Shown in pieces: positions 1 through 64,000 of a DNA stretch of 64,000 nt; the stretch's first letter is position 1; each line of letters opens with the position of its first letter. Location of the stretch: the IMG/VR virus record IMGVR_UViG_3300035698_029839, positions 186,001 through 250,000 of that record; one strand, 5' to 3'. The notes below the pieces were generated by a model, which ran no database searches, was not told where the DNA came from, and saw only the letters and a list, made by a program, of their open reading frames with translations. This DNA comes from a virus. The translations under genes and the position numbers were made by a program.

Positions 1-312
1 AAGATAAATAGTTTAAAAGAAAAAGTGGAAGAGTTAAAAAATATAGATTGGGAGGTAGTAGAAAAAGAAAGATTCGAAGAAGTAAAATTTAATGAAAGTC
101 TCTTTGCGAAAATGGATAATATTAAAGTAGAGAGAGACGGAATAAAAGAAGAAAATAAGAAAGTTAAAGTAGAAAATAAGAAAGTTAAAGTAGAAAATAT
201 TCTTATTCATGAGCAAAATTTAGATTTGCTTAAAACTATTAAAGATTTAAAAAGTCATTCTGATCGTTTTAAATTACTGGATCTCGGAATAGAATTGGAT
301 TACGATGAATAA
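1..312 (+). CDS. coiled-coil protein, 5' end outside window
   Basis: The frame is open to the left edge, so the true start probably lies outside the window; the GTG at 25 is only the first possible start inside it. The visible part is highly charged (Lys/Glu) with heptad-like spacing and a tandem KKVKVEN repeat, typical of a coiled coil. It overlaps the next gene by 8 bases, suggesting one transcript. No family recognised. Confidence 0.6.
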   Translation, partial: KINSLKEKVEELKNIDWEVVEKERFEEVKFNESLFAKMDNIKVERDGIKEENKKVKVENKKVKVENILIHEQNLDLLKTIKDLKSHSDRFKLLDLGIELDYDE

Positions 313-1300
313 AATTGTATGTGGAAATGCTTTAGATGAATTAAAAAAGTTAGAAGATGAAAGTATTGATCTTATCATTACTTCTCCTCCCTATTGGGGA
401 CAAAGAAATTATTCGGAACATTCAGATGAGATAGGAAATGAAAAATATGTTTTTGAGTATTTAGATAATCTAGAAATTGTTTTTGCTGAATGTTTAAGAG
501 TGTGTAAAATAACAGGTAGTATTATTTTTAATATTGGAGACAAATACATAAAAGGAGATCTTCATCTTATACCATATCGTTTTGCAATCAGGATGAAAGA
601 GAAATATCACCCTCCTCTAAAACTTATAAATGAGATTACATGGGTTAAGACTAATCCAACTCCCAGACAATATGATAAAAGATTAATTAGTGCTACAGAG
701 CCATTTTTTCATTTTGTTAAAAATAAAGATTACTATTATAATAGGACTGCTTTTTTAGATTATAATCAACCTATTAAAGCTAATACTTCTCCTAAAAAGG
801 GTGAGAAATATAGAAAAATGATATATGATTCTAATTTGACTATAAAAGAAAAATTTAATGCTTTATTAAGTCTTCAAAAGACTCAACGGGAGCTTCTTCA
901 GGGCAAAATAGCAGATTTTCGTATGAAGATACGAGGTATCCATAAGAAAGCCTTTGGAGGGCAATCTGGGGGTCGTAACAGCCAAATAGACAAGCAAGGA
1001 TATACTATAATTAGGATGTATGGAAAGAAGTTAAAAAGAGATGTTATAGAGAATTCTGTGGCAAATACAAAAAATATTGATCATCCAGCGGTTTTTCCCT
1101 TGAAAGTGATTACGGAATTGGTTAAACTACTTTCTAAAGAGAATAGTGTCGTTTTAGATCCTTTTTGCGGTAGTGGACAGGTATGTTTGGCTGCTAAGTC
1201 TTTAAATAGAAGATATTTAGGTATAGATTTAAATAAAAAATACTGTGAATTAGCCATAAAAAGATTACTTGGCATAAATAAGGTAGAAAGTGTATTATGA
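305..1300 (+). CDS. site-specific DNA methyltransferase (N4-cytosine/N6-adenine type)
   Basis: Transfers methyl groups from S-adenosylmethionine to an exocyclic amino group in DNA. The catalytic motif TSPPYW is at about residues 27-32 and the SAM-binding motif DPFCGSGQ near the C-terminus, followed by the GIDLNKKYCELA strand. The catalytic-then-SAM order is that of beta-class enzymes. The ~330-residue length fits a complete enzyme, with a central target-recognition stretch. SPPYW is common in N4-cytosine enzymes, but specificity cannot be read from sequence. No restriction partner is adjacent; a role in masking phage DNA or epigenetic control is likely. The stop overlaps the next start (ATGA). 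Confidence 0.93.
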   Translation: MNKIVCGNALDELKKLEDESIDLIITSPPYWGQRNYSEHSDEIGNEKYVFEYLDNLEIVFAECLRVCKITGSIIFNIGDKYIKGDLHLIPYRFAIRMKEKYHPPLKLINEITWVKTNPTPRQYDKRLISATEPFFHFVKNKDYYYNRTAFLDYNQPIKANTSPKKGEKYRKMIYDSNLTIKEKFNALLSLQKTQRELLQGKIADFRMKIRGIHKKAFGGQSGGRNSQIDKQGYTIIRMYGKKLKRDVIENSVANTKNIDHPAVFPLKVITELVKLLSKENSVVLDPFCGSGQVCLAAKSLNRRYLGIDLNKKYCELAIKRLLGINKVESVL

Positions 1301-2094
1301 TTTACATTAGAAAAAATGGTATATTTTATGAGAATGATTATAAACCTGAGACTGAAAAATATATCATGATAAAAATTGAGAGTGTTATCCCTTATTTGAA
1401 TGAAGTAATTCGTATTGATGCAGGAATTACTCTGGAGGATTTGTTTTCTATAATAGAAGAAGATGAAGATATTTTTAATGTAGTATTTGGATCTCATCTA
1501 GGACATTTTCCTCTTCGTCCATTTATTGATGAGATTAATAAAAATTGTCTACCAGAGAGTAGGGAAGAATTAGAGTTTATTGAATTATCGTGGGTGGCAG
1601 AACAATTCGATTATAAAAAATTCTATGAAAAATTCAAAGATGAAAAAAGAGATGAGAATAATATTTTTACTACACCTTCAGAGCCAGATGGTAGCGAAGT
1701 AAATGAGATCGACATTAATGTAGATGTTCACGGTTGGGGCAAATATGAGCCACAAGAGGATGAGGTATACGAGGAAGGAGAAGAACCTCCGACTCGTACA
1801 TGTTATGGTATTGATTTTATTCCCTTATACAGATTAAAACATTTATCTATTAAACTAAATAAAGATTTTATCTTAAGAGAAGACAAATACGATGGTAAGG
1901 AAAATATTGTAGTGCAGGGAGAAAAAGAATTTACAGTTTTTGAGGTATTCGGAGAGATACTTTCAGAAATAACATTTGCTGGGTTGCCAGAAGATAGGGA
2001 CGAACAATGGAGAGATGTTCTGCTCGATGTAGAAGGTTATAAAGAAAAATTAGATAACGAAGAAAATGACGAAAAAGAAACGGAGAACTCATGA
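1297..2094 (+). CDS. hypothetical acidic protein
   Basis: A 265-residue protein translationally coupled to the upstream methyltransferase by an ATGA overlap and to the next gene by another. It is rich in Asp/Glu, notably around residues 130-165 and at the C-terminus, and has no membrane segment. No recognisable domain; internal ATGs exist but the coupling favours the first start. Confidence 0.75.
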   Translation: MIYIRKNGIFYENDYKPETEKYIMIKIESVIPYLNEVIRIDAGITLEDLFSIIEEDEDIFNVVFGSHLGHFPLRPFIDEINKNCLPESREELEFIELSWVAEQFDYKKFYEKFKDEKRDENNIFTTPSEPDGSEVNEIDINVDVHGWGKYEPQEDEVYEEGEEPPTRTCYGIDFIPLYRLKHLSIKLNKDFILREDKYDGKENIVVQGEKEFTVFEVFGEILSEITFAGLPEDRDEQWRDVLLDVEGYKEKLDNEENDEKETENS

Positions 2095-2609
2095 GAAGAA
2101 TATTATTTATAATTATTTGTGTTTTTAGTAGTTTAACATATGGAAGTTCTGTTTCTCCAACTTTTAATGGAAGTAGATCGCCTTGGCTTAATTTAATAGG
2201 CAATGATATACCAATTTATGTAGATTCAGGGACTGAAATAGGACTGACTAATTCTAATAATGGGACCACTCCATTCGATTTTATGTTTATCGTATGTTAT
2301 GGTAATCTTTCATTCGGTATTTCTAATGTTAGTAGTTATCCCGTAACTGGAGGTGTGCTTAACATGGGTATTAATGGGTCATCTCTCTTCTTAAATGGAA
2401 TTCATAATGGTGCGGGAAGCCCGATTATGGGTATTGATATGATTGGCGATGCTTATGTCCATGTTTATGAGAAAGATATAGCTTGTGGACAACCGAGTTG
2501 TTATTACGAAGAAATTGGGTCTTTCACAGTTGGTAATCCTGTTCCAGAATTATCTTCTATTATATTATTATCCTTAGGAGTGTTTGGGATTAGAGGTTGC
2601 CGTAATTAG
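2091..2609 (+). CDS. secreted protein with PEP-CTERM-like C-terminus
   Basis: Residues 1-19 form a signal peptide (Arg-Arg, hydrophobic core, small residues before SSVSP). The body is Gly/Asn/Ser-rich with predicted beta strands. The last ~22 residues read VPELSS, then a hydrophobic stretch, then RGCRN. This is the layout of PEP-CTERM/exosortase signals (VPEPSS, membrane segment, basic tail), with Leu in place of the second Pro. Such proteins normally sit on the surface of Gram-negative bacteria with exosortase, so it may have been captured from a host. Function unknown. Confidence 0.75.
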   Translation: MRRILFIIICVFSSLTYGSSVSPTFNGSRSPWLNLIGNDIPIYVDSGTEIGLTNSNNGTTPFDFMFIVCYGNLSFGISNVSSYPVTGGVLNMGINGSSLFLNGIHNGAGSPIMGIDMIGDAYVHVYEKDIACGQPSCYYEEIGSFTVGNPVPELSSIILLSLGVFGIRGCRN

Positions 2610-2652
2610 ATTTTATAAAAAGTTTTATATAATAAAAGTGTAAGGGATAAAA

Positions 2653-3153
2653 ATGACAGATAAAAAAGAACAAAATGTAGATGAAGATTTTGGAGATAAT
2701 TTAGCTTCTCTTATAGGAGCATTAGCAAAAGAAATGAAAGATAATCCCGTAAAGATGGAATCGGAATTCGAATATCCAATGGAATTTTTAGGTATTAAAA
2801 AACATCCATTAAAAAATATTAATGATAAAAAAACAGGATCGTTAGTACAAATAAGACCTTGTGCTGATGAGTACGGAGATAAAACATATCTCGGTATTTA
2901 TATAGGAGAAATTCCTATAGAATTTAATATTGGATTATATACAAAGACTAATATGCTAGCTATTACAGATATGACTAATCCTGCTATATTTGTACCTGAT
3001 CTTAAAAAAGTTATTTTTGGTTATGAGTCATGGTGGGGAGAGATAGAATCGGAAGAGCAACTTAAAGAAATAACAGATAACGATATTGATAATATCTGGT
3101 ACGTTAAAGCTTTGAAACAATTAAATGAAGAGAATAAAGAAAAAAAGTTATGA
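2653..3153 (+). CDS. hypothetical protein
   Basis: 166 residues, acidic, probably cytoplasmic. The middle (about 45-110) looks like a compact beta-rich domain (PLKNINDKKTGSLVQIRPC..TYLGIYIGEIP). A weak site lies upstream (taagggataaaa). No family recognised. Confidence 0.75.
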   Translation: MTDKKEQNVDEDFGDNLASLIGALAKEMKDNPVKMESEFEYPMEFLGIKKHPLKNINDKKTGSLVQIRPCADEYGDKTYLGIYIGEIPIEFNIGLYTKTNMLAITDMTNPAIFVPDLKKVIFGYESWWGEIESEEQLKEITDNDIDNIWYVKALKQLNEENKEKKL

Positions 3154-3162
3154 GAATTTAAG

Positions 3163-3291
3163 ATGGAAACTTATAGATGTCAATTTTGTGAAGAAGAAAG
3201 CCCTGTAAAAGAATGGACTAATGGTAGGAACGATTGTCCAAAATGTGGCATGAGTTATGATTGGCTATTGGCTCAAGATAGTGAAGAATAG
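3163..3291 (+). CDS. small zinc-ribbon protein
   Basis: A 42-residue reading frame with two CxxC knuckles (CQFC and CPKC) about 18 residues apart, the pattern of a single zinc ribbon. It fills the gap between two neighbours. Probably binds nucleic acid or a protein partner; specific role unknown. Confidence 0.6.
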   Translation: METYRCQFCEEESPVKEWTNGRNDCPKCGMSYDWLLAQDSEE

Positions 3292-3303
3292 GAGAGAGGA
3301 AAG

Positions 3304-3534
3304 ATGGACTGGAAACAGGAGCAGAAGATAATCAAATATCTAAATAAGATTAATGATGAGATTGAAGGAGTAGGACAACATATTGATTTTATAAAAGATG
3401 TTTCTAGACATTTAAGAGATGCAAGATTTGAAATCTTACAGGTTATTGGATTATTAAAATTGCATAATGATAAAGAAAATGGTAAAGAAGAAAATGGCAA
3501 AGAGAAAACTGTACAACATAGAATTGAAGAATAG
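3304..3534 (+). CDS. hypothetical helical protein
   Basis: 76 residues, mostly helical and charged, starting after GGAGAGAGGAAAG. The C-terminus overlaps the next gene in another frame. Function unknown. Confidence 0.6.
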   Translation: MDWKQEQKIIKYLNKINDEIEGVGQHIDFIKDVSRHLRDARFEILQVIGLLKLHNDKENGKEENGKEKTVQHRIEE

Positions 3535-3733
3535 AAAAACTGATCCTGGAGATAAATTGTCTTGGTTCACTCTTATAGAAGCTATGGCCGTTAGTATAAC
3601 ATTTACAAAAGGGTATATAGCTTGTAGTCAGGGTTATTATCCTTCTCCAGATATTCGGGTAGTTGATTATTTCTCTGGGGAAATTATTGAAGAAATAAAA
3701 GGGAATAGTGAAGTAACTGTAAATAAAAATTAA
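3494..3733 (+). CDS. hypothetical protein
   Basis: About 79 residues from ATG 3494 (MAKRKLYNIELKN); ATGs at 3467 and 3482 are possible but lie deeper in the previous gene and add only a Lys run. The fold looks beta-rich with LSWFTLIEAMAVSITFTKGYIACSQGY. No family recognised. Confidence 0.55.
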   Translation: MAKRKLYNIELKNRKTDPGDKLSWFTLIEAMAVSITFTKGYIACSQGYYPSPDIRVVDYFSGEIIEEIKGNSEVTVNKN

Positions 3734-3789
3734 ATGTGCTTTTTTCGTAAGAATCACCCACCAGGAAAATACTATTTTTGGAGAATAAA

Positions 3790-4092
3790 ATGAATGTAGA
3801 AATTTTAAAGCTTGTTAACGGAGATGATCTTATCTCTGATGTTAGTCGTGATGATGCAGGACATATCATTTTAGATAATCCTGCCAGGTTAGTGATGTTC
3901 CCATCAGATTCTGGAGATATGAGTCTAGCATTGCTTCCGTGGTGCCCTTATTCTGATAAAATAAATTTTACTATTAAAGAGGATCATGTTTTAACTAACA
4001 TACCTGTTCCACAAGAACTTTATGATGAATATAATGATAAGTTTGGTCCTGGTATTGTAACCCCACCTAGCCCTAGTGGTATCATAATTTAA
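3790..4092 (+). CDS. LSm-like (Sm fold) phage protein
   Basis: About 100 residues. The N-terminus (MNVEILKLVNGDDLISDV) and the following segment (ILDNPARLVMFPS..LALLPWCPYSD) match the pattern of small Sm-like proteins seen in large phages: gene-product beta strands, NPAR and PW.P motifs. The TTG at 3778 is inside the ribosome site (TTGGAG), so ATG 3790 is chosen. Sm-fold proteins usually form rings that bind RNA; the biochemical role here is inferred only. Confidence 0.65.
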   Translation: MNVEILKLVNGDDLISDVSRDDAGHIILDNPARLVMFPSDSGDMSLALLPWCPYSDKINFTIKEDHVLTNIPVPQELYDEYNDKFGPGIVTPPSPSGIII

Positions 4093-4102
4093 GGATTAAA
4101 AG

Positions 4103-4393
4103 ATGGAAAATAGAAAGCGAAAAGCATTACTTATTTTAGGGGTAACAGCATTTGTATCTATTATTATCTCTTTATTTCTAGGAATAATAATAGTGACTGT
4201 CTTTCCTCTTTTGGTAACTTTCTCATTAGTTTTAATAGGTATGCTGTGTAAATGGGGTATTGAATGGTGTATAAGAAATAGAGAAAGATTCAAATTTCGA
4301 GAAAGAACTAATAAGATAAAGAAAAAATTAAAAGTAGATGAAGGAATAAATGCTGTTAAAGAAAGTTATCAAATTTTGAAAGAAAAAAAATAA
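4103..4393 (+). CDS. small membrane protein with cytoplasmic coiled tail
   Basis: 96 residues. Two hydrophobic segments (about residues 8-30 and 33-50) are followed by a basic, helical tail rich in Lys/Arg/Glu. Probably sits in the host inner membrane with the tail inside. No family recognised. Confidence 0.65.
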   Translation: MENRKRKALLILGVTAFVSIIISLFLGIIIVTVFPLLVTFSLVLIGMLCKWGIEWCIRNRERFKFRERTNKIKKKLKVDEGINAVKESYQILKEKK

Positions 4394-4414
4394 GATATTC
4401 AGGAGTAATAAAAT

Positions 4415-5380
4415 ATGAGTGATATCATTTCAAGTGTATGGCAGATTTGTGACCAATTTATTTATGATGGGATAAGTAATTATGTCTCTATTAATGATGA
4501 GGGAATAAGTAGGGTAGCGGTGAACATAAAAAAAGAATTAGATGATATGAAGGATCACTGGTGGGGATATCCAAAGTGTTTTAAAGAAGATTCTTATGAG
4601 CTTCCTTATAAAATGATGTATTATGAGTTACTAGCTGATTCTATAAACTATCAGTATTGGTATGGTAAGCATGATATTAGGCCTAATGGAGCTTGTGCTA
4701 CTAAAATGTATGAGATTTTGGACAATGCATTTTATTCAGTTGAAACTCGAACTAGAGAGACTGTTGATTGTACAGGAGAGAATGTATGTGAAGAAGTTAC
4801 AAAAATTTTTATTGAAGATATATCAAAGGCAAGATTCCCTAATTTGGAAAATAGAGTAAAACACATAAAAGAAGTGTCGGCTCTTATTAAAAATAAGGAT
4901 TTAGATGTTATTAAAAATAAGGATTTAGATGTTGTTAATTATATATCTGATAAGATTTGTAAAAATGAGATGAGTATAGAAGAATTTTTAGATTTCATTA
5001 TCACAAAATTACCTGGTTATGCAGAAGATATGTTTTTGAAAAGAGCTTTTCTTTTACCGATTATGTTGTATAGGAGATTGCAATGGTTTAAAGATGATAT
5101 ACATCTTGTCCCTGTTCCAGCCGATTATCAAATTCCTAAAGTGCTGGAGGAAATGGAGTGTATTAATTATAGTTATACTCTTTCTGATAAGATACAAAAT
5201 GGAGAATTAATTCCTGCTGGATCTTTAGAAGAATGTGAAATTAGGGCAGCTACTATATTAGCATGTAAAAAGTTATCAGAATTGTCAGGACAGAAAATGT
5301 GTGACATTGATACATATTTATGGTTAAAAAGAAATGAAGTTGATAAACCATTCCACCTTACTGTTACCACAAATTATTAG
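4415..5380 (+). CDS. hypothetical protein with internal tandem repeat
   Basis: 321 residues, acidic, soluble. AGGAG lies upstream of the ATG. It contains a perfect 8-residue tandem duplication, IKNKDLDV twice (DNA about 4890-4935). Trp/Tyr-rich N-terminal half; no recognised domain. Followed after 9 bases by the GTG of the next gene. Confidence 0.75.
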   Translation: MSDIISSVWQICDQFIYDGISNYVSINDEGISRVAVNIKKELDDMKDHWWGYPKCFKEDSYELPYKMMYYELLADSINYQYWYGKHDIRPNGACATKMYEILDNAFYSVETRTRETVDCTGENVCEEVTKIFIEDISKARFPNLENRVKHIKEVSALIKNKDLDVIKNKDLDVVNYISDKICKNEMSIEEFLDFIITKLPGYAEDMFLKRAFLLPIMLYRRLQWFKDDIHLVPVPADYQIPKVLEEMECINYSYTLSDKIQNGELIPAGSLEECEIRAATILACKKLSELSGQKMCDIDTYLWLKRNEVDKPFHLTVTTNY

Positions 5381-5389
5381 GAGTAAATA

Positions 5390-5656
5390 GTGTCTGATTT
5401 ATTAGTGGGATGTAGAGTTATTATTGATGGAGAAGGCGAAGGTATTATAGTAAAATGAGACAGAGGGCCTCAAAATGATAAAATATTATGGGTTCTTTTT
5501 TCGGACGGACAATTATTTGGAAAACAAGCAGAGCATAGTTCTATAAGGATACATCCAGATGATGTTAAATTTATAGTAGCATTAAATAAAAATTATAAAC
5601 TTAGAGAAAAAATACTATCTCGAACTACAAACCGTCTTAATATTTTGGATTTATAA
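5390..5656 (+). CDS. hypothetical protein with in-frame TGA codon
   Basis: GTG at 5390 follows AGGAG at proper spacing. The frame runs 88 codons to TAA at 5654, overlapping the next ATG (TAATG), but codon 23 (5456-5458) is TGA. Both sides read as one compact protein (..GEGEGIIVK-[TGA]-DRGPQNDKILWVLFSDGQLFG..), and Trp would fit the beta-strand context. Options are TGA readthrough, a recent nonsense mutation, or two short peptides. Many neighbours use TGA as a stop, so a general code change is excluded. Confidence 0.55.
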
Positions 5657-6105
5657 TGAAAAACTTAAAAGAATTTAGTAAAGAATATTTCGAAGAAAAA
5701 AAGAAATATGATAAGAGAAAAAAAGTTTTAGAAGATAGACTTGAAATAGCAGAATCAAATTTAAGAAAACTTAGAAAACTAACTCCTGAGCGTATAATAA
5801 AGCCTCTTGCGAAGGCCATACAAAAAGAATTAAAAGCAAAAGCTTATTATGTGATAAATATAGATTCTATATTCTCGACTGTTACTGTGATCTGGGTATC
5901 AGAACCAGATATGAAAAAATGCAGGGAGGAACATAAGATAGCAAAACTTGAAATATTTATAGCATCATATGATGAAAAAGTATTTATAATAGAAAGAGGT
6001 GAAGATGATGAAATTTATTATAATAAGCAATGCCGAGGCAAAGGGGTGAAGTGGTTGGCTAAATATGCAAAACAAAATTCAATAGATGGCAGAAAAAAGA
6101 AATGA
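5656..6105 (+). CDS. hypothetical protein
   Basis: 149 residues. The first ~45 residues form a basic coiled coil, followed by a small alpha/beta region (YYVINIDSIFSTVTVIWVSEPDMKKC). Coupled to both neighbours by overlapping start/stop codons. No family recognised. Confidence 0.75.
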   Translation: MKNLKEFSKEYFEEKKKYDKRKKVLEDRLEIAESNLRKLRKLTPERIIKPLAKAIQKELKAKAYYVINIDSIFSTVTVIWVSEPDMKKCREEHKIAKLEIFIASYDEKVFIIERGEDDEIYYNKQCRGKGVKWLAKYAKQNSIDGRKKK

Positions 6106-6956
6106 CAACTAATATATATTTACAAAGTGATTTTCAAGAATCTTATGATAAGTATCTTCATGATCCTATGGGTAAAATCAGATGGAAAAGACTTTCTCGC
6201 GGAGGAAGAAATAGAAGAGAGATATTTAAATTATTAGAAAATTATGTAGGTGCTGTGGGAGGAAGGATAGATCATGTGGTTCCTCATGGAATAGTAAGGG
6301 ATTTATATGATAGGTATCGAGATGAAAGGATAATAGATGGTAAGGTTGAACGGAATTATAGATGGAAAGAACTTGGACTTCAACATTGTTTTAGAGATTT
6401 GGTTATTTATATAGATGAAATGGCACATAGGGGAGAAGGGAAAATAGCAGAAAATGTAGAAGGGGCACTTATTGAATATCCCGATCATTATGCTTCTGTT
6501 TTACTATCTGATAATAGAAATATTTATCCAACTTCAATATCTTATAGAGATTTGTATATCGGAGATCAAATATTTAGATTAAAATATCAATCTCTTACTG
6601 ATGGATGGAGATCTAATTGTGGGTATGTTAATATAATTTATGAAAATAGATCTCATTTATATGAGAATCAATTTACTCCTGCTTTTACAAAAAAAGAAGG
6701 GATACATATAATATCTCCTATTTTTGCTTTTGATTATATCGAAGTGAATGTAGAAAGAAGTCAATATCCTGATGGTATTCCAGAAAGATTTTATGTAGAT
6801 TTTAATGAAGCTCCTGGAATACCTGAAGAAGTAGTAGTTTGTAAACTTGGTCATGAGAGATACGGAGAGTTAATTTCATTCTATGATCTTATTTCAGAAA
6901 AAGAAATTTCCGAAATAATAGAAAAAACTTTGAAAAGTGAAAAGATATTGTTATAA
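6102..6956 (+). CDS. hypothetical protein
   Basis: 284 residues, soluble, with a basic N-terminal stretch (RWKRLSRGGRNRREIF) and several aromatic-rich strands. It overlaps the previous gene (ATGA) and the following ATPase gene (TAATG), so it probably works alongside the ATPase as a partner or substrate. No recognised family. Confidence 0.75.
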   Translation: MTTNIYLQSDFQESYDKYLHDPMGKIRWKRLSRGGRNRREIFKLLENYVGAVGGRIDHVVPHGIVRDLYDRYRDERIIDGKVERNYRWKELGLQHCFRDLVIYIDEMAHRGEGKIAENVEGALIEYPDHYASVLLSDNRNIYPTSISYRDLYIGDQIFRLKYQSLTDGWRSNCGYVNIIYENRSHLYENQFTPAFTKKEGIHIISPIFAFDYIEVNVERSQYPDGIPERFYVDFNEAPGIPEEVVVCKLGHERYGELISFYDLISEKEISEIIEKTLKSEKILL

Positions 6957-8563
6957 TGGGAATATGGTTAACAAAAAAACAATATACTAGGTATATTAAT
7001 TTTACTACGGATACAGGTAAGGAATTAGCAGATATGAATAATACCCCAGTTAAATCACCAGTGAGACACAATAATAATTTAAGTACGGCTATACAATCAG
7101 AAGTTGTAAGAAAAACAGAATTTTTGGATGATGAATATCCTTTCGGTGATTGTGAGGAGGCTCAGGTGGAAGGTGGAGCGGCTGAAACAATGAATTTAGA
7201 AGAAAAAAACAAGCAAATAGAAGAGAACTTAGCGAAAGTTAAATTTGCAGATCAAATTAAGATAGATTTTATACCCTCTATTGATTATAGAATATTGTGT
7301 AGATTTCTAGGTGTTACTACTGTAAATGACATAAAGAACCATCCCTTTCAGTCCCATCCACTTATTACTTTGATATTAATGGAGAGTCTTAATGGGTTTA
7401 TGGAACAAGAAGGATATGAAATGGTTGGAGAATTAAATTTTGACAATCATGGTAATTCTGTACCTCCTGATAAGAATCCATGGAACGTAAGGGGCAAAGA
7501 AACCACCTTTACTATAACTGGTTTTTTATTCTTTGAAAAAATAAAAGGAGAGAAGAAGGACAATGTCTCATTCTTTTTATTCTCAGATCTTGAAAGAGGT
7601 GGAGCTTCTATTACTTGTTATAGCACAGATACTAACAAATCTAAAGATATTGTTAATGATTTGCAAATATATTCCAAAAAGAACAATTGTTTAAGAGGAG
7701 CGAAACTTAAAGATGTAAACATGATTACTGCTTCTTTTTCTGAGGTAGATCTTAGAGCAGAAGATTCAAGACCAGAGTATACTTGGGACAATTATTACTA
7801 TTCTGATGAAATTAAAGATTTATTTCAATTAGAGGTTTTTGATTTTGTTGAAAATGTAAAAAAATATAACGAATGTAATATTTATAAAAGAGGGATCATT
7901 TTGCATGGTAGGCCAGGGTGTGGAAAAACCACAATCGGTAATATCCTCTGTAATATGACCCCTAACAATACGGTAATATGGATAACTCCTGAAATTTTAT
8001 CAGAGAACAATTATAAAGCTATGTCTTCGATAAAAGCTCTTTATAAATTAGCTGATTTTCTTTCGCCATGTATCATTATGCTTGAAGATTTAGATTTGTT
8101 TAGTCAGGACAGGGAAAGAGGTGGAGATGTTATTTCTCTTGGGGCGCTGATGAATATTCTTGATGGTGTTAATACTATTTCTAATTCTGTCACTATTGGC
8201 ACTACAAATAGATTGGGATCTATTGAAACAGCATTAAGAAATAGACCTGGCCGATTTGATAGAATAATAGAGATAGAATCTCTTTCAAAAGATCTTAGGA
8301 CCAAGATGTTTAAAGAAAGATTAAAAGAATGGAAAGTTTCTAAAAACACTTTAGATTATGTTGCTGATAAAACCGACGAATGGACAGGTGCAGAAGTACA
8401 AGAGTTTATTAATAGTCTTAATCTCAAACACATTAGTAGTAAAAGAAAAATCAAAAAGATGAGTCAGTCATGGGCAGAAGAGATTATAGGCACTTTGAGT
8501 AATTTCGGTGTCGGAGGATCTAGTTCTGGTTTCGGCTTCGGTGGAAAAATTAAAAATGATTGA
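6956..8563 (+). CDS. AAA+ ATPase (BCS1/CDC48-like)
   Basis: 535 residues. The N-terminal ~280 residues are unique; the C-terminal AAA+ module has Walker A GRPGCGKTT (about 317-325), Walker B IIMLEDLDLF (about 371-380), sensor-1 TTNR and the arginine-finger segment RNRPGRFDRIIEI (about 430-442). This order is typical of unfoldases and BCS1-like ATPases. The tail is Gly/Ser-rich (GVGGSSSGFGFGG). Likely remodels a protein or nucleoprotein complex in an ATP-dependent ring; substrate unknown. Coupled upstream by TAATG and overlaps the next small gene. Confidence 0.9.
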   Translation: MGIWLTKKQYTRYINFTTDTGKELADMNNTPVKSPVRHNNNLSTAIQSEVVRKTEFLDDEYPFGDCEEAQVEGGAAETMNLEEKNKQIEENLAKVKFADQIKIDFIPSIDYRILCRFLGVTTVNDIKNHPFQSHPLITLILMESLNGFMEQEGYEMVGELNFDNHGNSVPPDKNPWNVRGKETTFTITGFLFFEKIKGEKKDNVSFFLFSDLERGGASITCYSTDTNKSKDIVNDLQIYSKKNNCLRGAKLKDVNMITASFSEVDLRAEDSRPEYTWDNYYYSDEIKDLFQLEVFDFVENVKKYNECNIYKRGIILHGRPGCGKTTIGNILCNMTPNNTVIWITPEILSENNYKAMSSIKALYKLADFLSPCIIMLEDLDLFSQDRERGGDVISLGALMNILDGVNTISNSVTIGTTNRLGSIETALRNRPGRFDRIIEIESLSKDLRTKMFKERLKEWKVSKNTLDYVADKTDEWTGAEVQEFINSLNLKHISSKRKIKKMSQSWAEEIIGTLSNFGVGGSSSGFGFGGKIKND

Positions 8564-8717
8564 ATACGTTAGTACACCTGATAATTGTCCATTTCGAAGA
8601 ATAGATTTTGATGGTTTTCCAGATGGCTGTAAATTTGATGAAACAGAATGTTTAGATGATGATTTCCCTGAAGATTGTCCTTTAAGAAATGAAGATATTA
8701 TAGTTAAAAAAGATTAA
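8556..8717 (+). CDS. small Cys/Asp-rich protein
   Basis: 53 residues from ATG 8556, overlapping the end of the ATPase gene. Cys residues are spaced NCPFRR..GCKFDE..ECLDDD..DCPLRN, suggesting metal binding. The last gene before a strong terminator. Function unknown. Confidence 0.65.
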   Translation: MIEYVSTPDNCPFRRIDFDGFPDGCKFDETECLDDDFPEDCPLRNEDIIVKKD

Positions 8718-8742
8718 GACAACTGCCGAGTCCGCAACGGTT

Positions 8743-8791
8743 CCCAGCTTCCTCTTGTAAAATAGTTTTCTGTAGGAAGCTGGGATTTTTT
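8743..8791 (+). terminator. rho-independent terminator
   Basis: Perfect 11-bp stem (CCCAGCTTCCT with AGGAAGCTGGG) followed by T6. Ends the 1-8.7 kb operon. Confidence 0.92.
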
Positions 8792-8920
8792 AAAAAGATT
8801 AAAGTTCAAAAGTGATTGTGACGATAAGAAAACAGAGAGTTATCTTTTAATTCTTTAACTTCTTATTATATATGGAGTTATAGCTTTTTTCAAAAAATAA
8901 TAAAAAATGTTATTTTCTAT

Positions 8921-8948
8921 TTGACTTAAAAGTAGAAAGTAGTATAAT
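8921..8948 (+). promoter_or_regulatory. sigma70-like promoter of the Ro60 gene
   Basis: TTGACT, 16-nt spacer containing AAAGTAGAAAGTAG, TATAAT. It lies just after a terminator and before the Ro-like gene, giving it separate transcription with a ~50-nt leader. Confidence 0.85.
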
Positions 8949-9012
8949 TGCCAAAGTAGAAATTAGTATATCTAAAATAGTTAATTAGGTTGATTTTTAA
9001 AGGAGAAATAAA

Positions 9013-10740
9013 ATGGCTAAGTATGCAAATCATGTAGCAAATCCAAAGACTCCTCAAAATGAGAGAGCAAAGAGCACCCAAGTAAAAGGTAAGGCAGGTG
9101 GTTTTGTCTTTAAAGTTGATGACTGGACAAGACTTAATCGTTTCTTAATCATTGGTAGTGAAAATGGTTCTTACTACGCTTCAGAGCGTAAGTCAACTAT
9201 GGAAAACTATAATTGCATTTTGAGATGTTTGAAACTTGATGCCAAGAAAACTGTGGATACTATTGTAGAGATTAGTGATAAGGGTCGTGCGGTAAAGAAC
9301 GATCCTGCTATTTTTGCTCTGGCAGTATGTAGTGTTCACGGAGATGAAAAGACTAAGGCACATGCTAATAGTGTTATGCCTAAAGTTGCTCGTTTCTCTA
9401 CTGCTTTTTTTACGTGGATTGATGCGGTCAATACATTGAAGGAAGGTCGTAAGGGTAAGGGTCTGTTGAGGGCTATAGGAAGATGGTACACAGAGAAAGA
9501 CCCTGTAAGGCTAGCTTATCAAATTTGCAAATATCCAGGTCGTTCAGTAGGTGGTCAAAGATGGACTCATGCTGATGCTCTTCGTATGGCAAGAATTTCT
9601 CCATCTAGGGACGGCAAGCCTTCTAAAAATGGTAAGGCTTTAACTATTCCTACTGATGATCATGCAGTTGTATTCCATTATGCAACACATGGGATTACAA
9701 CTGCTAAAGTTTTGAAGGCAAGGCAGGCAGAGGAAAAAGTTACTGGCAAGAAACAAGAAGCTCCTGGTATCTCGGAAGAGCAGTATGAAGCTTTGAAAGA
9801 TAGTAAGCTTAAGTATATCTGGGCACATGAGCAATGTAAGATTGCTATGAAGAACAGTGAAGTAGTTTCTTTGATTAGTGATTACAATCTTACTAGAGAG
9901 TCTATTCCTCCTCAATTCAGAAATGAATTAGAGATACAGAAAGCATTATTGCCAGGTATGCCAATGACAGCATTGATTCGTAACTTGGGTAGTATGACCT
10001 CTTCGGGTCTTCTAAAACCTTTGAGTGATGAGACTTCAGCAGTAATTGATAAAATTACAAATGATGAAATTCTGAAGAGGAGTCGTATTCATCCTATGAC
10101 AATTATGCTAGCCCTTAAAACTTATAGTAGCGGTGCTGGTATGAGGACTACATGGAAACCAGTATCATCAATTAAAGATGCTATGGAAGATGCTTTTTAC
10201 AAAGCTTTTAACTATGTTGAGCCAACTGGAAAGAAATTTTTGTTTGGTGTTGATGTTAGTGGTTCTATGGGTTGGGGTGATACTGCTGTTATGAGTCCTC
10301 GTGAGGCAGCGGCAGTGGTGGCTATGACGTGTGCTAGAACAGAGAAGAACTATGATATAATGGGTTTTTCTCACACATTCTCTAAGCTTAATATCACTGC
10401 TAAGGATAGTTTAGATACTGTAATTAGAAGGACTTCTAATTTAAACTTTGGTGGAACTGATTGCGCACTTCCTATGATGTATGCAATTAAAAATGAATTG
10501 GATGTAGATGTATTTGTTGTCTTAACAGACAATGAAACTTGGTGTGGTGGTATTCATCCATTTGAAGCATTGAAACAGTATCGTAAGAAATTTAATAAAA
10601 ATGCAAAGCTTGCAGTGTTGGCTTTTGATAGTAATGAATTTACTATTGCTGATCCAAGTGATGCAGGTATGATGGATATCGCTGGTTTGGATTCTAACGT
10701 ACCTAAAGTGTTAGCAGAATTTGCAGCAGGTAGACTTTAA
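9013..10740 (+). CDS. TROVE-domain protein, Ro60/Rsr-like
   Basis: 575 residues, close to the ~540 of Ro60. The N-terminal ~390 residues are the helical HEAT-like TROVE ring that binds misfolded RNA and Y RNA (for example NYNCILRCLKLDAKKTVDTIVEISDKGRA). The C-terminal von Willebrand A-like domain has an intact MIDAS: DVSGSMG (about 411), GGTD (about 479) and LTDNE (about 503). Bacterial Rsr works with Y RNAs in RNA quality control with exonucleases. Its own promoter and flanking terminators make it a one-gene unit. GC content and codon choice (GGT, CGT) are above its neighbours, suggesting high expression. The 61.5-64 kb region holds Y-RNA-like elements. Confidence 0.95.
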   Translation: MAKYANHVANPKTPQNERAKSTQVKGKAGGFVFKVDDWTRLNRFLIIGSENGSYYASERKSTMENYNCILRCLKLDAKKTVDTIVEISDKGRAVKNDPAIFALAVCSVHGDEKTKAHANSVMPKVARFSTAFFTWIDAVNTLKEGRKGKGLLRAIGRWYTEKDPVRLAYQICKYPGRSVGGQRWTHADALRMARISPSRDGKPSKNGKALTIPTDDHAVVFHYATHGITTAKVLKARQAEEKVTGKKQEAPGISEEQYEALKDSKLKYIWAHEQCKIAMKNSEVVSLISDYNLTRESIPPQFRNELEIQKALLPGMPMTALIRNLGSMTSSGLLKPLSDETSAVIDKITNDEILKRSRIHPMTIMLALKTYSSGAGMRTTWKPVSSIKDAMEDAFYKAFNYVEPTGKKFLFGVDVSGSMGWGDTAVMSPREAAAVVAMTCARTEKNYDIMGFSHTFSKLNITAKDSLDTVIRRTSNLNFGGTDCALPMMYAIKNELDVDVFVVLTDNETWCGGIHPFEALKQYRKKFNKNAKLAVLAFDSNEFTIADPSDAGMMDIAGLDSNVPKVLAEFAAGRL

Positions 10741-10751
10741 TCTTAAAACAT

Positions 10752-10785
10752 AAGGCAATGGAGAGTAAATCCCATTGCCTTTTTT
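10752..10785 (+). terminator. rho-independent terminator
   Basis: 10-bp stem AAGGCAATGG / CCATTGCCTT followed by a T run, directly after the Ro-like gene. Confidence 0.92.
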
Positions 10786-10839
10786 GCTCTTTATAAATTA
10801 GTAGTGTCAAGGAAGATTATTTAATAAAGGAGATGCACC

Positions 10840-11421
10840 ATGTCCCTATGGGATCAGAATAAGATGTTATACATTTTACACAGAAACGGAGTTAGCAGAA
10901 AGAATATTTTATTTATAATGAATGATTTAAAAACTTCTGAAACTTTTGGTACAGAAAATGATTTTGAAGATGAATTTGAAGATGATTGGGAGCTTGTAGA
11001 ACAAAAAGCATTTTTGTTATTTGAAAGCAATGTATCAAGTAAAGCAAAAATACTTGCTTTGAGAAACATAAAGAAAAAAGAAGAAGAATTTGAAAATACA
11101 AGGAAATGTCAGTACCTTACGGATCAAGAGGGAAGGATTCAGACAAAACGTAAAGAGCTTATAGAACAAGGGGTTATAGAACCTGATAAACTAACTCATC
11201 AAAAAACTCTTAAACTTACTACAAGATATGGTAGGTCTCCTTTACATGAAGCAATTGCTATGAGAGATATTCGTTTAGTAGAAAAATATCTTAAAAGTGA
11301 AAAATATCTTGACAAAGTAGATAATAACGGTCATACTGCTATGGAGATGGCATATTATGAGAATTATACTGATGCCTTAGCTCTATTTAAAAAGTACACA
11401 TTGACCAAAAAAGTTGGTTAA
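10840..11421 (+). CDS. ankyrin-repeat protein
   Basis: 193 residues. The C-terminal part carries about two ankyrin repeats (RSPLHEAIAMRDIRLVEKYLKSE, then DNNGHTAMEMAYYENYTDAL). The N-terminal ~100 residues are acidic and helical. It starts after AAAGGAGATGCACC. Ankyrin repeats mediate protein-protein contacts; the partner is unknown. Confidence 0.8.
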   Translation: MSLWDQNKMLYILHRNGVSRKNILFIMNDLKTSETFGTENDFEDEFEDDWELVEQKAFLLFESNVSSKAKILALRNIKKKEEEFENTRKCQYLTDQEGRIQTKRKELIEQGVIEPDKLTHQKTLKLTTRYGRSPLHEAIAMRDIRLVEKYLKSEKYLDKVDNNGHTAMEMAYYENYTDALALFKKYTLTKKVG

Positions 11422-11428
11422 TTTGAAA

Positions 11429-11453
11429 ATTCCAGACAAGTGGTTTTTTAAAA
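11429..11453 (+). repeat. TTCCAGACAAGTGG repeat, copy 1
   Basis: TTCCAGACAAGTGG followed by T6 A4, between the ankyrin gene and the gene at 11499. A full-consensus copy of a dispersed intergenic element. Confidence 0.9.
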
Positions 11454-11498
11454 TACTAACGTAGAAATGAATAAATATTTTTTTTACGGAAAGGTTTT

Positions 11499-11945
11499 AT
11501 GATGAAAGTAAAAGTTGGAACAAATGAGTATTTGATGCATTGGGAGAAGCGTAAATTCAATCCTCTTACTGGCAAAAATACGGATAAAGAATTGGAATCC
11601 ACTGATTGTATTATCAGCAGATTGAATTCTGATGGAACGACAGCGGTGATTGCACGAGGCCATGTAAGTCAAACTTCTTGTGATCCGTCAAACGGTGTTA
11701 TGGCAAGAAGGTTGTCTTTTATTAAGGCAATCAAAGGTATGGATAGACTAGCACGTAAGGCATTAGGCGATGAGTACAATAGAACTTGTCGCGTTGTGCC
11801 GAGAACTCTTGGTCAGAAGAATCGCAAGTTAAGAAATCGTATCCTTGCTCTTCAAAAAGCATTAGCTATGGCTAATAGCATGATCAGTGGTGGAGAATCT
11901 CATACAGAAAAATCTGAGAAAGTAATAAAATCAGTAATGATTTAA
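11499..11945 (+). CDS. hypothetical basic protein
   Basis: 148 residues starting after GGAAAGG. Basic and soluble, with ARGHVSQTSCDPSNGVMARRLSFIKAIKGM in the middle. It lies alone between a TTCCAGACAAGTGG element and a terminator. No family recognised. Confidence 0.8.
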   Translation: MMKVKVGTNEYLMHWEKRKFNPLTGKNTDKELESTDCIISRLNSDGTTAVIARGHVSQTSCDPSNGVMARRLSFIKAIKGMDRLARKALGDEYNRTCRVVPRTLGQKNRKLRNRILALQKALAMANSMISGGESHTEKSEKVIKSVMI

Positions 11946-12022
11946 GAAGAGGAAAATTTCTCTTATTCTGGAACATATATCTTACAGATATATTGCAGAT
12001 ATATTACAATTGAATAGTCAGC

Positions 12023-12055
12023 AGGGATGTGAGTTTGTGTTTACATCCCTTTTTT
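12023..12055 (+). terminator. rho-independent terminator
   Basis: 8-bp stem AGGGATGT / ACATCCCT followed by T6. Confidence 0.9.
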
Positions 12056-12131
12056 ATTTTAAAAGAGGAACTAGCTACTCCTTTATCGAATATAATAAAT
12101 AAAGGTTTATTATATAGAAGGGGAGTATAAA

Positions 12132-13028
12132 ATGAAAAAATGGACACCAAAAGAAGATAGTTTTTTAGAAAATAATGTTGGATCTTTAACATATAAACAG
12201 ATGGCGGACAATCTAAAAAGAACAAGAATGTCTGTGATGAAGCATTGTCAATGGAGAGGATTATCTAACTCTATACTGAGTGAAAAAACTCGATTTAAGA
12301 AAATATATAAAGTTAATGATAATTTTTTTAGTAACTATAATATTTTATCTTGTTACTACGCTGGATTGATAGCTTCTGATGGAAGCATTCATAAAAAAAG
12401 TAATGCGATATCAATAACTCAAGCTAAAAGTAGATTATCTTGTTTAGAAAAATTTAAGAAAGATGCTGGTTATAATGGAGTTATATATGGCCCTACAAAA
12501 ACAATAGGACAAGATGCTTACGCTCTGGTTATTAGTAGTAAAAAATGGAAAAAAGATTTAAAAAATAATTTTATGATTACACCTAATAAATCTTTAACAC
12601 TTTTACCTCCTGATTTAACTGATAAAAAAATGATAATTAGTTTTATAAATGGTTTGATTGATGGGGATGGGTCTGTTGGAGCTTATAATTATAAGAATAA
12701 AAAAGATATCGTTCCTATAATTACTTTTTGCGGAACAAAAAGTATAGTCGAGTGGGTTGCTAATAATTTAAATAAATATTTTATAATTAAAAATAGGACA
12801 ATACGTTATAGGCAGATAATTTCTAACAATACTTATTTTTTAAGTTTCAGTGGATGTAGGGTTATAAAATTTTATCAGTATCTTGTAAAAAATGATATCC
12901 CCTTTATGCGTTGTAAATGGAGCAGAATGGTAGATAAGTTATTTGTAAAAGGGCTGGATTACTATTTAAAAAACAAAAGAAAGACTAATAAGAGGGATAA
13001 TAATGGAAGATTTTGTAAAATTAGTTAA
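12132..13028 (+). CDS. LAGLIDADG homing endonuclease
   Basis: 298 residues with two LAGLIDADG helices, YYAGLIASDGS (about residue 76) and FINGLIDGDGS (about residue 173), so it can act as a monomer with two pseudo-symmetric halves. The acidic catalytic Asp is present in both. The N-terminal ~45 residues (WTPKEDSFLENNVG..RTRMSVMKHCQWRGLS) resemble a SANT/Myb-like DNA-binding helix set. Free-standing, overlapping the start of the RNA ligase gene by 26 bases, so it has probably inserted beside its target. Very AT-rich codon use compared with the ligase. Confidence 0.92.
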   Translation: MKKWTPKEDSFLENNVGSLTYKQMADNLKRTRMSVMKHCQWRGLSNSILSEKTRFKKIYKVNDNFFSNYNILSCYYAGLIASDGSIHKKSNAISITQAKSRLSCLEKFKKDAGYNGVIYGPTKTIGQDAYALVISSKKWKKDLKNNFMITPNKSLTLLPPDLTDKKMIISFINGLIDGDGSVGAYNYKNKKDIVPIITFCGTKSIVEWVANNLNKYFIIKNRTIRYRQIISNNTYFLSFSGCRVIKFYQYLVKNDIPFMRCKWSRMVDKLFVKGLDYYLKNKRKTNKRDNNGRFCKIS

Positions 13029-14211
13029 AGAATTAAGTATAGAACATCCTGCAAGAGTCATAGAATTCTCTGACTTAACTAAGGGATTGTTCGCAGAAGT
13101 GGCAAAGGGTAATATTAATGTAGGTTATCACCCAGAGTTTCCACATCTTGCTATATTTAAATACTCTCTAGGTTGTGTTATGGAAAGAAACTGGAATAAA
13201 TTTACTATTATGGCTAGAGGTCTAATATTAGACCTTAAAAATAAAAGTGTTATCGCTACTCCGTTCATAAAATTTTGGAATTATGATGAGATTTTTTCTG
13301 CTATATCTATTCTTGAGCCAGAGTTTACTATTACAGAGAAGATGGATGGCTCACTAGGTATAATGTTCTTCTATGCAGATAAGTTTAGATTTGCAACAGC
13401 AGGTTCATTTATATCTGAACAAGCTCAATGGGCAGAACAATGGATGTACAACAAGATGCCTTTGGATAAAATAGATAAGACTAATACTTATTTGTTTGAG
13501 ATAATTTATCCAGAGAATAAGATTGTGGTTACTTATGATTTTGAAGGACTAGTTTTGCTTGGTATCTTTGATACTTATGGTTTAGAATATAACTATGAGC
13601 AATTAAAGTGGGAAGCTTCATATATGGGAACATCTTGTACTCCACAACATGATTTCGCAGATATGGACAGCATACTTAATAATGCTAAGACTTTAGATAG
13701 CAACAATGAAGGATATGTAATACGGTTCAAGAACGGGATACGTTTGAAGATTAAGGGCGATGAATATGTTCGTATACATAGATTAATATCAAGAGTAACA
13801 CCTCTTGCTATCTGGGAATCTATCATAAACGGAGATGACTTAACAGAAGTAAAGGAAGAATTACCAGAAGAGATGGAAAAAGACTTTGATGCTATAACTG
13901 CAATTCTTTACGAGAAGTTAGAAATCTTTGTAAAAGAAGTAGAAGCTCTGCATTCTGAAACTAAGTTAATGTCGGATAAAGCATTGGGTCTTTATATACA
14001 AAGAAATCCCGAAGGTTGGGGAGATAGAACATTTAAAAGATCTTTGAGATATATTTTTCCTATGAGAAAAAATAAGTTCTATGAATCTCTTAAAGAAAAA
14101 GGATCGTTAGGTCGTAAGAAGATTTTTAATGAGTTTAGACCTACATCTAATAGATTAGAAGGTTATACACCATCATCAGCAGTTAATAGATTTGCCGATA
14201 TGGACACCTAA
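13003..14211 (+). CDS. T4 Rnl1-family RNA ligase
   Basis: 402 residues. Nucleotidyltransferase motif I is EKMDGS (catalytic Lys about residue 113), with motif III-like FEIIYPENKIV, motif IV EGYVI (about 236) and motif V LKIKGDEYV (about 246). This is the Rnl1 (RnlA) pattern: ATP-dependent joining of 5'-phosphate and 3'-OH RNA ends. In T4 it repairs tRNA cut by host anticodon nuclease. The tRNA array in this window makes the same role plausible. The C-terminal ~100 residues are helical. No polynucleotide kinase gene is visible nearby. Confidence 0.93.
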   Translation: MEDFVKLVKELSIEHPARVIEFSDLTKGLFAEVAKGNINVGYHPEFPHLAIFKYSLGCVMERNWNKFTIMARGLILDLKNKSVIATPFIKFWNYDEIFSAISILEPEFTITEKMDGSLGIMFFYADKFRFATAGSFISEQAQWAEQWMYNKMPLDKIDKTNTYLFEIIYPENKIVVTYDFEGLVLLGIFDTYGLEYNYEQLKWEASYMGTSCTPQHDFADMDSILNNAKTLDSNNEGYVIRFKNGIRLKIKGDEYVRIHRLISRVTPLAIWESIINGDDLTEVKEELPEEMEKDFDAITAILYEKLEIFVKEVEALHSETKLMSDKALGLYIQRNPEGWGDRTFKRSLRYIFPMRKNKFYESLKEKGSLGRKKIFNEFRPTSNRLEGYTPSSAVNRFADMDT

Positions 14212-14261
14212 ATCACTTTTCACTTTTCAAAAAAACAATTTGTAAGTGAAAGTGATTTAGG
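14207..14261 (+). repeat. 18-bp inverted repeat overlapping ligase stop and next promoter
   Basis: CCTAAATCACTTTTCACTT (14207-14225) is complementary to AAGTGAAAGTGATTTAGG (14244-14261) with one bulged T. The left arm includes the ligase stop codon; the right arm is the spacer of a promoter. Could be a terminator, an operator or both. Confidence 0.85.
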
Positions 14262-14268
14262 TTATAAT
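14240..14268 (+). promoter_or_regulatory. sigma70-like promoter with GTGAAAGTG box
   Basis: TTGTAA, 17-nt spacer with GTGAAAGTG, TATAAT. A start near 14275 makes the ATG at 14279 almost leaderless, so the next ATG (14306) is preferred for translation. Confidence 0.8.
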
Positions 14269-14305
14269 TAAGGCAGTAATGTTAACTACTACTGAAGGCG
14301 TGCAA

Positions 14306-14740
14306 ATGAAAAGTGAATATGGGTGTTATGTTTTAATGTTGTCGTATGTTGATGAGAACTGGATGGATATAGGCGGTAATATTTATCCACCAGAAGGTTT
14401 TGTAGAAGCTAAAAATTTTACAAGAGATATTGATGTCAGATTTGGATTGAATGGGATTTTATGGGGAAAAACTTGTTATTTTCCATATGAGCAAATTAAC
14501 AAAGGGAATTGGACGGTTGTAAAAACAGAATTGATTGACGATTTGATTAAAACAGAACATTATTATAATCGTTATAAATTTCCAAATGGATGGATAGTTT
14601 ATTCTGGTAGTTTAAGAGACTCTGCTAAATATATAGTAAGACATAAAAATGATGACAGTTTTTCCGAAGATGGAAAATGGATTCAAGCAGAAGAAATAGC
14701 TGGATCTCGTCAATGGATGAAAGATCATAATTTAGAGTAG
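14306..14740 (+). CDS. hypothetical protein
   Basis: About 144 residues. ATG 14306 follows GAAGG and is chosen over ATG 14279, which lies at the expected transcription start. Soluble, Trp/Tyr-rich; no recognised domain. Confidence 0.7.
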   Translation: MKSEYGCYVLMLSYVDENWMDIGGNIYPPEGFVEAKNFTRDIDVRFGLNGILWGKTCYFPYEQINKGNWTVVKTELIDDLIKTEHYYNRYKFPNGWIVYSGSLRDSAKYIVRHKNDDSFSEDGKWIQAEEIAGSRQWMKDHNLE

Positions 14741-14829
14741 GAATAAATGGTGCTAAAGCATTTTGTATTTTTTTATATTTTCTATTTAAATATTTTTAAT
14801 AAATAAAAATTATAGAAAGAAGGTGTATT

Positions 14830-15516
14830 ATATATTTTATTGGTGACGTTCATGAAGAATTCAAAACCTATGAATATATTGTTTTGAAAATGCAACACAA
14901 AGGAGGTAGAAAAGGTATGGAATTTTCTCTTCAAGTTGGAGATATGGGTATTGGATTTCCTGATTATGGAGATTATTCTAAAGATGGTAAAAGTTGGTCT
15001 CCTATAATGCCTTCTGATCATATGTTTTTTAATGGCAATCATGATAATCCTTTATTATGTAAAACTCATCCTAACTATTTAGGAGATTGGGGGTATATCC
15101 CTGATCCAAATATGTTTTATGTTTCTGGCGGTTTTTCTATAGATCATGCTTATAGATTTGTTGATATGACTTGGTGGAAAGATGAAGAATTGAATAATGA
15201 AGAAATGTCTAAAGCTTTAGATTCTTATAAAATTAATAAACCAAAAATAGTGGTATCTCATGAATGTCCATTAGGAGTTAAAATAGATTTTGTTACTAAT
15301 TCATGGAAGTTTGATGTCAACAGTAGAACAGAGGAATTACTACAAAGTATGTTTGAAATACATCAACCTGACTACTGGATTTTTGGACATCATCATCAAA
15401 GAAAAGAGTTGGATAAAAATGGAACTCATTTTGTGTGTTTAGATGAGTTGATAGGTGGTAAAATAAATGATTGTATTTATGAAATAAAAGGTTTAACTTG
15501 GGAAGGATATAAATAA
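14830..15516 (+). CDS. calcineurin-like metallophosphoesterase, non-canonical start
   Basis: The full set of metal-binding motifs is present: GDVH near the N-terminus, GDMG (about 37), GNHD (about 68), SHE (about 140) and GHHH (about 186). The first motif lies upstream of any ATG, GTG or TTG start in frame (TTG 14884 would remove it). AAGAAGG at 14817-14823 points to ATA 14830 or ATT 14827 as start. It hydrolyses a phosphoester; the substrate could be protein, nucleotide or RNA end. Tightly linked to the next three genes. Confidence 0.8.
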   Translation: MYFIGDVHEEFKTYEYIVLKMQHKGGRKGMEFSLQVGDMGIGFPDYGDYSKDGKSWSPIMPSDHMFFNGNHDNPLLCKTHPNYLGDWGYIPDPNMFYVSGGFSIDHAYRFVDMTWWKDEELNNEEMSKALDSYKINKPKIVVSHECPLGVKIDFVTNSWKFDVNSRTEELLQSMFEIHQPDYWIFGHHHQRKELDKNGTHFVCLDELIGGKINDCIYEIKGLTWEGYK

Positions 15517-15827
15517 TGCCGTATATACTACAAGAACAAAGAGATAGATTAGATCCTATGATAGAACATCTTTCAAAAGATTTGTTAGAGCATCTTGATG
15601 TAGGAGAGTATAATTATGTAATGACTAAGCTTATGCATGAATTTATATTGAAGAAGGGTATAAAATATAAAAACTTCAGTGCCGCTAAAGCAGTGTTGAT
15701 GGATGCTAGAGATGAACTTAGTAGAATTCCAATGGGATTTTATGAAGATGAAAAAATAAGAGCCAATGGTTTTATTAGTGAATTAGATTTACACTCGCGT
15801 AGGAGCAAGGGAGATTCGACAATATGA
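15516..15827 (+). CDS. hypothetical protein
   Basis: 103 residues, helical, soluble. Overlaps the stop of the phosphoesterase (TAATG) and the start of the glycohydrolase, so it is co-translated with them. Function unknown. Confidence 0.75.
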   Translation: MPYILQEQRDRLDPMIEHLSKDLLEHLDVGEYNYVMTKLMHEFILKKGIKYKNFSAAKAVLMDARDELSRIPMGFYEDEKIRANGFISELDLHSRRSKGDSTI

Positions 15828-16606
15828 TTGGAGCTATAATAGGCGATGTAGTAGGTTCTCCTTATGAAGGGAGAAGAATGAATTTCTTCGATTATGATTT
15901 TCCTCTCTTCAACGAAAGATCTACGTTTACAGATGATACTATTTTAACTGTTGCTACTGCCAAGGCCATACTTGAGGATATTCCTTATGGAACAGCGTAT
16001 CTTGAGCTAGGTAGAAAATATAGACGTAAGGGTTATGGTAGTGCTTTTGAAGAGTGGTTATGTTCTCCTGACCCTCAACCGTATGGTAGCTGGGGCAATG
16101 GCTCGGCTATGAGAATTAGCCCTATCGGTCTTTATTTTGATACTCCATCAAAGGTTGGTATAGAGGCTGCGAAGAGTTCTAAAATAACTCATAATCATCT
16201 TGATGCTATACAGGGTGCATCAGCTATTGCCTTAGCTATTCATTATGCTAAATGTGAGGGCAATAAGGAACAGATTAAAGATATTGTAAAAGCTATGTAT
16301 AATTATGAGTTTGAAAAGGATTGGGAATTTTATAGAAATAATTATAAATTTGATATTACCTGTAAGGGCACTGTTATTCAGGCATTAACCGTTTTCTTTG
16401 AATCAAATAGTTTTGAAGATTGCATAAGGAAATCTGTGTTAATGGGAGGAGATACAGATACATTAGCTTGTATAGCGGGTTCTGTAGCGGAAGCATATTA
16501 TAAAGATATACCTGAAGATATAGCAACAGAAGCTTTAGGCAAAATTCCTGATGAGTTTTTAACTATTGTAAGAGAATTTTACAAAACGATGAGAACAAGT
16601 ATATGA
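15824..16606 (+). CDS. ADP-ribosylglycohydrolase (DraG/ARH family)
   Basis: 260 residues. Starts with MIGAIIGDVVGSPYEG, then FTDDTILT (about 36-43) and GGDTDTLACIAGSVAEAY (about 207-224); these Asp/Thr residues bind the two Mg ions of the ARH fold. Removes ADP-ribose from proteins or nucleic acids. In a phage it could undo host ADP-ribosylation defences or regulate host enzymes, as an inference. Coupled by ATGA overlaps between two phosphoesterase-type genes. Confidence 0.93.
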   Translation: MIGAIIGDVVGSPYEGRRMNFFDYDFPLFNERSTFTDDTILTVATAKAILEDIPYGTAYLELGRKYRRKGYGSAFEEWLCSPDPQPYGSWGNGSAMRISPIGLYFDTPSKVGIEAAKSSKITHNHLDAIQGASAIALAIHYAKCEGNKEQIKDIVKAMYNYEFEKDWEFYRNNYKFDITCKGTVIQALTVFFESNSFEDCIRKSVLMGGDTDTLACIAGSVAEAYYKDIPEDIATEALGKIPDEFLTIVREFYKTMRTSI

Positions 16607-17262
16607 TTAAGATAGCAGCAATATCTGATATGCATGGTCAACTATCTTTCAAAGTCCCAGAAGTAGATTTGCTTTTGATAGCGGGAGATTTGTGCCCCGC
16701 TCGTCATGAACCATATCTTTGTGTTGATTTTCAATCTAATTGGTTAAATCTCGATTTTAGATATTGGTTATCAGATCAACCGATTAAAGAGTGTGTAGCA
16801 GTAGCAGGAAATCATGATTGGATATGGGAAAAAGCTAAAGATCAAGTTCCTAAAATGAATGCTAATTTCCATTATATAGAAGATGAATCAATAGAGATTC
16901 TTGGTCAAAAAATATATGGAACTCCAGTACAGTTACCTTTTAATAATTGGGCTTTTAATAAAGATGAAAAATCGATTCAAAAACATTGGGACAATATCCC
17001 TGAAGGCCTAGATATACTTCTTCTTCATAGTCCTCCGTATGGATTTTTAGATAGAACTAATCCTCTTAATTATGAATCAGAAAGAATTGGGAGTAAAAGT
17101 CTTACAAAGAGAATAGAAGAAGTTTGTCCAAAACTTGTTGTATTTGGTCACAATCATGAATCTCATGGCACTTTTGAAGAAAATGGGATCACTTACATCA
17201 ATGCTTCTCTAGTTGATGAGAGATATAAAATGACAAGAGAACCTATTGTGGTGGAATTATGA
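16603..17262 (+). CDS. calcineurin-like metallophosphoesterase
   Basis: 219 residues. Motifs DMH (9-11), GDL (about 27), GNHD (about 70), LLHSPPYG (about 141) and GHNH (about 183) give a complete dinuclear metal site. Resembles the MPPED-type group (HSPPYG). Not closely similar to the other phosphoesterase at 14830. ATGA overlaps on both sides tie it to the glycohydrolase, suggesting a shared pathway such as nucleotide or ADP-ribose metabolism. Confidence 0.92.
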   Translation: MIKIAAISDMHGQLSFKVPEVDLLLIAGDLCPARHEPYLCVDFQSNWLNLDFRYWLSDQPIKECVAVAGNHDWIWEKAKDQVPKMNANFHYIEDESIEILGQKIYGTPVQLPFNNWAFNKDEKSIQKHWDNIPEGLDILLLHSPPYGFLDRTNPLNYESERIGSKSLTKRIEEVCPKLVVFGHNHESHGTFEENGITYINASLVDERYKMTREPIVVEL

Positions 17263-17918
17263 GTGAAGCAAAAAACAATGAATTAAATATAACACAATTT
17301 CCTAACGAATTAGGATTAGTATTATTTACTAGTCAAAAAGCAATAGAACAAATACGTGATTATAAAGTTGAGTTTCCAAAAGAATATAATGATAAAATAG
17401 AAAATTTTGTCCGTTTGCCCAAGTTCGTAATATATTTTTGGAACTACGTTATTAACAAACAACAAATACCTACTCAAGAACAATTTAAAGATGGGTATAT
17501 AAATTCGAAAGTTGTGCAAAAAGTTATTTCCAATTTTGATTTAATTGAAATCGAAGGATTAAGATGTAGATTAAATCGTGTTTTTCCATCATTAGTAAGA
17601 GATCTTATATTATCTTTACAGTTAAGAGAAAACAAAATTTTAAAAGATAACGAAGCAGGAATAAGATACAATATTCAATTGGATCTTAAGGGGATAGATA
17701 TTCTTGTAATATATAGGGGAATATATTATGGGGTTAGGTGTTTTGCTGATACTCCACGATCTAGAGATTATAAATCTATCAAGCCTGAGAGGACTCCAGA
17801 TTTTACTAATGTTACTTATATAGATTCTCCTCTTTGTTCTAAAAATACAGATAGCAAAGTATGGATATATGATGCCATAGGAGTAATTAGAGTGACTCAT
17901 AAATTAGGATTGGAGTAA
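17259..17918 (+). CDS. hypothetical protein
   Basis: 219 residues, soluble, mixed helical. Coupled to the phosphoesterase by ATGA. Contains RNKILK..YNIQLDLKGIDILVIYRGIYYGV-type strands but no recognised motif. Confidence 0.75.
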   Translation: MSEAKNNELNITQFPNELGLVLFTSQKAIEQIRDYKVEFPKEYNDKIENFVRLPKFVIYFWNYVINKQQIPTQEQFKDGYINSKVVQKVISNFDLIEIEGLRCRLNRVFPSLVRDLILSLQLRENKILKDNEAGIRYNIQLDLKGIDILVIYRGIYYGVRCFADTPRSRDYKSIKPERTPDFTNVTYIDSPLCSKNTDSKVWIYDAIGVIRVTHKLGLE

Positions 17919-17925
17919 TATAATT

Positions 17926-18726
17926 ATGAAAAAAGAATTACAAGAAAAATTATTTGAGAAATATCCTAAAATATTTCAAGACAAAGATAAAACTATTCAA
18001 GAAAGTCTTATACCAGAAGGTATATGTTGTGGTGATGGATGGTATTCGTTGATAGATCAACTTTGTTATTTTTTACAATTTGATGTAGATAAGAATAGTG
18101 GTCAACAAATAGTAGCATTTCAAGTTAAAGAAAAATTTGGGGGACTTAGGTTTTATATTAAAAAGGGATCTGATAAACAATATGGGACTATTCATTTTGC
18201 TGAATTTTTAAGTTATAAAGTTTGTGAAAAATGTGGTTCTACAAAAGATGTAAAACAAACCAAAGAAAGATACATTCAATCCTTATGCCTTGAATGTATA
18301 GAAAAAAAGAAAGGAAAGATTAATATGTTTTTTGGAAAAAAATTAAAAGAGTTAAGATTAAATAAAGCTAATATGGGATGTCATAAATTCGCAGAAGTGA
18401 TAGATATGCTCCCTTTAGATTTAAATCATATTGAATATGGGTATATAGAATACCCTAGAGATAAAGAATGGTTATTTAAAATTCAAGATGCATTTAAATT
18501 TGATGATATTGATAGCGATTGTACGGAATTGGCAAAATTATGGTCAGAACCTTTTGTAATGCAAAAAATGGATGAAGATATATTTCCTGGTCCTTTTACG
18601 TCTAAAGCAGATGGGACACAATTAACGATAGAAGAACTAAAGAAATTATGTCTTTTTTTGCAGAATCATGCAAAAGAGCATAATAAAAAAGCAAAGGAAT
18701 ATAATAAAAAACATAATGGAACATAA
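17926..18726 (+). CDS. zinc-ribbon/HTH-like phage protein
   Basis: 266 residues. The first ~125 residues match a recurrent phage family: CCGDGWYSLIDQLC, then FQVKEKFGGLRFY, then paired CEKC and CLEC knuckles. The following part (about 140-200, LKELRLNKANMGCHKFAEVIDMLP..IEYGYIEYP) looks like an XRE-type helix-turn-helix. The tail is a Lys-rich coil. Possibly a DNA-binding regulator; no direct evidence of targets. Confidence 0.7.
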   Translation: MKKELQEKLFEKYPKIFQDKDKTIQESLIPEGICCGDGWYSLIDQLCYFLQFDVDKNSGQQIVAFQVKEKFGGLRFYIKKGSDKQYGTIHFAEFLSYKVCEKCGSTKDVKQTKERYIQSLCLECIEKKKGKINMFFGKKLKELRLNKANMGCHKFAEVIDMLPLDLNHIEYGYIEYPRDKEWLFKIQDAFKFDDIDSDCTELAKLWSEPFVMQKMDEDIFPGPFTSKADGTQLTIEELKKLCLFLQNHAKEHNKKAKEYNKKHNGT

Positions 18727-19276
18727 AGAAAAGATATTTAGAGAAAAACAAATGATGAAACACTGGGATGAAATAGATTCCAGGAAAGATGTTTTAATAG
18801 AATTAATGCTTTTAAAAAGAGAACCCCAACCGTTAGATTTCGTCCTTTTTTTTCAATGCTTGTCTATCGTTGCGGAGAAAATAGAAATTAACAAAGAGGA
18901 AATAATAAAAACTCCTAATAAGATAGATGTAGAAAATTTAGATGAGAAATTTAAGGCTATTTTTGAAGATCTATCTGATCAAGCTGAGAAATTTTGCGAT
19001 AAAAATGTTGTAGGAGAAATAGAGTGTTTATTTACTTCTTTAAATGATACTTTGCCAGTTAGCGATAGAATAACAGCAATTAATAAAATCAGGATGACAT
19101 CGTGGAAAGGTCTATTTTATAGGAAAGAAGAAATTTCGGAATTAATGGAGAGATATCCTAGAGATCTTAAAGGAGATGATTTTATACTTATTTTTAAATG
19201 TATAGCTATGATAGTACTAGAGTTAGATATAAAAAAGCAAGAGTCTGAGATATTAGAAAAGTTAAAATTTATCTAA
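18716..19276 (+). CDS. hypothetical helical protein
   Basis: About 187 residues if started at ATG 18716; an in-frame ATG at 18668 lies inside the previous gene. The first half has LIELMLLKREPQPLDFVLFFQCLSIVAEKIEI and the second half DLKGDDFILIFKCIAMIVLELDI, suggesting an internal duplication of an all-helical unit. Function unknown. Confidence 0.65.
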   Translation: MEHKEKIFREKQMMKHWDEIDSRKDVLIELMLLKREPQPLDFVLFFQCLSIVAEKIEINKEEIIKTPNKIDVENLDEKFKAIFEDLSDQAEKFCDKNVVGEIECLFTSLNDTLPVSDRITAINKIRMTSWKGLFYRKEEISELMERYPRDLKGDDFILIFKCIAMIVLELDIKKQESEILEKLKFI

Positions 19277-19277
19277 A

Positions 19278-19302
19278 ATTCCAGACAAGTGGTTTTTTAA
19301 AA
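19278..19302 (+). repeat. TTCCAGACAAGTGG repeat, copy 2
   Basis: Full-consensus copy with T6 A4 tail, right after the stop of the upstream gene. Confidence 0.9.
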
Positions 19303-19319
19303 AGTAGAGTATGGTGCAA

Positions 19320-19373
19320 ATGATTGAACAAGCAATAGAAATAGATATAAAAGTTCTTGTTTTTCCTTATTGA
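19320..19373 (+). pseudogene. N-terminal remnant of the gene at 19787
   Basis: Seventeen codons (MIEQAIEIDIKVLVFPY) match the start of the downstream gene (MIKQTVEIDIKILRIM) at protein and DNA level, then stop at TGA. A partial duplication placed just after the TTCCAGACAAGTGG element. It may still be translated as a leader peptide. Confidence 0.6.
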
Positions 19374-19380
19374 AAAAATA

Positions 19381-19794
19381 ATGATTAAAATATTAAGTTT
19401 AAATTGGAAGAAAGAAACAAAAATAATTTTATTATTAATTATTGTTTGTTTTTTAGTTACAGGATGTCAAAATACCCAACAAAAATGGGGGCAAGGAGAA
19501 GTCCATCCTGAATGGAAAAAATATTTTGGAAATAGTAATATTTCTCGTTTATTGTATCATAAAGGACTAGAAGAAAATAAAAGGAGACGCATAAGAGCAA
19601 AAATAAATGAGTGTTACGAGATAGATATTGAAGCATTTAAAGAGATAAATAAACAGTATAAGGTGCAACTTGAAGCTCTGGGGAATAGTGACATTATTTT
19701 TGCCGAACAGGATGAAAAATTAGAGAGAATGATTGAAAAGTTAGAAAAAAGATATGATTATGTAGATGTTCAAGATGAAAACGATAATGATTAA
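19381..19794 (+). CDS. lipoprotein
   Basis: About 137 residues from ATG 19381. Basic N-terminus, hydrophobic core and lipobox LVTGC (Cys about residue 30), so it is likely lipid-anchored in the host envelope. The mature part is charged and helical, with a coiled segment near the end. A possible superinfection-exclusion or lysis-timing factor by analogy only. Confidence 0.75.
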   Translation: MIKILSLNWKKETKIILLLIIVCFLVTGCQNTQQKWGQGEVHPEWKKYFGNSNISRLLYHKGLEENKRRRIRAKINECYEIDIEAFKEINKQYKVQLEALGNSDIIFAEQDEKLERMIEKLEKRYDYVDVQDENDND

Positions 19795-20437
19795 ACAAAC
19801 AGTAGAAATAGATATAAAAATTTTGAGAATAATGATCCTGATGGCCGAGGATACTTTTTTTAGTGCAGAAGAAAGTAAATATTTTTCTCCTTGGTTGTTG
19901 AATTTTGCGTTAGAGTATCGAGATAGTAATGATTCTAATGATCAAATGGCTGTGTGGTCTGCATTAAGAACAGGAGCATCGATGCTCAGGCCTCATGAAA
20001 TTGATCGTTTATTACCATTTTTAGAAGAAGGACATATTATTGATACTAGTAAGGTTGCTTTAAAAATGATAGGTCGTTGTTGTGAAGTTCATTTCCCAAC
20101 AGAAATTGATAGTTACGATGAAGTTGCTCAACAAGTTTATCAAATTAATAAAAAATTAATAAAATCTATCATTACTGAAAGCGAACCTGCTGCAAAAGCC
20201 CAACTAGCTTTTTATGCTCTTATTACAATGGGTAGTAGTAATGCGGAGTTAATTGCTAGAGAAATGTGCAAACAGGAAAAATGGTTTATAAAAATGAGTC
20301 TTAGAAAATTGCTATTTTTAAGGGTTACTTTGGAAAATTATTTTAAGAATACCCTTACTTTGGAAAGTCATTTAAAAGGTAAATCTTTTAAATTACTAGA
20401 GGGTATTATTCATATCCTCGAAAATACAACAAAATAA
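19787..20437 (+). CDS. hypothetical helical (HEAT-like) protein
   Basis: About 216 residues from ATG 19787; this start is supported by the duplicated copy of the same N-terminus at 19320. Helix pairs such as WSALRTGASMLRPHEIDRLLPFLE and AALKMIGRCC-like segments suggest a small alpha-solenoid. Overlaps the lipoprotein gene by a few bases. Function unknown. Confidence 0.7.
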   Translation: MIKQTVEIDIKILRIMILMAEDTFFSAEESKYFSPWLLNFALEYRDSNDSNDQMAVWSALRTGASMLRPHEIDRLLPFLEEGHIIDTSKVALKMIGRCCEVHFPTEIDSYDEVAQQVYQINKKLIKSIITESEPAAKAQLAFYALITMGSSNAELIAREMCKQEKWFIKMSLRKLLFLRVTLENYFKNTLTLESHLKGKSFKLLEGIIHILENTTK

Positions 20438-20459
20438 TTTTTATATATAGGAGCATAAG

Positions 20460-20861
20460 ATGTTGAGAAGAAAAGGAGAATTTGAAATTAATGGATTTTG
20501 GATTTTTTTGATTTTAGTACTTTTTGTCCTTCCCCTTGTAAGGGTTTTAAAAAATGATGATGGAGAGAAATCAAAAAACCCAGAGAGCGGAAAAGTCCGT
20601 ACAAAAGTAGTTAGTGGCAAGGGAGAAGTTTTAGATATAAATCGTAATTCTGCTATTGCTCCTATTAATACTCGAGTTAAAATTCCCCTTAAAGAAAAAG
20701 CGGTAATCGTCAAGAAGAAGTTTATTGATGGAGAAGAAGAAGTTATAAAAATCTCATCTAAATATGCTATCACTATTTTTGATAGTCTCGGTGCATGGGA
20801 GATAAATATGTATGATGTGGATGGTCTTTTAGTAGAGTGGATTAAAATAACGGTATATTAA
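20460..20861 (+). CDS. membrane-anchored hypothetical protein
   Basis: 133 residues, one N-terminal membrane segment (about 13-27: FWIFLILVLFVLPLV), then a basic linker and a beta-rich C-terminal domain. Begins after ATAGGAGCATAAG. Probably one-pass with the domain outside or inside undetermined. Confidence 0.75.
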   Translation: MLRRKGEFEINGFWIFLILVLFVLPLVRVLKNDDGEKSKNPESGKVRTKVVSGKGEVLDINRNSAIAPINTRVKIPLKEKAVIVKKKFIDGEEEVIKISSKYAITIFDSLGAWEINMYDVDGLLVEWIKITVY

Positions 20862-20865
20862 AAAT

Positions 20866-21387
20866 ATGAAAAATCAATTAAATGGAATAAAATTTGTTGT
20901 CCCAGATAAATTGTGGGGAGAGACTCAAGAATATGTTTTTAAACATATGCCAGAAATCAATGATTTTCTCAGAAAGGGTGTTTGTACAAAAGATACTACA
21001 CGTCATTTCTTATTTGATTCTCTAAGCTTGGTTATATCTGAGTTAAAAACTAATAAAGATAAATATCCCGCTATTACAATAAAAGAAGAAAATTGGGTAG
21101 ATATAACCATTGAATCTATAGGTGAAGAAGTTCCACCATTGACTGATTTCGATGCTAGTATTGAGTACATAGAAAATTTTAGATCTCTTATTTGGGGATA
21201 TATAAGAAATCATGAACAAATTTTAACACTTATTTTTTGGCGTTCATCTCGCAAAAAGAAAAAAGAGCTTATTCCTTTTGTTGATGAGCCATTTTTATCT
21301 TTTTTGATTAAATGTGCTACACTCGTATATTGCGAATGTTTTTTAAGAAAATTAGAAGAATTAGTATTACAATATAATGCTAAATAA
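20866..21387 (+). CDS. hypothetical protein
   Basis: 173 residues, helical, soluble. Close spacing to both neighbours. No recognised domain. Confidence 0.7.
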   Translation: MKNQLNGIKFVVPDKLWGETQEYVFKHMPEINDFLRKGVCTKDTTRHFLFDSLSLVISELKTNKDKYPAITIKEENWVDITIESIGEEVPPLTDFDASIEYIENFRSLIWGYIRNHEQILTLIFWRSSRKKKKELIPFVDEPFLSFLIKCATLVYCECFLRKLEELVLQYNAK

Positions 21388-21390
21388 CAC

Positions 21391-21696
21391 ATGGTTAAAA
21401 AAAGTATAATTAAAACAGGTCAGGTTGTTTTGCTTTATTCTAAGCCACCAGATGAAGCTTTAATAGGTTTTGTGGATAGAATTGATTACCCTATTATAAC
21501 TATTCTTGTGATACCAAGAAGCGGAGCAAAAAATAAATTTGGAAAAATACAAAAAATAGATGTTTCTAAAAATATTCTTTTGAATATTTTATCCGAAGAA
21601 TTTATGAAAGATTATTTGACAAAAAAAGAAAAGAAGATTTTAAAAGAGATGAAGAAAGAAAATGAAACAGTTGATTTATTCGATGGAGAACATTAA
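21391..21696 (+). CDS. hypothetical protein
   Basis: 101 residues. The first half looks like a small beta-barrel (GQVVLLYSKPPDEALIGFVDRIDYPIITILVIPR); the second half is a charged helix. The next ATG follows the stop directly. Function unknown. Confidence 0.7.
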   Translation: MVKKSIIKTGQVVLLYSKPPDEALIGFVDRIDYPIITILVIPRSGAKNKFGKIQKIDVSKNILLNILSEEFMKDYLTKKEKKILKEMKKENETVDLFDGEH

Positions 21697-22449
21697 ATGA
21701 AAAATATAGTGATAGCTTTTGTTGCGATAGTATCAATAGTGCTTTTTGTGGTACTCATAAATAATGATTCTCATGTCGATGTTTTTGCGGCTGAAAAAGA
21801 AACAAATAAACAAGTTTCTCAAGATACCGTCAATACAGAAATAGTCCTCACTAAGATCGAAGACACTTATACTATTTCTGAAGAAAGTTTAAATGACCCT
21901 ATAGAGCTAACTATCACTTTGGTCGATAAAACTTCTCCTAAAGTAGATAAAAGCATTCCTTCAAAGGTAGCTGTTTATTTAAAAGATGAAGTTGTTGAAT
22001 TAAAAATTGGAACTGGTCTTAAAGAAGTAGATCAGTCATGGGGCGAGCCCAGATCAGTCGAAAGAAAATATAAAGATGGTTACACAGAAATAATATGGAG
22101 ATATGGTGATTATTGGTCAAGAAAATCTAAGCTTAAAGGTAAGTATTATTATAAATTCGCAATATTTAAAGATGGTAAATTAGATTGGTACCGAAAAGAT
22201 GCAGATGTAAAAGTAAAGACACATAATCGTAATTCTGCGGTTCTAGACTATTTAGATGAAGGCCCTGTACCAACAAAAGGAATGAGTAAAAAAGATATAT
22301 ATAAAATATGGGGTCTTCCATATGGTATAGCATTAACCTGTTTTAATAATAAAACTGTTAAAGAGAGATGGATGTTTAGAATAGATGGTAAGTTATCTCA
22401 TTACTGTGAGTTAGAAAATAATAAACTAGTAGCTTGGGATGATTATTAA
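21697..22449 (+). CDS. exported protein with two BamE/SmpA-like repeats
   Basis: 250 residues. A signal peptide or anchor spans about 1-22 (IVIAFVAIVSIVLFVVLI). Two related units follow, each with a G/D..WG.P motif and a strand ending in GKL..W/Y (..DQSWGEPRSVERKYKDGYTEIIWRYG.. and ..YKIWGLPYGIALTC..KERWMFR..). This is the pattern of the BamE/OmlA fold. Likely in the host periplasm; role unknown. Confidence 0.65.
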   Translation: MKNIVIAFVAIVSIVLFVVLINNDSHVDVFAAEKETNKQVSQDTVNTEIVLTKIEDTYTISEESLNDPIELTITLVDKTSPKVDKSIPSKVAVYLKDEVVELKIGTGLKEVDQSWGEPRSVERKYKDGYTEIIWRYGDYWSRKSKLKGKYYYKFAIFKDGKLDWYRKDADVKVKTHNRNSAVLDYLDEGPVPTKGMSKKDIYKIWGLPYGIALTCFNNKTVKERWMFRIDGKLSHYCELENNKLVAWDDY

Positions 22450-22515
22450 TAATTTGAAAAGTGATTACATTCTCTTTATTCTAATATTATCTATAGAAAT
22501 GGACTATATATTAGA
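22446..22515 (+). repeat. ~70-bp direct repeat with promoter-like sequence, left copy
   Basis: Starts at AATAATTTGAAAAGTGATT and runs through CTCTTTATTCTAAT and ATCTATAGAAATG; nearly identical to 26525-26594. Contains TTGAAA (22454) with a GTG box and an AT-rich -10-like segment. The copy precedes the type III Mod gene. Confidence 0.88.
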
Positions 22516-22536
22516 AAAATTTAAGAAAGGTATAAA

Positions 22537-24300
22537 ATGTTTAAAAATGATTACTCTGTATTAAATAAAAAAGATTTAATAGAAAAAGTGACAAAACAAG
22601 CTGCAAAATTAGATGAACAAGATAAAAAATTAGATGAACAGTCTAAAAGATATGGATTATTATGGGAAGATAAGCCAGAGAAAGTTGTAGAACAGTGTAG
22701 AAAAAATGTTCCGTTTTTAGTGGAGCAAAAAGAAAAATCAATAAAAAGAATTGGAGACAAACCTACTCACATCTTAATAGAAGGTGAAAACTATTATTCT
22801 TTATCTGTCCTGAGTTTTACTCATAAAAATAAAATAGATATCATATATATAGATCCTCCCTACAATAATGGAAAAGACAAGTGGAAATATAATAACAATA
22901 TAGTTGATATTAAAGATTCTTATAGGCATAGCAAATGGTTATCCCTTATGAGTAAAAGACTTATTTTAGCTAAAGATCTGCTAAAAGAAGATGGAGTTTT
23001 AATATGCACAATAGATCGTCATGAATCTAATAGATTGGGTTTATTATTAGAGAAAATATTTCCTAATAAAAAAATTGTATGTGTGACTATTGTTCACAAT
23101 CCAAGAGGAACGCAAGGCAATAATTTTTCTCATACTAATGAATATGCTTATTTTGTTTATCCTAGTGATGAAAAAAGATACATACAACAAAAATTACGCA
23201 ATGAATCATCTATAGAACCTCTAAGAAGATGGGGAGGGGAATCGGAAAGAAGATATGGAAAAAATGTTTTTTATCCTTTTATTATAAAAGATTTAGAGAT
23301 AGTTGATATTGGAGAAATTCCAGACGAAGACTTTCATCCTAAAAGCTCAACAATTATTAGAGATGATGGTTTGATTGAAGTATGGCCTATTGATAAAAAT
23401 GGAATAGAAAGAAAATGGAGATATTCGGCAGACAGTGTTAAAGAAGTGATAGAAGATATTCAAGTTATAAAACAAAAAAATAGCATTGAAATTAAAATTG
23501 CCATAAGAAAAGGAAACTATAAAACAGTATGGGTAGATAAAAAATATGATGCAAGTCAACATGGGACACAATTGCTAGGAAAGATTATTGATAAAAAATT
23601 TCCTTATCCCAAATCTATTTACGCTGTAAAAGACTGCTTAAAAGCTTGTGTCCACGACAAAAAGAATGCTATTATTCTTGATTTTTTTGCTGGGTCAGCA
23701 ACAACCGCTCATGCTGTTTTAGAGTTAAATAAAGACGATGAAGGGCAACGACAATTTATTATAGGGACTAGTGAAGAAGGAGATATTTGTAGAGATATAG
23801 CTATACCTAGAATACAAAAAGTGATAAATGGATATGATGTTATTACTAAAAAATATGATTATGGACTTGATGATCTGTGTTATTCTGAAGAAAAAAATGT
23901 AGAAAAAGTTTCTGCGACTGGTGATGGGTTAAAATGTTTTAAAATAGATTTCATGGAAGGAGAAAAAATCATAGATGATATTTTAGTAGAATTTTCTCCT
24001 CATGCTGTTGAGATTATTTGTGTTAAAGAAAATTGTTTTGATGAAGTCGTGGATACTAATGAATTTAAAATTTTTAAAAATATAAATGATAAATATATTG
24101 GAATAATTTGCGAGCACAATTTAGATTATGTTAAATCTTTTGTGGAACAGGTTAAAAAAATTGATAAGAAATTTATAATTTATGTTTTTTCTTATAATTC
24201 ACATATTAGTAATGAAGGATTTGAAGAAGTAGAAAATTTAGTAGAATTACGCTCGTTCCCTTATTTTATTTTGAATATCAATGAAAGGATTCATGAATAA
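22537..24300 (+). CDS. mod: type III restriction-modification methyltransferase (Mod)
   Basis: 587 residues. Beta-class N6-adenine methyltransferase: catalytic DPPYNN (about 105-110) comes first and the SAM site DFFAGSATTAHA (about 381-392) later, with the Mod-typical GEGNR-like GTSEEGDICRDIAIPRIQKV afterwards. The N-terminal coil carries the repeated KLDEQDK/KLDEQSK. Forms the Mod2Res complex with the next gene. Length and motif order fit complete Mod subunits. Stop/start overlap with the Res gene. Confidence 0.94.
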   Translation: MFKNDYSVLNKKDLIEKVTKQAAKLDEQDKKLDEQSKRYGLLWEDKPEKVVEQCRKNVPFLVEQKEKSIKRIGDKPTHILIEGENYYSLSVLSFTHKNKIDIIYIDPPYNNGKDKWKYNNNIVDIKDSYRHSKWLSLMSKRLILAKDLLKEDGVLICTIDRHESNRLGLLLEKIFPNKKIVCVTIVHNPRGTQGNNFSHTNEYAYFVYPSDEKRYIQQKLRNESSIEPLRRWGGESERRYGKNVFYPFIIKDLEIVDIGEIPDEDFHPKSSTIIRDDGLIEVWPIDKNGIERKWRYSADSVKEVIEDIQVIKQKNSIEIKIAIRKGNYKTVWVDKKYDASQHGTQLLGKIIDKKFPYPKSIYAVKDCLKACVHDKKNAIILDFFAGSATTAHAVLELNKDDEGQRQFIIGTSEEGDICRDIAIPRIQKVINGYDVITKKYDYGLDDLCYSEEKNVEKVSATGDGLKCFKIDFMEGEKIIDDILVEFSPHAVEIICVKENCFDEVVDTNEFKIFKNINDKYIGIICEHNLDYVKSFVEQVKKIDKKFIIYVFSYNSHISNEGFEEVENLVELRSFPYFILNINERIHE

Positions 24301-26528
24301 TGAATTTAAAAAAATACCAAAGAAAAGCTACAAATAAAATAGTAGAAGATTTATTGGAATGGTTGGGTGAAGAGCATAATAGAGATCCTAGAAGGTTGCT
24401 TTTCAAAGGGCCTACTGCTTGTGGTAAAACATTGACGATGTTTCACTCTATGGCAGAAACTAAAAAAGAATATGAAAATGTTGTGTTTTTATACATATGT
24501 TTTAATTCTTTACCAGAACAAACTAAGAAAGAATTTGAAAATTATGCTGAGAATAATGGATCTTTAAAATGTCAAATGATTGATTCTGAAGCTCATAATA
24601 ATCTGAAACCAGGTGAAATAGGAATTATAAAGTGGCAAAAAACTAATAAGAAAAATAACAGATTAATGATTGATGGAGAAACAAAATCTAATTTAAAGAA
24701 TATTATTAAAAACATAAGAAAAAAAGGGTGTAAGGTTATATTATATATTGATGAACCTCAGCATACGGCAGGAACGGAGAATTCTCAGAATACAATAAAC
24801 ATTATTAATCCTGATATAATAATGTATATTTCTGCCACTCCAGATATGAGTATTTCTTATGATGATGAAGCTATAATAAATGAAAAAGATGTAAAAAATG
24901 CACAAATGATAAGAAAGAAAATAATCACAAATGAAAGAATAAAGTATATAAGTGGGATTGATGATTCTATATTTATAAATGCATCACTTGACAAACGAAA
25001 AAGTCTTAAGCGTGATTTCCGAAGTCTAAATTTAGATTTCAATCCTTTATTACTTATTCAACTTCCTAATTTATCAGACAAATATTATGATATAGTTTAC
25101 GAAAGAACAATAAAATCGTTAAAAGATCAAGGAATAACCTTTAAGAATGGTAAGCTTGCAATTAATATAAGTGAGGATAAGCGTAATGTTGAGTTTATCA
25201 GAGAAAATAATAGTAAAGTTGATGTATTATTATTTAAGGAGGGTCTTATATATGGTTGGAATTGTCCTAGAGCTTATTTATGTTTAATGCTTAGGGGTAT
25301 TTCTGACAATCTCATAGTTAGGACTCAACTTGAAGGTAGAATTATACGAACATTAGGACAAAAATATTATCCTATAGAATCATTAAATTATGGATATATA
25401 TATCATAACTCATTATCATTGGAAATAGAAAGTGATAATGGAGATTTATATTATAATAAGAGTGCTTGTAGAAGTAAGGATGCTCCCACAAACATACAAT
25501 TGCCTTCTAGCTCTACAGTGCAATACTCTAAATATTATAAAATAGAAAGTAATTATAAAAAGTTTTTTAATAAAGCAGCAACAACAAATAAATTAAAAAA
25601 TAATATTTCTTTAAAAGTTAAAGATTTTATGGGAAAAATAGGAACTGATGGTGAGATAAATAATTTTGATAAAACTGGAAGTGTCGAAGAGAAGATTGTT
25701 TACAAACCAATTCTTGATGAAAGGCAGTTGCAAATAATATTTGAAAAATATATTTTAGAAAAAATAAAAGTATTTCAAGAGCCTTGTGTCGGATTAAATA
25801 TGTTAAAAGATACTCTTCGTAATTATTTTGTATCTCAGCTTAATCTTTCTACAAATGGTATTTTTGTAAAAATGCAAAAGATTATATTGTCAGATAAAGA
25901 TAACAAAGCACTCTTTGACAGTGTGCTTAATGAATCAATAGAAAACTATAAAAAACATTGGCAGAAACAATGCAGAAAATCTAAAGAAAAGTTTTTTAAA
26001 ATTCCGTCTGAGCTTCATTATAGGTTGAATTCTTTTAAAAAAACGGGACATAAATTAATAAAGTCTTCTAAGTCTTATATGCAACCTTTTTATATGTTAG
26101 AGCCGACAGGTCCAGAATTACTTTTTTTAGATTGGATTCATGAAAATCCCAATGTCAAAGGATTTTATAAAAATGGGACAAAAGATAAAGAGGGCATACA
26201 TTTTGGAATAACTTATGATAAGAGCGATGGGACTTTAGGATTATTTCATCCTGACTGGCTAGTTTTTTATGTTAATGGATCTATTGGAATTTATGATACT
26301 AAAGAAGGGCGCACCGCCTCAGAAGATGATGCAGGACCAAAAGCAAAATGTCTTTATAATTATATACTAAAAGTTTCGACTATCGACAGATTATTACATG
26401 GCGGCATTGTGACATTTGAAAAAGGAAGTTGTTATATTAATAGCTTAGAAAATTATAGCTATGATCGTAATAATTTATTAAGCACTGGATGGGAAATTTT
26501 TTCTGGTAATTTCATGTTGATTTACTAA
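24300..26528 (+). CDS. res: type III restriction subunit (Res), SF2 helicase-nuclease
   Basis: 742 residues, somewhat short for Res. Walker A GPTACGKT (about 37-44), Walker B-type DEPQHT (about 150), motif III SATPD (about 178) and motif VI-like RTQLEGRIIRTLG (about 341) give the translocase. A C-terminal PD-(D/E)xK-like nuclease is seen as FHPDWLVFYVNGSIGIYDTKEG (about 650-672). With Mod it would cut unmodified DNA, so it may exclude competing phages. The partner overlap (TAATGA) indicates coupled expression. Confidence 0.93.
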   Translation: MNLKKYQRKATNKIVEDLLEWLGEEHNRDPRRLLFKGPTACGKTLTMFHSMAETKKEYENVVFLYICFNSLPEQTKKEFENYAENNGSLKCQMIDSEAHNNLKPGEIGIIKWQKTNKKNNRLMIDGETKSNLKNIIKNIRKKGCKVILYIDEPQHTAGTENSQNTINIINPDIIMYISATPDMSISYDDEAIINEKDVKNAQMIRKKIITNERIKYISGIDDSIFINASLDKRKSLKRDFRSLNLDFNPLLLIQLPNLSDKYYDIVYERTIKSLKDQGITFKNGKLAINISEDKRNVEFIRENNSKVDVLLFKEGLIYGWNCPRAYLCLMLRGISDNLIVRTQLEGRIIRTLGQKYYPIESLNYGYIYHNSLSLEIESDNGDLYYNKSACRSKDAPTNIQLPSSSTVQYSKYYKIESNYKKFFNKAATTNKLKNNISLKVKDFMGKIGTDGEINNFDKTGSVEEKIVYKPILDERQLQIIFEKYILEKIKVFQEPCVGLNMLKDTLRNYFVSQLNLSTNGIFVKMQKIILSDKDNKALFDSVLNESIENYKKHWQKQCRKSKEKFFKIPSELHYRLNSFKKTGHKLIKSSKSYMQPFYMLEPTGPELLFLDWIHENPNVKGFYKNGTKDKEGIHFGITYDKSDGTLGLFHPDWLVFYVNGSIGIYDTKEGRTASEDDAGPKAKCLYNYILKVSTIDRLLHGGIVTFEKGSCYINSLENYSYDRNNLLSTGWEIFSGNFMLIY

Positions 26529-26594
26529 TAATTTGAAAAGTGATTGAATTCTCTTTATTCTAATGTTATCTATAGAAATGTACGATATATTAGA
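26525..26594 (+). repeat. ~70-bp direct repeat with promoter-like sequence, right copy
   Basis: Nearly identical to 22446-22515, starting just after the Res stop codon and leading into the split methyltransferase. TTGAAA at 26533. The two copies bracket the restriction-modification pair. Confidence 0.88.
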
Positions 26595-26606
26595 AAAAGG
26601 AGATAT

Positions 26607-26855
26607 ATGAGAATACAAGATTTTGGTGAAAGCTCTTTTAAATGTAAATTATTGGCAGGTAAGGCAGAAGATGTTTTACAGGATATGCCAGAGAATATCT
26701 TCCACATGGCCGTTACAAGCCCTCCATACTGGGATCAGAGACAATATCTATTCAGTGGGGCAGTCGTACTTAACAACAATTTGAGTGAGAGTGAAAAGGA
26801 AAAAATAGAAAAAGAGTTGGAAGAGTATGGAATCAAGCCAAAAATACAAGAATAA
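26607..26855 (+). CDS. DNA methyltransferase, N-terminal fragment
   Basis: 82 residues from ATG 26607 (after AAAAAGGAGATAT); the longer frame from 26544 starts inside the repeat. Holds the catalytic motif TSPPYW (about 37-42) preceded by KLLAGKAEDVLQDMPEN, then runs out at ..EYGIKPKIQE. The SAM-binding half is in the gene at 27438. The HNH gene inserted between them. The fragments may assemble into a working enzyme. Confidence 0.85.
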   Translation: MRIQDFGESSFKCKLLAGKAEDVLQDMPENIFHMAVTSPPYWDQRQYLFSGAVVLNNNLSESEKEKIEKELEEYGIKPKIQE

Positions 26856-27441
26856 AGATTGGTTATATGACCATTATATAGTTAAAAAATTATCAACTTA
26901 TCAAATTGGGGAGTTAGTAAGCAGGGATAGCAAAACTATATATAATCACTTAAAAAAGTTTAACATACCTACAAGAACTAGAGGAGAAAATCTTTCTAAA
27001 AAAGGCAATGATAATTACATGAAACATTGTGAGAAAAATCCTTTTGAAGGTAAAAATCATTCTGAGAAAACGAAGGAAATTTTAAGAATAAAAAGTTCCA
27101 GATCGAGACCAGATCTAAGGGGCAAGAAAAACGGGATGTACGGGAAGAAAGGAAAACTCAATCCGAATTATAAGGATGGCTCTTCTAGGGAAAGACAACT
27201 GATTTACGCTAGCTCAAGATGGAAAAAAATAGTTAGAAGGACTTTTAAAAGAGACAATTATTTATGTCGGAGATGTAGCGGCCGTAGTGAATATAAAAAT
27301 CCGCTACATTCTCATCACCTGAGATCATGGGCTAACAATTTAAAAAGCAGATTCGATATTAATAATTTGGTTACGCTATGCAAGAAATGTCATAATTTTG
27401 TTCATAGTAAAAAAAATATAAATAAGGATTTTATAATATGA
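26827..27441 (+). CDS. HNH homing endonuclease with NUMOD-like DNA-binding modules
   Basis: 204 residues. N-terminal helix-turn-helix (STYQIGELVSRDSKTIYNHLKKF), a NUMOD3-like stretch (GKKNGMYGKKGKLNPNYK) and a C-terminal HNH core with zinc knuckles: CRRC..HSHHLRSW..NNLVTLCKKCHNFVH. It overlaps both methyltransferase pieces (29 bases on the left, ATGA on the right), so it has split that gene. Codons are more AT-rich than the host gene. Confidence 0.93.
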   Translation: MESSQKYKNKDWLYDHYIVKKLSTYQIGELVSRDSKTIYNHLKKFNIPTRTRGENLSKKGNDNYMKHCEKNPFEGKNHSEKTKEILRIKSSRSRPDLRGKKNGMYGKKGKLNPNYKDGSSRERQLIYASSRWKKIVRRTFKRDNYLCRRCSGRSEYKNPLHSHHLRSWANNLKSRFDINNLVTLCKKCHNFVHSKKNINKDFII

Positions 27442-28406
27442 AGATATGGGATATCAAAGAAATACCAGAACACTTAAAAAAACATTTTACTGCACCAGAG
27501 TTAGGACAAGAATCGACACCAGAAGAATATGTAGAAAATTTAGTTGCTATATGCAAAGAGGTAAAAAGAGTTCTGAGGAAAGATGGAACTTTCTGGCTTA
27601 ACATAGGAGATGGGTATTGTAAGAAGGCAGTTAAATCTCTAGGAATTAAACCTAAAGATATGGTTGGAATTCCTTGGATGCTTGCGTTCGCCATGAGAAA
27701 AGATGGATGGTATTTGAGAAGCGATATCATATGGCAGAAAACAAATCCTATGCCCGAAAGCACTAAGTCTAGGCCGTCCAAATCATATGAACATTTATTT
27801 CTCTTTTCTAAATCTGATAAATATTTTTATGATTATTTTGCTATTGCTGAACCTCAAAAAGAAATTTCTATTAAACGAGCATATTCTAAAAATAAAGTGA
27901 ACAAAAGAAAAGATGCTAATAGTAATGAGTATGCTATTAGCGGAAAGTCTCAAGATAAAACTTATAAAAAGTTGATAAAAACAATAGAAGAACTTGGGCC
28001 AGGAGAACTTCTTATGTGCAATAAGAAGGACGTTTGGACATTAGCAACTGCCAATACTAAGATAAAACATTTTGCTGTTTATCCTATGGAATTAATTAAA
28101 CCATGTATTTTTGCAGGTAGTTCTTTGAAGGGTTGTTGCCCAAAATGTCAAGCTCCATGGGTTAGAGAAGATAGGAAAAAATGGGTACCAAGTTGCGATT
28201 GTGGAGAAACAGAGGCAAAAGAATGTCTTGTTTTAGATCCTTTTAATGGATCTGGAACTACTGGAATCGTGTGCAGAGAATCTCATAGAAAATATGTAGG
28301 AATAGATATTAGTGAAAAATATCTTTCATATACAAGAAGTGAATTAATAGGATCTAAAATGGATGTAGAAGAGGTAGATACTGTTGAAGAAATTATTAAA
28401 TTATAG
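27438..28406 (+). CDS. DNA methyltransferase, C-terminal fragment
   Basis: 322 residues beginning MKIWDIKEIPEHLKKHF, probably the direct continuation of the 26607 fragment. Contains the target/linker region, a Cys cluster (CCPKCQAPW, CDCG) that may bind zinc, and the SAM motif DPFNGSGTTGI (about 266-276) with VGIDISEKYL. Lacks SPPY, so it needs the N-terminal piece. Starts within the HNH stop (ATGA) and has no ribosome site of its own, suggesting coupling. Confidence 0.88.
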   Translation: MKIWDIKEIPEHLKKHFTAPELGQESTPEEYVENLVAICKEVKRVLRKDGTFWLNIGDGYCKKAVKSLGIKPKDMVGIPWMLAFAMRKDGWYLRSDIIWQKTNPMPESTKSRPSKSYEHLFLFSKSDKYFYDYFAIAEPQKEISIKRAYSKNKVNKRKDANSNEYAISGKSQDKTYKKLIKTIEELGPGELLMCNKKDVWTLATANTKIKHFAVYPMELIKPCIFAGSSLKGCCPKCQAPWVREDRKKWVPSCDCGETEAKECLVLDPFNGSGTTGIVCRESHRKYVGIDISEKYLSYTRSELIGSKMDVEEVDTVEEIIKL

Positions 28407-28424
28407 AAAAATATTATTTTTTAC

Positions 28425-28452
28425 TTGACAAAAGTGAAAAAAGTAGTATAAT
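28425..28452 (+). promoter_or_regulatory. strong sigma70-like promoter
   Basis: TTGACA, 16-nt spacer AAAGTGAAAAAAGTAG, TATAAT. The 28-nt core is identical to the promoter at 35513. A ~100-nt leader follows with ACATTTCAATTTTC / GAAATGTC inverted repeats before the gene at 28556. Confidence 0.93.
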
Positions 28453-28555
28453 GTGTTATAAATCAGTTGAATAAGTTTATTAGCCGACATTTCAATTTTC
28501 CTGATTTTATTGAAATGTCAGAAATCGCTCCTAAAGAGCAGAAAAGGAGTTTCCT

Positions 28556-29251
28556 ATGGATTCTCAAAAACGTATCCCCATCAAACGAGCAATCGAACTA
28601 GCAAAAATCATTTCTGAACAGTATAACATAAAAAGTTATAAAGATTGGAAAAACTTTATCAAAAGAGATTCTGATTCTACAGATGTTCCTGGGCCAGGAA
28701 AGACTTTTTTATCATTTAAAGCAGCAAAAAAGTTTGTTAAGTCTCTTAATTTAAAATCTATGCAAGAGTGGAGAGTATATTGTGATGAAAATCATATTGT
28801 AAATGTTCCTTCTCATCCTGCAAAACAGTATAAAAATGAATGGATATCTTGGAGTGATTTTCTAAAAGGAGATCACGAAGTCCCTTCTAAATTTCTACCA
28901 TTTAAAGAAGCTAGAAAGATAGTAAGAAGTCTGCATTTAGAGAGCTGCAAAGAATGGGACGAATATTGCAAGTCGGGGAAAAAGCCAAAAAATATCCCAC
29001 ATAGTCCTCAACATATCTACAAAGAAAATGGATGGCTGGGCTGGGATTGTTTTTTTGGCACAGGAGTTTATAAAGATATGGATGATGAAGAAATACTATT
29101 TGATATTAAGTCAGAATTATGCTATGTCGGGGAGACAATGGAAGCGTTAAGAGGAGATATGACAGATGAAGAGATTTTAATAGCTTATGAGCAACAAGCT
29201 GTAGAGGTTATTGAGGCTATTAAAGAATACATGAAAAAATATCCAAGATAA
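28556..29251 (+). CDS. INT_rpt-type repeat protein (short)
   Basis: 231 residues with about two full and one degenerate unit of a ~60-residue repeat: F.SF..A.KFV..L.LKS..EW..YC.....P.NIP..P...YK..GW..W.DFLG. The pattern resembles the Pfam phage-integrase repeat unit (INT_rpt), though no integrase catalytic domain is present. The C-terminal ~60 residues are acidic helices. First gene after a strong promoter. Confidence 0.75.
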   Translation: MDSQKRIPIKRAIELAKIISEQYNIKSYKDWKNFIKRDSDSTDVPGPGKTFLSFKAAKKFVKSLNLKSMQEWRVYCDENHIVNVPSHPAKQYKNEWISWSDFLKGDHEVPSKFLPFKEARKIVRSLHLESCKEWDEYCKSGKKPKNIPHSPQHIYKENGWLGWDCFFGTGVYKDMDDEEILFDIKSELCYVGETMEALRGDMTDEEILIAYEQQAVEVIEAIKEYMKKYPR

Positions 29252-29274
29252 TATCTAGAAGATGAGGAATAATA

Positions 29275-29886
29275 ATGCAACCAGATTACGGTTTATGTGA
29301 ATTCAAGTTAGAAGCTAGAGTAAAAGGCATAGAGATGTGGAAACATATCAGTGGCCTTAACTCTATTCCTATTGATAAACAATATATTACTTTGTGTAAT
29401 GTTCAAAATCCAGATTGTGAAGGTACTGAAATAGTTCAGTTGAAAAATATGGGAGTTATTTCTTCTTATTCACAATTTATTGGGATAGACAGAGATCAAC
29501 AGATCATTGACCAAAATAGGATTTGGATTCCTGAGGCAACGTGGATATGCGAAGAATGGAGTAATGCCATTCGTAAGATTGATAACTTCAATCCTGCTTT
29601 AATATATATGGATTTAACAAGCTGGGTTTGTTCCGACAGTGTGTTGGATATCATTGATTCGACTTTGCATCTATGTCCGATATATACAGTATTATTGATA
29701 AATGTAATGACAAATAATCCTCGTAGCAATCGTATTTTTGATAATAGATATATAATAGATAATTTACCAAAAACAGTTCCACCATCAGAGATGGCTAAGT
29801 GGTCCTCAAACGTTCATAATTTTACCTATAATGCTAGTGGAAAAACTGAAATGAGAACATTTTTGATGTTTAAAAAAAAGGATTGA
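29275..29886 (+). CDS. putative Rossmann-like methyltransferase
   Basis: 203 residues. The strand YITLCNVQNPDCEGTEIVQLKNMG, the acidic turn FIGIDRDQQIIDQNR and NPALIYMDLTSW recall a SAM-dependent Rossmann fold with an Asp on strand 2 and an acidic strand 4. Motif I is weak (no GxGxG), so the activity is uncertain. Confidence 0.5.
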   Translation: MQPDYGLCEFKLEARVKGIEMWKHISGLNSIPIDKQYITLCNVQNPDCEGTEIVQLKNMGVISSYSQFIGIDRDQQIIDQNRIWIPEATWICEEWSNAIRKIDNFNPALIYMDLTSWVCSDSVLDIIDSTLHLCPIYTVLLINVMTNNPRSNRIFDNRYIIDNLPKTVPPSEMAKWSSNVHNFTYNASGKTEMRTFLMFKKKD

Positions 29887-29890
29887 ATAA

Positions 29891-31960
29891 ATGAGTAACA
29901 AGCAAAAGGCTCAGGCAAAACAAAGGAAACGAGTAAAAAAGAGATATAGCAATATAGATAGTGTTTATGGAGTTCATATAACTTCTCACGGACCAATATC
30001 TCAGAATGCTATGTATTTTGAAAAGATTGGATTAAAGCCAAAAAAATTATGGAAATGGCAAGAAAAGGCCAGAAAAAAATCTCATGGCAGCGGTAAATCC
30101 GTCCGATTCGTTAAAAGATTTTTTGCTACCCAGGCCCCATGTGGTTCTGGAAAAACAACATTTGGAATCTCTTCAGGAGTAGATGATATTGTCTTTTCTG
30201 CTTTCGGAAGAAAACAACTTTACATAGTTCCTATGAGGCACGTAGGAACTCCATTTGCCGAGGACGGTGAGTTAAAAACCATTCTTATCAAGGTGGGTAG
30301 AAAAACATGGGAATGGCATATGCACCCCAATCATAATTTTTGCTCAAAACCTGATATCGATGAATTAATCAAATGGCTTTTAATGACACCAGAAGAAGTA
30401 ACAATGTGTCGCGATAATGTTATTAGTGGATTGAACGCTGTGTGTTGCTATCAATCATTAATCATAGCTTGGAGTAAGTTAACAAAAAAACAAAAAAAAC
30501 AAGCTATTACTAATCTTACTTTGAGGGTTGATGAAGCGCATCATCTTAAGCATGTTTTGGACGAATTGGAATTTGAGTCTGATGAATTGAAAGAAGCTTA
30601 CAAAGAGGACGCAACTGGCATAGGTAATATTTGCACTTTCATCATAAATTGTGACGAGGTTAAAACTTCAAAAATTCATACTACTAGTGCTACAATGTAC
30701 CGTGGGGATAAGAAGTTTATTTTCTCCGATTCCGTAAAAGATGTTTTTGAGTATTATAATTATTCGTGGGCTGAGCATTTTGATACACTTGATGTAAGTG
30801 AATTTAATTTGTGTTATGCAGAATATGATGTAGATCCTATCCGACAGATTGCAGATAATATTTTAGCAGAACCTAATGAATACCATCTGGTTATTTTTCC
30901 TTCTAGAGGTCACAAGTGGAGGGATAAGGATGGCTTTGAGCTGGATCTGCTTATACAATATCTGAGAGAAGGAGGTATGCCAGAAGAAAGAATTATGGAC
31001 TTGGTTACAAAAGATAAGCAAAATAAGAATAAAAAGAAACTTAGGAATGAACCTAAGGAATTTGATGCAGAAAATCTTCCTAATTTTTCGGTTATAATAG
31101 CGTGTAATCTTGGGAGAGAAGGAACTAACATACCATATTGTTCTCGTCTACATAATGCAGCATCAGAAAACTCTATTACTCAAGCTATGCAAACTTTGGG
31201 AAGATTATTAAGAAGATGGTTTGGCAAGACAAAGATTGAGTCTATTATGTATATCAATAGTTTTATTGCTCCTGAGGACACTACTAAAAAAGATTTGCTT
31301 CAAAATAGGCAAAGTGCCATGTTGTTGTGTATGGTTCTTAAAAATGAATTTATGCCAATTTTGTTTCCATTTATTCCTCCTTCAAATGAAAATAGTGAAG
31401 CAGATACACCAGACTCTGAGCCAAAGCAGACTAGCTTACAAGAGCACCTTGGTGAAAATTTTCAAAACGTAATGTTAGAGCTTTCTAGGAGACATGATGC
31501 TCTTGACGATAAAAGCGAAACTTCTGTTAACGAGATGATACATGAACTATTGAGTGATCACGGTATAACAGAAAATGTAGATATTCTGACAGAGGCTATG
31601 AAAGTTAATATACTACGTCAAACTCTGAAAAAAGATATAAATATTCTTCCTGGCTTTGATGGTTTAGTAGATTTATCTGTCATGAAGGATTTTGGATATG
31701 ATACGATACGAGAAGTTTGTCATCCGACTTTACATTTCATGAGTCATCTTGGTAATGGGAAAAAAGATTTTGCTATTATAAAGAAAATTGGAGAAATGCT
31801 TTTTACTATTAAGAAGATCAGAGGGACAGCGTATGAAGCAACGACAGATGAGATTGTGGAGCACATAAAGAAAATGGGTTGGAGTAAAAAAGAGACGTTA
31901 GAGCAGATGTCTAATGGCATTAGGGTCTCTGCCGACAAATGGGAATTTAAGAATGGGTAG
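29891..31960 (+). CDS. SF2 (DEAH-type) helicase
   Basis: 689 residues. Walker A APCGSGKTT (about 82-90), DEAHH (about 213-217), motif III TTSATMYRGD (about 267), motif V-like ACNLGREGTNIPYC and motif VI QTLGRLLRRW (about 434). Basic N-terminus (KQKAQAKQRKRVKKR). Unwinds or translocates on DNA or RNA; may serve restriction, replication or repair. The end overlaps the following repeat protein. Confidence 0.9.
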   Translation: MSNKQKAQAKQRKRVKKRYSNIDSVYGVHITSHGPISQNAMYFEKIGLKPKKLWKWQEKARKKSHGSGKSVRFVKRFFATQAPCGSGKTTFGISSGVDDIVFSAFGRKQLYIVPMRHVGTPFAEDGELKTILIKVGRKTWEWHMHPNHNFCSKPDIDELIKWLLMTPEEVTMCRDNVISGLNAVCCYQSLIIAWSKLTKKQKKQAITNLTLRVDEAHHLKHVLDELEFESDELKEAYKEDATGIGNICTFIINCDEVKTSKIHTTSATMYRGDKKFIFSDSVKDVFEYYNYSWAEHFDTLDVSEFNLCYAEYDVDPIRQIADNILAEPNEYHLVIFPSRGHKWRDKDGFELDLLIQYLREGGMPEERIMDLVTKDKQNKNKKKLRNEPKEFDAENLPNFSVIIACNLGREGTNIPYCSRLHNAASENSITQAMQTLGRLLRRWFGKTKIESIMYINSFIAPEDTTKKDLLQNRQSAMLLCMVLKNEFMPILFPFIPPSNENSEADTPDSEPKQTSLQEHLGENFQNVMLELSRRHDALDDKSETSVNEMIHELLSDHGITENVDILTEAMKVNILRQTLKKDINILPGFDGLVDLSVMKDFGYDTIREVCHPTLHFMSHLGNGKKDFAIIKKIGEMLFTIKKIRGTAYEATTDEIVEHIKKMGWSKKETLEQMSNGIRVSADKWEFKNG

Positions 31961-33386
31961 ACGACTAAGACAGCAAGTAGAAGGTAGTTTGCCTTGGGAC
32001 CCAGTTCTTGCCTTAGAAGCTATGGAGGAACTATTCCCTAAGGTAGAATTTCTTTCATATGAAGAAGCAAGAGAATTTGTTGGACAATTTAAATTTGAAA
32101 ATGTAAGAGATTGGAGAGAATATCGCAAATCTTATAAAAAAACTATTATTAATATACCATCTCATCCTGAGACAATTTATAAAAATGAAGGTTGGATTAG
32201 TTGGGGGGATTTCTTAGGAACGGAGAATGTTTTTAAAAAAGATTTTCTTTCTTTTAAAAAAGCTAGACAATTTGTAAGAAAGTTAGGAATAAAGAGTTAT
32301 AGAGAATGGGAAAATTATTGCAAGACTGGTAAAAAACCATGTAATATCCCTTATAGCCCAAACACAACTTATAAAGATAAAGGTTGGATTAGTTTAGGAG
32401 ATTTCCTAGGAACAGGATATATTGCTCATCAGAATAGAGTTTATTTATCCTTTAAAAAAGCAAGAGAATTTGTAAAAAAATTAAATATAGAGGGTACAAA
32501 AGAATGGTTTGAATATTGTCGTTCAGGAAAAAAACCACACAATATTCCTTCTCATCCTGATAGAGTTTATGAAGATAAAGGTTGGGTTGGTATGGGAGAA
32601 TGGTTGGGAAATGGACATATTTCTTATCAGAATAGAATTTATTTATCCCTTAAAGAAGCTAGAGGATTTATAAAAAAATTAAAATTAAAAAGCAAAACAG
32701 AATGGTTAGAATATTCTAAATATAAGAAAAGACCTAGTAATATTCCTTCTAATCCAGATAAATTTTATAAAGATATAGGGTGGGTTAGTTTTGGCGATTT
32801 TTTAGGGACAGGTTATATTTGTAATAAAGATAGAGCTTATCTGTCTTTTAAAGAAGCAAGAAAATTTGTAAAAAAATTAAAACTAAAAGATACAAAAGAA
32901 TGGAACGATTATTGTAAGTCTAGTAAAAGACCGCATAATATCTCTGCCAAACCTGAAAGGATCTATAAGGATAAGGGTTGGATTAGTTTAGGAGATTTTC
33001 TTGGGACAGGATATGTGGCTTGCGTAAACAGGACTTTTCTTTCTTTCAAAGATGCCAGGAAGATTGTAAGAAAATTGGATTTTAAGAGTTCTACAGAATG
33101 GATCGAATATTGTAAGTCAGAAAATAGACTTAATAATATACCATCTAATCCAAATAAAAATTATAAAAATGAGTGGATATCTTGGCCTGATTTTTTGGGG
33201 AATATTTCTAAAAAAACAGAAAAACAACACATAAAATTCATGAAAAAAAATAATATAATAAATAGTAATCAATGGGTTGATTATCGTAAAGATGATAATT
33301 TTCAAGGACAAGGTTATCTTACAAATCCTTGGAGAGCTTTTGGTAAAACTGCAAAACAGTTTTTTGTAGAAATAAGGAACTGTTAA
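31953..33386 (+). CDS. INT_rpt-type repeat protein (long)
   Basis: About 477 residues. ATG 31953 is chosen because two paralogues begin with the same MxRxLRxQxEGSLPWxPVLxxExM sequence. Some seven ~65-residue repeats follow, each with EAREFV/KKL..EW..YC.SGKKP.NIP.HP...YKDKGWIS.GDFLGTGY. The C-terminus switches to a second repeat type (KQHIKFMKKNNIINSNQWVDYRK..GYL..PWRAF). Likely DNA-binding by analogy with integrase-associated repeats; inference. Confidence 0.8.
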   Translation: MGRRLRQQVEGSLPWDPVLALEAMEELFPKVEFLSYEEAREFVGQFKFENVRDWREYRKSYKKTIINIPSHPETIYKNEGWISWGDFLGTENVFKKDFLSFKKARQFVRKLGIKSYREWENYCKTGKKPCNIPYSPNTTYKDKGWISLGDFLGTGYIAHQNRVYLSFKKAREFVKKLNIEGTKEWFEYCRSGKKPHNIPSHPDRVYEDKGWVGMGEWLGNGHISYQNRIYLSLKEARGFIKKLKLKSKTEWLEYSKYKKRPSNIPSNPDKFYKDIGWVSFGDFLGTGYICNKDRAYLSFKEARKFVKKLKLKDTKEWNDYCKSSKRPHNISAKPERIYKDKGWISLGDFLGTGYVACVNRTFLSFKDARKIVRKLDFKSSTEWIEYCKSENRLNNIPSNPNKNYKNEWISWPDFLGNISKKTEKQHIKFMKKNNIINSNQWVDYRKDDNFQGQGYLTNPWRAFGKTAKQFFVEIRNC

Positions 33387-33388
33387 GA

Positions 33389-34179
33389 ATGAGTAGATTA
33401 AGAGTACAACTTGAAGGTAGTTTGCCTTGGAATCCTGTTCTAGTCTCAGAATCTATGGAGCAACTATTCCCTAAAAGAACAGAGCAAGAGCATATAGACG
33501 TTATAAGGGATAATAATATAAGAAGTTCTCGGAGATGGTATAAATATTGGAGAGTAAATAATCTTGAAAAACAAGGCTATATGTCTGCACCTTGGGGATC
33601 TTTTAAAAAAACTCAAAAACAGTTCTTTGAAGAAGTCTATGGCAAAAAGAAAACCGAAGAAGAACATATAGATATTATAAAAAAAAAAATATAAAAAGTA
33701 ACAAACGATGGTATGAATATTATAAAAATAATAATCTTAAAGAACAAAGCTATTGGTCATCACCTTGGGTACATTCTAATAAATCTGTGAAACAATTTTT
33801 TGAAGAAATATTTGGTAAAAATATACATAAAACAGAAAAAGAACATATATTTTTTATGAAAAAAAACAATATAAAAAGCAGTAATCAATGGTATGAATAT
33901 TGGGAAAATACTAATTTTGAAAAACAAGGTTATATATCTGCACCTTGGAGAACTTTTAACAAAACAGCAAAACAATTTTTTGAAGAAATATATGGTAAAA
34001 ATATACATAAAACAGAAAAAGAACATATATTTTTTATGAAAAAAAACAATATAAAAAGCAGTAATCAATGGTGGGAATATTATAAAAATAATAATCTTAA
34101 AGAGCAAAGTTATTATTCAAAACCTTGGCAATCTTTTAAAAAAACTATTAAACAATTTTACTCACAGGTTAAACAATGA
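33389..34179 (+). CDS. INT_rpt-family protein interrupted by A11 frameshift
   Basis: Starts MSRLRVQLEGSLPWNPVL like its paralogues. It carries repeats of the HI..KK.NIKSSNQWYEYWKN..F.KQGY.S.PW..F.KT.KQFFEE type. The frame stops at 33694 just after a run of 11 A (33669-33679). One more A would continue it as KKNIKSNKRWYEYY into the open frame ending 34179. Either polymerase/ribosome slippage on the A run or a homopolymer mutation or error. Confidence 0.7.
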
Positions 34180-35504
34180 GTAGACTAAGAATACAACTTG
34201 AAGGTAGTTTGCCTTGGGACCCAGTTCTTGCCTTAGAAGCTATGTTTAAACTATTCCCTAAGATAGAATTTATTTCGTTTGAAGAGGCAAGAGAATTTGT
34301 AGTAAAATTGAATTTAAAAAGTGGAGAAGAATGGAGAGAATATTGTAAAAATGATAAGCCAAAGAATATTCCTGCTTCTCCAGACAGTGTATATAAAGAT
34401 AAATGGATAAGTATGAAAAATTGGTTAGGTAATGAAATGTTGTCTTTTGAAGATGCTAGAGAAGTTGCTCGAGGGTGGGGCTTAAAGAGTTATTTAGAAT
34501 GGATAAAATTACGTAAGAAAGGTAAAAGGCCTAGAAATATACCTGTTAATCCTTCAGCGTATTATCGTGATAGTGGATGGGTTAACTTTCATGATTTTTT
34601 GGGTTTTGAACCGTTAACATATGAAGAGGCTAGATCTTTTGTAGTAAATTTAAAATTAAAAAATGAAAAAGAGTGGAAAGAATATTGCGAATCAGGTAAG
34701 AAACCATATGAGATCCCAAAAAGTCCTGGAGGTGTTTATTCTAGTAGTTGGAAAGGTATCAGAAGTTGGCTTGGAACAGAATTTTTATCATTTGAAGAAA
34801 GTAGAGGTTTTGTAAGATCATTAAATTTTCAAAAAATAGAAGAATGGCAAGAATATTGTAAGTCAGAAGAAAAACCTATTAATATACCATCCTCACCCGA
34901 CACAGTTTATCGAGATAAAGGGTGGATTGATTGGTTTAATTTCTTAGGGATAAAAAAACAAAAGTTTTTATCTTTTGAAGAAGCTAGAACTTTTGTGGTT
35001 AAATTAAAATTAAAAAGTAAAAAAGAATGGCTTAAGTACCGTAAGTCAGGAAAAAAACCATCTAATATACCATCATCACCTCATATTAAGTATAAAAAAG
35101 ATTGGAAGGGAATGAAGTATTGGATAGGTATAAATTTTTTATCTTTTGAAGAATCTAGAACTTTTGTGGTTAAATTAAAACTAAAAAGTGTTAGATACTG
35201 GGAAGAATATTGCAAGTCTGGAAAAAAACCCATCAATATCCCCTTTAGACCCTCTGTAACTTATAAAAATAAGGGGTGGATTAGTTGGGGTGATTTTTTA
35301 GGAACAGGTAATATACATAGTTCGAGTATAGTTTATAAGGAGTTCCATGACGCTAAGAAATTTGTACATAGGTTGAATATTATGACTTTTAGGGAGTGGA
35401 CAGTTTATTGCGTATCTGGTAATAAACCAATAGATATACCATCTGGTCCTAAAAAAGTATATAAAGATGAGTGGGTTGATTGGAAAGATTTTTTAGGAAA
35501 ATAA
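34176..35504 (+). CDS. INT_rpt-type repeat protein (long)
   Basis: 442 residues, third long paralogue: MSRLRIQLEGSLPWDPVLALEAM, then about seven repeats of F.SFEEAR.FVVKL.LKS..EW.EYCKSGKKP.NIP.SP...YK..W..W..FLG. Overlaps the previous gene by 4 bases. The array of paralogues (28556, 31953, 33389, 34176) points to repeated duplication. Specific target unknown. Confidence 0.8.
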   Translation: MSRLRIQLEGSLPWDPVLALEAMFKLFPKIEFISFEEAREFVVKLNLKSGEEWREYCKNDKPKNIPASPDSVYKDKWISMKNWLGNEMLSFEDAREVARGWGLKSYLEWIKLRKKGKRPRNIPVNPSAYYRDSGWVNFHDFLGFEPLTYEEARSFVVNLKLKNEKEWKEYCESGKKPYEIPKSPGGVYSSSWKGIRSWLGTEFLSFEESRGFVRSLNFQKIEEWQEYCKSEEKPINIPSSPDTVYRDKGWIDWFNFLGIKKQKFLSFEEARTFVVKLKLKSKKEWLKYRKSGKKPSNIPSSPHIKYKKDWKGMKYWIGINFLSFEESRTFVVKLKLKSVRYWEEYCKSGKKPINIPFRPSVTYKNKGWISWGDFLGTGNIHSSSIVYKEFHDAKKFVHRLNIMTFREWTVYCVSGNKPIDIPSGPKKVYKDEWVDWKDFLGK

Positions 35505-35512
35505 CTTTTTTC

Positions 35513-35540
35513 TTGACAAAAGTGAAAAAAGTAGTATAAT
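35513..35540 (+). promoter_or_regulatory. strong sigma70-like promoter
   Basis: TTGACA, AAAGTGAAAAAAGTAG spacer, TATAAT, identical to 28425-28452. A TTCCAGACAAGTGG element starts about 6 nt after the -10 box, so it lies at the transcript 5' end. Confidence 0.93.
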
Positions 35541-35545
35541 TGAAA

Positions 35546-35570
35546 ATTCCAGACAAGTGGTTTTTTAAAA
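35546..35570 (+). repeat. TTCCAGACAAGTGG repeat, copy 3
   Basis: Full-consensus copy with T6 A5 tail in the leader of the gene at 35633. Confidence 0.92.
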
Positions 35571-35632
35571 AGTAATAGTAGAAGTACGTTTTTTAAACAA
35601 AAATATGATTTTTTATGAACGGAGATGTTAAA

Positions 35633-36088
35633 ATGAAAGATGCAAGAAAAGTGTCGATTTTGGAGAAGTACGATAGTTATGAAGCCGTCCCTGCTGCTTG
35701 TATAGCTTGGATTACGATGAGAGCAAGGAAAGAGGGCAAAAGCCCCACAATGGCAAAGGCTGGTTACAAGGCAGCATTCAAGAGGATACAGAACCAAACA
35801 GAGTTCGCTATCCTCAAAGAAGATGGCGGGTATCTTGGCGGTGGTATAAGTTCTATTCCTATCCATCATGTCATTAAAGCAAGAAACGGACAGGAACTGG
35901 CATCTAAGGTCGGGATTATCTATGACGAAATCCTGGAATGCGGAGACAAAGATTCCAAATCTTACAAACTGGCAATGAAGAAAAAAGAGATCAAGATTGT
36001 CTCTCTTCTTCACGACAGAAAGACTATTACTGTCGATGGTACCAAACTTAGTATCATCAGTGAACCCGAGTACGTAAGAATCTGCTAA
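35633..36088 (+). CDS. hypothetical protein, atypical composition
   Basis: About 151 residues from ATG 35633, after GGAG; ATG 35615 is an alternative. GC content and codon choice (GCC, CTG, TCC, GAC) are clearly richer than in neighbours, suggesting high expression or recent transfer. Soluble, basic N-terminal half. No recognised family. Confidence 0.75.
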   Translation: MKDARKVSILEKYDSYEAVPAACIAWITMRARKEGKSPTMAKAGYKAAFKRIQNQTEFAILKEDGGYLGGGISSIPIHHVIKARNGQELASKVGIIYDEILECGDKDSKSYKLAMKKKEIKIVSLLHDRKTITVDGTKLSIISEPEYVRIC

Positions 36089-36117
36089 TCTTTATTACCT
36101 AAAAAGTGGAGACAGAA

Positions 36118-36819
36118 ATGGAAATTAAAGATTTAGGTACTTTTAAGTTATTAGATGCTATTGAAGCATGGCAAGGAGATCCGAATCTCCATCCTCTTAC
36201 TTGTGGTAGTGATAATTGCGATCATGTTTCTCTTGTCGGCAAAGTAAAAACTATAAATGATGTACTTAACATTTCTTCTCAAAAAGGTGCTACAATCTTT
36301 TTAAAATGTCCTGAATGTGATTATACTCAAGATTTTGTTCCTGATTGTGTGTATAATTGGTATATTGGGACTCACTTAAATCATAAGATTCTTCTTGGTC
36401 AAGTTGTTGAAGTTAAATTTGACGAGGACTGCGGAGCAGATGCTATATTCTTTGGTGCGGATTATAAGTTCCCAGAGGGTTGTGAGTTCCTGTCTCCCTC
36501 CCTAAAGGTAGAAGGTGATAAGGAAATAGTTTTACGATTTATAGGCAAGCTGAGAGCGTTGGTGGTAGGTTATGCAAGAGATTGTGATGAGACACCTCTC
36601 TATTGTCTTAGCAACTTGAGAGTAAAATATAACTGTGATTATATGAACGATGAATTAAATAGCAAAATGAGTGAAACTATTGTTTACAAAAAATGGGCAA
36701 AGTATCTTGAAACGGGTTGGCCTGAAGAAAGTTTAACAGTTATTGAAGGTCAATTTGTTCCTCTTTTGTATAGCTCAATTTTTGAATATGAAGATGATAT
36801 GGTTCGAAGTCTCAAATAA
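36118..36819 (+). CDS. hypothetical zinc-binding protein
   Basis: About 233 residues from ATG 36118 (after GGAG); GTG 36106 is less likely. N-terminal C..H (LTCGSDNCDHVSL) and later CPEC form a likely zinc site. The rest is beta-rich. Function unknown. Confidence 0.7.
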   Translation: MEIKDLGTFKLLDAIEAWQGDPNLHPLTCGSDNCDHVSLVGKVKTINDVLNISSQKGATIFLKCPECDYTQDFVPDCVYNWYIGTHLNHKILLGQVVEVKFDEDCGADAIFFGADYKFPEGCEFLSPSLKVEGDKEIVLRFIGKLRALVVGYARDCDETPLYCLSNLRVKYNCDYMNDELNSKMSETIVYKKWAKYLETGWPEESLTVIEGQFVPLLYSSIFEYEDDMVRSLK

Positions 36820-36851
36820 CTTTAAAAGTAAAGGCAGACTCGACCTCATTT

Positions 36852-36883
36852 AAAGGCATAAGTTATCCACTTATGCCTTTTTT
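36852..36883 (+). terminator. rho-independent terminator
   Basis: 11-bp stem AAAGGCATAAG / CTTATGCCTTT and T run, immediately upstream of a TTCCAGACAAGTGG element. Confidence 0.92.
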
Positions 36884-36884
36884 A

Positions 36885-36909
36885 ATTCCAGACAAGTGGT
36901 TTTTTAAAA
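36885..36909 (+). repeat. TTCCAGACAAGTGG repeat, copy 4
   Basis: Full-consensus copy starting two bases after a terminator and upstream of the gene at 36971. The position implies either initiation at the element or readthrough processing. Confidence 0.92.
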
Positions 36910-36970
36910 TGTAAAGAATAGATGCACAATCGAAAAATTTGAATACATATGTTAGTAGAGATAAGGAATT

Positions 36971-37222
36971 ATGAAACAAAGTGATTTTTTAAATAGTTTA
37001 AAGATATATGTAAGTAAGACAGCTGGTTCTAAGAATCCAGAGATAACAGCAAATGCTATATATTTTATGACAAAGCAATATCCTGTAATACTAACTAATA
37101 AAAGGGTTTACATTAAAATCCTTAAAGAGATGAAGACCCATCTTATCGAGAAATTTGGTTGGAGTATGGTTGAAACTCACAAGTGTTTTTGTATTTTACA
37201 TGGATTGATGAAAATATTTTAA
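36971..37222 (+). CDS. hypothetical protein
   Basis: 83 residues after AAGGAATT. Helical, basic. Flanked by the repeat element and a promoter. Function unknown. Confidence 0.7.
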   Translation: MKQSDFLNSLKIYVSKTAGSKNPEITANAIYFMTKQYPVILTNKRVYIKILKEMKTHLIEKFGWSMVETHKCFCILHGLMKIF

Positions 37223-37229
37223 AATTGTC

Positions 37230-37258
37230 TTGACATGAAAGTGAAAGTGAAGTAGAAT
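37230..37258 (+). promoter_or_regulatory. sigma70-like promoter with double GTGAAAGTG box
   Basis: TTGACA, 17-nt spacer with GAAAGTGAAAGTGAAG, TAGAAT; drives the DGQHR gene. Confidence 0.85.
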
Positions 37259-37295
37259 AGAATCTATTAATTTTATTTAAATGAAAGGTTTTAAG

Positions 37296-38579
37296 ATGAG
37301 TAGACAAAAAAAGGGTAGTGGTAAAAAAAAGGGAGGGTCTGCCCCCACTAGAAATAGGCAGTCAGTTGTTCGCGAGCTTACTCTTGCGGATAATACATCA
37401 GTGGTTCCTCAAGATATTCAGAAAAAGAAGGCTCCATATTTTGAGATAGATGTTATTAAAAAGTCTCAAAAAGGCGTAGATTATTTCTCTGGAGAAATGA
37501 GCTTAGCTCAATTAGCAGCTTTAACTCATGTAGATAACTATGACGGAGATCGTGCTGATGAGGGTGGTGGTCAAAGAGCTTTGTGCGAGTTAAGAGGAAA
37601 ACAATTCCGAGAATTTATCGTGGATTGTAATAATGTTTGTTTCGCAGAAATTCTTCTTAATGACAGAAACGGAGAGGTAGAGTTTAGATCTTTAAAAGAT
37701 ATGGGCATTACAGTTTCCGAACATGCTAAACTTGGGGCTATGCATGGGTTTTTAAAAATACCGTCTGGTGTTAAGTTGTTTGTTTACGATGGGCAAACAA
37801 GACGTTTTGGTTATTTGAGTCTGCTTCATTTTGATTTAGATATGTTTGGAACAGAAGCTTATAAGGATTATAAACATTTGAATATTCCTTTCTGTCTGTG
37901 TCAAGTTTCCGCTCGCGAAGAAACTCTTTTGTTTCTTCAGCATAATAAACAAATTTCAGTTCCCAATGACCATAAAGCTATGGTCTCGTGGCATGCTAAT
38001 AAAGACTTAAGTGATATGAAACATTATACTTATTCCGAAAAAGCAAGTTCTATTATTGCAGGGTTGATTTACATCATGGATAGAGATAGAAAAGGTCCTT
38101 GGTTTAATAGAATTGTTCAGCCTGATCTTTCTAAAGAAGAGAATAAGAGACGTTTTGGAACACACGGTGGTTTTAATACTGGCTTAAAACATTTCATTGG
38201 TTGGTTAAATAGAAATTACTGGAGTCCTGAAACTACAATCTCCGAAAAGAGCGAGGACTTGGCTGATATTTGTACAACATATTGGAGAGCTATGCAAAAG
38301 ACTTGTCCTAAGATATGGAGGAATCCTGAGAATTATATTCAGTTAAGACCTCACGGAATATCAACTTTGAGCTTACTGATGCATACTTTGTATATTGACT
38401 TTTTTGATAGAAATATTGACTGGAATATTGGAAATCTTCATACTTTTTTGAAAAAAAGTAAACTTATTACCACTCCTATAAAGTGGGAAATTGGTGGAGA
38501 TCTTCATAAAAGAGGAGGCAATTACAAAGCTCTTCAGTCCGTTGAATTTGATATTTATCAGCAAATTAAAAAGGGATAG
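37296..38579 (+). CDS. DGQHR-domain protein (DndB/DpdB-like)
   Basis: About 427 residues from ATG 37296. The signature VYDGQTRRFGYL (about 163-174) matches the DGQHR motif, with an adjacent ParB-like segment (NIPFCLCQVSAREETLLFLQHNKQ) typical of DndB/DpdB-type proteins. Those families accompany DNA phosphorothioation or 7-deazaguanine modification. No other such gene is visible here, so it may act alone or with host enzymes. N-terminus is Lys/Gly-rich. Own promoter and terminator. Confidence 0.8.
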   Translation: MSRQKKGSGKKKGGSAPTRNRQSVVRELTLADNTSVVPQDIQKKKAPYFEIDVIKKSQKGVDYFSGEMSLAQLAALTHVDNYDGDRADEGGGQRALCELRGKQFREFIVDCNNVCFAEILLNDRNGEVEFRSLKDMGITVSEHAKLGAMHGFLKIPSGVKLFVYDGQTRRFGYLSLLHFDLDMFGTEAYKDYKHLNIPFCLCQVSAREETLLFLQHNKQISVPNDHKAMVSWHANKDLSDMKHYTYSEKASSIIAGLIYIMDRDRKGPWFNRIVQPDLSKEENKRRFGTHGGFNTGLKHFIGWLNRNYWSPETTISEKSEDLADICTTYWRAMQKTCPKIWRNPENYIQLRPHGISTLSLLMHTLYIDFFDRNIDWNIGNLHTFLKKSKLITTPIKWEIGGDLHKRGGNYKALQSVEFDIYQQIKKG

Positions 38580-38582
38580 TAT

Positions 38583-38620
38583 ATAAGGGGAGAGGTTGAT
38601 AGCTTCTCCCTTATATTTTT
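38583..38620 (+). terminator. rho-independent terminator
   Basis: Stem ATAAGGGGAGAG / CTTCTCCCTTAT with one mismatch and T5, directly followed by a variant TTCCAGACAA element. Confidence 0.88.
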
Positions 38621-38643
38621 CCAGACAACTGATTTTCAGAAAA
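38619..38643 (+). repeat. TTCCAGACAA repeat, variant copy 5
   Basis: TTCCAGACAACTGATTTTC then AGAAAA; shares the first 10 bases and overall layout. Lies at the end of the terminator T run. Confidence 0.75.
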
Positions 38644-38675
38644 TGTAATATATAAAAATTAATTTTGGAGATAAT

Positions 38676-38888
38676 GTGAAAAAACAAGAAGCAAAAAAAT
38701 TAAGAGCAAAAGAAGCAGATGAGAGAATGGAAGAAAGAAGTAACAGATCTCCTGCTCAACAGATTGAAAGACTCGATACTTTGCTTGGTAAGGGTGTTGG
38801 AGCAGAATCAGAAAGAGCAAGGTTGCAGGAGCAAGTAGAAAAAGAAGCAGTACATCATGAGAAGAAGAAAAAGAAGAAAGACGTATAA
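38676..38888 (+). CDS. small charged coiled-coil protein
   Basis: 70 residues from GTG 38676 (after TTTTGGAGATAAT). Almost entirely Lys/Glu/Arg helix. Function unknown. Confidence 0.6.
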   Translation: MKKQEAKKLRAKEADERMEERSNRSPAQQIERLDTLLGKGVGAESERARLQEQVEKEAVHHEKKKKKKDV

Positions 38889-38889
38889 T

Positions 38890-39447
38890 ATGAAAGTTTG
38901 TTTTGAAAAAATTGATTTCGAATTAGGCGAAGAAGTGTGGGTAGTTTGTGGTCCTAATCATAGTATGAAAACTTCTATCATAGCATTCCGAGGGATGGTC
39001 ATCAATGGTATAAGAGAAAAAGCTATTGGGATATTTAGAGAAGCTAAGTTGTCCAATCTTATTTTGGAAAAATATTTTGCTGATATAGATAATGGAGATA
39101 TTGTTCCCCTTAAATATTTAACCAAGGATGGAGATAAAGCAGGTGAATGGATGAAGTTTTATCCTGTTCGTATGAATTCTAATGAATGGCTTGTAACAAT
39201 AGGAGATAGAGATAAAAAAGAAAATGAAATAGGTAATATTGAGAACGGTTGTGAGCTGGGTTCGTGTTGTGCTGATATCTCTAATATAAGAGATTGTCTT
39301 GTTAGATGTCAAGAAAAAGGCGGAATTATAGGATGGGAAAGAGAAGATTTACAAGGGATAATTGATAATAGTTGTCATAATCTTCCTGAAAATCATTTGT
39401 TTCTAGATAGAATATTTTCTCAGTTAAATATAAAATGGGAAGCATAA
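38890..39447 (+). CDS. hypothetical protein
   Basis: About 185 residues from ATG 38890, directly after the previous stop. Cys-rich central part (NGCELGSCCADISNIRDCLVRC). Possibly metal-binding. No family recognised. Confidence 0.7.
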   Translation: MKVCFEKIDFELGEEVWVVCGPNHSMKTSIIAFRGMVINGIREKAIGIFREAKLSNLILEKYFADIDNGDIVPLKYLTKDGDKAGEWMKFYPVRMNSNEWLVTIGDRDKKENEIGNIENGCELGSCCADISNIRDCLVRCQEKGGIIGWEREDLQGIIDNSCHNLPENHLFLDRIFSQLNIKWEA

Positions 39448-39484
39448 TGAAGAATAGTATTCAACAAGAGAGAAAAGAACTAAA

Positions 39485-39901
39485 ATGAATTGGGAATACA
39501 AAACAAAACAAAATGAAGAACGTATTGGTGCGTTACGAGTCTCTATTATTCATAATAGTGGGAATACTGAGATTCTTAATAATATGGGTTATCACAGTCC
39601 TGATGGATTTCAAATAGGGTATGCAGGATCTGGACCAGCAGATTTGGCTTATTCTATTTTGACAGATTATATGATTAGATCTAATAATATAGATTTAGTG
39701 GATATACCAGGGAGAGTAGAGATTTATCATCAATTATTTAAAAATGATTTTATTGTTGAAGCAAAAGAATCTTTAAGCATAGATAGCAATACTATTAAAC
39801 TTTGGTTAGATGTTCAAGATAATATTGATGATAAAAAAAGTGGATATCAATATTGGATGGAAAGATTAGATAGTGTTGGGAGAAAACAAGATAATGACTA
39901 A
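39485..39901 (+). CDS. hypothetical protein
   Basis: 138 residues, acidic, soluble. N-terminal half (YHSPDGFQIGYAGSGPADLAYSIL) recalls a conserved small phage protein with a GYxGSGPADLA motif. Overlaps the next gene. Confidence 0.7.
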   Translation: MNWEYKTKQNEERIGALRVSIIHNSGNTEILNNMGYHSPDGFQIGYAGSGPADLAYSILTDYMIRSNNIDLVDIPGRVEIYHQLFKNDFIVEAKESLSIDSNTIKLWLDVQDNIDDKKSGYQYWMERLDSVGRKQDND

Positions 39902-40559
39902 ACTTATAATACCATCTATAGATGTAATAACTAAATTAATCGGTCAGCCTAATATCCAAAAATGGAAAGGTAATTGCTACTGTGTGGCATCGAGAATAGT
40001 TAATAAGAAAATTATTGATGATGATTGCAGAGCAATTTATGGCCATTATCTTGGACCAATATCATCTAAATCTTATTTTAGTGGGTATAAAAATATGCCA
40101 TTTATTCAACATGGATGGATATTATTGTCGAATGGTGATATCGTTGATCCTACCCGATGGGTGTTCGAAGCTAAAGAACCATACATAGCCCTTATAGATA
40201 GGGATGATGATACAGCAGAAGACTATGACGAAGGCGGTAATGAATGGAAGGAAGCTTTTGGAAATCCTCCTCCACCTTATAGCAAAAAGGACAGACAGTT
40301 TCCCTTTACTTTAGATGGATTTGACAAACTTGATGGAAGAACATATGTTCTGGATTTACTGGGAGATGAAAGGGTTGTGGTTAAAGAGATTTGCTTAGAT
40401 CAGATTTTTTGGTTAGCCAATTTATCTCTTGATACGTTGGGAGTACATGTTATGACAATTTATGCATATATCGTAGAGATGGGGCAAGGGGTTTTTATAC
40501 CTATTGACAATAGATTAAAAATTTTTGAGGGAAAAAAAGGATTTGAGCACTGGAAATAA
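39894..40559 (+). CDS. putative papain-fold hydrolase-like phage protein
   Basis: About 221 residues from ATG 39894 (TTG 39873 possible). A candidate Cys-His-Asp arrangement is visible: GNCYCVAS (about 24-31), FIQHGWILL (about 69) and GDIVDPTRW (about 80-88). This is reminiscent of transglutaminase or papain-like folds. Activity is inferred from motif order only. Confidence 0.5.
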   Translation: MTKLIIPSIDVITKLIGQPNIQKWKGNCYCVASRIVNKKIIDDDCRAIYGHYLGPISSKSYFSGYKNMPFIQHGWILLSNGDIVDPTRWVFEAKEPYIALIDRDDDTAEDYDEGGNEWKEAFGNPPPPYSKKDRQFPFTLDGFDKLDGRTYVLDLLGDERVVVKEICLDQIFWLANLSLDTLGVHVMTIYAYIVEMGQGVFIPIDNRLKIFEGKKGFEHWK

Positions 40560-40598
40560 TATTGCTTATATTTAACAGAAAATGAAGGAAATTTTATA

Positions 40599-41078
40599 AT
40601 GTGGATTTATTATTATGCTTGTTTTGGGCCAGGACATCAAAGCGAAGATTATGGTTTTAAATCTTTTCCTGATGACTATGATAGAGAATCTATTAAAGAT
40701 AGTTTGTTTAATATGCTTTTTGATAAGTATAACGTGTCGTTAAGATTTTGGGAAGTAGAAAGACCTTCTGCTAATTATGTAGAAAAAGAAATGAGAGATA
40801 CAAAAGATAGAATAAAGAATCTTAGAAAATATCTTAAAACCCTAGAAGCAAAAAGTTGTTTTGTTCCTGAAGAAAAAGAAGAAGAAGATCTTGTTCTTAT
40901 GAAAAATTTGAGTGATAAAATTGTTCATGATCTTTTGAAACGTTTACATAATGCAGGATATATGTATTGTGCTTCTGATATAAGTAATTGGAAATATGGT
41001 AAAAAATGCCTTACAGAACCTAAAAGAAGTAAGATTTTAAGAATTATTAGAAAATCAAAAAGTTATCCAAGTTATTAG
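40599..41078 (+). CDS. hypothetical protein with coiled coil
   Basis: 159 residues after GAAGGAAATTTTATA. Aromatic N-terminus (WIYYYACFGPGHQS), a central charged coiled coil and a basic tail. Function unknown. Confidence 0.7.
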   Translation: MWIYYYACFGPGHQSEDYGFKSFPDDYDRESIKDSLFNMLFDKYNVSLRFWEVERPSANYVEKEMRDTKDRIKNLRKYLKTLEAKSCFVPEEKEEEDLVLMKNLSDKIVHDLLKRLHNAGYMYCASDISNWKYGKKCLTEPKRSKILRIIRKSKSYPSY

Positions 41079-41095
41079 AATCTCTGGAGATAAAG

Positions 41096-41449
41096 ATGTT
41101 TTTTAAGAAAATACAATGGCTGATATTAACAATCGTAGCATTTACTTCTGGAATAATCGTAACTGTTCAATGGATAGGTTCTGATTACGGAATGGAACTT
41201 TGGGACTTAGTTAAAAAACCAGATATTGTAGAAAAAGTCATACAAATAGAAGTTGTAAAAGTTGTAGTTATTTCTGATAATCATAAAATACAAATGATTA
41301 ACCAAGAATATAGAGATGCTCTTTTAAAACTTTCTGCGGTAATTTATTCTAACGATAATTATGGTAAAACAATGTATGACATTATGCACCAATATGCGGT
41401 GAAAGCATTGTCTGTGCCAGAAGTAATTAGCAATATGGATGAAAAATAA
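41096..41449 (+). CDS. membrane-anchored hypothetical protein
   Basis: 117 residues with one N-terminal membrane segment (about 8-28) and a helical soluble tail. Ribosome site TGGAG at proper distance. Function unknown. Confidence 0.7.
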   Translation: MFFKKIQWLILTIVAFTSGIIVTVQWIGSDYGMELWDLVKKPDIVEKVIQIEVVKVVVISDNHKIQMINQEYRDALLKLSAVIYSNDNYGKTMYDIMHQYAVKALSVPEVISNMDEK

Positions 41450-41450
41450 A

Positions 41451-41819
41451 ATGAAGGAAACAGAACAAAAACTTGAGCGTGTAACTATTAGGATTACTGA
41501 GGAATCTGATCTGGGAGCACTGTGGCTTGGATTCAGTCACAATTTTGAAGTTGGAGATATTCTTCCTGCCGTGATCATAACTAAAGAGTATTGCGATATT
41601 CATGATGGCTATGTGCCAGGCTTTTTTATCCAAGGCTATGGCCCGATCTCGGAGATATTTTGCACGATAGATATAACTCAAAAAGATTATGATAGGCATA
41701 TTGCTAAACTTGAGAAAAAACTTGAAAAAACGATAAAAGATAAAGAAGATTTAATAGCTCTTGAAATAACTTTAAAAAAGCATATTGATTATCTCTGTGA
41801 GAAAAAATCTGTCAAATAA
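41451..41819 (+). CDS. hypothetical protein
   Basis: About 122 residues; ATG 41439 is a possible earlier start but lies inside the previous gene. A beta-rich first half and a coiled C-terminal half (LEKKLEKTIKDKEDLIALE). No family recognised. Confidence 0.65.
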   Translation: MKETEQKLERVTIRITEESDLGALWLGFSHNFEVGDILPAVIITKEYCDIHDGYVPGFFIQGYGPISEIFCTIDITQKDYDRHIAKLEKKLEKTIKDKEDLIALEITLKKHIDYLCEKKSVK

Positions 41820-41876
41820 GCATATCCTCTTATTCTATATGGGGTTATAAAAAATCTAACTATTTCATTTTATCTA

Positions 41877-41905
41877 TTGCAAATCAAAGTAGAATATAGT
41901 ATAAT
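41877..41905 (+). promoter_or_regulatory. sigma70-like promoter
   Basis: TTGCAA, 17-nt spacer (TCAAAGTAGAATATAG), TATAAT. A TTCCAGACAAGTGG element begins 14 nt after the -10. Confidence 0.85.
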
Positions 41906-41917
41906 AGGGAAAGTGAA

Positions 41918-41942
41918 ATTCCAGACAAGTGGTTTTTTAAAA
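41918..41942 (+). repeat. TTCCAGACAAGTGG repeat, copy 6
   Basis: Full-consensus copy in a leader. The start codon at 41955 follows 13 nt later with no clear purine-rich ribosome site between. Confidence 0.92.
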
Positions 41943-41954
41943 TACTATCGTAGA

Positions 41955-42575
41955 ATGAGTAAAAATAAAACACAATTAGATAATATTAAAGTAGATGTTC
42001 CTGAATGCCAAAGTGGCGATTGGAAAGTTGAAAAATTTACTATCGAAAAACAAGGGGCAAGTTTTCATAATATTAGAGAAGCGTTTGCCTATGGTTCTAC
42101 AGGAAGAGTTGTAGTTCCAGGAAAATATACAAGATTACTTAGGGGAAGAAATATTGTTATGTCTGACACACCTGCCGAACTGAAAGATTATAGTTATTTC
42201 ATTCATAAGGCGCATGGTCATGTTCTTATTAATGGGCTGGGTCTTGGTTGTGTGGTAGAAACTCTTTTTCACAAGAAAGAAGTAAAGACAATAACTGTTA
42301 TAGAAAGATCGTTAGATGTAATTAATCTTGTAGCAAAACATTACGAAGAGAAATGTCCTAGTGATAAGAAATTGTGGATTTTGTATAAGGATGCTTTGAC
42401 TCATAAACCTCCAAAAGGTGAAAGATATGGTGCTGTGTGGCATGATATATGGGATAATATCTGCGGAGATAATGTTGAAGATATGAAAAAACTTCATCGC
42501 AAATATGGTAGAAAAACTGAATGGCAAGGCAGTTGGTGTAGAGCCGAATGCGAATTAGCTAATAGGAGAAATTAA
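41955..42575 (+). CDS. spermidine-synthase-like SAM methyltransferase
   Basis: 206 residues from ATG 41955; the longer frame would run through the promoter. Motif I VLINGLGLGCVVETLF (about 92-107), then strand 2 ending in an acidic residue (ITVIERSLDVINLV), then AVWHDIWDNIC as the strand-4 Asp. This matches the spermidine-synthase/methyltransferase Rossmann fold found as single-domain phage proteins. Substrate unknown. Confidence 0.75.
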   Translation: MSKNKTQLDNIKVDVPECQSGDWKVEKFTIEKQGASFHNIREAFAYGSTGRVVVPGKYTRLLRGRNIVMSDTPAELKDYSYFIHKAHGHVLINGLGLGCVVETLFHKKEVKTITVIERSLDVINLVAKHYEEKCPSDKKLWILYKDALTHKPPKGERYGAVWHDIWDNICGDNVEDMKKLHRKYGRKTEWQGSWCRAECELANRRN

Positions 42576-42577
42576 AA

Positions 42578-43075
42578 ATGAAATGGATTAATTTTATTGA
42601 TGAAATGCCAAAGGTTGGACAGAAAGTTGCTTTATTCACGTACTTTAATGAGAATAAAAGTGCTAATATATGCACAGGTGTTGTATTGGATAAAAGTAAA
42701 AAAAGAAATATGTTTGCACGTCTTTATCCTGATGATACTATTTGTGTAGAAGCTGGAGTATCTCATTCTCTTGATGGCTATTTTTCAGTAACTGATACAT
42801 ATCTTTATGAATTAGCAATAGGCTTTAGAAAAGAAATAACAGAGAAAATAACAAAAGCTACTTGGATGAAAAGAAAAACTGCGAGACCATTTTTTGAGGG
42901 TAGATTGTTTGTTCCAAGACATGGCAGAAAAAAAACAGAATACATCGGTAGGTCAGCAACATATTGGACACCTATTGAGGAAGATATTCCTGAATCATTG
43001 CCTGAATTTCCTGAGCCTAAAACAATAACATTTATTTACGAACATGGTGAAAAAATGATATTAAAAAGTGATTGA
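42578..43075 (+). CDS. DUF551-like phage protein
   Basis: 165 residues. Starts WINFIDEMPKVGQKVALFTYF and ends with ATYWTPIEEDIPESLPEFP, the W-P-G and T-W-P-L-P signature of DUF551-type phage proteins, with a larger middle. Function unknown. Confidence 0.65.
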   Translation: MKWINFIDEMPKVGQKVALFTYFNENKSANICTGVVLDKSKKRNMFARLYPDDTICVEAGVSHSLDGYFSVTDTYLYELAIGFRKEITEKITKATWMKRKTARPFFEGRLFVPRHGRKKTEYIGRSATYWTPIEEDIPESLPEFPEPKTITFIYEHGEKMILKSD

Positions 43076-43121
43076 GAAGAAATAAAAAATGCATGTGAAC
43101 TTTTTTTTAGGAGTAATTAAG

Positions 43122-43718
43122 ATGAAAAAATTTATTAGAATGATGTTGATCGGTTTTTTAATTTTATCAGGAACTATGTGTGCCCCTACTCCAAAAGCTT
43201 ATGCAGCAGATAAGGCTAATGAGTGGAAGTTATGGGCATCAGGCAAAATTATAGATATAGATCCTCTGTATGTTAACGAGCTTGGCTTAATGATACATCT
43301 CTCTACTCATGGGGGAACTCGCTCATGGACTCAAGTATGGAAGAGTAATTTTGTGGGACATTGGCCATCTATCGGAGAAAAAGGTTCTTTTTATAGTCGA
43401 AAGTCCTCCAAAAATCGGAAAGCCGAGCAATGGAAATGGGTAATAGATAAAAGAAAAAAAGTCAGTCCCGCCGCAACAGCCGATGATCAAAAAATAAAAC
43501 CTGCGCCAATGGTAGTTCAAGAAGAATCAAATTGGCAAAAAGTAGATATCATTACTCCCGAAACGGATAAAGTGGTAGTAGTAAGATTTGATAATGGGAG
43601 AACCTCTACTGCCTATCTTAATAAGTATAAAGAATGGAAACTGGATATTGATAAAGATCGGTACGTTGGTGGTAAGACTATTATTAATATCAAAGAATGG
43701 AAAGATGCTGGTATTTAA
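43122..43718 (+). CDS. exported hypothetical protein
   Basis: About 198 residues from ATG 43122 (after TTAGGAG). A signal peptide spans about 1-26 (KKFIRMMLIGFLILSGTMCAPTPKAYA), possibly with cleavage after AYA. The mature part is basic with two beta-rich stretches. Secreted or periplasmic. The stop overlaps the next ATG. Confidence 0.75.
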   Translation: MKKFIRMMLIGFLILSGTMCAPTPKAYAADKANEWKLWASGKIIDIDPLYVNELGLMIHLSTHGGTRSWTQVWKSNFVGHWPSIGEKGSFYSRKSSKNRKAEQWKWVIDKRKKVSPAATADDQKIKPAPMVVQEESNWQKVDIITPETDKVVVVRFDNGRTSTAYLNKYKEWKLDIDKDRYVGGKTIINIKEWKDAGI

Positions 43719-44044
43719 TGGAAAAAACATTTAAGGAAAAAAGGCATGATCTCAATCAAGAGATACAAGCTCTTGCGTGGGAAATGGATAGTAAAAAATG
43801 GGAATTAAAACAACTTGATAATAGTTGTCAGCATGAGTGGGACAAACCTGTTTATGATCCTATCTATCATAAATCTTATACTATACAAGGAGATGAACCT
43901 GGGACAATGGGTTCAGATTTTAGAGGTCCAACTTTTGTTCCTTCGGAGACAGAGAATCGTTGGAAACGTATGTGTAAAAAATGTGGAAAACAAGAATATA
44001 CTTATAAAAGCGAATCTAATGTAGTAAATAATCCAAAATTTTAG
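43718..44044 (+). CDS. conserved phage zinc-site protein
   Basis: 108 residues from ATG 43718. N-terminal helix, then CQHEWDKPVYDPIYH and RWKRMCKKCGKQEYTY. The C-H..C-C spacing forms a zinc site seen in a recurring family of small phage proteins. Function unknown. Confidence 0.75.
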   Translation: MEKTFKEKRHDLNQEIQALAWEMDSKKWELKQLDNSCQHEWDKPVYDPIYHKSYTIQGDEPGTMGSDFRGPTFVPSETENRWKRMCKKCGKQEYTYKSESNVVNNPKF

Positions 44045-44077
44045 AAGTAATTTATTTTATAATTTAAGGAGTTTGTT

Positions 44078-44341
44078 ATGGTTTCTTTAAGTCAAATACA
44101 AGAAGATGAAGTAAGATCTCAGGCAGGAATGAATAAAAAAAATATTATAGTTGATCCCAAAGTCTTGCGTAAAGAATTGCTTAAAAGATATTATGCTGAG
44201 TGCGTTAATGAAATGATAAAAATTATTTGTTCTTGTGATTTAAAAGAATCTAAGCCCAATAAGGTTAAAGGTAAAAAAGGAGAGCCGAGTATTAGTCCAA
44301 CAGCTTTGAATGATATGGCCGACATAGGTGATTTATATTAA
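44078..44341 (+). CDS. hypothetical protein
   Basis: 87 residues after TAAGGAGTTTGTT. Helical; no recognised motif. Confidence 0.7.
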   Translation: MVSLSQIQEDEVRSQAGMNKKNIIVDPKVLRKELLKRYYAECVNEMIKIICSCDLKESKPNKVKGKKGEPSISPTALNDMADIGDLY

Positions 44342-44362
44342 TAAAAATCAAAAGTTTTAATT

Positions 44363-44551
44363 ATGATAGAAATAAAAGATTTAAAAAAAGAAGATCTCAA
44401 AAGAGCAGTTATTTATACTGATGGTGTGGGAGAAACAGAACAAGGGTATATAACTTCTTGGAATCAGAGGTTTATCTTTGTTGATTATGGACATAGTTGT
44501 GGCAGAGGAATAGCCACTGACCCTAACGATTTAGATTTTATGAGTGGATAA
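44363..44551 (+). CDS. small conserved phage protein
   Basis: 62 residues; pattern RAVIYTDG..EQGYITSWNQRFIFVDYG resembles a family of small beta-barrel phage proteins (K.SWN..IFV.Y). Function unknown. Confidence 0.65.
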   Translation: MIEIKDLKKEDLKRAVIYTDGVGETEQGYITSWNQRFIFVDYGHSCGRGIATDPNDLDFMSG

Positions 44552-44560
44552 GGAGCAAAA

Positions 44561-44968
44561 ATGCGTAATAGTGAAAAAATGATGGCAGCCGTAAGGGATA
44601 TAGGTATATCCTATAAGAAATGGCTAGATGCTTTAATGGTTCAACAAGAAGAGCAAGAAGTTTCTGTTCTTTTTGAAAAAAAGATTAATGAGTTGAATGA
44701 ATTAAATGATTTAGTAGCTAGAATAGATGCTATTTTTATGGAATCTGCTACTTCTATAGTGTGTGATGATTTGGACATAACTTCATTATTGTACTATCAA
44801 GGCATAAGAACTAAATTATGTATGATGATGGAGAATACAACCAAAATATTAGCAGTTACTATCGCTAATGCAGGAGATGAAGAAATACCTGATGCAACAG
44901 AAGTATTTGACAAACTTACTAGTGCAGGAATAGAAAGTATAAAAAAATATGCCTGGAAAAAAGATTAA
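44561..44968 (+). CDS. hypothetical helical protein
   Basis: 135 residues after AAGGAGCAAAA. All-helical, acidic. Function unknown. Confidence 0.7.
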   Translation: MRNSEKMMAAVRDIGISYKKWLDALMVQQEEQEVSVLFEKKINELNELNDLVARIDAIFMESATSIVCDDLDITSLLYYQGIRTKLCMMMENTTKILAVTIANAGDEEIPDATEVFDKLTSAGIESIKKYAWKKD

Positions 44969-45013
44969 GGTTGATATTTAATGAGAGAACCATTAACAAA
45001 AGGTGAATAAATT

Positions 45014-45382
45014 ATGAGTATAAGAGATGAAATTATAAGAGTATATAAGAGAGAAGTTATGGCTCTTCCTGAAGGTGCTGTAGTCCATATGGGAGATTGT
45101 GGCATTAATAATTCTTTTTTAGGAGTATGTACGTGTGGTCTACATCACTGGCTAATGCAAGCAGGTCATGAGGTTGTTGAAGAACTTTATCCTAATTTTT
45201 TGGAAGAAGAAAATAATGAAGGTTTTATTGAATATCTATTGCAAGAATTTAAAACTGATAATCTCTATGTAAAAGAGAATGGGGAGTTTGTTAAAGTTGA
45301 AGAACCAGAACAATTGCCAGAAGAAGAAGTAAATAAAATAATAGATAAAATATTTAAAAAGAAAGGTACTGATGATGATTGA
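45014..45382 (+). CDS. hypothetical protein with Cys/His cluster
   Basis: 122 residues. The N-terminal half has GDCGINNSFLGVCTCGLHHWL, a possible metal site; the C-terminal half is acidic. Overlaps the next start. Confidence 0.7.
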   Translation: MSIRDEIIRVYKREVMALPEGAVVHMGDCGINNSFLGVCTCGLHHWLMQAGHEVVEELYPNFLEEENNEGFIEYLLQEFKTDNLYVKENGEFVKVEEPEQLPEEEVNKIIDKIFKKKGTDDD

Positions 45383-45761
45383 TATAACAGGTGTAAATAT
45401 AGTAAAATTGGTTAAAAAGGCATATGAGCTATCCAGACCACAAGGTTTTGGTATGCTTCATTTTGATTCCACTCCTTTAACAGATGAAGAAGCTCAGTCT
45501 TTTATTGAATCTGATGGAACTGTTAGTCTTGATTATGTGAAGGGTAGAGCTTGTAAATTCAATGTCTCTAACAATGATGGTAATTTGTCTATTCGTGATC
45601 CTTGGTACGATCATTCTGATGATCAACTCTATCAGCTTCTTGCCCATGTGGGTATTACCTATAAGATAGGACAAAATGAGCATGGTTGTGCTTGTAACTG
45701 CGATAATTGCAGAATTAAGCAAGGTAAAGAAGCTCTTGGTTCTGCTGGCGGATTTGAATAA
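45372..45761 (+). CDS. conserved phage protein (AYELSxPQGxGxLHF family)
   Basis: 129 residues. Contains KKAYELSRPQGFGMLHF, SLDYVKGRACKFNV and DPWYDHSDDQLYQLL, features of a small family common in tailed phages. The C-terminus has a Cys cluster (CACNCDNC). Coupled to the next gene by TAATG. Confidence 0.7.
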   Translation: MMIDITGVNIVKLVKKAYELSRPQGFGMLHFDSTPLTDEEAQSFIESDGTVSLDYVKGRACKFNVSNNDGNLSIRDPWYDHSDDQLYQLLAHVGITYKIGQNEHGCACNCDNCRIKQGKEALGSAGGFE

Positions 45762-46192
45762 TGATCAAGACAAAAGAAAAAGAATGGGATAAAAGAGTTT
45801 CTGGTGCTTTAGCTATTTTAGAAAAAACGGCAATGAAACGGTTGTTCGATTGCACCCATACTGTTGATAGGAAAAAACTTAGAAAAGGTCTTAAGGTATT
45901 TGTACTTGGAGAACCTAATGTTCAGTGGACTATCTCTGAAATAGAAAATAGAATGACTATTAAACAAGGTACAATTACTTTATCAAATGAGGGAATGGAA
46001 TCCATTAAAAGACATCCTTCTAAATTGTTTGTGAGTCAAGATAAGGCTATTAGTGCTTCTATTCAAGAGATAAATCAGACAAGAATGGTTATTCTTAGGA
46101 CTATGAAAGAAAATCTTGATCGGTTAGATGCTGTGAACAGAGTTAAAGAATTAAGAAAATTAAGGAATAAAAAAAGTAAACGAAAGGTTTAG
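45761..46192 (+). CDS. hypothetical basic protein
   Basis: 143 residues, basic, with a Lys/Arg-rich tail. Possibly nucleic-acid-binding. No motif recognised. Confidence 0.65.
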   Translation: MIKTKEKEWDKRVSGALAILEKTAMKRLFDCTHTVDRKKLRKGLKVFVLGEPNVQWTISEIENRMTIKQGTITLSNEGMESIKRHPSKLFVSQDKAISASIQEINQTRMVILRTMKENLDRLDAVNRVKELRKLRNKKSKRKV

Positions 46193-46193
46193 T

Positions 46194-46442
46194 ATGACAA
46201 AGATAATTGAAATGAATATTTTTATAGAGGAAATTCGTAAATGGGAACTGAATCCAGCAGAAGCTACTGCTCTAGCAGGAATGCTTATAGCCTCAGCGAT
46301 GGATAGACAAACAGAGCTGCAAAAGAAAAATATAGAGATACAGTTAGAAATGTCAGGACTAGCTACTGATATGTTTAAAAAGATGACTAAATTACTTAAC
46401 GAAATAGACGAAAAAGAGAAGTGGGAAATGCACAATGGTTAA
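46194..46442 (+). CDS. hypothetical helical protein
   Basis: 82 residues, helical, acidic; the end overlaps a small membrane peptide gene. Function unknown. Confidence 0.6.
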   Translation: MTKIIEMNIFIEEIRKWELNPAEATALAGMLIASAMDRQTELQKKNIEIQLEMSGLATDMFKKMTKLLNEIDEKEKWEMHNG

Positions 46443-46536
46443 AAAGAAAAAATATAAAAATAACTTTTTACCAGTGGTGATTATCATAGTATTATTATTA
46501 ACATTAATATATGTAGTAGTAGATATTCTATTATGA
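46435..46536 (+). CDS. single-pass membrane peptide
   Basis: 33 residues: basic N-terminus (VKKKKYKN) and one membrane helix (PVVIIIVLLLTLIYVVVDILL). It overlaps the previous gene by 8 bases and the HPr start (ATGA). Too small for a domain; context and coupling support expression. Confidence 0.6.
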   Translation: MVKKKKYKNNFLPVVIIIVLLLTLIYVVVDILL

Positions 46537-46793
46537 TAGAAACAAAAACAAAAATAACTAGTCCTAATGGTTTACATATGAGACCATGCGGAATGATTGT
46601 TGATTTAGCTAGTACTTTCAAAAGCCGAATCAACATCATCAAAGATGGGACAAAAGCTGATGCCAAAAGTATTATGGAGTTAACAATGCTTGCAGCATTA
46701 GCGGATGAAGAGTTAACTATAGCAGCAAAAGGAGAAGATGAACAAGAGGCTATTATAGCTTTGGAAGAATTAATTAGTAGTGATTTTAATTAA
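46533..46793 (+). CDS. HPr-family phosphocarrier protein
   Basis: 86 residues, the normal HPr length. The active-site histidine is at position 15 in GLHMRPCG (usual GLHARPA). Ser46 lies in AKSIMELTMLA, the usual KSIMGLM site of HPr kinase. In bacteria HPr carries phosphate from PEP to sugar transporters and, through Ser46, signals to regulators. A phage copy could divert PTS signalling or act in another role. No EI, EII or HPr kinase gene is nearby. Confidence 0.9.
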   Translation: MIETKTKITSPNGLHMRPCGMIVDLASTFKSRINIIKDGTKADAKSIMELTMLAALADEELTIAAKGEDEQEAIIALEELISSDFN

Positions 46794-46805
46794 AGGAATA
46801 GAAAG

Positions 46806-47099
46806 ATGTCCGAAGAAGAAAAAATAAAAACTAATGAAGATTTGTTGTTAGAAGAGATAGATAGAGCTATAAAAGAAATAGAAGAAGGTTCAAAAACAGC
46901 AACAAATATAAGTAGAGATTATGCTGTGAAAATAGCTGAGTTTATAAACTGCAACAGTGAAGAAAAGATACAAGATGCGAATTTGTGGTTCAAATATTAT
47001 AAAGGAAAATCAGAAGCTTTGAAAGATGCTGTAGGTATTTTGAGAAGAAAGTTATCCTCATATCATGAAAGGAAAAATAGAAATGAAAAAATTCAGTAA
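46806..47099 (+). CDS. hypothetical helical protein
   Basis: 97 residues after AAAGGAATAGAAAG. Acidic, helical. Function unknown. Confidence 0.65.
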   Translation: MSEEEKIKTNEDLLLEEIDRAIKEIEEGSKTATNISRDYAVKIAEFINCNSEEKIQDANLWFKYYKGKSEALKDAVGILRRKLSSYHERKNRNEKIQ

Positions 47100-47111
47100 T
47101 GGAGAAAAATT

Positions 47112-47747
47112 ATGAAAGAATTCACAGATCGCGCAAGAAAAGTAATGGCTTTGGCAAATCAGGAGGCTCAAAGGTTTAACCATGAATACATTGGCACTGA
47201 GCACGTTCTGCTCGGTCTGGTAAAAGAGGGTTCAGGCGTTGGAGCAAATGTTTTAAAAAACTTGGATCTGGATTTGAAAAAGCTACGTGTTGGAGTAGAG
47301 CAAATGGTTAAAAGTGGTCCAGATATAGTTGCTATGGGTACGTTCCCTAAAACCCTGCGGGTGAAAAGGGTTATAGAATTTGCGGCAGAAGAAGCCCAAT
47401 CTTTTAGTCATAGGTATATAGGAACTGAGCATATCCTGCTTGGTCTTCTGCGAGAAACTGAAGGAATCGCTGCTCAAGTACTTATGAGCCTAGGACTGAA
47501 ATTAAAAGATGTTCGCCAGGAAGTTCTTAGCATATTGGGTGTAGGTAAAGTTAAAGAAAAAAGTTGTGAGAGTTGCTTGTGCTTCCCTGTTTGTTTAATA
47601 ATAAAGCATATTCACGAAACTCCTATGATTGCTATTAAAGATCATCCCAAAATAGAAGAAACGGCAATGTCCATTAGCAGAAAATTTTATAAAATATTGC
47701 AGGAATCATGTGCATATTATACGGAGAAAAACGATGAAAAAGAATAG
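47112..47747 (+). CDS. stand-alone ClpC-type N-domain protein
   Basis: 211 residues. Two Clp N-repeats: FTDRARKVMALANQEAQRF..YIGTEHVLLGLVKEGSG (about 4-45) and RVKRVIEFAAEEAQSF..YIGTEHILLGLLRETEG (about 78-118). These are close to the N-terminus of ClpC, but no AAA+ domain follows. The C-terminal ~60 residues have Cys pairs (CESCLCFPVC). Such a protein could occupy host ClpC adaptors or substrates, redirecting proteolysis (inference). Codons richer in GC than neighbours, suggesting host origin. Confidence 0.9.
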   Translation: MKEFTDRARKVMALANQEAQRFNHEYIGTEHVLLGLVKEGSGVGANVLKNLDLDLKKLRVGVEQMVKSGPDIVAMGTFPKTLRVKRVIEFAAEEAQSFSHRYIGTEHILLGLLRETEGIAAQVLMSLGLKLKDVRQEVLSILGVGKVKEKSCESCLCFPVCLIIKHIHETPMIAIKDHPKIEETAMSISRKFYKILQESCAYYTEKNDEKE

Positions 47748-47919
47748 AAAAGGATTCACATTTATTGAAGTAATAATTGTTATAGCTATAATAGTTATAG
47801 TATTTTCGCTTATCTCAAAGATGGCGTGGTACCTTGCTGTTGGACCAATTTTGAGCAATATAATACCCCTAGTAATAGGGGGAGTTATAGGTTATCTTGT
47901 CGGAAAAAATAAAAAGTAA
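47734..47919 (+). CDS. prepilin-like membrane peptide
   Basis: 61 residues from ATG 47734 (GGAG upstream). Type IV prepilin signature KKNRKG|FTFIEVIIVIAIIVIVF: Gly before the cut site, Phe +1, Glu +5, hydrophobic helix. A second membrane segment (about 36-56) replaces the normal globular pilin domain. Could insert into host pilus assembly or only mimic the signal; inference. Confidence 0.7.
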   Translation: MKKNRKGFTFIEVIIVIAIIVIVFSLISKMAWYLAVGPILSNIIPLVIGGVIGYLVGKNKK

Positions 47920-47996
47920 GATTTTTTACCTAACTCTGAAATAAAACTCTGAAACTTTTAGATTTTGTAAAAGTGAAAGTAAGAGTAAGAGAATAC

Positions 47997-48034
47997 ATAA
48001 CTCCTTTTATAGCAAGGGGTTATATATTTTTTTA
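47997..48034 (+). terminator. rho-independent terminator
   Basis: Stem ATAACTCCTT / AAGGGGTTAT with one wobble and a T-rich tail. Confidence 0.8.
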
Positions 48035-48042
48035 TATTATAG

Positions 48043-48070
48043 TTGACTTTTTTCTAAAAGTGATTATAAT
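48043..48070 (+). promoter_or_regulatory. sigma70-like promoter
   Basis: TTGACT, 16-nt spacer ending AAAAGTGAT, TATAAT; upstream of the gene at 48102. Confidence 0.88.
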
Positions 48071-48101
48071 AAATTGGTAAAGTATAAATATTGAGGTAAT
48101 A

Positions 48102-48914
48102 ATGACAGGTCCAAACTTAAAAGAAAAATTTGCTCAAATTGACAAGCTGATGGACACAGAGGGACTGGTTGAAGTAGAAAGATCTGGCAAACCAGGCGGC
48201 ACTGAGAATGCTATTTGTGTAGTATCAGTATCGTCTATTGGAGAGATTGAAGTTATAACTATTATCAATAAGAAAGATGCAGACGATTATTATCAGGAAG
48301 AATGTCAAGATTCGATTGCTTATGATTTTAATGAAGTCCCTGGTATTTATCTTATTGAGTTTAAAATAGAGGGTTCTGGCCCTGATCATAACGGAGAATA
48401 TGATTCATGGGCAGTATTTGTAAATGTTATAAAATATAAAGTCTCTATTGTAAATAAAAAAGATCAATTCGATAAAGAGACCTATTTTAAAAGTTTTGAG
48501 TCCAAAATATATAATGATGATCCTGGCTCTGAATTCCCGCGTGTTCTATTTATAATTAATGATAATGGAAAAGGTGTTATACTTGATATTTTAAATGAAG
48601 AAGTTGCTTATAAAAGTATTATTCAAGAGATGATAGGATATATGAACGAGATGGATCTTCGCATCGGTGTTTCTCCAGCATTAGAAGCTATGGGGCTATA
48701 TACGGCATCATTTTCTATTATCGGAGATATGGTTAATCTTTTTGATCGCGATCTAAATGAAGATATTAAAATTTTTGATATAAAATGTCTCTCTTTAATT
48801 CTGGAAGATGAACCTATCAAAATAATATCAAGAGAAGAGAAACAAAAAAAAGAATGGGATGGTTTCAGTAAATATGTAGATGAATTACGAATGAAAGAAG
48901 AACATATTATATGA
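48102..48914 (+). CDS. hypothetical protein
   Basis: 270 residues, acidic, soluble; the N-terminal half is beta-rich (VPGIYLIEFKIEGSGPDHNGEYDSWAVFVN), the C-terminal half helical. First gene after a promoter; coupled by ATGA to the next. No family recognised. Confidence 0.75.
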   Translation: MTGPNLKEKFAQIDKLMDTEGLVEVERSGKPGGTENAICVVSVSSIGEIEVITIINKKDADDYYQEECQDSIAYDFNEVPGIYLIEFKIEGSGPDHNGEYDSWAVFVNVIKYKVSIVNKKDQFDKETYFKSFESKIYNDDPGSEFPRVLFIINDNGKGVILDILNEEVAYKSIIQEMIGYMNEMDLRIGVSPALEAMGLYTASFSIIGDMVNLFDRDLNEDIKIFDIKCLSLILEDEPIKIISREEKQKKEWDGFSKYVDELRMKEEHII

Positions 48915-49438
48915 TTGGAATAATTATCAATACACTACTTGTTATAGTTGTTATTATAATAGCTATTTATTTGCATATTGTTAATAAAAAGAGAATAAAA
49001 ACATGGCAACAGTTTTTGGGTCAAACTGCTACGTGTTTAAGGGATGTGGTTGAAACACAAAAACAAATTAGAGTTCAAATGAAACAGGTAGAAAAAAATA
49101 AAGAAAAATCAATAAGTTTAAGTAGTTTAAATAAAGCATATAAGGAAGTTGCTGATGAAGACGAAGAAAAAAACCAAAAAGAAAAGACAATAATTAAAAC
49201 TTGTTTAGATTGTCCTGATCATAAAATTATTCACGATCCTGATCCACATGATTGGTATTCCAACCATGATATGGCGGTAGTATGTAAACTTGTTAAAAAT
49301 CCTAATATAGAACCTGATTCTAACTATACTTCGGACAGACAAGAATTTAGAAAATCGGCTTCTTCTTGCCGCCCATATAATTTAAAAAAAAAATCAACAA
49401 TTCCAGATTGGTGTCCTAGAAATAAAAAGAGGAAATAA
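48911..49438 (+). CDS. membrane protein with Cys-rich soluble domain
   Basis: 175 residues. One N-terminal membrane helix (about 2-22), a coiled linker, then a domain with CLDCPDHK..CKLVKN..CRPYNL..WCPRNKKR that may bind zinc. Function unknown. Confidence 0.7.
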   Translation: MIGIIINTLLVIVVIIIAIYLHIVNKKRIKTWQQFLGQTATCLRDVVETQKQIRVQMKQVEKNKEKSISLSSLNKAYKEVADEDEEKNQKEKTIIKTCLDCPDHKIIHDPDPHDWYSNHDMAVVCKLVKNPNIEPDSNYTSDRQEFRKSASSCRPYNLKKKSTIPDWCPRNKKRK

Positions 49439-49442
49439 GATC

Positions 49443-49769
49443 ATGTTCGATTTTTGCGTTAAAATATGGAATGATTATCATAAAAAAATAGCTAAACGAA
49501 AAGTTGAAAAAGCTGTGAAGATGTTTGGTGAACTGGCTTCTAAAATAGATATCTTCAAGAGCCAGCAGTGTAATAGCCTTTATGTAGGAGAGGAAAAAGC
49601 CACTCAAAATAAGGTGATATTAGAAGATTTTAAAAAAGATCTCGAAAAATCAAAGCAAGAGACATGTATTTTAATAAAAGCTGTTGATGCTGTTGATAGG
49701 AAATTGTTAACTTCCGTTGTAATGGATTTTTATGACAGACATGCTACCAAAAATATAGATAAGGAGTAA
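49443..49769 (+). CDS. hypothetical helical protein
   Basis: 108 residues, helical, basic N-terminus. Function unknown. Confidence 0.65.
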   Translation: MFDFCVKIWNDYHKKIAKRKVEKAVKMFGELASKIDIFKSQQCNSLYVGEEKATQNKVILEDFKKDLEKSKQETCILIKAVDAVDRKLLTSVVMDFYDRHATKNIDKE

Positions 49770-49771
49770 AA

Positions 49772-49996
49772 ATGAACAACATTATCAGACAGGCTAAAAA
49801 GTTTTGGGGCTTAGATGGATTTGTGGCCATTATATTCTCTATATTCACAATCAGCGCTTTGTTGAGAGGAAGCATTCTAGGATCTATCTTAATGGGTATA
49901 TTCTCCTACTGGTGGATAAAGAGAGTGTTAGGTAAACCTGCAAAACATAAGGGAGGTTATTCAACCTGCCAAAGTCCAAGAGATTTAGACTTATGA
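49772..49996 (+). CDS. small membrane protein
   Basis: 74 residues with hydrophobic segments at about 18-34 and 36-52 and a short basic tail. Starts after AAGGAGTAAAA. The stop overlaps the next ATG. Confidence 0.65.
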   Translation: MNNIIRQAKKFWGLDGFVAIIFSIFTISALLRGSILGSILMGIFSYWWIKRVLGKPAKHKGGYSTCQSPRDLDL

Positions 49997-50094
49997 AAAA
50001 TCTAACAAAACAATACGTAGATGTTAATAAGGTATCAATAACAAAAATATTTTCTATCTCTGTAGTGACAATAAAACGGAGTAAAATTAAATGA
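49993..50094 (+). CDS. small basic peptide
   Basis: 33 residues (MKNLTKQYVDVNKVS..), overlapping both the previous stop and the next start by ATGA. This coupling is the main evidence for expression; function unknown. Confidence 0.5.
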   Translation: MKNLTKQYVDVNKVSITKIFSISVVTIKRSKIK

Positions 50095-50492
50095 GTATAA
50101 TAGGACAACAAATAGCAGAAGGCAAACGCAGATATGATTACATGGATAGAACAGATAAAAAAATACTAATGGATTGCGTGATGGGTTTCCATAAGCCAGA
50201 AGAACAATATCATCAAGGTGTATGTGGAAATTCTTTAAAAGATTTTTTCCCAAGAAGATGTAAACATTGCGGAGAACTATTGTATCCTGACAAATGGGAG
50301 CCAGTAGAATTTGTTGAATCAGATTGTGAGCATGAGGCTATAGGATATTATCATTCTGATAAAGAAGATGAGAAATTAGTTAACAGATTTCCACAACAAT
50401 GTAAAAAATGCGGAATAGATTTAAAACCCAAAACGTGGATATCAGTAGAAAAGTGGGTGTTATTAAAAGAAATAGAACAATTACAAGAATAA
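50091..50492 (+). CDS. protein with two zinc-ribbon-like motifs
   Basis: 133 residues. Two similar units: RRCKHCGELLYPDKWEPVE and QQCKKCGIDLKPKTWISVE, each preceded by a Cys/His pair (C..H). Looks like a tandem duplication of a small zinc module. Function unknown. Confidence 0.7.
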   Translation: MSIIGQQIAEGKRRYDYMDRTDKKILMDCVMGFHKPEEQYHQGVCGNSLKDFFPRRCKHCGELLYPDKWEPVEFVESDCEHEAIGYYHSDKEDEKLVNRFPQQCKKCGIDLKPKTWISVEKWVLLKEIEQLQE

Positions 50493-50523
50493 CAAAAATC
50501 TTAAATTAAGGAAGGACAATATT

Positions 50524-51357
50524 ATGTCAAAAAAACAAAAACAAGAAGAAAAACAGGGACAGGTACAAAAACAAATTGATAAGTGTGTTTTTGTTCTAGA
50601 TGTCCCAAAATTAGAAGAAAAATCAAAGACAATAGCAGATGTTATGTACAATGTAGAAGGGGATAACTTCAAAGATTCTCTTTACACTATGATCAAAGCT
50701 AGAACACCTATAATTGCTATTCAGACGATAGAAGAAAAAAGATTTATGACCTATCTACAATATTTCAGGATATGTAAAAGTCTACAATTATTTACCTGGG
50801 ACATTGTTGATGGAGTGATAGACTACCAGAAACAGGATACGATAGATATTGATAATAAATGGACTAGAGATACAGGAACAGAACAAGAAAGAATTCTATC
50901 TTATATCACAGCACAATCTTCAAATTTAAGAAAAGAACATCTTAAAGAATATAAGGATAAGGGTTTGAGGGGAGATTTGTATGTTCTGCTCGATTTTCAA
51001 GGTTATTTAGATGTTCCAAGAATTGTAAGAAGATTAAAAACTCTTTCTAATATTAACTCTTTGACAACTACCATAATAGTTGGTCCTCAAATCAAGAATG
51101 AACTTGATTTAGAAATGAGAAAAATAATTCCTACGTTATGTCCACCAGATCCACAAGATGAAGATTTCAAGTTGGCTATCTATGAAATGGCAGATATAAT
51201 CGAAAACTCTGTGCCAGGAATTATTGATCACACAAAAGCAAATGAAGATCAATTACTAAAAGTGTTGCAAGGCAAAACAATCTATGAAGCACAATCATGG
51301 ATGGCTAATAACGTAGTAAAATATATGAATCTTTTAGGGAAAAAAGAAGAAGAATAA
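50524..51357 (+). CDS. Ycf46-like N-domain protein lacking the AAA+ module
   Basis: 277 residues. The segment LYTMIKARTPIIAIQTIEEKRFMTYL is typical of the N-terminal part of Ycf46-like ATPases (L..I.sr.PiI.i.T.EE.R). The later LKVLQGKTIYEAQSWMANNVV matches the hinge that precedes their AAA+ domain. No Walker motifs follow; the protein simply ends. May act as a dominant partner or as an adaptor to the AAA+ ATPase at 6956. Confidence 0.65.
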   Translation: MSKKQKQEEKQGQVQKQIDKCVFVLDVPKLEEKSKTIADVMYNVEGDNFKDSLYTMIKARTPIIAIQTIEEKRFMTYLQYFRICKSLQLFTWDIVDGVIDYQKQDTIDIDNKWTRDTGTEQERILSYITAQSSNLRKEHLKEYKDKGLRGDLYVLLDFQGYLDVPRIVRRLKTLSNINSLTTTIIVGPQIKNELDLEMRKIIPTLCPPDPQDEDFKLAIYEMADIIENSVPGIIDHTKANEDQLLKVLQGKTIYEAQSWMANNVVKYMNLLGKKEEE

Positions 51358-51686
51358 TGGGAAATATAAATACTATTAAAGATAAAGATGGGAATCTGAT
51401 AGCAGAGGCAGATATGGGACTAGCATGTTTCTCAATGGTTGTGGATATTATCCAAAAATATAATCCGACTAAGGTCGTAGGATTTCCTCGTCAAGAAGAA
51501 CTTGATGAACTACTCAACCCATGTTATGAAAAAGGAGAAGATTTTGAAGTAGTTCAACTTTTAACATTTATGAGCGATAAATCAATGTTTACAAAGGAAG
51601 ATATAAAAGCATTTGAAGAGGCAATTGAAAAGTGCAAATTTACGAATAGGGATAAAGGACCAAAGAAAATGCTCAGGAATATATGA
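51357..51686 (+). CDS. hypothetical protein
   Basis: 109 residues, coupled to the previous gene (TAATGG). Acidic, helical; no motif recognised. Confidence 0.65.
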   Translation: MGNINTIKDKDGNLIAEADMGLACFSMVVDIIQKYNPTKVVGFPRQEELDELLNPCYEKGEDFEVVQLLTFMSDKSMFTKEDIKAFEEAIEKCKFTNRDKGPKKMLRNI

Positions 51687-51880
51687 GATATATAAGTCAT
51701 TGCAATATTAAACTTATTGCCTGTACTATCAAAAAAGAATGGATTACTGAAATCGGAAAAGAAAGAACAAATGGAGATGGATCGGGAATTGTTTTTATTG
51801 TTAAAAAAGCAATTTTTCCAAATTTTAAAGAGGATGTAGAAAATGAGCCATGTGTGGATCAAAAAAACTGCTTGGAATAA
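51683..51880 (+). CDS. truncated paralogue of the MCL family (C-terminal part)
   Basis: 65 residues. IKLIACTIKKEWITEIG..GIVFIVKKAIFPNF corresponds to the C-terminal third of the proteins at 52203, 53610 and 54080 (..FIECKIHKSWI..IVANKAIFP). The N-terminal two-thirds are missing. Overlaps neighbours at both ends, so it may still be made. Confidence 0.6.
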   Translation: MRYISHCNIKLIACTIKKEWITEIGKERTNGDGSGIVFIVKKAIFPNFKEDVENEPCVDQKNCLE

Positions 51881-52199
51881 AATCTTAAATGACATAGTTA
51901 AGATACGAAAATTAGCTGATTCTAAGCCAGAATATAGATTATATTTTTATGGAATAGAAGTTTATTCTATAAATTATGCAAGAGCCAAATCTACAAAAGA
52001 AAATGAGTGGCTTAGTATATTAATCTGTGCCGTTGGAAAAACATGTCAAAATCCCGACTTTGATAGGCAAAGAGGAATTACAGTAAATACCATTGCCGCT
52101 TTTGATAAATGGTACATGGAAGAAAAAGAGATCAGAGAAAGATTATCACATTTAGAAGTTAGAAAAGTTGATACTATAAAAACATGTGGAGAAAAATAG
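51843..52199 (+). CDS. hypothetical protein
   Basis: 118 residues; alpha/beta, basic C-terminus. Overlaps the previous gene. Function unknown. Confidence 0.65.
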   Translation: MSHVWIKKTAWNKILNDIVKIRKLADSKPEYRLYFYGIEVYSINYARAKSTKENEWLSILICAVGKTCQNPDFDRQRGITVNTIAAFDKWYMEEKEIRERLSHLEVRKVDTIKTCGEK

Positions 52200-52202
52200 A
52201 CA

Positions 52203-52631
52203 ATGTGTTTAGATAGATTAAAGACAAAAGAAGAAAAAAAAGAAATACTTAAGGACATGCCTAAAAAAAGTATAGTTGTTTATAAGGTTGTGAATAAATG
52301 TGAAGGTAAATATTTTCCACCTTGTCGTTATTGTGACTCATATGTAGAAGGACTAAACAAGGTTCCTATTTTTAGAAGATATATATCAACTTGTTGTCCA
52401 AATTATAAGGGAATTTTTTTAGATTATAAGGTAGGTTTTCATTCTTTTAAATATAAAAATGATGCTCAAAAATATTCTAATCATATAACATTAAATACTT
52501 CAACAGTTATCGAATGTCAAATAAATCAATCTTGGATTACAGAAATAGGAGAACAAAATTTAGGTGCTATAACATATTTCGGTATCTGTTTTGTAACCAA
52601 TAAGATAATTTTTCCAAAATATGAGGAATAA
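52203..52631 (+). CDS. MCL-family protein, paralogue 1
   Basis: 142 residues. Family pattern: MCL.RL.T..EK..IL, then VVYKVV, a variable middle, VGFHSFK, and C-terminal IECQINQSWITEIG..FVTNKIIFPK. Unknown function; shares the layout with 53610 and 54080. The middle has extra Cys (PPCRYCD..CCPNY). Confidence 0.75.
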   Translation: MCLDRLKTKEEKKEILKDMPKKSIVVYKVVNKCEGKYFPPCRYCDSYVEGLNKVPIFRRYISTCCPNYKGIFLDYKVGFHSFKYKNDAQKYSNHITLNTSTVIECQINQSWITEIGEQNLGAITYFGICFVTNKIIFPKYEE

Positions 52632-52655
52632 GAATTATAGATAGCTACGGAGAAT

Positions 52656-52772
52656 ATGATGTACAAATCATTATATAAAGATGAAAAAATGCAACAACTA
52701 GTTGACCAACTTATGAACGGAGAAATCACCGAAAAATAATATGAAAAAGAGATAAAACTGCTTAAACAATAA
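52656..52772 (+). pseudogene. SHOCT-like peptide interrupted by TAA
   Basis: The frame MMYKSLYKDEKMQQLVDQLMNGEITEK stops at TAA (52737) but continues in frame as YEKEIKLLKQ to TAA 52770. Joined with a Glu it fits the SHOCT pattern (L..L...G.IT..E.E..I..L). So GAA to TAA has probably truncated it. Confidence 0.55.
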
Positions 52773-52858
52773 TGATGGCAATTTCAGTAGTATAAAGTGA
52801 AAAAGAATGGCAATTCACAATCAAAAATAGAAAAATATCACTTTTTACCACCTTACTC

Positions 52859-52886
52859 TTGACAATGACAAAATATAGGCTATAAT
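52859..52886 (+). promoter_or_regulatory. sigma70-like promoter
   Basis: TTGACA, 16-nt spacer, TATAAT. It lacks the usual GTGAAAGT box. Downstream are two TTTTAAAATATT repeats and a ~150-nt leader before 53040. Confidence 0.85.
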
Positions 52887-53039
52887 GAGAGTATAACTTT
52901 TTAAAATATTTTAAAATATTTATCTGAATAAAGGCTATTATGATGTTCTATGTAAGTGTTGACGGAAAAAGATAAGGGATATGGTTGAGAGCATTAACTA
53001 CTCATAAAAAATGTTGGATAAAAACAAAAGGATGTAAAA

Positions 53040-53270
53040 ATGAAAAATTATTTAAAGAATTTTATAAAAATGGCATGGCCTGCTCTCATAGGATTCTCAA
53101 TAGGACAATCAATAGGTTTTTTCATCAGACCAATTTATACATTTATACATTTTATACATCTTATAACAGATTTAATAATATTCACAATTTTAATTTTTAT
53201 TCTATATAATATAGTAATTGGTATTGCTAAATTATGTAGAAGGGAGAAATCAAATAATGAAAATTCTTGA
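53040..53270 (+). CDS. small membrane protein, paralogue A
   Basis: 76 residues with two membrane segments (about 12-32 and 38-62). WPALIGFSIGQSIGFFIRPIYTFIH aligns with YPMHVGIAVGQVLCLIFIPAHTIAL of the protein at 54844. The frame from 52985 in another phase is rejected. Confidence 0.65.
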   Translation: MKNYLKNFIKMAWPALIGFSIGQSIGFFIRPIYTFIHFIHLITDLIIFTILIFILYNIVIGIAKLCRREKSNNENS

Positions 53271-53334
53271 TAAAATTAAAAAAGCATGGAAAAAAGCACT
53301 ACTCAACTATGTAAGTTATGTAATGAAGAAATAA
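53257..53334 (+). CDS. very small basic peptide
   Basis: 25 residues (MKILDKIKKAWKKALLNYVSYVMKK), an amphipathic basic helix, overlapping the previous gene with a GGGAG site upstream. Could be membrane-active; low certainty. Confidence 0.4.
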   Translation: MKILDKIKKAWKKALLNYVSYVMKK

Positions 53335-53385
53335 AAGTTATAAAAACTAAAATAGACCACCCAATTATAGAAACAAGGACTAAAG

Positions 53386-53607
53386 ATGAGTAAAGAAGAA
53401 AAACAAATAAGGATACCAACAGTTAAAGATATGCAACTTATTAATGATTACGCAGACGAACAAGATTTCTGGAAAAAAGATACTAAAGAAGAGGTGCTAG
53501 ATTTATTTGTAGTCTTAGTAGGATATGGATTAGAACCACAAAAAGCAATTAATAATATAAATGGTATGATAACTGCTATGAAAAATGAATATAGAAAGGG
53601 AAAATAA
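53386..53607 (+). CDS. hypothetical protein
   Basis: 73 residues, helical and acidic, before the MCL paralogue at 53610. Function unknown. Confidence 0.6.
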   Translation: MSKEEKQIRIPTVKDMQLINDYADEQDFWKKDTKEEVLDLFVVLVGYGLEPQKAINNINGMITAMKNEYRKGK

Positions 53608-53609
53608 TT

Positions 53610-54089
53610 ATGTGCTTAAGTATATTATTAACAAAAAAAGAAAAAGATAAAATATTAAAAAATATATCGAGAAAAGGATTGACCGTTTATAAGGTTGTAG
53701 AAGTGTGTAATAGGGAATATTATCCTATATATAGAGAACTCGATATAGAGAAATCACATTTTTCAGAAGGAAAAAATGTTGATATTCCTAGAGTTAAAAA
53801 GATAAGGACAGAAGATAAAATACCAACCTACTATAAGGCAGGATTCCACTTTTTCAAGAAATATAAAGATGCTCTAAAATCATTAAAATATTTAACTAAT
53901 ATTCATAAAAATAAAAAATTTAAATTTATTGAATGTAAAATACATAAATCATGGATTATCGCTATGGGAATGAATTTCATAGAAATTACAGGAGGAGGAG
54001 AAGAATCATTTGGAGTTAGTATAGTAGCTAATAAAGCTATTTTCCCAGATAAGAATGTGGAAAATGAGAAGGACCAAAAATGTGCCTAA
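53610..54089 (+). CDS. MCL-family protein, paralogue 2
   Basis: 159 residues: MCLSILLTKKEKDKIL..GLTVYKVV..YYPIYR..YKAGFHFFKKYKDA..FIECKIHKSWI..IVANKAIFP. Full-length family member. Overlaps the next member by 10 bases. Confidence 0.75.
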   Translation: MCLSILLTKKEKDKILKNISRKGLTVYKVVEVCNREYYPIYRELDIEKSHFSEGKNVDIPRVKKIRTEDKIPTYYKAGFHFFKKYKDALKSLKYLTNIHKNKKFKFIECKIHKSWIIAMGMNFIEITGGGEESFGVSIVANKAIFPDKNVENEKDQKCA

Positions 54090-54496
54090 ATAGATTATTA
54101 ACAGAAAAACAAAAAACAAAAATATTAGACAAAATTACAAGAAAAGGTATTACTGTCTATAAGGTAATAAAAGTAATTAATTCTAAATTTTATCCTAGCT
54201 ATCAAGATAATGAGACTGCTTTTGAAGAAGGAACGAATATAGATGTTAATAAGACTAATAAATATTTGCATTTGTGGGAAGGCCCTGGAGAACAGAGAAT
54301 ATATAAGTCAGGTTATCATTCTTACAAAACTAAAAAAGCAGCAGAGAAATTACTAAGACATTTGAAGAATAACTGTATTGATTATAGGCTTATCCATTGT
54401 AAAATTCATAAATCATGGATACTAGAAATAGGCTTTGATCATGGTATTACTTTTGTAACAAGTAAAATAATTTTCCCTAAAAAAGAGAAGGACTAA
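54080..54496 (+). CDS. MCL-family protein, paralogue 3
   Basis: 138 residues: MCLNRLLTEKQKTKIL..GITVYKVI..FYPSYQ..YKSGYHSYKTKKAA..IHCKIHKSWILEIG..FVTSKIIFPK. Tandem copy of 53610 with a shorter middle. Confidence 0.75.
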   Translation: MCLNRLLTEKQKTKILDKITRKGITVYKVIKVINSKFYPSYQDNETAFEEGTNIDVNKTNKYLHLWEGPGEQRIYKSGYHSYKTKKAAEKLLRHLKNNCIDYRLIHCKIHKSWILEIGFDHGITFVTSKIIFPKKEKD

Positions 54497-54497
54497 A

Positions 54498-54812
54498 ATG
54501 ACTATATATGAAAAAAGATGGGACAGAGTTAAAGAACTAGCTACGCAGATAATAGAACTACGAAAAGAAGCTGAAAAAGAATTCGGAAATGATACTATAT
54601 TTATGTACCAAGATGAACGAGTAACAGGAGAACTACTTATAAGAGAATCAGATATATCTATAATAGATGAAGGTTGTACCTATAATCTGTTTGAGAATAA
54701 TCCAGATTGGGACAATGGCTCTAATAGCACAATGAAAGAAATAAAACAAATCTTCGACGATATTAAAATCTATGTCCCATATAAAAAAAGGACCAAAAAT
54801 GTGCCTAAATAG
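54498..54812 (+). CDS. hypothetical protein
   Basis: 104 residues, acidic, alpha/beta; ends just before an MCL remnant. Function unknown. Confidence 0.65.
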   Translation: MTIYEKRWDRVKELATQIIELRKEAEKEFGNDTIFMYQDERVTGELLIRESDISIIDEGCTYNLFENNPDWDNGSNSTMKEIKQIFDDIKIYVPYKKRTKNVPK

Positions 54813-54840
54813 AATATTATCAAAACATAAGGAAAACTAA
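54799..54840 (+). pseudogene. MCL-family N-terminal remnant
   Basis: Thirteen codons MCLNRILSKHKEN then TAA; the first eight match the paralogues, with the same GGACCAAAA leader. A matching C-terminal remnant is at 55121. Confidence 0.65.
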
Positions 54841-54843
54841 AAA

Positions 54844-55050
54844 ATGATATCTAAAATATCTAAAAAATCTTATCAATATATAAAGAAATTTATAAAAAAG
54901 ACATATCCTATGCATGTTGGAATCGCTGTAGGACAAGTATTGTGTCTAATATTTATCCCTGCTCATACAATAGCATTATCGTTAATAATACAATTGTTCT
55001 TATCGATAGTTACTTTTATGCTATATACTATGAGTATATTTACTAAATAG
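54844..55050 (+). CDS. small membrane protein, paralogue B
   Basis: 68 residues, basic N-terminus, two hydrophobic segments; paralogue of 53040. It lies between the N- and C-terminal remnants of a broken MCL gene. Confidence 0.65.
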   Translation: MISKISKKSYQYIKKFIKKTYPMHVGIAVGQVLCLIFIPAHTIALSLIIQLFLSIVTFMLYTMSIFTK

Positions 55051-55058
55051 AAATAAAA

Positions 55059-55156
55059 ATGTTAGAAATAATAACTCTTATAATATCTTTCCAAATATGA
55101 TAGATATTAACAATAATTATTGTAAAATTATTTTCCCAAAAAATGAGGAAGAATAA
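55059..55156 (+). pseudogene. mosaic of two gene remnants
   Basis: 55059-55100 copies the start of the gene at 55159 (MLEIITLIISFQI against MLEIIALIVSFQV), then TGA TAG stands where the intact copy has TGG TGG. From 55121, in another frame, CKIIFPKNEEE then TAA matches the C-terminus of MCL proteins (SKIIFPKKEKD). Confidence 0.7.
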
Positions 55157-55158
55157 CA

Positions 55159-55374
55159 ATGTTAGAAATAATAGCCCTAATAGTATCTTTTCAAGTATGG
55201 TGGTTACTAGCAATAATTACTGTAGTATCCTTCCTAATCACCTATATTATATCTCCTCCTCCCGTAGATGGATCTGGTATAATGCCCTTTCCTGACCCTA
55301 CAGGAGCTATATATTTTGTAATATGTATAATACTAAACCTTATAATGTGGTTGATCTACTTCATAGCAACTTAA
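55159..55374 (+). CDS. small membrane protein
   Basis: 71 residues with two membrane helices (about 2-28 and 49-69) and a Pro-rich loop (SPPPVDGSGIMPFPDP). Intact copy of the broken gene at 55059. Confidence 0.65.
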   Translation: MLEIIALIVSFQVWWLLAIITVVSFLITYIISPPPVDGSGIMPFPDPTGAIYFVICIILNLIMWLIYFIAT

Positions 55375-55410
55375 TCGCGGAAAATTAATAATAACTAATA
55401 CAAAGGAACA

Positions 55411-55728
55411 ATGATGAAAAACATTATAACAGAATGGACAGCATGTAATACAGGAAACACATGGACTGATGAAGATATAGAGCTAGTACTATCTGCTCCT
55501 CCTCTATCCTCTAATTTCCATAAAATAGGAAGAGCTATTGGTAGATCATATAAAGCTATAGAATTTGTCTATATTGTAGCTTCTACTCCAGTACCTACTC
55601 TAAAAGAAACAGGAAGATGGAGTAATCCTTATATAAGACATATAGCGAGAGTTAGCCGTAAAGTAGGATGGAGAAAAGGCTGGGGATGGAAAAAATCTAA
55701 TTTGTTGGAAAATGATGAAAATGAATAA
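55411..55728 (+). CDS. Myb/SANT-like DNA-binding protein
   Basis: 105 residues. The segment TWTDEDIELVLSAPPLSSNFHKIGRAIGRSYKAIEFV has the Trp/acidic first helix and K/R-rich third helix of a Myb-like fold. The basic C-terminal part (RKVGWRKGWGWKK) could add DNA contacts. Confidence 0.65.
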   Translation: MMKNIITEWTACNTGNTWTDEDIELVLSAPPLSSNFHKIGRAIGRSYKAIEFVYIVASTPVPTLKETGRWSNPYIRHIARVSRKVGWRKGWGWKKSNLLENDENE

Positions 55729-55852
55729 ACCTATAAAACAGAAACCAAAACCATTAAAAACTCTTACTAAAGAACAAATAAGAGAATCTATACAATATAC
55801 TATAAAGAATGATATTTGTTATGGAATATTCAAAGCACCAAATAATAACTAA
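55712..55852 (+). CDS. small basic protein
   Basis: 46 residues (MMKMNKPIKQKPKPLKTLTKEQIRESIQ..), overlapping the previous gene; GGAA upstream. Function unknown. Confidence 0.5.
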   Translation: MMKMNKPIKQKPKPLKTLTKEQIRESIQYTIKNDICYGIFKAPNNN

Positions 55853-56208
55853 TAATGATAATAATCAATGTGTAATAAGATATATAATAATACCTTATAA
55901 TAACTAATAATAGAAACACATAATATCTCTCTTATGAAGAGATCCATAATAAGAAATAATACAATATGATTAGTCCTAATAGGCTAGCACTCTGTCGATA
56001 TTTAGATTTTTTATCTATTGTCGATAGTCCTGACCTATTAGAGAGATCAATATATTTGATAGGATATACAGATATTTAACAGGTAAAATACTGGTTTATA
56101 ACATAGAAAATACTGGTTCTCGATGAATCTTTATAAAAAAGAGAAAAAATATCTGGAAAATTAATAGATTTTTTTATTAAAATTTAAGATTATCCTATCG
56201 AAAAATCG

Positions 56209-56249
56209 ATTGTCTGGAATATCGACAGTATCGAAAAAATTCCAGACAA
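56209..56249. repeat. TTGTCTGGAA / TTCCAGACAA inverted repeat 1
   Basis: 10-bp perfect arms separated by 20 nt (ATATCGACAG..). The right arm belongs to the dispersed TTCCAGACAAG family. Confidence 0.85.
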
Positions 56250-56261
56250 GCAGGAATTTTC

Positions 56262-56290
56262 TTGCAAAAGTGAATGAAAAATGGTAAGAT
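56262..56290 (+). promoter_or_regulatory. promoter between two inverted repeats
   Basis: TTGCAA, 17-nt spacer with AAGTGAATG, TAAGAT. It sits between the two TTCCAGACAA inverted repeats and drives 56371. Confidence 0.65.
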
Positions 56291-56302
56291 ATAGAAAATA
56301 GG

Positions 56303-56342
56303 TTGTCTGGAAAAGAGGGAGTGATTAACTAATTCCAGACAA
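56303..56342. repeat. TTGTCTGGAA / TTCCAGACAA inverted repeat 2
   Basis: 10-bp perfect arms, 20-nt loop, in the leader of 56371; the right arm continues as TTCCAGACAAGTGGTTC. Confidence 0.85.
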
Positions 56343-56351
56343 GTGGTTCTT
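56332..56351 (+). repeat. TTCCAGACAAGTGG repeat, copy 8
   Basis: TTCCAGACAAGTGGTTC; slightly divergent tail. Followed by GAAAGGTAGCAACA and the start at 56371. Confidence 0.88.
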
Positions 56352-56370
56352 TGATAGAAAGGTAGCAACA

Positions 56371-57075
56371 ATGGTAGAAATTATGTATAGGCCCTCAGAT
56401 GTGGGTAAAGAGGTAAGGAATAGTCATGGAAAGATAATAAAAATAAGAAAATATCATTTAACAGAAAAGGAAAAAAAGATAGCACAAAACAAGTGGTCAA
56501 AAGTTACAGATAATACGGACAAAAGGATAGTCAAGAGAGCAGGAGAGATCTTTTTCAATCCATTCCGCAAGGGAGTCTATTATTATCAGATATGTTCTTT
56601 ATTTTTATTAGGAGCAAATAAGTGGCATAGTCTGAACTCTATCCTTAAAAAGATGGAGAAAATAATGTCAGAGGTAATAGTCAGAAAAGATGGAATTAGA
56701 ATGACATCATGGGAGAAATTCAGAGGTAAGTCTCAAAGAGTCCATGCTCTTCGCTGTAAGGATTATAAGGGAAGGGTACAGGAGAATATGGTTCTTCTTC
56801 AAAGATTGACTAAATTCCATCCTTACGGATATAAGCTAAGACAAGTATGTAGTGCAATAGATATCATGAGAGTTACTAAGAGAGGATTTCCTAATGGTTG
56901 TTACTCTTATAGGCTACATACTTATGATAATGAGAATCAAGCACTGCCTATGAGAGATTATAGTCAATTTGTTTTTCCTCGACATGAGAGAAAATATGTA
57001 AGTTACAAGTTTATAGGAACTGTTATAACAATGGACAAGGTTATAACTGAAGGGAAAGTAAATGAGATGTCATAA
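56371..57075 (+). CDS. hypothetical basic protein
   Basis: 234 residues, basic; central region FFNPFRKGVYYYQICSLFLLGANKWHSLNSIL may be a winged-helix-like unit. A repeat element and hairpin precede it, suggesting special regulation. Overlaps the next gene. Confidence 0.75.
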   Translation: MVEIMYRPSDVGKEVRNSHGKIIKIRKYHLTEKEKKIAQNKWSKVTDNTDKRIVKRAGEIFFNPFRKGVYYYQICSLFLLGANKWHSLNSILKKMEKIMSEVIVRKDGIRMTSWEKFRGKSQRVHALRCKDYKGRVQENMVLLQRLTKFHPYGYKLRQVCSAIDIMRVTKRGFPNGCYSYRLHTYDNENQALPMRDYSQFVFPRHERKYVSYKFIGTVITMDKVITEGKVNEMS

Positions 57076-57580
57076 ATGCAATCAAGATAGTATAAAGATT
57101 GTCATGGATGATGATTTGTCGAAATCTACAATTCACATTATATGTGATATATGTGGTTTAGATATCGATAGTGGTGATAACCCAATGCTCTGTGATCTGT
57201 TTATTTATAATGAGAATCTAGAGGCAGCAGAGAAATTAGGTATAGAAGCCTATATAGAAGATAAAAAGATAGGAGATAATCCTTATACTTTACTTCAATC
57301 TGATCAGATCCTTCTTAATAAGAGATGGGAGATAGGATTTAATAAGGAAAAAGATAGTTATGAGAAAGAGGCCTTATTAATTTCTGCCGAAAATTTAAAA
57401 TATGCTCTAGAAAAAATGGAAGAAGAAAAAACTATTCTTACAGAACAACAAGCAGAACTATCTAAAAACCATACAAAACTATCTAAAAAGGTTAAGAAGC
57501 TCTCTAAGATAGGATACTTGATGGGTTATAAGTATAAAAAAGACCTATTAAAGATAGTCTTAGAAATTCCAGACAAGTGA
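57062..57580 (+). CDS. zinc-ribbon protein with coiled coil
   Basis: 172 residues: N-terminal CHKC..CDIC zinc ribbon (about 3-32) and a C-terminal coiled coil (LEKMEEEKTILTEQQAELSK). The stop codon lies inside a TTCCAGACAAGTGA element. Confidence 0.75.
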   Translation: MRCHKCNQDSIKIVMDDDLSKSTIHIICDICGLDIDSGDNPMLCDLFIYNENLEAAEKLGIEAYIEDKKIGDNPYTLLQSDQILLNKRWEIGFNKEKDSYEKEALLISAENLKYALEKMEEEKTILTEQQAELSKNHTKLSKKVKKLSKIGYLMGYKYKKDLLKIVLEIPDK

Positions 57581-57585
57581 TTTTC
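57566..57585 (+). repeat. TTCCAGACAAGTGA repeat, copy 9
   Basis: TTCCAGACAAGTGATTTTC, encoding the last residues and stop of the upstream gene. Shows the element can overlap coding sequence. Confidence 0.85.
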
Positions 57586-57623
57586 TAATCCTATATATAA
57601 AGAACATATATAAAGGAGAAATC

Positions 57624-57977
57624 ATGAGTGATAAGAAAGCATATGTAGACGGTAATTTTGTTGTAGGAGTAGGGTCATATTATCTGTTACGCTGGGCGAT
57701 AGCCTTTTACCCTGCTTTGGTATTTGCAGCATGGATAGTAGAATTAACAAGGCCTGAGGCAGGAGAAAAAGAGACACTCCTTTACTTATTAACTGGCCCT
57801 TTATTCTGTATAGTCTTTACTTTTTGTATATCTAGAATGTTGTTAGTTATTAAGGAATCATGGCCTTTCCTTGTGGGTCTTTATGCTATTACCTTATACC
57901 CGTTTATTAAATTTATGCAGTGGCATGGTAGTTCTGGTGATACTCCTTTTCCTGGAGTTGACTGGTTTCCTTGGTAA
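57624..57977 (+). CDS. three-helix membrane protein
   Basis: 117 residues after AAGGAGAAATC; membrane segments at about 17-38, 49-70 and 76-96. Probably in the host inner membrane. Function unknown. Confidence 0.75.
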   Translation: MSDKKAYVDGNFVVGVGSYYLLRWAIAFYPALVFAAWIVELTRPEAGEKETLLYLLTGPLFCIVFTFCISRMLLVIKESWPFLVGLYAITLYPFIKFMQWHGSSGDTPFPGVDWFPW

Positions 57978-57999
57978 TTCCAGACAAGTGGTTTTTTAA
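57977..57999 (+). repeat. TTCCAGACAAGTGG repeat, copy 10
   Basis: TTCCAGACAAGTGG and T6 AA, directly upstream of the RadA-like gene's ribosome site. Confidence 0.9.
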
Positions 58000-58020
58000 T
58001 AGTATCATATGGAGGTAATT

Positions 58021-58983
58021 ATGAATAATAATGTTAAAAAGTTATCAGATATTGAAGCAAGTCCTGTTATTAGGAACAGAACATGGTTTAATGATCTTGA
58101 TCAAGTATATGGAACGAGTATTTCTCCTACTCATAATCTTGGTATGCCTAAAGGTAAGATTAGCTTATGGGCAGGAGAAAGAGGAGTTGGTAAGAGTAGA
58201 TTGTGTATTGAGGTAGTCAAGAAATTTACTACTAACTATTCTGATGGTAAGGTTTTATATTTTCTAACAGAAGCTCCTTTGAATGATTTTGCTCAATGGG
58301 CAGTTGATGATAATTGGCATTATAAGCATATGGTAGAATGTAGTGGTGCTAATAAGATAGATGAGATGGTTGAAATTATTTATCAAGTTAGGCCAAAACT
58401 TATATTTATTGATAGTGTTAACCAGATTGAAGATTTTACAGGCACTGCCAAATCTGCTAAAAGGCTTATAGATGGTGTTGAAGATATAAAAGGTTTAAGA
58501 GAAGCTACTTATGATGTAGGTGCTCACTTAATCTTATTAGGTCAGATGAATGGAGATGGAAAGACTATTAAAGGTGGTTCAAGTTTGCCTCACTTGGTAG
58601 ATATAGAGTTATATGTAGTTATTGAAGATAAGAATAAGGGTTTATTTAGAATAGAAGTAGGTACAAAGCATAGATATGGCAGAACAGATAGAACTGCTAG
58701 GTTCCTGCATACTGACTATGGAGTAAATGAGGCATCTGAATCAGTTACTAATGATTTACCTGATGGTTATAGAAGAGTTTCAGGTTTGAGTCAGAGTGGT
58801 TTTATTACTGTTGGTCCTGATGGCTTGGCAGATACCAATGATCCTGAGTTTTTAGAGCATTTGGAGGCACATAGGTTAATTAACAATATGAACTCTGAAT
58901 CTGTCTATGATCCTGGTGATCCTGGTTTAGGATTACATATTAAGAACAGGGTTCCTACTTTATGGGAAAGATTTATTGGATAA
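58021..58983 (+). CDS. RadA/Sms-like RecA-fold ATPase
   Basis: About 320 residues from ATG 58021 (GGAGG upstream). Walker A GERGVGKS (about 52-59), Walker B LIFIDSVNQ (about 123), a RadA-type HLILLGQMNGDGKTIKGGSSLPHLVDIELYV and KHRYGRTDR in place of RadA KNRFG. The N-terminal zinc finger and C-terminal Lon-like domain of RadA are missing. Likely a single-strand-DNA-dependent recombination motor, with alternatives in the KaiC/DnaB group. Codon use suggests good expression. Confidence 0.82.
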   Translation: MNNNVKKLSDIEASPVIRNRTWFNDLDQVYGTSISPTHNLGMPKGKISLWAGERGVGKSRLCIEVVKKFTTNYSDGKVLYFLTEAPLNDFAQWAVDDNWHYKHMVECSGANKIDEMVEIIYQVRPKLIFIDSVNQIEDFTGTAKSAKRLIDGVEDIKGLREATYDVGAHLILLGQMNGDGKTIKGGSSLPHLVDIELYVVIEDKNKGLFRIEVGTKHRYGRTDRTARFLHTDYGVNEASESVTNDLPDGYRRVSGLSQSGFITVGPDGLADTNDPEFLEHLEAHRLINNMNSESVYDPGDPGLGLHIKNRVPTLWERFIG

Positions 58984-58988
58984 AGTTC

Positions 58989-59017
58989 TTGTAAAGTGAA
59001 AGAGCTTTGGTTATAAT
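58989..59017 (+). promoter_or_regulatory. sigma70-like promoter with GTGAAAG box
   Basis: TTGTAA, 17-nt spacer with AGTGAAAGAG, TATAAT. No gene follows for ~800 nt, so it probably makes non-coding RNA. Confidence 0.75.
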
Positions 59018-59145
59018 TTTTTTAAAGAAGAGCCCATTCTTATGTAAAATGAGTAAGGATAGGTACTTGAGTCTTTTTTCTATTAACAAATTTAACAATT
59101 CGTTAATATATTCTTTAAAAAAATTAAAAAGTAGAGATAAAGTTA

Positions 59146-59173
59146 TTGAAAAGTGAAAGTGAGTTAGTATAAT
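59146..59173 (+). promoter_or_regulatory. sigma70-like promoter with GTGAAAGTG box
   Basis: TTGAAA, 16-nt spacer with AGTGAAAGTGAG, TATAAT; a terminator-like hairpin starts only ~12 nt later. Confidence 0.8.
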
Positions 59174-59184
59174 AAGAGATATTG

Positions 59185-59221
59185 TATCACCCCTCCTCCT
59201 TTGGGGAGAATGATATTTTTT
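59185..59221 (+). terminator. terminator-like hairpin
   Basis: TATCACCCC / GGGGAGAATGATA stem with a T6 tail right after a promoter, which would give a ~45-nt RNA or attenuate transcription. Confidence 0.75.
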
Positions 59222-59253
59222 ATTGTTTTCCCCAAAATTTTTAAATTAGGGGG

Positions 59254-59282
59254 TTGACAAGTGAAAGTAGATGTGATAGTAT
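59254..59282 (+). promoter_or_regulatory. sigma70-like promoter of the structured RNA
   Basis: TTGACA, 17-nt spacer with AGTGAAAGTAG, TAGTAT. Confidence 0.8.
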
Positions 59283-59283
59283 A

Positions 59284-59472
59284 GAGATTCGCGATAGGAG
59301 GTTCTTAATTGAACTGGCTTATCTATGCGGGTCGATGATTCGTGAATAAGGGGAGAATAGGGATATTAATTTATCTCTATTACTCCTAACTATAAATGGG
59401 ACTTAGACGGTTCCCATCGTTACTATGGTTATAGTAGTGAGAGGTACTGGGTTACTTCTCGCTACTATTTTT
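59284..59472 (+). ncRNA. structured non-coding RNA, 5' part
   Basis: No usable reading frame after a promoter, but many pairings: GGTTC/GAACT, AATAGGGATA/TATCTCTATT, ATGGGA/TCCCAT and a final 11-bp stem. GC content is above the surroundings. Large ornate phage RNAs next to tRNA arrays (GOLLD/ROOL type) are known; membership is not established. Confidence 0.7.
59432..59472 (+). terminator. terminator of the structured RNA
   Basis: TAGTAGTGAGA / TCTCGCTACTA stem with one wobble, followed by T5. Confidence 0.85.
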
Positions 59473-59589
59473 AAAAAAGATTAAAGAAAAAAAAAGGATT
59501 ATCCGATAGTAGTTAATAAATAGAAAGTAATTAGTTTTTGTTCGAGAAAATACAAATTAAGGAATAAACAAGAGATGACTATCTCAACC

Positions 59590-59788
59590 AGAAATCCTGT
59601 TGTCGCAAATTTACGAAGAAGAAACCATACCTTGGCAGTGCAGCCGATAAGCTGTGCCTTTATTGGTCAAAGGTATGCGGATATGCTCTGGTCCAATTGT
59701 CCTGAAAAGAAACATGGATCGGGGTAGTCGCTTTTGAATTTATAGTTCCTCGTTCAAAGGCGATTACCAAAGGTAATCGTCTTTTTTT
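59590..59788 (+). ncRNA. structured non-coding RNA, 3' part
   Basis: Nested stems CATACCTT/AAGGTATG (59626, 59669), GGCA/TGCC and CAGC/GCTG, then a strong terminator. No reading frame. May be a second RNA or the 3' domain of the one above if the internal terminator is read through. Confidence 0.65.
59758..59788 (+). terminator. rho-independent terminator
   Basis: 10-bp stem GGCGATTACC / GGTAATCGTC with AAA loop and T7. Confidence 0.92.
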
Positions 59789-59811
59789 ATTAGAAAAAAG
59801 TAAAGAGAAAA

Positions 59812-59964
59812 ATGGAAACAATAGAAATGTTTAGAGAAATAGCGAAAGTTGATAAGATTCAGGAAAATCATAATGATTTTTATGAAATGGCTGAGAAGTA
59901 TGGATTTTGTACTCCTTGGAGTAATTGTGAAGAGGGTAATGAGTATAGTTCTTTAAAAACGTAA
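59812..59964 (+). CDS. small hypothetical protein
   Basis: 50 residues from ATG 59812 (METIEMFREIAKVDKIQ..) after AAAGAGAAAA. Acidic; lies between a terminator and the first tRNA. GAATATAGTTCTTTAAAA is duplicated at its 3' end. Function unknown. Confidence 0.55.
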   Translation: METIEMFREIAKVDKIQENHNDFYEMAEKYGFCTPWSNCEEGNEYSSLKT

Positions 59965-60008
59965 TGAATATAGTTCTTTAAAAAGTAAATAGTATTATCA
60001 CTTAAAAT

Positions 60009-60081
60009 TGTCCTTTAGTGTAATGGCTTAGCACGATTGCCTTTGACGCAATCAGTCGAAGTTCGAATCTTCGGAGGACAG
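60009..60081 (+). tRNA. tRNA-Gln(UUG)
   Basis: Acceptor TGTCCTT/GAGGACA; anticodon stem ATTGC/GCAAT with loop CTTTGAC; T-loop TTCGAAT. No encoded CCA. Confidence 0.93.
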
Positions 60082-60178
60082 CTATGAATAGGATAATGTA
60101 TAAAAATAAAAAAAGGAGTATTCCCCTATTATCAGAATATATATAATATAAAGTACATTTTAATAATAGGAGATTGTA

Positions 60179-60892
60179 ATGAAACAAAAAACAGGGCCTA
60201 AAAGGACTAGTATTATATGGCAGATGTCAAAAAAAGATTTTACAGAAAATGTGAAAAAAAGTTCTACTTTTAAAGAGATATTAAAATATTTTGGATTAGA
60301 AAATAAAGGTAGCAATTACAAAACATTAAAAAAAAGATTAGAGGAAGAAAATATAAATTATTCTCATATTCCTACAGGAGTAGGATGTAACAAAGGAATG
60401 AAAATAAATAGAAAAGCTATCTCATTAGAAAAAGTAATGATAGAAAATTCTACTTATTGCAGGGGGACTCTTAAAAAAAGATTATTAAAGAATGGTATGT
60501 TAGAAAATAAATGTATGATCTGTGATCAACTACCTGAACATAATGGGATTAAATTAGTAATGGTTTTAGATCATATTAATGGAACTCCTAATGATCATAG
60601 ATTAGAAAATTTAAGATTACTTTGTCCTAATTGCAATAGCCAACAATCAACTTTTGCTGGAAAAAGGCATAAAAAACATTATTATTGTGAAAAATGTGGG
60701 AATAAAAGAAAAAATAAACAAAGTAAATATTGTTTTAGTTGTTCTGTTAAATTAAATGGGCAAAATAGAAGAAAAGTTAAAAATAGACCATCTAAAGAAA
60801 AATTATTAAAAGAAATAAAAGAAACTAATTATTGTGCTGTTGGTAGAAAATATGATGTAAGTGATAGTGCTATTAGAAAATGGTTGAAATGA
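60179..60892 (+). CDS. HNH homing endonuclease, copy 1
   Basis: 237 residues after AATAGGAGATTGTA. N-terminal helical DNA-binding region, then HNH core CMICDQ..VLDHINGTPNDHRLENLRLLCPNCNSQQ. A zinc knuckle pair (CEKC..CFSC) and a C-terminal helix-turn-helix (NYCAVGRKYDVSDSAIRKWLK) follow. Clear paralogue of 62788. Free-standing within the tRNA array; tRNA genes are typical targets. Confidence 0.93.
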   Translation: MKQKTGPKRTSIIWQMSKKDFTENVKKSSTFKEILKYFGLENKGSNYKTLKKRLEEENINYSHIPTGVGCNKGMKINRKAISLEKVMIENSTYCRGTLKKRLLKNGMLENKCMICDQLPEHNGIKLVMVLDHINGTPNDHRLENLRLLCPNCNSQQSTFAGKRHKKHYYCEKCGNKRKNKQSKYCFSCSVKLNGQNRRKVKNRPSKEKLLKEIKETNYCAVGRKYDVSDSAIRKWLK

Positions 60893-60895
60893 TAT

Positions 60896-60969
60896 TCCCA
60901 TGTAACTCAATTAGGCAGAGTGGCACGCTGTTAACGTGTTGGTTGTAGGTTCGATTCCTACCGTGGGAG
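60896..60969 (+). tRNA. tRNA-Asn(GUU)
   Basis: Acceptor TCCCATG/CGTGGGA; anticodon loop CTGTTAA; T-arm TAGG TTCGATT CCTA. Begins 3 nt after the HNH stop. Confidence 0.93.
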
Positions 60970-60984
60970 TTCGATTCTTTGAAA

Positions 60985-61080
60985 AGTAAATAGGGGTTCC
61001 AAAAGGAACACACATTGTGTTAAGTTTTAATTACTAACACATGGAGAGGTATAGCACTGAGTGGTATCTCTCCATGTTTT
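60985..61080 (+). ncRNA. hairpin-rich spacer RNA with terminator
   Basis: Three hairpins in a row: GGTTCC/GGAAC, TGTGTTA/TAACACA and ACATGGAGAG/CTCTCCATGT with a T run (61039-61080). The last is a strong terminator. Confidence 0.65.
61039..61080 (+). terminator. rho-independent terminator
   Basis: 10-bp perfect stem ACATGGAGAG / CTCTCCATGT extended by TA pairs, T4. Confidence 0.88.
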
Positions 61081-61081
61081 C

Positions 61082-61155
61082 TGACCTATAGCTTATGTGG
61101 GAAAAGCATTCGTCTTATAAGCGAAAGAGTCCAGGTTCGAATCCTGGTGGGTCAA
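61082..61155 (+). tRNA. tRNA-Ile(UAU)
   Basis: Acceptor TGACCTA/TGGGTCA; anticodon loop CTTATAA (UAU); T-arm CCAGG TTCGAAT CCTGG. Reads AUA, a common codon in this AT-rich genome that most bacteria read with a modified CAU tRNA. Confidence 0.9.
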
Positions 61156-61158
61156 TAT

Positions 61159-61231
61159 AGGCATAAAGCTCAGCAGGCAGAGCATCGTGCTGATATCACG
61201 AAGGCCGTTGGTTCGAATCCAGCTATGCCTA
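61159..61231 (+). tRNA. tRNA-Ile(GAU)
   Basis: Acceptor AGGCATA/TATGCCT; anticodon stem TCGTG/CACGA with loop CTGATAT; T-loop TTCGAAT. Confidence 0.92.
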
Positions 61232-61299
61232 TTAGAAAGAGGAATTCTTCTTTTTTTCCCGAAATAATATAGAATAAAGGACAAAAGGGAGAATTCATC

Positions 61300-61518
61300 A
61301 TGAAAGAAGTCTTGATAGAATTAGTAAAAAGGGTAAGTAGGAAAGCAGTTATATTAGCAATAGCTATGGTGTTGGTATATATGGTTATTATAACACCGAA
61401 TGCCGTAAATGCAGTGATAGCTATAGGGGTGATTTCTGGTTTATCAATAGTAGGAGCAGGACTTCAATTTTATTTAGATCTTAAAAAGATCAAAGATGAC
61501 GAAACAGATAAAATTTAA
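61300..61518 (+). CDS. small membrane protein
   Basis: 72 residues after AAAGGGAG; two membrane segments (about 15-34 and 37-58) and a charged tail. Lies within the RNA gene cluster; its stop codon overlaps the start of a Y-RNA-like element. Function unknown. Confidence 0.65.
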   Translation: MKEVLIELVKRVSRKAVILAIAMVLVYMVIITPNAVNAVIAIGVISGLSIVGAGLQFYLDLKKIKDDETDKI

Positions 61519-61663
61519 GCAGGTTGAATGTGAGTAAGTTATCGCTTATGGAGCCTGATGTGGATGGTTCGATTCCTCCTCTCTCGATTACAAATTGTTC
61601 GAGAGATAGCTTAACGGTAGAGCGCAGTAAAAACACTTATTCCTCCCACATATCTGCTTTTTT
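61517..61663 (+). ncRNA. Y-RNA-like element 1 with permuted tRNA-like module
   Basis: Ends pair (AAGCAG/CTGCTT, then TAAG/CTTA), with conserved GTTGA (61523), GTTATCG (61538) and ACATAT (61648), and a T6 end. Inside, in permuted order: a T-arm (loop TTCGATT, stem GGAGG/CCTCC with one bulged T), a 7-bp acceptor stem TCTCTCG/CGAGAGA closed by a 13-nt loop, and a D-arm GCTT/GAGC with GG in the loop. The anticodon arm is replaced by the end-pairing stem. This is the layout of bacterial YrlA Y RNAs that bind Ro. Confidence 0.75.
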
Positions 61664-61672
61664 AAACTTAGA

Positions 61673-61761
61673 AATATGGTGATAGGGCCTACAAAGCTTG
61701 GGTCAGCCAACTACCCTAGGGACGCAAGTCATTGGTCTGGGGTCGAGTCCCAGTCATATTT
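61673..61761 (+). tRNA. tRNA-like gene, identity unclear
   Basis: Acceptor AATATGG/TCATATT and T-arm CTGGG/CCCAG (loop GTCGAGT) are good. The middle does not give a standard anticodon arm with T33; GGGT/ACCC and TTGG/CCAA hairpins compete. May be degenerate, contain an insertion, or be class II. Confidence 0.5.
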
Positions 61762-61770
61762 CTCTTTTTT

Positions 61771-61844
61771 ACCCGCTTCGCTTAGTTGGCTAAAGCATCT
61801 GTCCTACAAACAGAAGATCGTAGGTTCGAGTCCTATCGCGGGTA
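61771..61844 (+). tRNA. tRNA-Val(UAC)
   Basis: Acceptor ACCCGC/GCGGGT; anticodon stem TCTGT/ACAGA with loop CCTACAA; T-loop TTCGAGT. Confidence 0.93.
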
Positions 61845-61846
61845 TT

Positions 61847-61973
61847 ACACAGGTTGATCGCATGAAGGTTATCGGATAAAACATTTTTTCTTCAAACAAA
61901 AAATGCAAGTAGGGTTCAAACCCTTACAACCCAGAAATGGGAAAATTCTTCTGCACTAACATATCTGTGTTTT
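61847..61973 (+). ncRNA. Y-RNA-like element 2
   Basis: Outer stem ACACAG/CTGTGT; GTTGA (61853); inner stem GCATGAAG/CTTCTGC with one bulge; GTTATCG (61868); 3' block ACATAT before the outer strand. The interior has a CATTTTTT/AAAAAATG hairpin, a T-arm-like TAGGG TTCAAAC CCTTA and a GAAA-capped CCCA/TGGG stem. It lacks a clear D-arm. It ends at the first base of tRNA-Asp. Confidence 0.65.
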
Positions 61974-62044
61974 CCCCTATTGGTGTAATGGGAGCACGTG
62001 GCACTGTCGATGCCAGGGCAGCAGATCGAAACTGCTATGGGGGG
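61974..62044 (+). tRNA. tRNA-Asp(GUC)
   Basis: Acceptor CCCCTAT/ATGGGGG; D-stem GTGT/GCAC; anticodon stem TGGCA/TGCCA with loop CTGTCGA; T-arm AGCAG/CTGCT with loop ATCGAAA (A54 unusual). Confidence 0.9.
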
Positions 62045-62049
62045 TTTTT

Positions 62050-62131
62050 GAGAGTATTGAGCAATTGGTGGCTTATCTGGCTGTAACCCAGATTCTGAAA
62101 AGACTTGTAGGTTCGAATCCTTCTGCTCTCA
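62050..62131 (+). tRNA. tRNA-Tyr(GUA)
   Basis: Acceptor GAGAGTA/TGCTCTC; anticodon loop CTGTAAC; long variable arm TCTGAAAAGACT; T-loop TTCGAAT. Confidence 0.93.
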
Positions 62132-62166
62132 TTTGGAGTTACTATGAATAAGAATTCTAGAAACTT

Positions 62167-62244
62167 ATTTTAGTACTTTAGTCGTCTAAGGGCAAGGATA
62201 CCTGTGCAAGCAGGAGATATGGTGTTCGAGTCGTCATCTAAATA
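62167..62244 (+). tRNA. degenerate tRNA, possibly Cys(GCA)
   Basis: T-arm TGGTG/CGTCA (loop TTCGAGT) and a 3' acceptor TCTAAAT are present. The 5' acceptor (ATTTTAG) pairs only with a one-base insertion. The anticodon arm CCTG TGCAAG CAGG has 4 bp and a 6-nt loop holding T-GCA. Probably decayed. Confidence 0.5.
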
Positions 62245-62256
62245 TTACTCCTAAAT

Positions 62257-62347
62257 GGTAAGTTGGCAGAGTCTGGCTTATTGCACTTGGTTGCTAACCA
62301 AGAGGGCCTTGAATAAGGTCCCATAGGTTCAAATCCTATACTTACCG
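62257..62347 (+). tRNA. tRNA-Ser(GCU)
   Basis: Class II: acceptor GGTAAGT/ACTTACC; anticodon stem CTTGG/CCAAG with loop TTGCTAA; variable arm GGGCCTTGAATAAGGTCCC; T-loop TTCAAAT. Confidence 0.93.
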
Positions 62348-62429
62348 TTAGTGTGGAAAGCCGCACACGTAGTTACTTCCTTTTCGAAGGAGCAGACTAG
62401 GCTTGACGAAGGGGAAGAGACTCCTAACT
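62348..62429. other. structured spacer between two tRNA-Ser genes
   Basis: No gene. GTTAG/CTAAC could close the ends; inside are GTGTG/CACAC and TCCTT-TTCG-AAGGA hairpins. Possibly a processing or catalytic RNA; no match established. Confidence 0.45.
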
Positions 62430-62516
62430 GGATGAGCAAGCAGATTGGTGACTGCACTGGTTTTGAAAACCAACGAGCCTTTAAAAGCCTTGAGAGTTCG
62501 ATTCCCTCCTCATCCG
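62430..62516 (+). tRNA. tRNA-Ser(UGA)
   Basis: Class II: acceptor GGATGAG/CTCATCC; anticodon loop TTTGAAA; variable arm GAGCCTTTAAAAGCCTT; T-loop TTCGATT. Confidence 0.92.
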
Positions 62517-62522
62517 CTTATT

Positions 62523-62595
62523 AGCGATATGGTGAAAATGGTAATCATAGATCCTTCATAAGGATCAGTTCCTGGTTCGATTCCAGATATCGCTA
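62523..62595 (+). tRNA. tRNA-Met(CAU)
   Basis: Acceptor AGCGATA/TATCGCT; anticodon stem GATCC/GGATC with loop TTCATAA; T-arm CTGG TTCGATT CCAG. Could be an Ile2 type, but a UAU Ile tRNA is already present. Confidence 0.9.
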
Positions 62596-62603
62596 TTTAT
62601 CAA

Positions 62604-62679
62604 CTGAACGTGGGGAAGTTTGGCCTAACCCGCCTGGTCTGGAGCCAGGAGAACGCTGGTTCAAATCCAGCCGTTCAGA
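62604..62679 (+). tRNA. tRNA-Pro(UGG)
   Basis: Acceptor CTGAACG/CGTTCAG; anticodon stem CCTGG/CCAGG with loop TCTGGAG; T-loop TTCAAAT. Confidence 0.93.
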
Positions 62680-62787
62680 TTTTGTAACACCGAATAGAAA
62701 ATAAGCAGTCAAGACATATGTTTTATTAAAGGAATCCTGTCTTTTATGTCGAATATATAGATATAAGTTATTTAGATAGGAGATAAA

Positions 62788-63477
62788 ATGAGAAAAAGAA
62801 CAAGTGTTGTGTGGAAGATATCAATAGAAGAATTAAAAAAGATAGTAAAAAAGAATGATAGTTTTGCAAAAATTTTAAAACATTTTGGGATGGCAATAGC
62901 AAGTGGAAACTATAAAACATTAAAAAAAAGATTAAATTATGAAAATATAAGTTATTCTCATATATCTCAAGGGCTTAATAATAATAAAGGAAGAAAATTT
63001 CCAGAAAGAGCTATTCCCTTAAAAGAAGTAATGGTAAAAAACTCTACCTATTGTAGGGGAACTCTTAAAAAAAGATTATTAAAAAAGGGTTTATTAGAAA
63101 ATAAATGTAATATTTGTGGACAAATTTCTGAACATAATAATATTAAGTTAATAATGGTTTTAGATCATATAAATGGAGTTTCTAATGATCATCGCGTAGA
63201 GAATTTAAGATTGCTTTGTCCTAATTGTAATAGCCAACAAAAAACATTTGCGGGAAGAAATTCTGTAAGAAAAAAATATAACTGTATTACTTGTGGTAAA
63301 AAAATTACAAAACATTCAAAATTGTGTAAAAGTTGCAGTGCTAGATTGCAAAAAAGAAAAGTTAAAAATAGACCTTCAGTAGAACAATTATTAAAAGAAA
63401 TAAAAGAAACTAATTATTGTGTTGTTGGTAGGAAATATGAAGTAAGTGATAATGCAGTAAGAAAATGGTTAAAATAA
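62788..63477 (+). CDS. HNH homing endonuclease, copy 2
   Basis: 229 residues after GATAGGAGATAAA. Paralogue of 60179 with the same layout: DNA-binding N-terminus, CNICGQ..VLDHINGVSNDHRVENLRLLCPNCNSQQ, zinc pair CITC..CKSC, and a C-terminal helix-turn-helix (NYCVVGRKYEVSDNAVRKWLK). The two copies may home to different tRNA-linked sites. Confidence 0.93.
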   Translation: MRKRTSVVWKISIEELKKIVKKNDSFAKILKHFGMAIASGNYKTLKKRLNYENISYSHISQGLNNNKGRKFPERAIPLKEVMVKNSTYCRGTLKKRLLKKGLLENKCNICGQISEHNNIKLIMVLDHINGVSNDHRVENLRLLCPNCNSQQKTFAGRNSVRKKYNCITCGKKITKHSKLCKSCSARLQKRKVKNRPSVEQLLKEIKETNYCVVGRKYEVSDNAVRKWLK

Positions 63478-63479
63478 AA

Positions 63480-63551
63480 GGCCCATTCTTCTAGTGGCTA
63501 GGATATCAGGGTTTCATCCTGAAAACAGCGGTCCGACTCCGCTATGGGCTA
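63480..63551 (+). tRNA. tRNA-Glu(UUC)
   Basis: Acceptor GGCCCAT/ATGGGCT; anticodon stem TCAGG/CCTGA with loop GTTTCAT; T-arm AGCGG/CCGCT. Two bases after the HNH stop. Confidence 0.92.
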
Positions 63552-63555
63552 TTTA

Positions 63556-63595
63556 ATCAAGGCAGAAACTGAGGGTTCGAGTCCCTTCCAGAGTA
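63556..63595 (+). pseudogene. tRNA 3'-half remnant
   Basis: Only a T-arm (GAGGG TTCGAGT CCCTT) and 3' acceptor strand CCAGAGT-A remain; no matching 5' half in the spacer. Confidence 0.6.
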
Positions 63596-63600
63596 TTCCT

Positions 63601-63672
63601 GCTCTTCTGGTGTAACGGTTAGCATCCGTGATTCTCAGTCACGAGATAGGGGTCCGACTCCCCTGAAGAGTA
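63601..63672 (+). tRNA. tRNA-Glu(CUC)
   Basis: Acceptor GCTCTTC/GAAGAGT; anticodon stem CGTGA/TCACG with loop TTCTCAG; T-arm AGGGG/CCCCT. Confidence 0.92.
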
Positions 63673-63740
63673 TTTTTCCTCTTATAAGTCCTTGTCTTTT
63701 ATGGATTTAAAAAAATATTAAAAAAATTGGAAAAAAGTTA

Positions 63741-63769
63741 TTGAAAAGTGAAAGAAAATCCGATATAGT
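63741..63769 (+). promoter_or_regulatory. sigma70-like promoter with GTGAAAG box
   Basis: TTGAAA, 17-nt spacer with AGTGAAAGAA, TATAGT; upstream of two Y-RNA-like elements. A CATAAC-GAAA-GTTATG hairpin (63779-63794) follows. Confidence 0.75.
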
Positions 63770-63825
63770 AATATCATCATAACGAAAGTTATGACTTCTT
63801 TTACAAGTTAATAGAGAGAAAAAAG

Positions 63826-63899
63826 AAACGGGTTGAAGTCTAAAAGTTATCGATCCTTGAAAATCAAACACACTTTTTGACACACCATATCCGTTTTTT
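63826..63899 (+). ncRNA. Y-RNA-like element 3 (minimal)
   Basis: Outer stem AAACGG/CCGTTT; GTTGA (63832); inner stem GTC..AAAG / CTTT..GAC; GTTATCG (63846); 3' block ACCATAT; T6 end. The apex is only a TTGA-AAA-TCAA hairpin, with no tRNA-like module. This smallest copy defines the core of the element. Confidence 0.7.
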
Positions 63900-63908
63900 C
63901 TAAAATAT

Positions 63909-64000
63909 GCATGTGGGTTGATTGATATTGGTTATCGATAATTACTGTGAAAAAGTGCAAGTAAGGATCAAAAAAGAGATTTAGGTAAAGTTAGATTGAG
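63909..64000 (+). ncRNA. Y-RNA-like element 4, cut by window end
   Basis: GTTGA (63917), a 7-bp hairpin ATTGATA/TATCGAT around TTGGT, GTTATCG (63931) and TGCAAGTAAGG, which matches TGCAAGTAGGG of element 2. The 3' half lies beyond the window. Confidence 0.55.

What the first reader, a model, noticed from the sequence alone, without database searches (positions are those of the whole stretch)
61517..61663. Candidate phage Y RNA with a permuted tRNA-like module (YrlA-type)
A T-arm and 3' acceptor strand come before a perfectly complementary 7-nt 5' acceptor strand and D-arm, with a 13-nt closing loop. The place of the anticodon arm is taken by a stem joining the two ends. From memory, bacterial YrlA RNAs have this order and bind Ro with the end stem. 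A Ro60-like gene is present in the same window. A phage Ro-Y RNA pair would be new to me.
Basis: partly seen in the sequence, partly recalled or inferred. Interest (0 to 1): 0.95.

Follow-up and report, generated by a model that had tools for sequence, protein, structure and literature searches.

The report
Phage Y RNAs mimicking tRNAs
A giant bacterial virus carries a protein called Ro60 and at least six small RNAs built to bind it, several of them disguised as rearranged transfer RNAs; such pairs were already known from other viruses and bacteria, but this set is unusually large and sits inside the virus's transfer-RNA gene array.

Summary
At 61517-61659 there is an 8-bp end stem, a conserved head (GGUUGA...GUUAUCG), and a permuted tRNA-like module: T-arm, 3' acceptor strand, 13-nt loop, complementary 5' acceptor strand, D-arm. 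It is one of six such elements in this 297,710-bp virus record (four in the window). Related jumbo-phage records carry 7 and 2. The acceptor stem is replaced by a different but complementary sequence in every ortholog and paralog: 49 of 49 pairs across 7 RNAs. This rules out two abutting decayed tRNAs. A covariance model built only from these RNAs finds full-length matches in Ro60-encoding phages (Sixama, LinStu, FuzzBuster, Phosso, Karp) and directly upstream of Ro60 in three bacterial MAGs fetched by their Ro60 protein alone. The identification as a YrlA-type Y RNA with its Ro60 partner is well supported. The claimed novelty is not: phage Y RNAs, and TROVE proteins as RNA-repair platforms in jumbo phages, are in the literature. 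Less ordinary are the number and spread of paralogs (71 to about 257 nt), their tight punctuation by tRNAs, and their distance (51 kb) from Ro60. Ro60 binding, expression and function are inferred, not shown.

The parts
61517..61659 (+). Y1: YrlA-type Y RNA with permuted tRNA-like module (T-run to 61663)
   Evidence: CM R1 112.8 bits full length (it is a training sequence); orthologs in G001 and G003 with compensatory changes
61517..61524 (+). 5' strand of Y1 end stem (AAGCAGGU)
   Evidence: 8/8 pairs with 61652-61659
61522..61544 (+). Y head motif GGUUGA...GUUAUCG (predicted Ro60-binding region)
   Evidence: corresponds to GGUCCGA of animal Y RNAs (PMC11277228)
61562..61579 (+). T-arm (one bulged U)
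   Evidence: sequence
61580..61586 (+). 3' acceptor strand UCUCUCG
   Evidence: 7/7 with 61600-61606
61600..61606 (+). 5' acceptor strand CGAGAGA
61607..61623 (+). U8-A9 and D-arm with G18G19
   Evidence: sequence; helix 5
61652..61659 (+). 3' strand of Y1 end stem (AUCUGCUU)
61847..61970 (+). Y2: Y RNA with T-arm but no D-arm, fitting between tRNA-Val and tRNA-Asp with 1- and 2-nt gaps
   Evidence: R1 41.4 bits E 9.8e-7; 8-bp end stem; tRNA borders
63826..63896 (+). Y3: minimal 71-nt Y RNA without tRNA-like module, behind a promoter-like site at 63741-63769
   Evidence: R1 39.1 bits E 3.3e-6; orthologs in G001 and G003; promoter scan
63911..64000 (+). Y4: start of a long (about 257 nt) Y RNA that runs past the window end (record 249911-250167)
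   Evidence: head; 7-bp end stem; 77.8% identity over 189 nt to G001
9013..10740 (+). Ro60/Rsr protein (TROVE + Ro60 vWA domain)
   Evidence: NCBIfam Rsr 418.6 bits, under its curated cut-off of 900; PDB 1yvp E 2.6e-135
13003..14211 (+). T4 Rnl1-type RNA ligase, conserved near Ro60 in four relatives
   Evidence: PF09511 E 5.3e-15; 59-68% identity in L008, L010, L033, L034
6956..8563 (+). AAA ATPase upstream of Ro60, in the same place in all five close relatives

Best explanation
61517-61659 encodes a phage YrlA-type Y RNA. It is one of at least six Y RNAs in this jumbo phage that are proposed ligands of the phage's own Ro60 protein. Shown by sequence comparison: the conserved end stem and head, the permuted tRNA-like module kept by compensatory change, the homology to Y RNAs next to Ro60 in other phages and bacteria, and the Ro60 gene in the same genome. 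Inferred: several Y RNAs are cut from the tRNA-array transcript by tRNA processing (their ends lie 1-7 nt from tRNA ends), while Y3 has its own promoter. The end stem binds the outside of the Ro60 ring. The tRNA-like module, which has a closed acceptor loop and no anticodon and so cannot be charged or decode, docks tRNA-handling enzymes onto the Ro60 particle or keeps them off. With the RNA ligase and queuosine-salvage genes near Ro60, the tmRNA, and 33 or more tRNAs, the particle most likely serves RNA surveillance and tRNA repair during infection, against host nucleases that cleave tRNAs.
For: Identity: head motif 4 in window, 0 expected, 6, 7 and 2 in three related records. 49/49 acceptor pairs with all sequences different, cross-pairing mostly 2-5 of 7. 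89.5% of cells paired against 66.3% shuffled, covariation 0.585 against 0.236, 0 of 500 shuffles, slid controls at most 50% paired. Full-length Rfam YrlA matches to paralogs, E 4.4e-5 and 3.8e-4. Model R1 finds Sixama 62.8, LinStu 59.8, FuzzBuster 59, Phosso 50.7 and Karp 44.6 bits, and hits directly 5' of Ro60 in three MAGs chosen by protein only, 44.1, 28.6 and 27.9 bits. Ro60 identity. Processing: Y2 fills the gap between two tRNAs in both phages. Repair context: conserved AAA-Ro60-ank-Rnl1 block and tmRNA. Precedents: PMC7824862, PMC7790460.
Against: Y1 itself scores only 20 bits with Rfam YrlA, like a pair of adjacent tRNAs, and no paralog reaches the gathering score of 69. The MFE fold does not contain every arm. 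The Y genes lie 51 kb from Ro60 rather than beside it. R1 and pair counts on A4 are partly fitted to the structure, and 7 of the 15 rows trained the model. No RNA or binding data exist. No RtcB was found. The repair role rests on gene company only.
Confidence: 0.82

Rival explanations
1. Two unrelated decayed tRNAs abut by chance: a 3' half followed by a 5' half.
For: The element lies in a dense tRNA array with other tRNA remnants, and the Rfam YrlA model also fires weakly on true adjacent tRNAs.
Against: 7/7 complementarity between strands of different tRNAs occurs in 1% of pairings, yet all 7 RNAs tested have it with different sequences. The module always sits between a Y head and a matching tail. 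The arrangement recurs beside Ro60 in unrelated phages and bacteria.
Confidence: 0.01
2. The RNAs are Y-like and expressed, but the tRNA-like module works mainly as a soluble decoy for tRNA-cleaving or tRNA-modifying enzymes, with Ro60 only stabilising the RNA.
For: Elbow elements (T-loop, D-loop G18G19) are kept while the anticodon arm is absent; PMC7790460 proposes competitive inhibition of an anticodon nuclease for Salmonella YrlA.
Against: Y3 has no tRNA-like module and Y2 has no D-arm, but both keep the end stem and head, so Ro60 binding rather than the module is the common denominator. A decoy without an anticodon would suit only nucleases that read the elbow or acceptor.
Confidence: 0.25
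3. As in Deinococcus RYPER, the Y RNAs tether Ro60 to host PNPase, directing decay of structured host RNAs.
For: Known mechanism of the Deinococcus Y RNA (reviewed in PMC8058203, PMC4726728).
Against: No element specific for PNPase could be tested; no phage PNPase was seen in the window families.
Confidence: 0.25
4. A permuted tRNA gene that is circularised and matured into a working tRNA.
For: The order 3' half before 5' half is that of permuted tRNA genes.
Against: There is no anticodon arm; its place is taken by the Y stem. The acceptor strands are joined by short loops (4-13 nt) conserved only in being loops.
Confidence: 0.01

Closest known systems
YrlA RNA, Rfam RF02553 (bacterial Y RNA with tRNA-like domain; Salmonella, mycobacteria, mycobacteriophages)
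   Same: Same order T-arm, 3' acceptor strand, short loop, 5' acceptor strand, D-arm inside a long end stem (alignment); Ro60 ortholog in the genome
   Different: Scores below the curated cut-off; unlinked to Ro60; six or seven paralogs, of which only three are clearly YrlA-like
Y RNAs of Ro60-encoding actinophages (LinStu/Bxz1, FuzzBuster, Sixama, Karp)
   Same: Head GGYYGA...GGUUAYC, tail CAYRUC, about three paralogs per phage, tRNA-like module in at least one; Sixama's lie in a tRNA array
   Different: Fewer copies, GC-rich, usually directly upstream or downstream of Ro60
Sinorhizobium jumbo phage Phosso Y RNAs
   Same: Jumbo phage; Y RNAs far from Ro60 (24 kb against 290 kb in the record)
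   Different: Distant sequence; fewer strong matches
Metazoan Y RNAs (RF00019) and Ro60
   Same: End stem with a conserved GGUCCGA-like site and a 3' U-run; Ro60 protein homologous
   Different: No Rfam RF00019 match; no tRNA-like module in animals
TROVE/Rnl1 RNA-repair sets of jumbo phages (PMC7824862)
   Same: Ro60, an ATP-grasp RNA ligase and many tRNAs together
   Different: That review, as far as read, names a tRNA-like partner from cellular organisms and does not describe the phage RNA itself

Membership tests
YrlA-type bacterial Y RNA | Ro60/Rsr ortholog in the same genome | tested here: met
   TROVE + vWA_Ro60 at 9013-10740; PDB 1yvp E 2.6e-135
YrlA-type bacterial Y RNA | End stem joining 5' and 3' ends with a conserved, partly unpaired GG(U/C)(U/C)GA site | tested here: met
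   8/8 pairs, GGUUGA in all 15 phage copies found (the search pattern required it); helix 1 98.9% paired with change on both sides in 4 of 6 pairs
YrlA-type bacterial Y RNA | Permuted tRNA-like module (T-arm, acceptor, D-arm; no anticodon arm) | tested here: met
   Sequence; compensatory changes in T, acceptor and D stems
YrlA-type bacterial Y RNA | Homology to Y RNAs beside Ro60 elsewhere | tested here: met
   Model R1 hits in five other phages and three MAGs
YrlA-type bacterial Y RNA | Gene close to Ro60 (usual, not required) | tested here: not met
   51 kb apart; Phosso shows the same separation
YrlA-type bacterial Y RNA | Bound by Ro60 in cells | not testable with these tools
   No binding data
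YrlA-type bacterial Y RNA | Transcribed as a stable small RNA; carries tRNA-type modifications | not testable with these tools
   No RNA data
Rfam RF02553 (by curated cut-off) | Score of at least 69 bits | tested here: not met
   Y1 20.4, Y5 37.2, G001 Y6 34.0 bits. Phage Y RNAs next to Ro60 in LinStu, Sixama and FuzzBuster also fail it (33-47 bits), so the cut-off does not separate Y RNAs from others here
Ro60/Rsr protein | TROVE and Ro60-type vWA domains above Pfam cut-offs | tested here: met
   107 and 207 bits against cut-offs of 23 and 27.7
Ro60/Rsr protein | NCBIfam equivalog Rsr cut-off (900 bits) | tested here: not met
   418.6 bits, E 3.1e-125: homolog, not a same-function call by that rule

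The most novel reading that the evidence does not exclude
These jumbo phages run a diversified Y RNA system: six or seven Y RNAs of 71 to about 257 nt, several released from a tRNA operon by tRNA punctuation, each presenting a different module (tRNA-like, T-arm only, none, or large folded domains as in Y4 and Y7) on one Ro60 ring, as interchangeable adaptors for counter-defence against tRNA-targeting nucleases.
Probability: 0.25. Interest if true: 0.72.

Novelty: new member of a known kind. Interest (0 to 1): 0.45.

Why it matters
It extends tRNA-mimicking Y RNAs with a Ro60 partner to a group of jumbo phages. It supplies the likely 'tRNA-like partner' of the jumbo-phage TROVE proteins, and it gives a set of natural module swaps on one protein. 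That makes a long-standing question, what bacterial and phage Y RNA modules do, testable by comparing paralogs. The covariance model made here also detects Y RNAs that Rfam's cut-off misses.

Tried and rejected
Two abutting decayed tRNAs: rejected by covariation and recurrence. Free-energy z-score: uninformative. Partial Rfam YrlA or R1 matches (model positions about 25-110): rejected as evidence because ordinary tandem tRNAs give them, and RF02553 rings in 7 of 14 control genomes. A viral-collection pattern scan with a variable gap gave 9 matches that, by eye, lack the pairing end stem and were judged chance. Narrow head patterns found only the two relatives already known. Terminase search to place the phage: no match with PF03237, and no nucleotide match to named phages, so the host is unknown. 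RtcB: absent in the four records. Y4 folding energy is not above shuffles (z -0.47) and Y7 is borderline (z -1.92), so their inner domains are supported only by the end stem, the head and, for Y4, conservation in G001. Derivation of the modules from the phage's own tRNAs: no close acceptor match except G001 Y5 (12 of 14 bases to the G000 tRNA-Tyr), not pursued. The primary papers on bacterial Y RNAs (Chen 2014; Sim 2018, 2020) are not held; statements about them rest on papers citing them and on memory.

Full report
What is there. The window is bases 186001-250000 of a 297,710-base virus record. The element starts on the stop codon of a 72-codon ORF and ends in a T-run. Folding energy alone is unremarkable (z -1.46), and the proposed stems cost almost nothing relative to the MFE (-36.5 against -36.8 kcal/mol), so the case rests on comparison.

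It is one of a family. The head GGUUGA-N8-11-GUUAUCG occurs four times in the window (0 in 100 shuffles) and six times in the record (0 for the reversed pattern). Each head has a matching 3' partner (ACAUC or AUAUC followed by the complement of the 5' end): Y1 143 nt, Y2 124 nt, Y3 71 nt, Y4 about 257 nt, Y5 and Y6 131 and 109 nt. Ro60-guided relatives give G001 (350,866 bases, Ro60 84% identical), with all six in the same order plus a seventh beside its tmRNA, and G003 (547,943 bases, 73%), with Y1 and Y3. Other Ro60 relatives are fragments without a detected Y RNA, which shows nothing because the contigs are incomplete.

Covariation. Y1, Y5 and Y6 in G000 and G001, and Y1 in G003, carry the permuted module. 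Their acceptor stems are, for example, UCUCUCG/CGAGAGA, UCCCCUG/CAGGGGA, AGGAUUG/CAAUCCU, CGCGGAG/CUCUGUG and UGCUCAC/GUGAGUA. All 49 acceptor pairs and 35 T-stem pairs are standard, while strands taken from different RNAs mostly pair at 2-5 of 7 positions. The D-arm is replaced by a plain hairpin in G000 Y6. On a model-fitted alignment of 15 RNAs, 89.5% of cells are paired (66.3% after shuffling, at most 50% when slid) and the covariation score is 0.585 (0.236 shuffled; 0 of 500), with changes on both sides in all five helices. The alignment leans toward the structure and 7 rows trained the model; the manual count does not depend on that alignment.

Membership. Rfam YrlA matches G000 Y5 (37.2 bits, E 4.4e-5) and G001 Y6 (34.0 bits, E 3.8e-4) over positions 1-114, below the curated 69 bits. 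Window Y1 scores 20.4, no better than a tandem tRNA pair. The reciprocal test is stronger. Model R1, trained only on the jumbo-phage RNAs, finds full-length matches in Gordonia phage Sixama (62.8 bits), Mycobacterium phage LinStu (59.8, just upstream of Ro60), Microbacterium phage FuzzBuster (59.0, likewise), Sinorhizobium phage Phosso (50.7) and Streptomyces phage Karp (44.6). It also hits just 5' of Ro60 in three bacterial MAGs fetched by Ro60 protein alone (44.1, 28.6, 27.9 bits). The head varies as GGUUGA, GGUCGA, GGCCGA and GGCCGG, which I read as the counterpart of the GGUCCGA site that animal Ro60 recognises (PMC11277228). The protein is a clear Ro60 (TROVE and Ro60 vWA; PDB 1yvp E 2.6e-135).

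How it likely works. Shown: homology, structure conservation, a Ro60 gene in the same genome, and gene order. Y2 fills the space between tRNA-Val and tRNA-Asp with gaps of 1 and 2 nt in G000, and sits as tightly between two tRNAs in G001. G003 Y1, G001 Y6 and G000 Y5 start 2-7 nt after a tRNA. Inferred: these Y RNAs are released by tRNA 5' and 3' processing; Y3 and G001 Y7 instead follow promoter-like sites, although promoter-like matches in the region are no more frequent than in shuffles. The end stem binds Ro60; the closed-loop tRNA mimic recruits or occupies tRNA-handling proteins. Around Ro60, an AAA ATPase (all five close relatives), an ankyrin protein (five) and a T4 Rnl1-type ligase (four) recur, and a queuosine-salvage protein recurs in four. 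A tmRNA and at least 33 tRNAs are present, and RtcB is not. This fits an RNA surveillance and tRNA repair role in infection, as proposed for jumbo-phage TROVE proteins (PMC7824862), and YrlA has been suggested to inhibit an anticodon nuclease competitively (PMC7790460). I put about 0.45 on that function and about 0.95 on the identity as a Y RNA; the rival functions listed overlap with it and are not exclusive.

What is known and what is new. Y RNAs in mycobacteriophages are reported (Chen et al. 2014, as cited in PMC12282133). A Vibrio jumbo phage with Ro60 has been discussed in the same terms (PMC7765460). The permuted fold of a bacterial Y RNA has been solved (PDB 6CU1, as cited in PMC11472068). 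So Y1 is a new member of a known kind. The larger, more varied set and its tRNA punctuation are unusual by the comparison made here (three heads seen in each of LinStu, FuzzBuster and Sixama), but I could not check them against the primary papers.

Noticed in passing
L023 about 900-1220 (record G000 176900-177220); also G001 (L021) and G003 (L047): A conserved non-coding stretch of about 290 nt with pairing ends lies directly upstream of the phage tmRNA in three related records; no Rfam match.
   Followed up: partly
record G000 177330-177682: Phage-encoded tmRNA (95 bits), also in G001, G003 and G005.
   Followed up: partly
L021 1746-1959 (G001 264245-264458): Seventh Y RNA (Y7, 214 nt) with a perfect 8-bp end stem and a large folded middle, behind a strong promoter-like site and upstream of the tmRNA.
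   Followed up: partly
63911 to beyond the window end (G000 249911-250167): Y4, a long Y-headed RNA 77.8% identical to G001 over 189 nt; nature of its inner domain unknown, no Rfam match.
   Followed up: partly
L054 about 4709-4904 (Poribacteria MAG): Upstream of a bacterial Ro60 gene, a Y-like RNA appears to carry two tRNA-like modules in tandem.
   Followed up: no
60179-60892 and 62788-63477: Two similar HNH/zinc-ribbon genes sit inside the tRNA array, with relatives at other positions in the arrays of G001 and G003; likely mobile homing-type endonucleases.
   Followed up: partly
61671-61761 and 62165-62246: tRNA-like sequences not called by ARAGORN or Rfam, possibly divergent or decayed tRNAs.
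   Followed up: no
4415-16606: Genes for queuosine salvage, AAA ATPase, Ro60, ankyrin protein, Rnl1 ligase and ADP-ribosylglycohydrolase form a neighbourhood largely conserved among Ro60 relatives.
   Followed up: partly
37281-38579: DndB/DGQHR-like protein in the phage (possible DNA-modification interplay).
   Followed up: no
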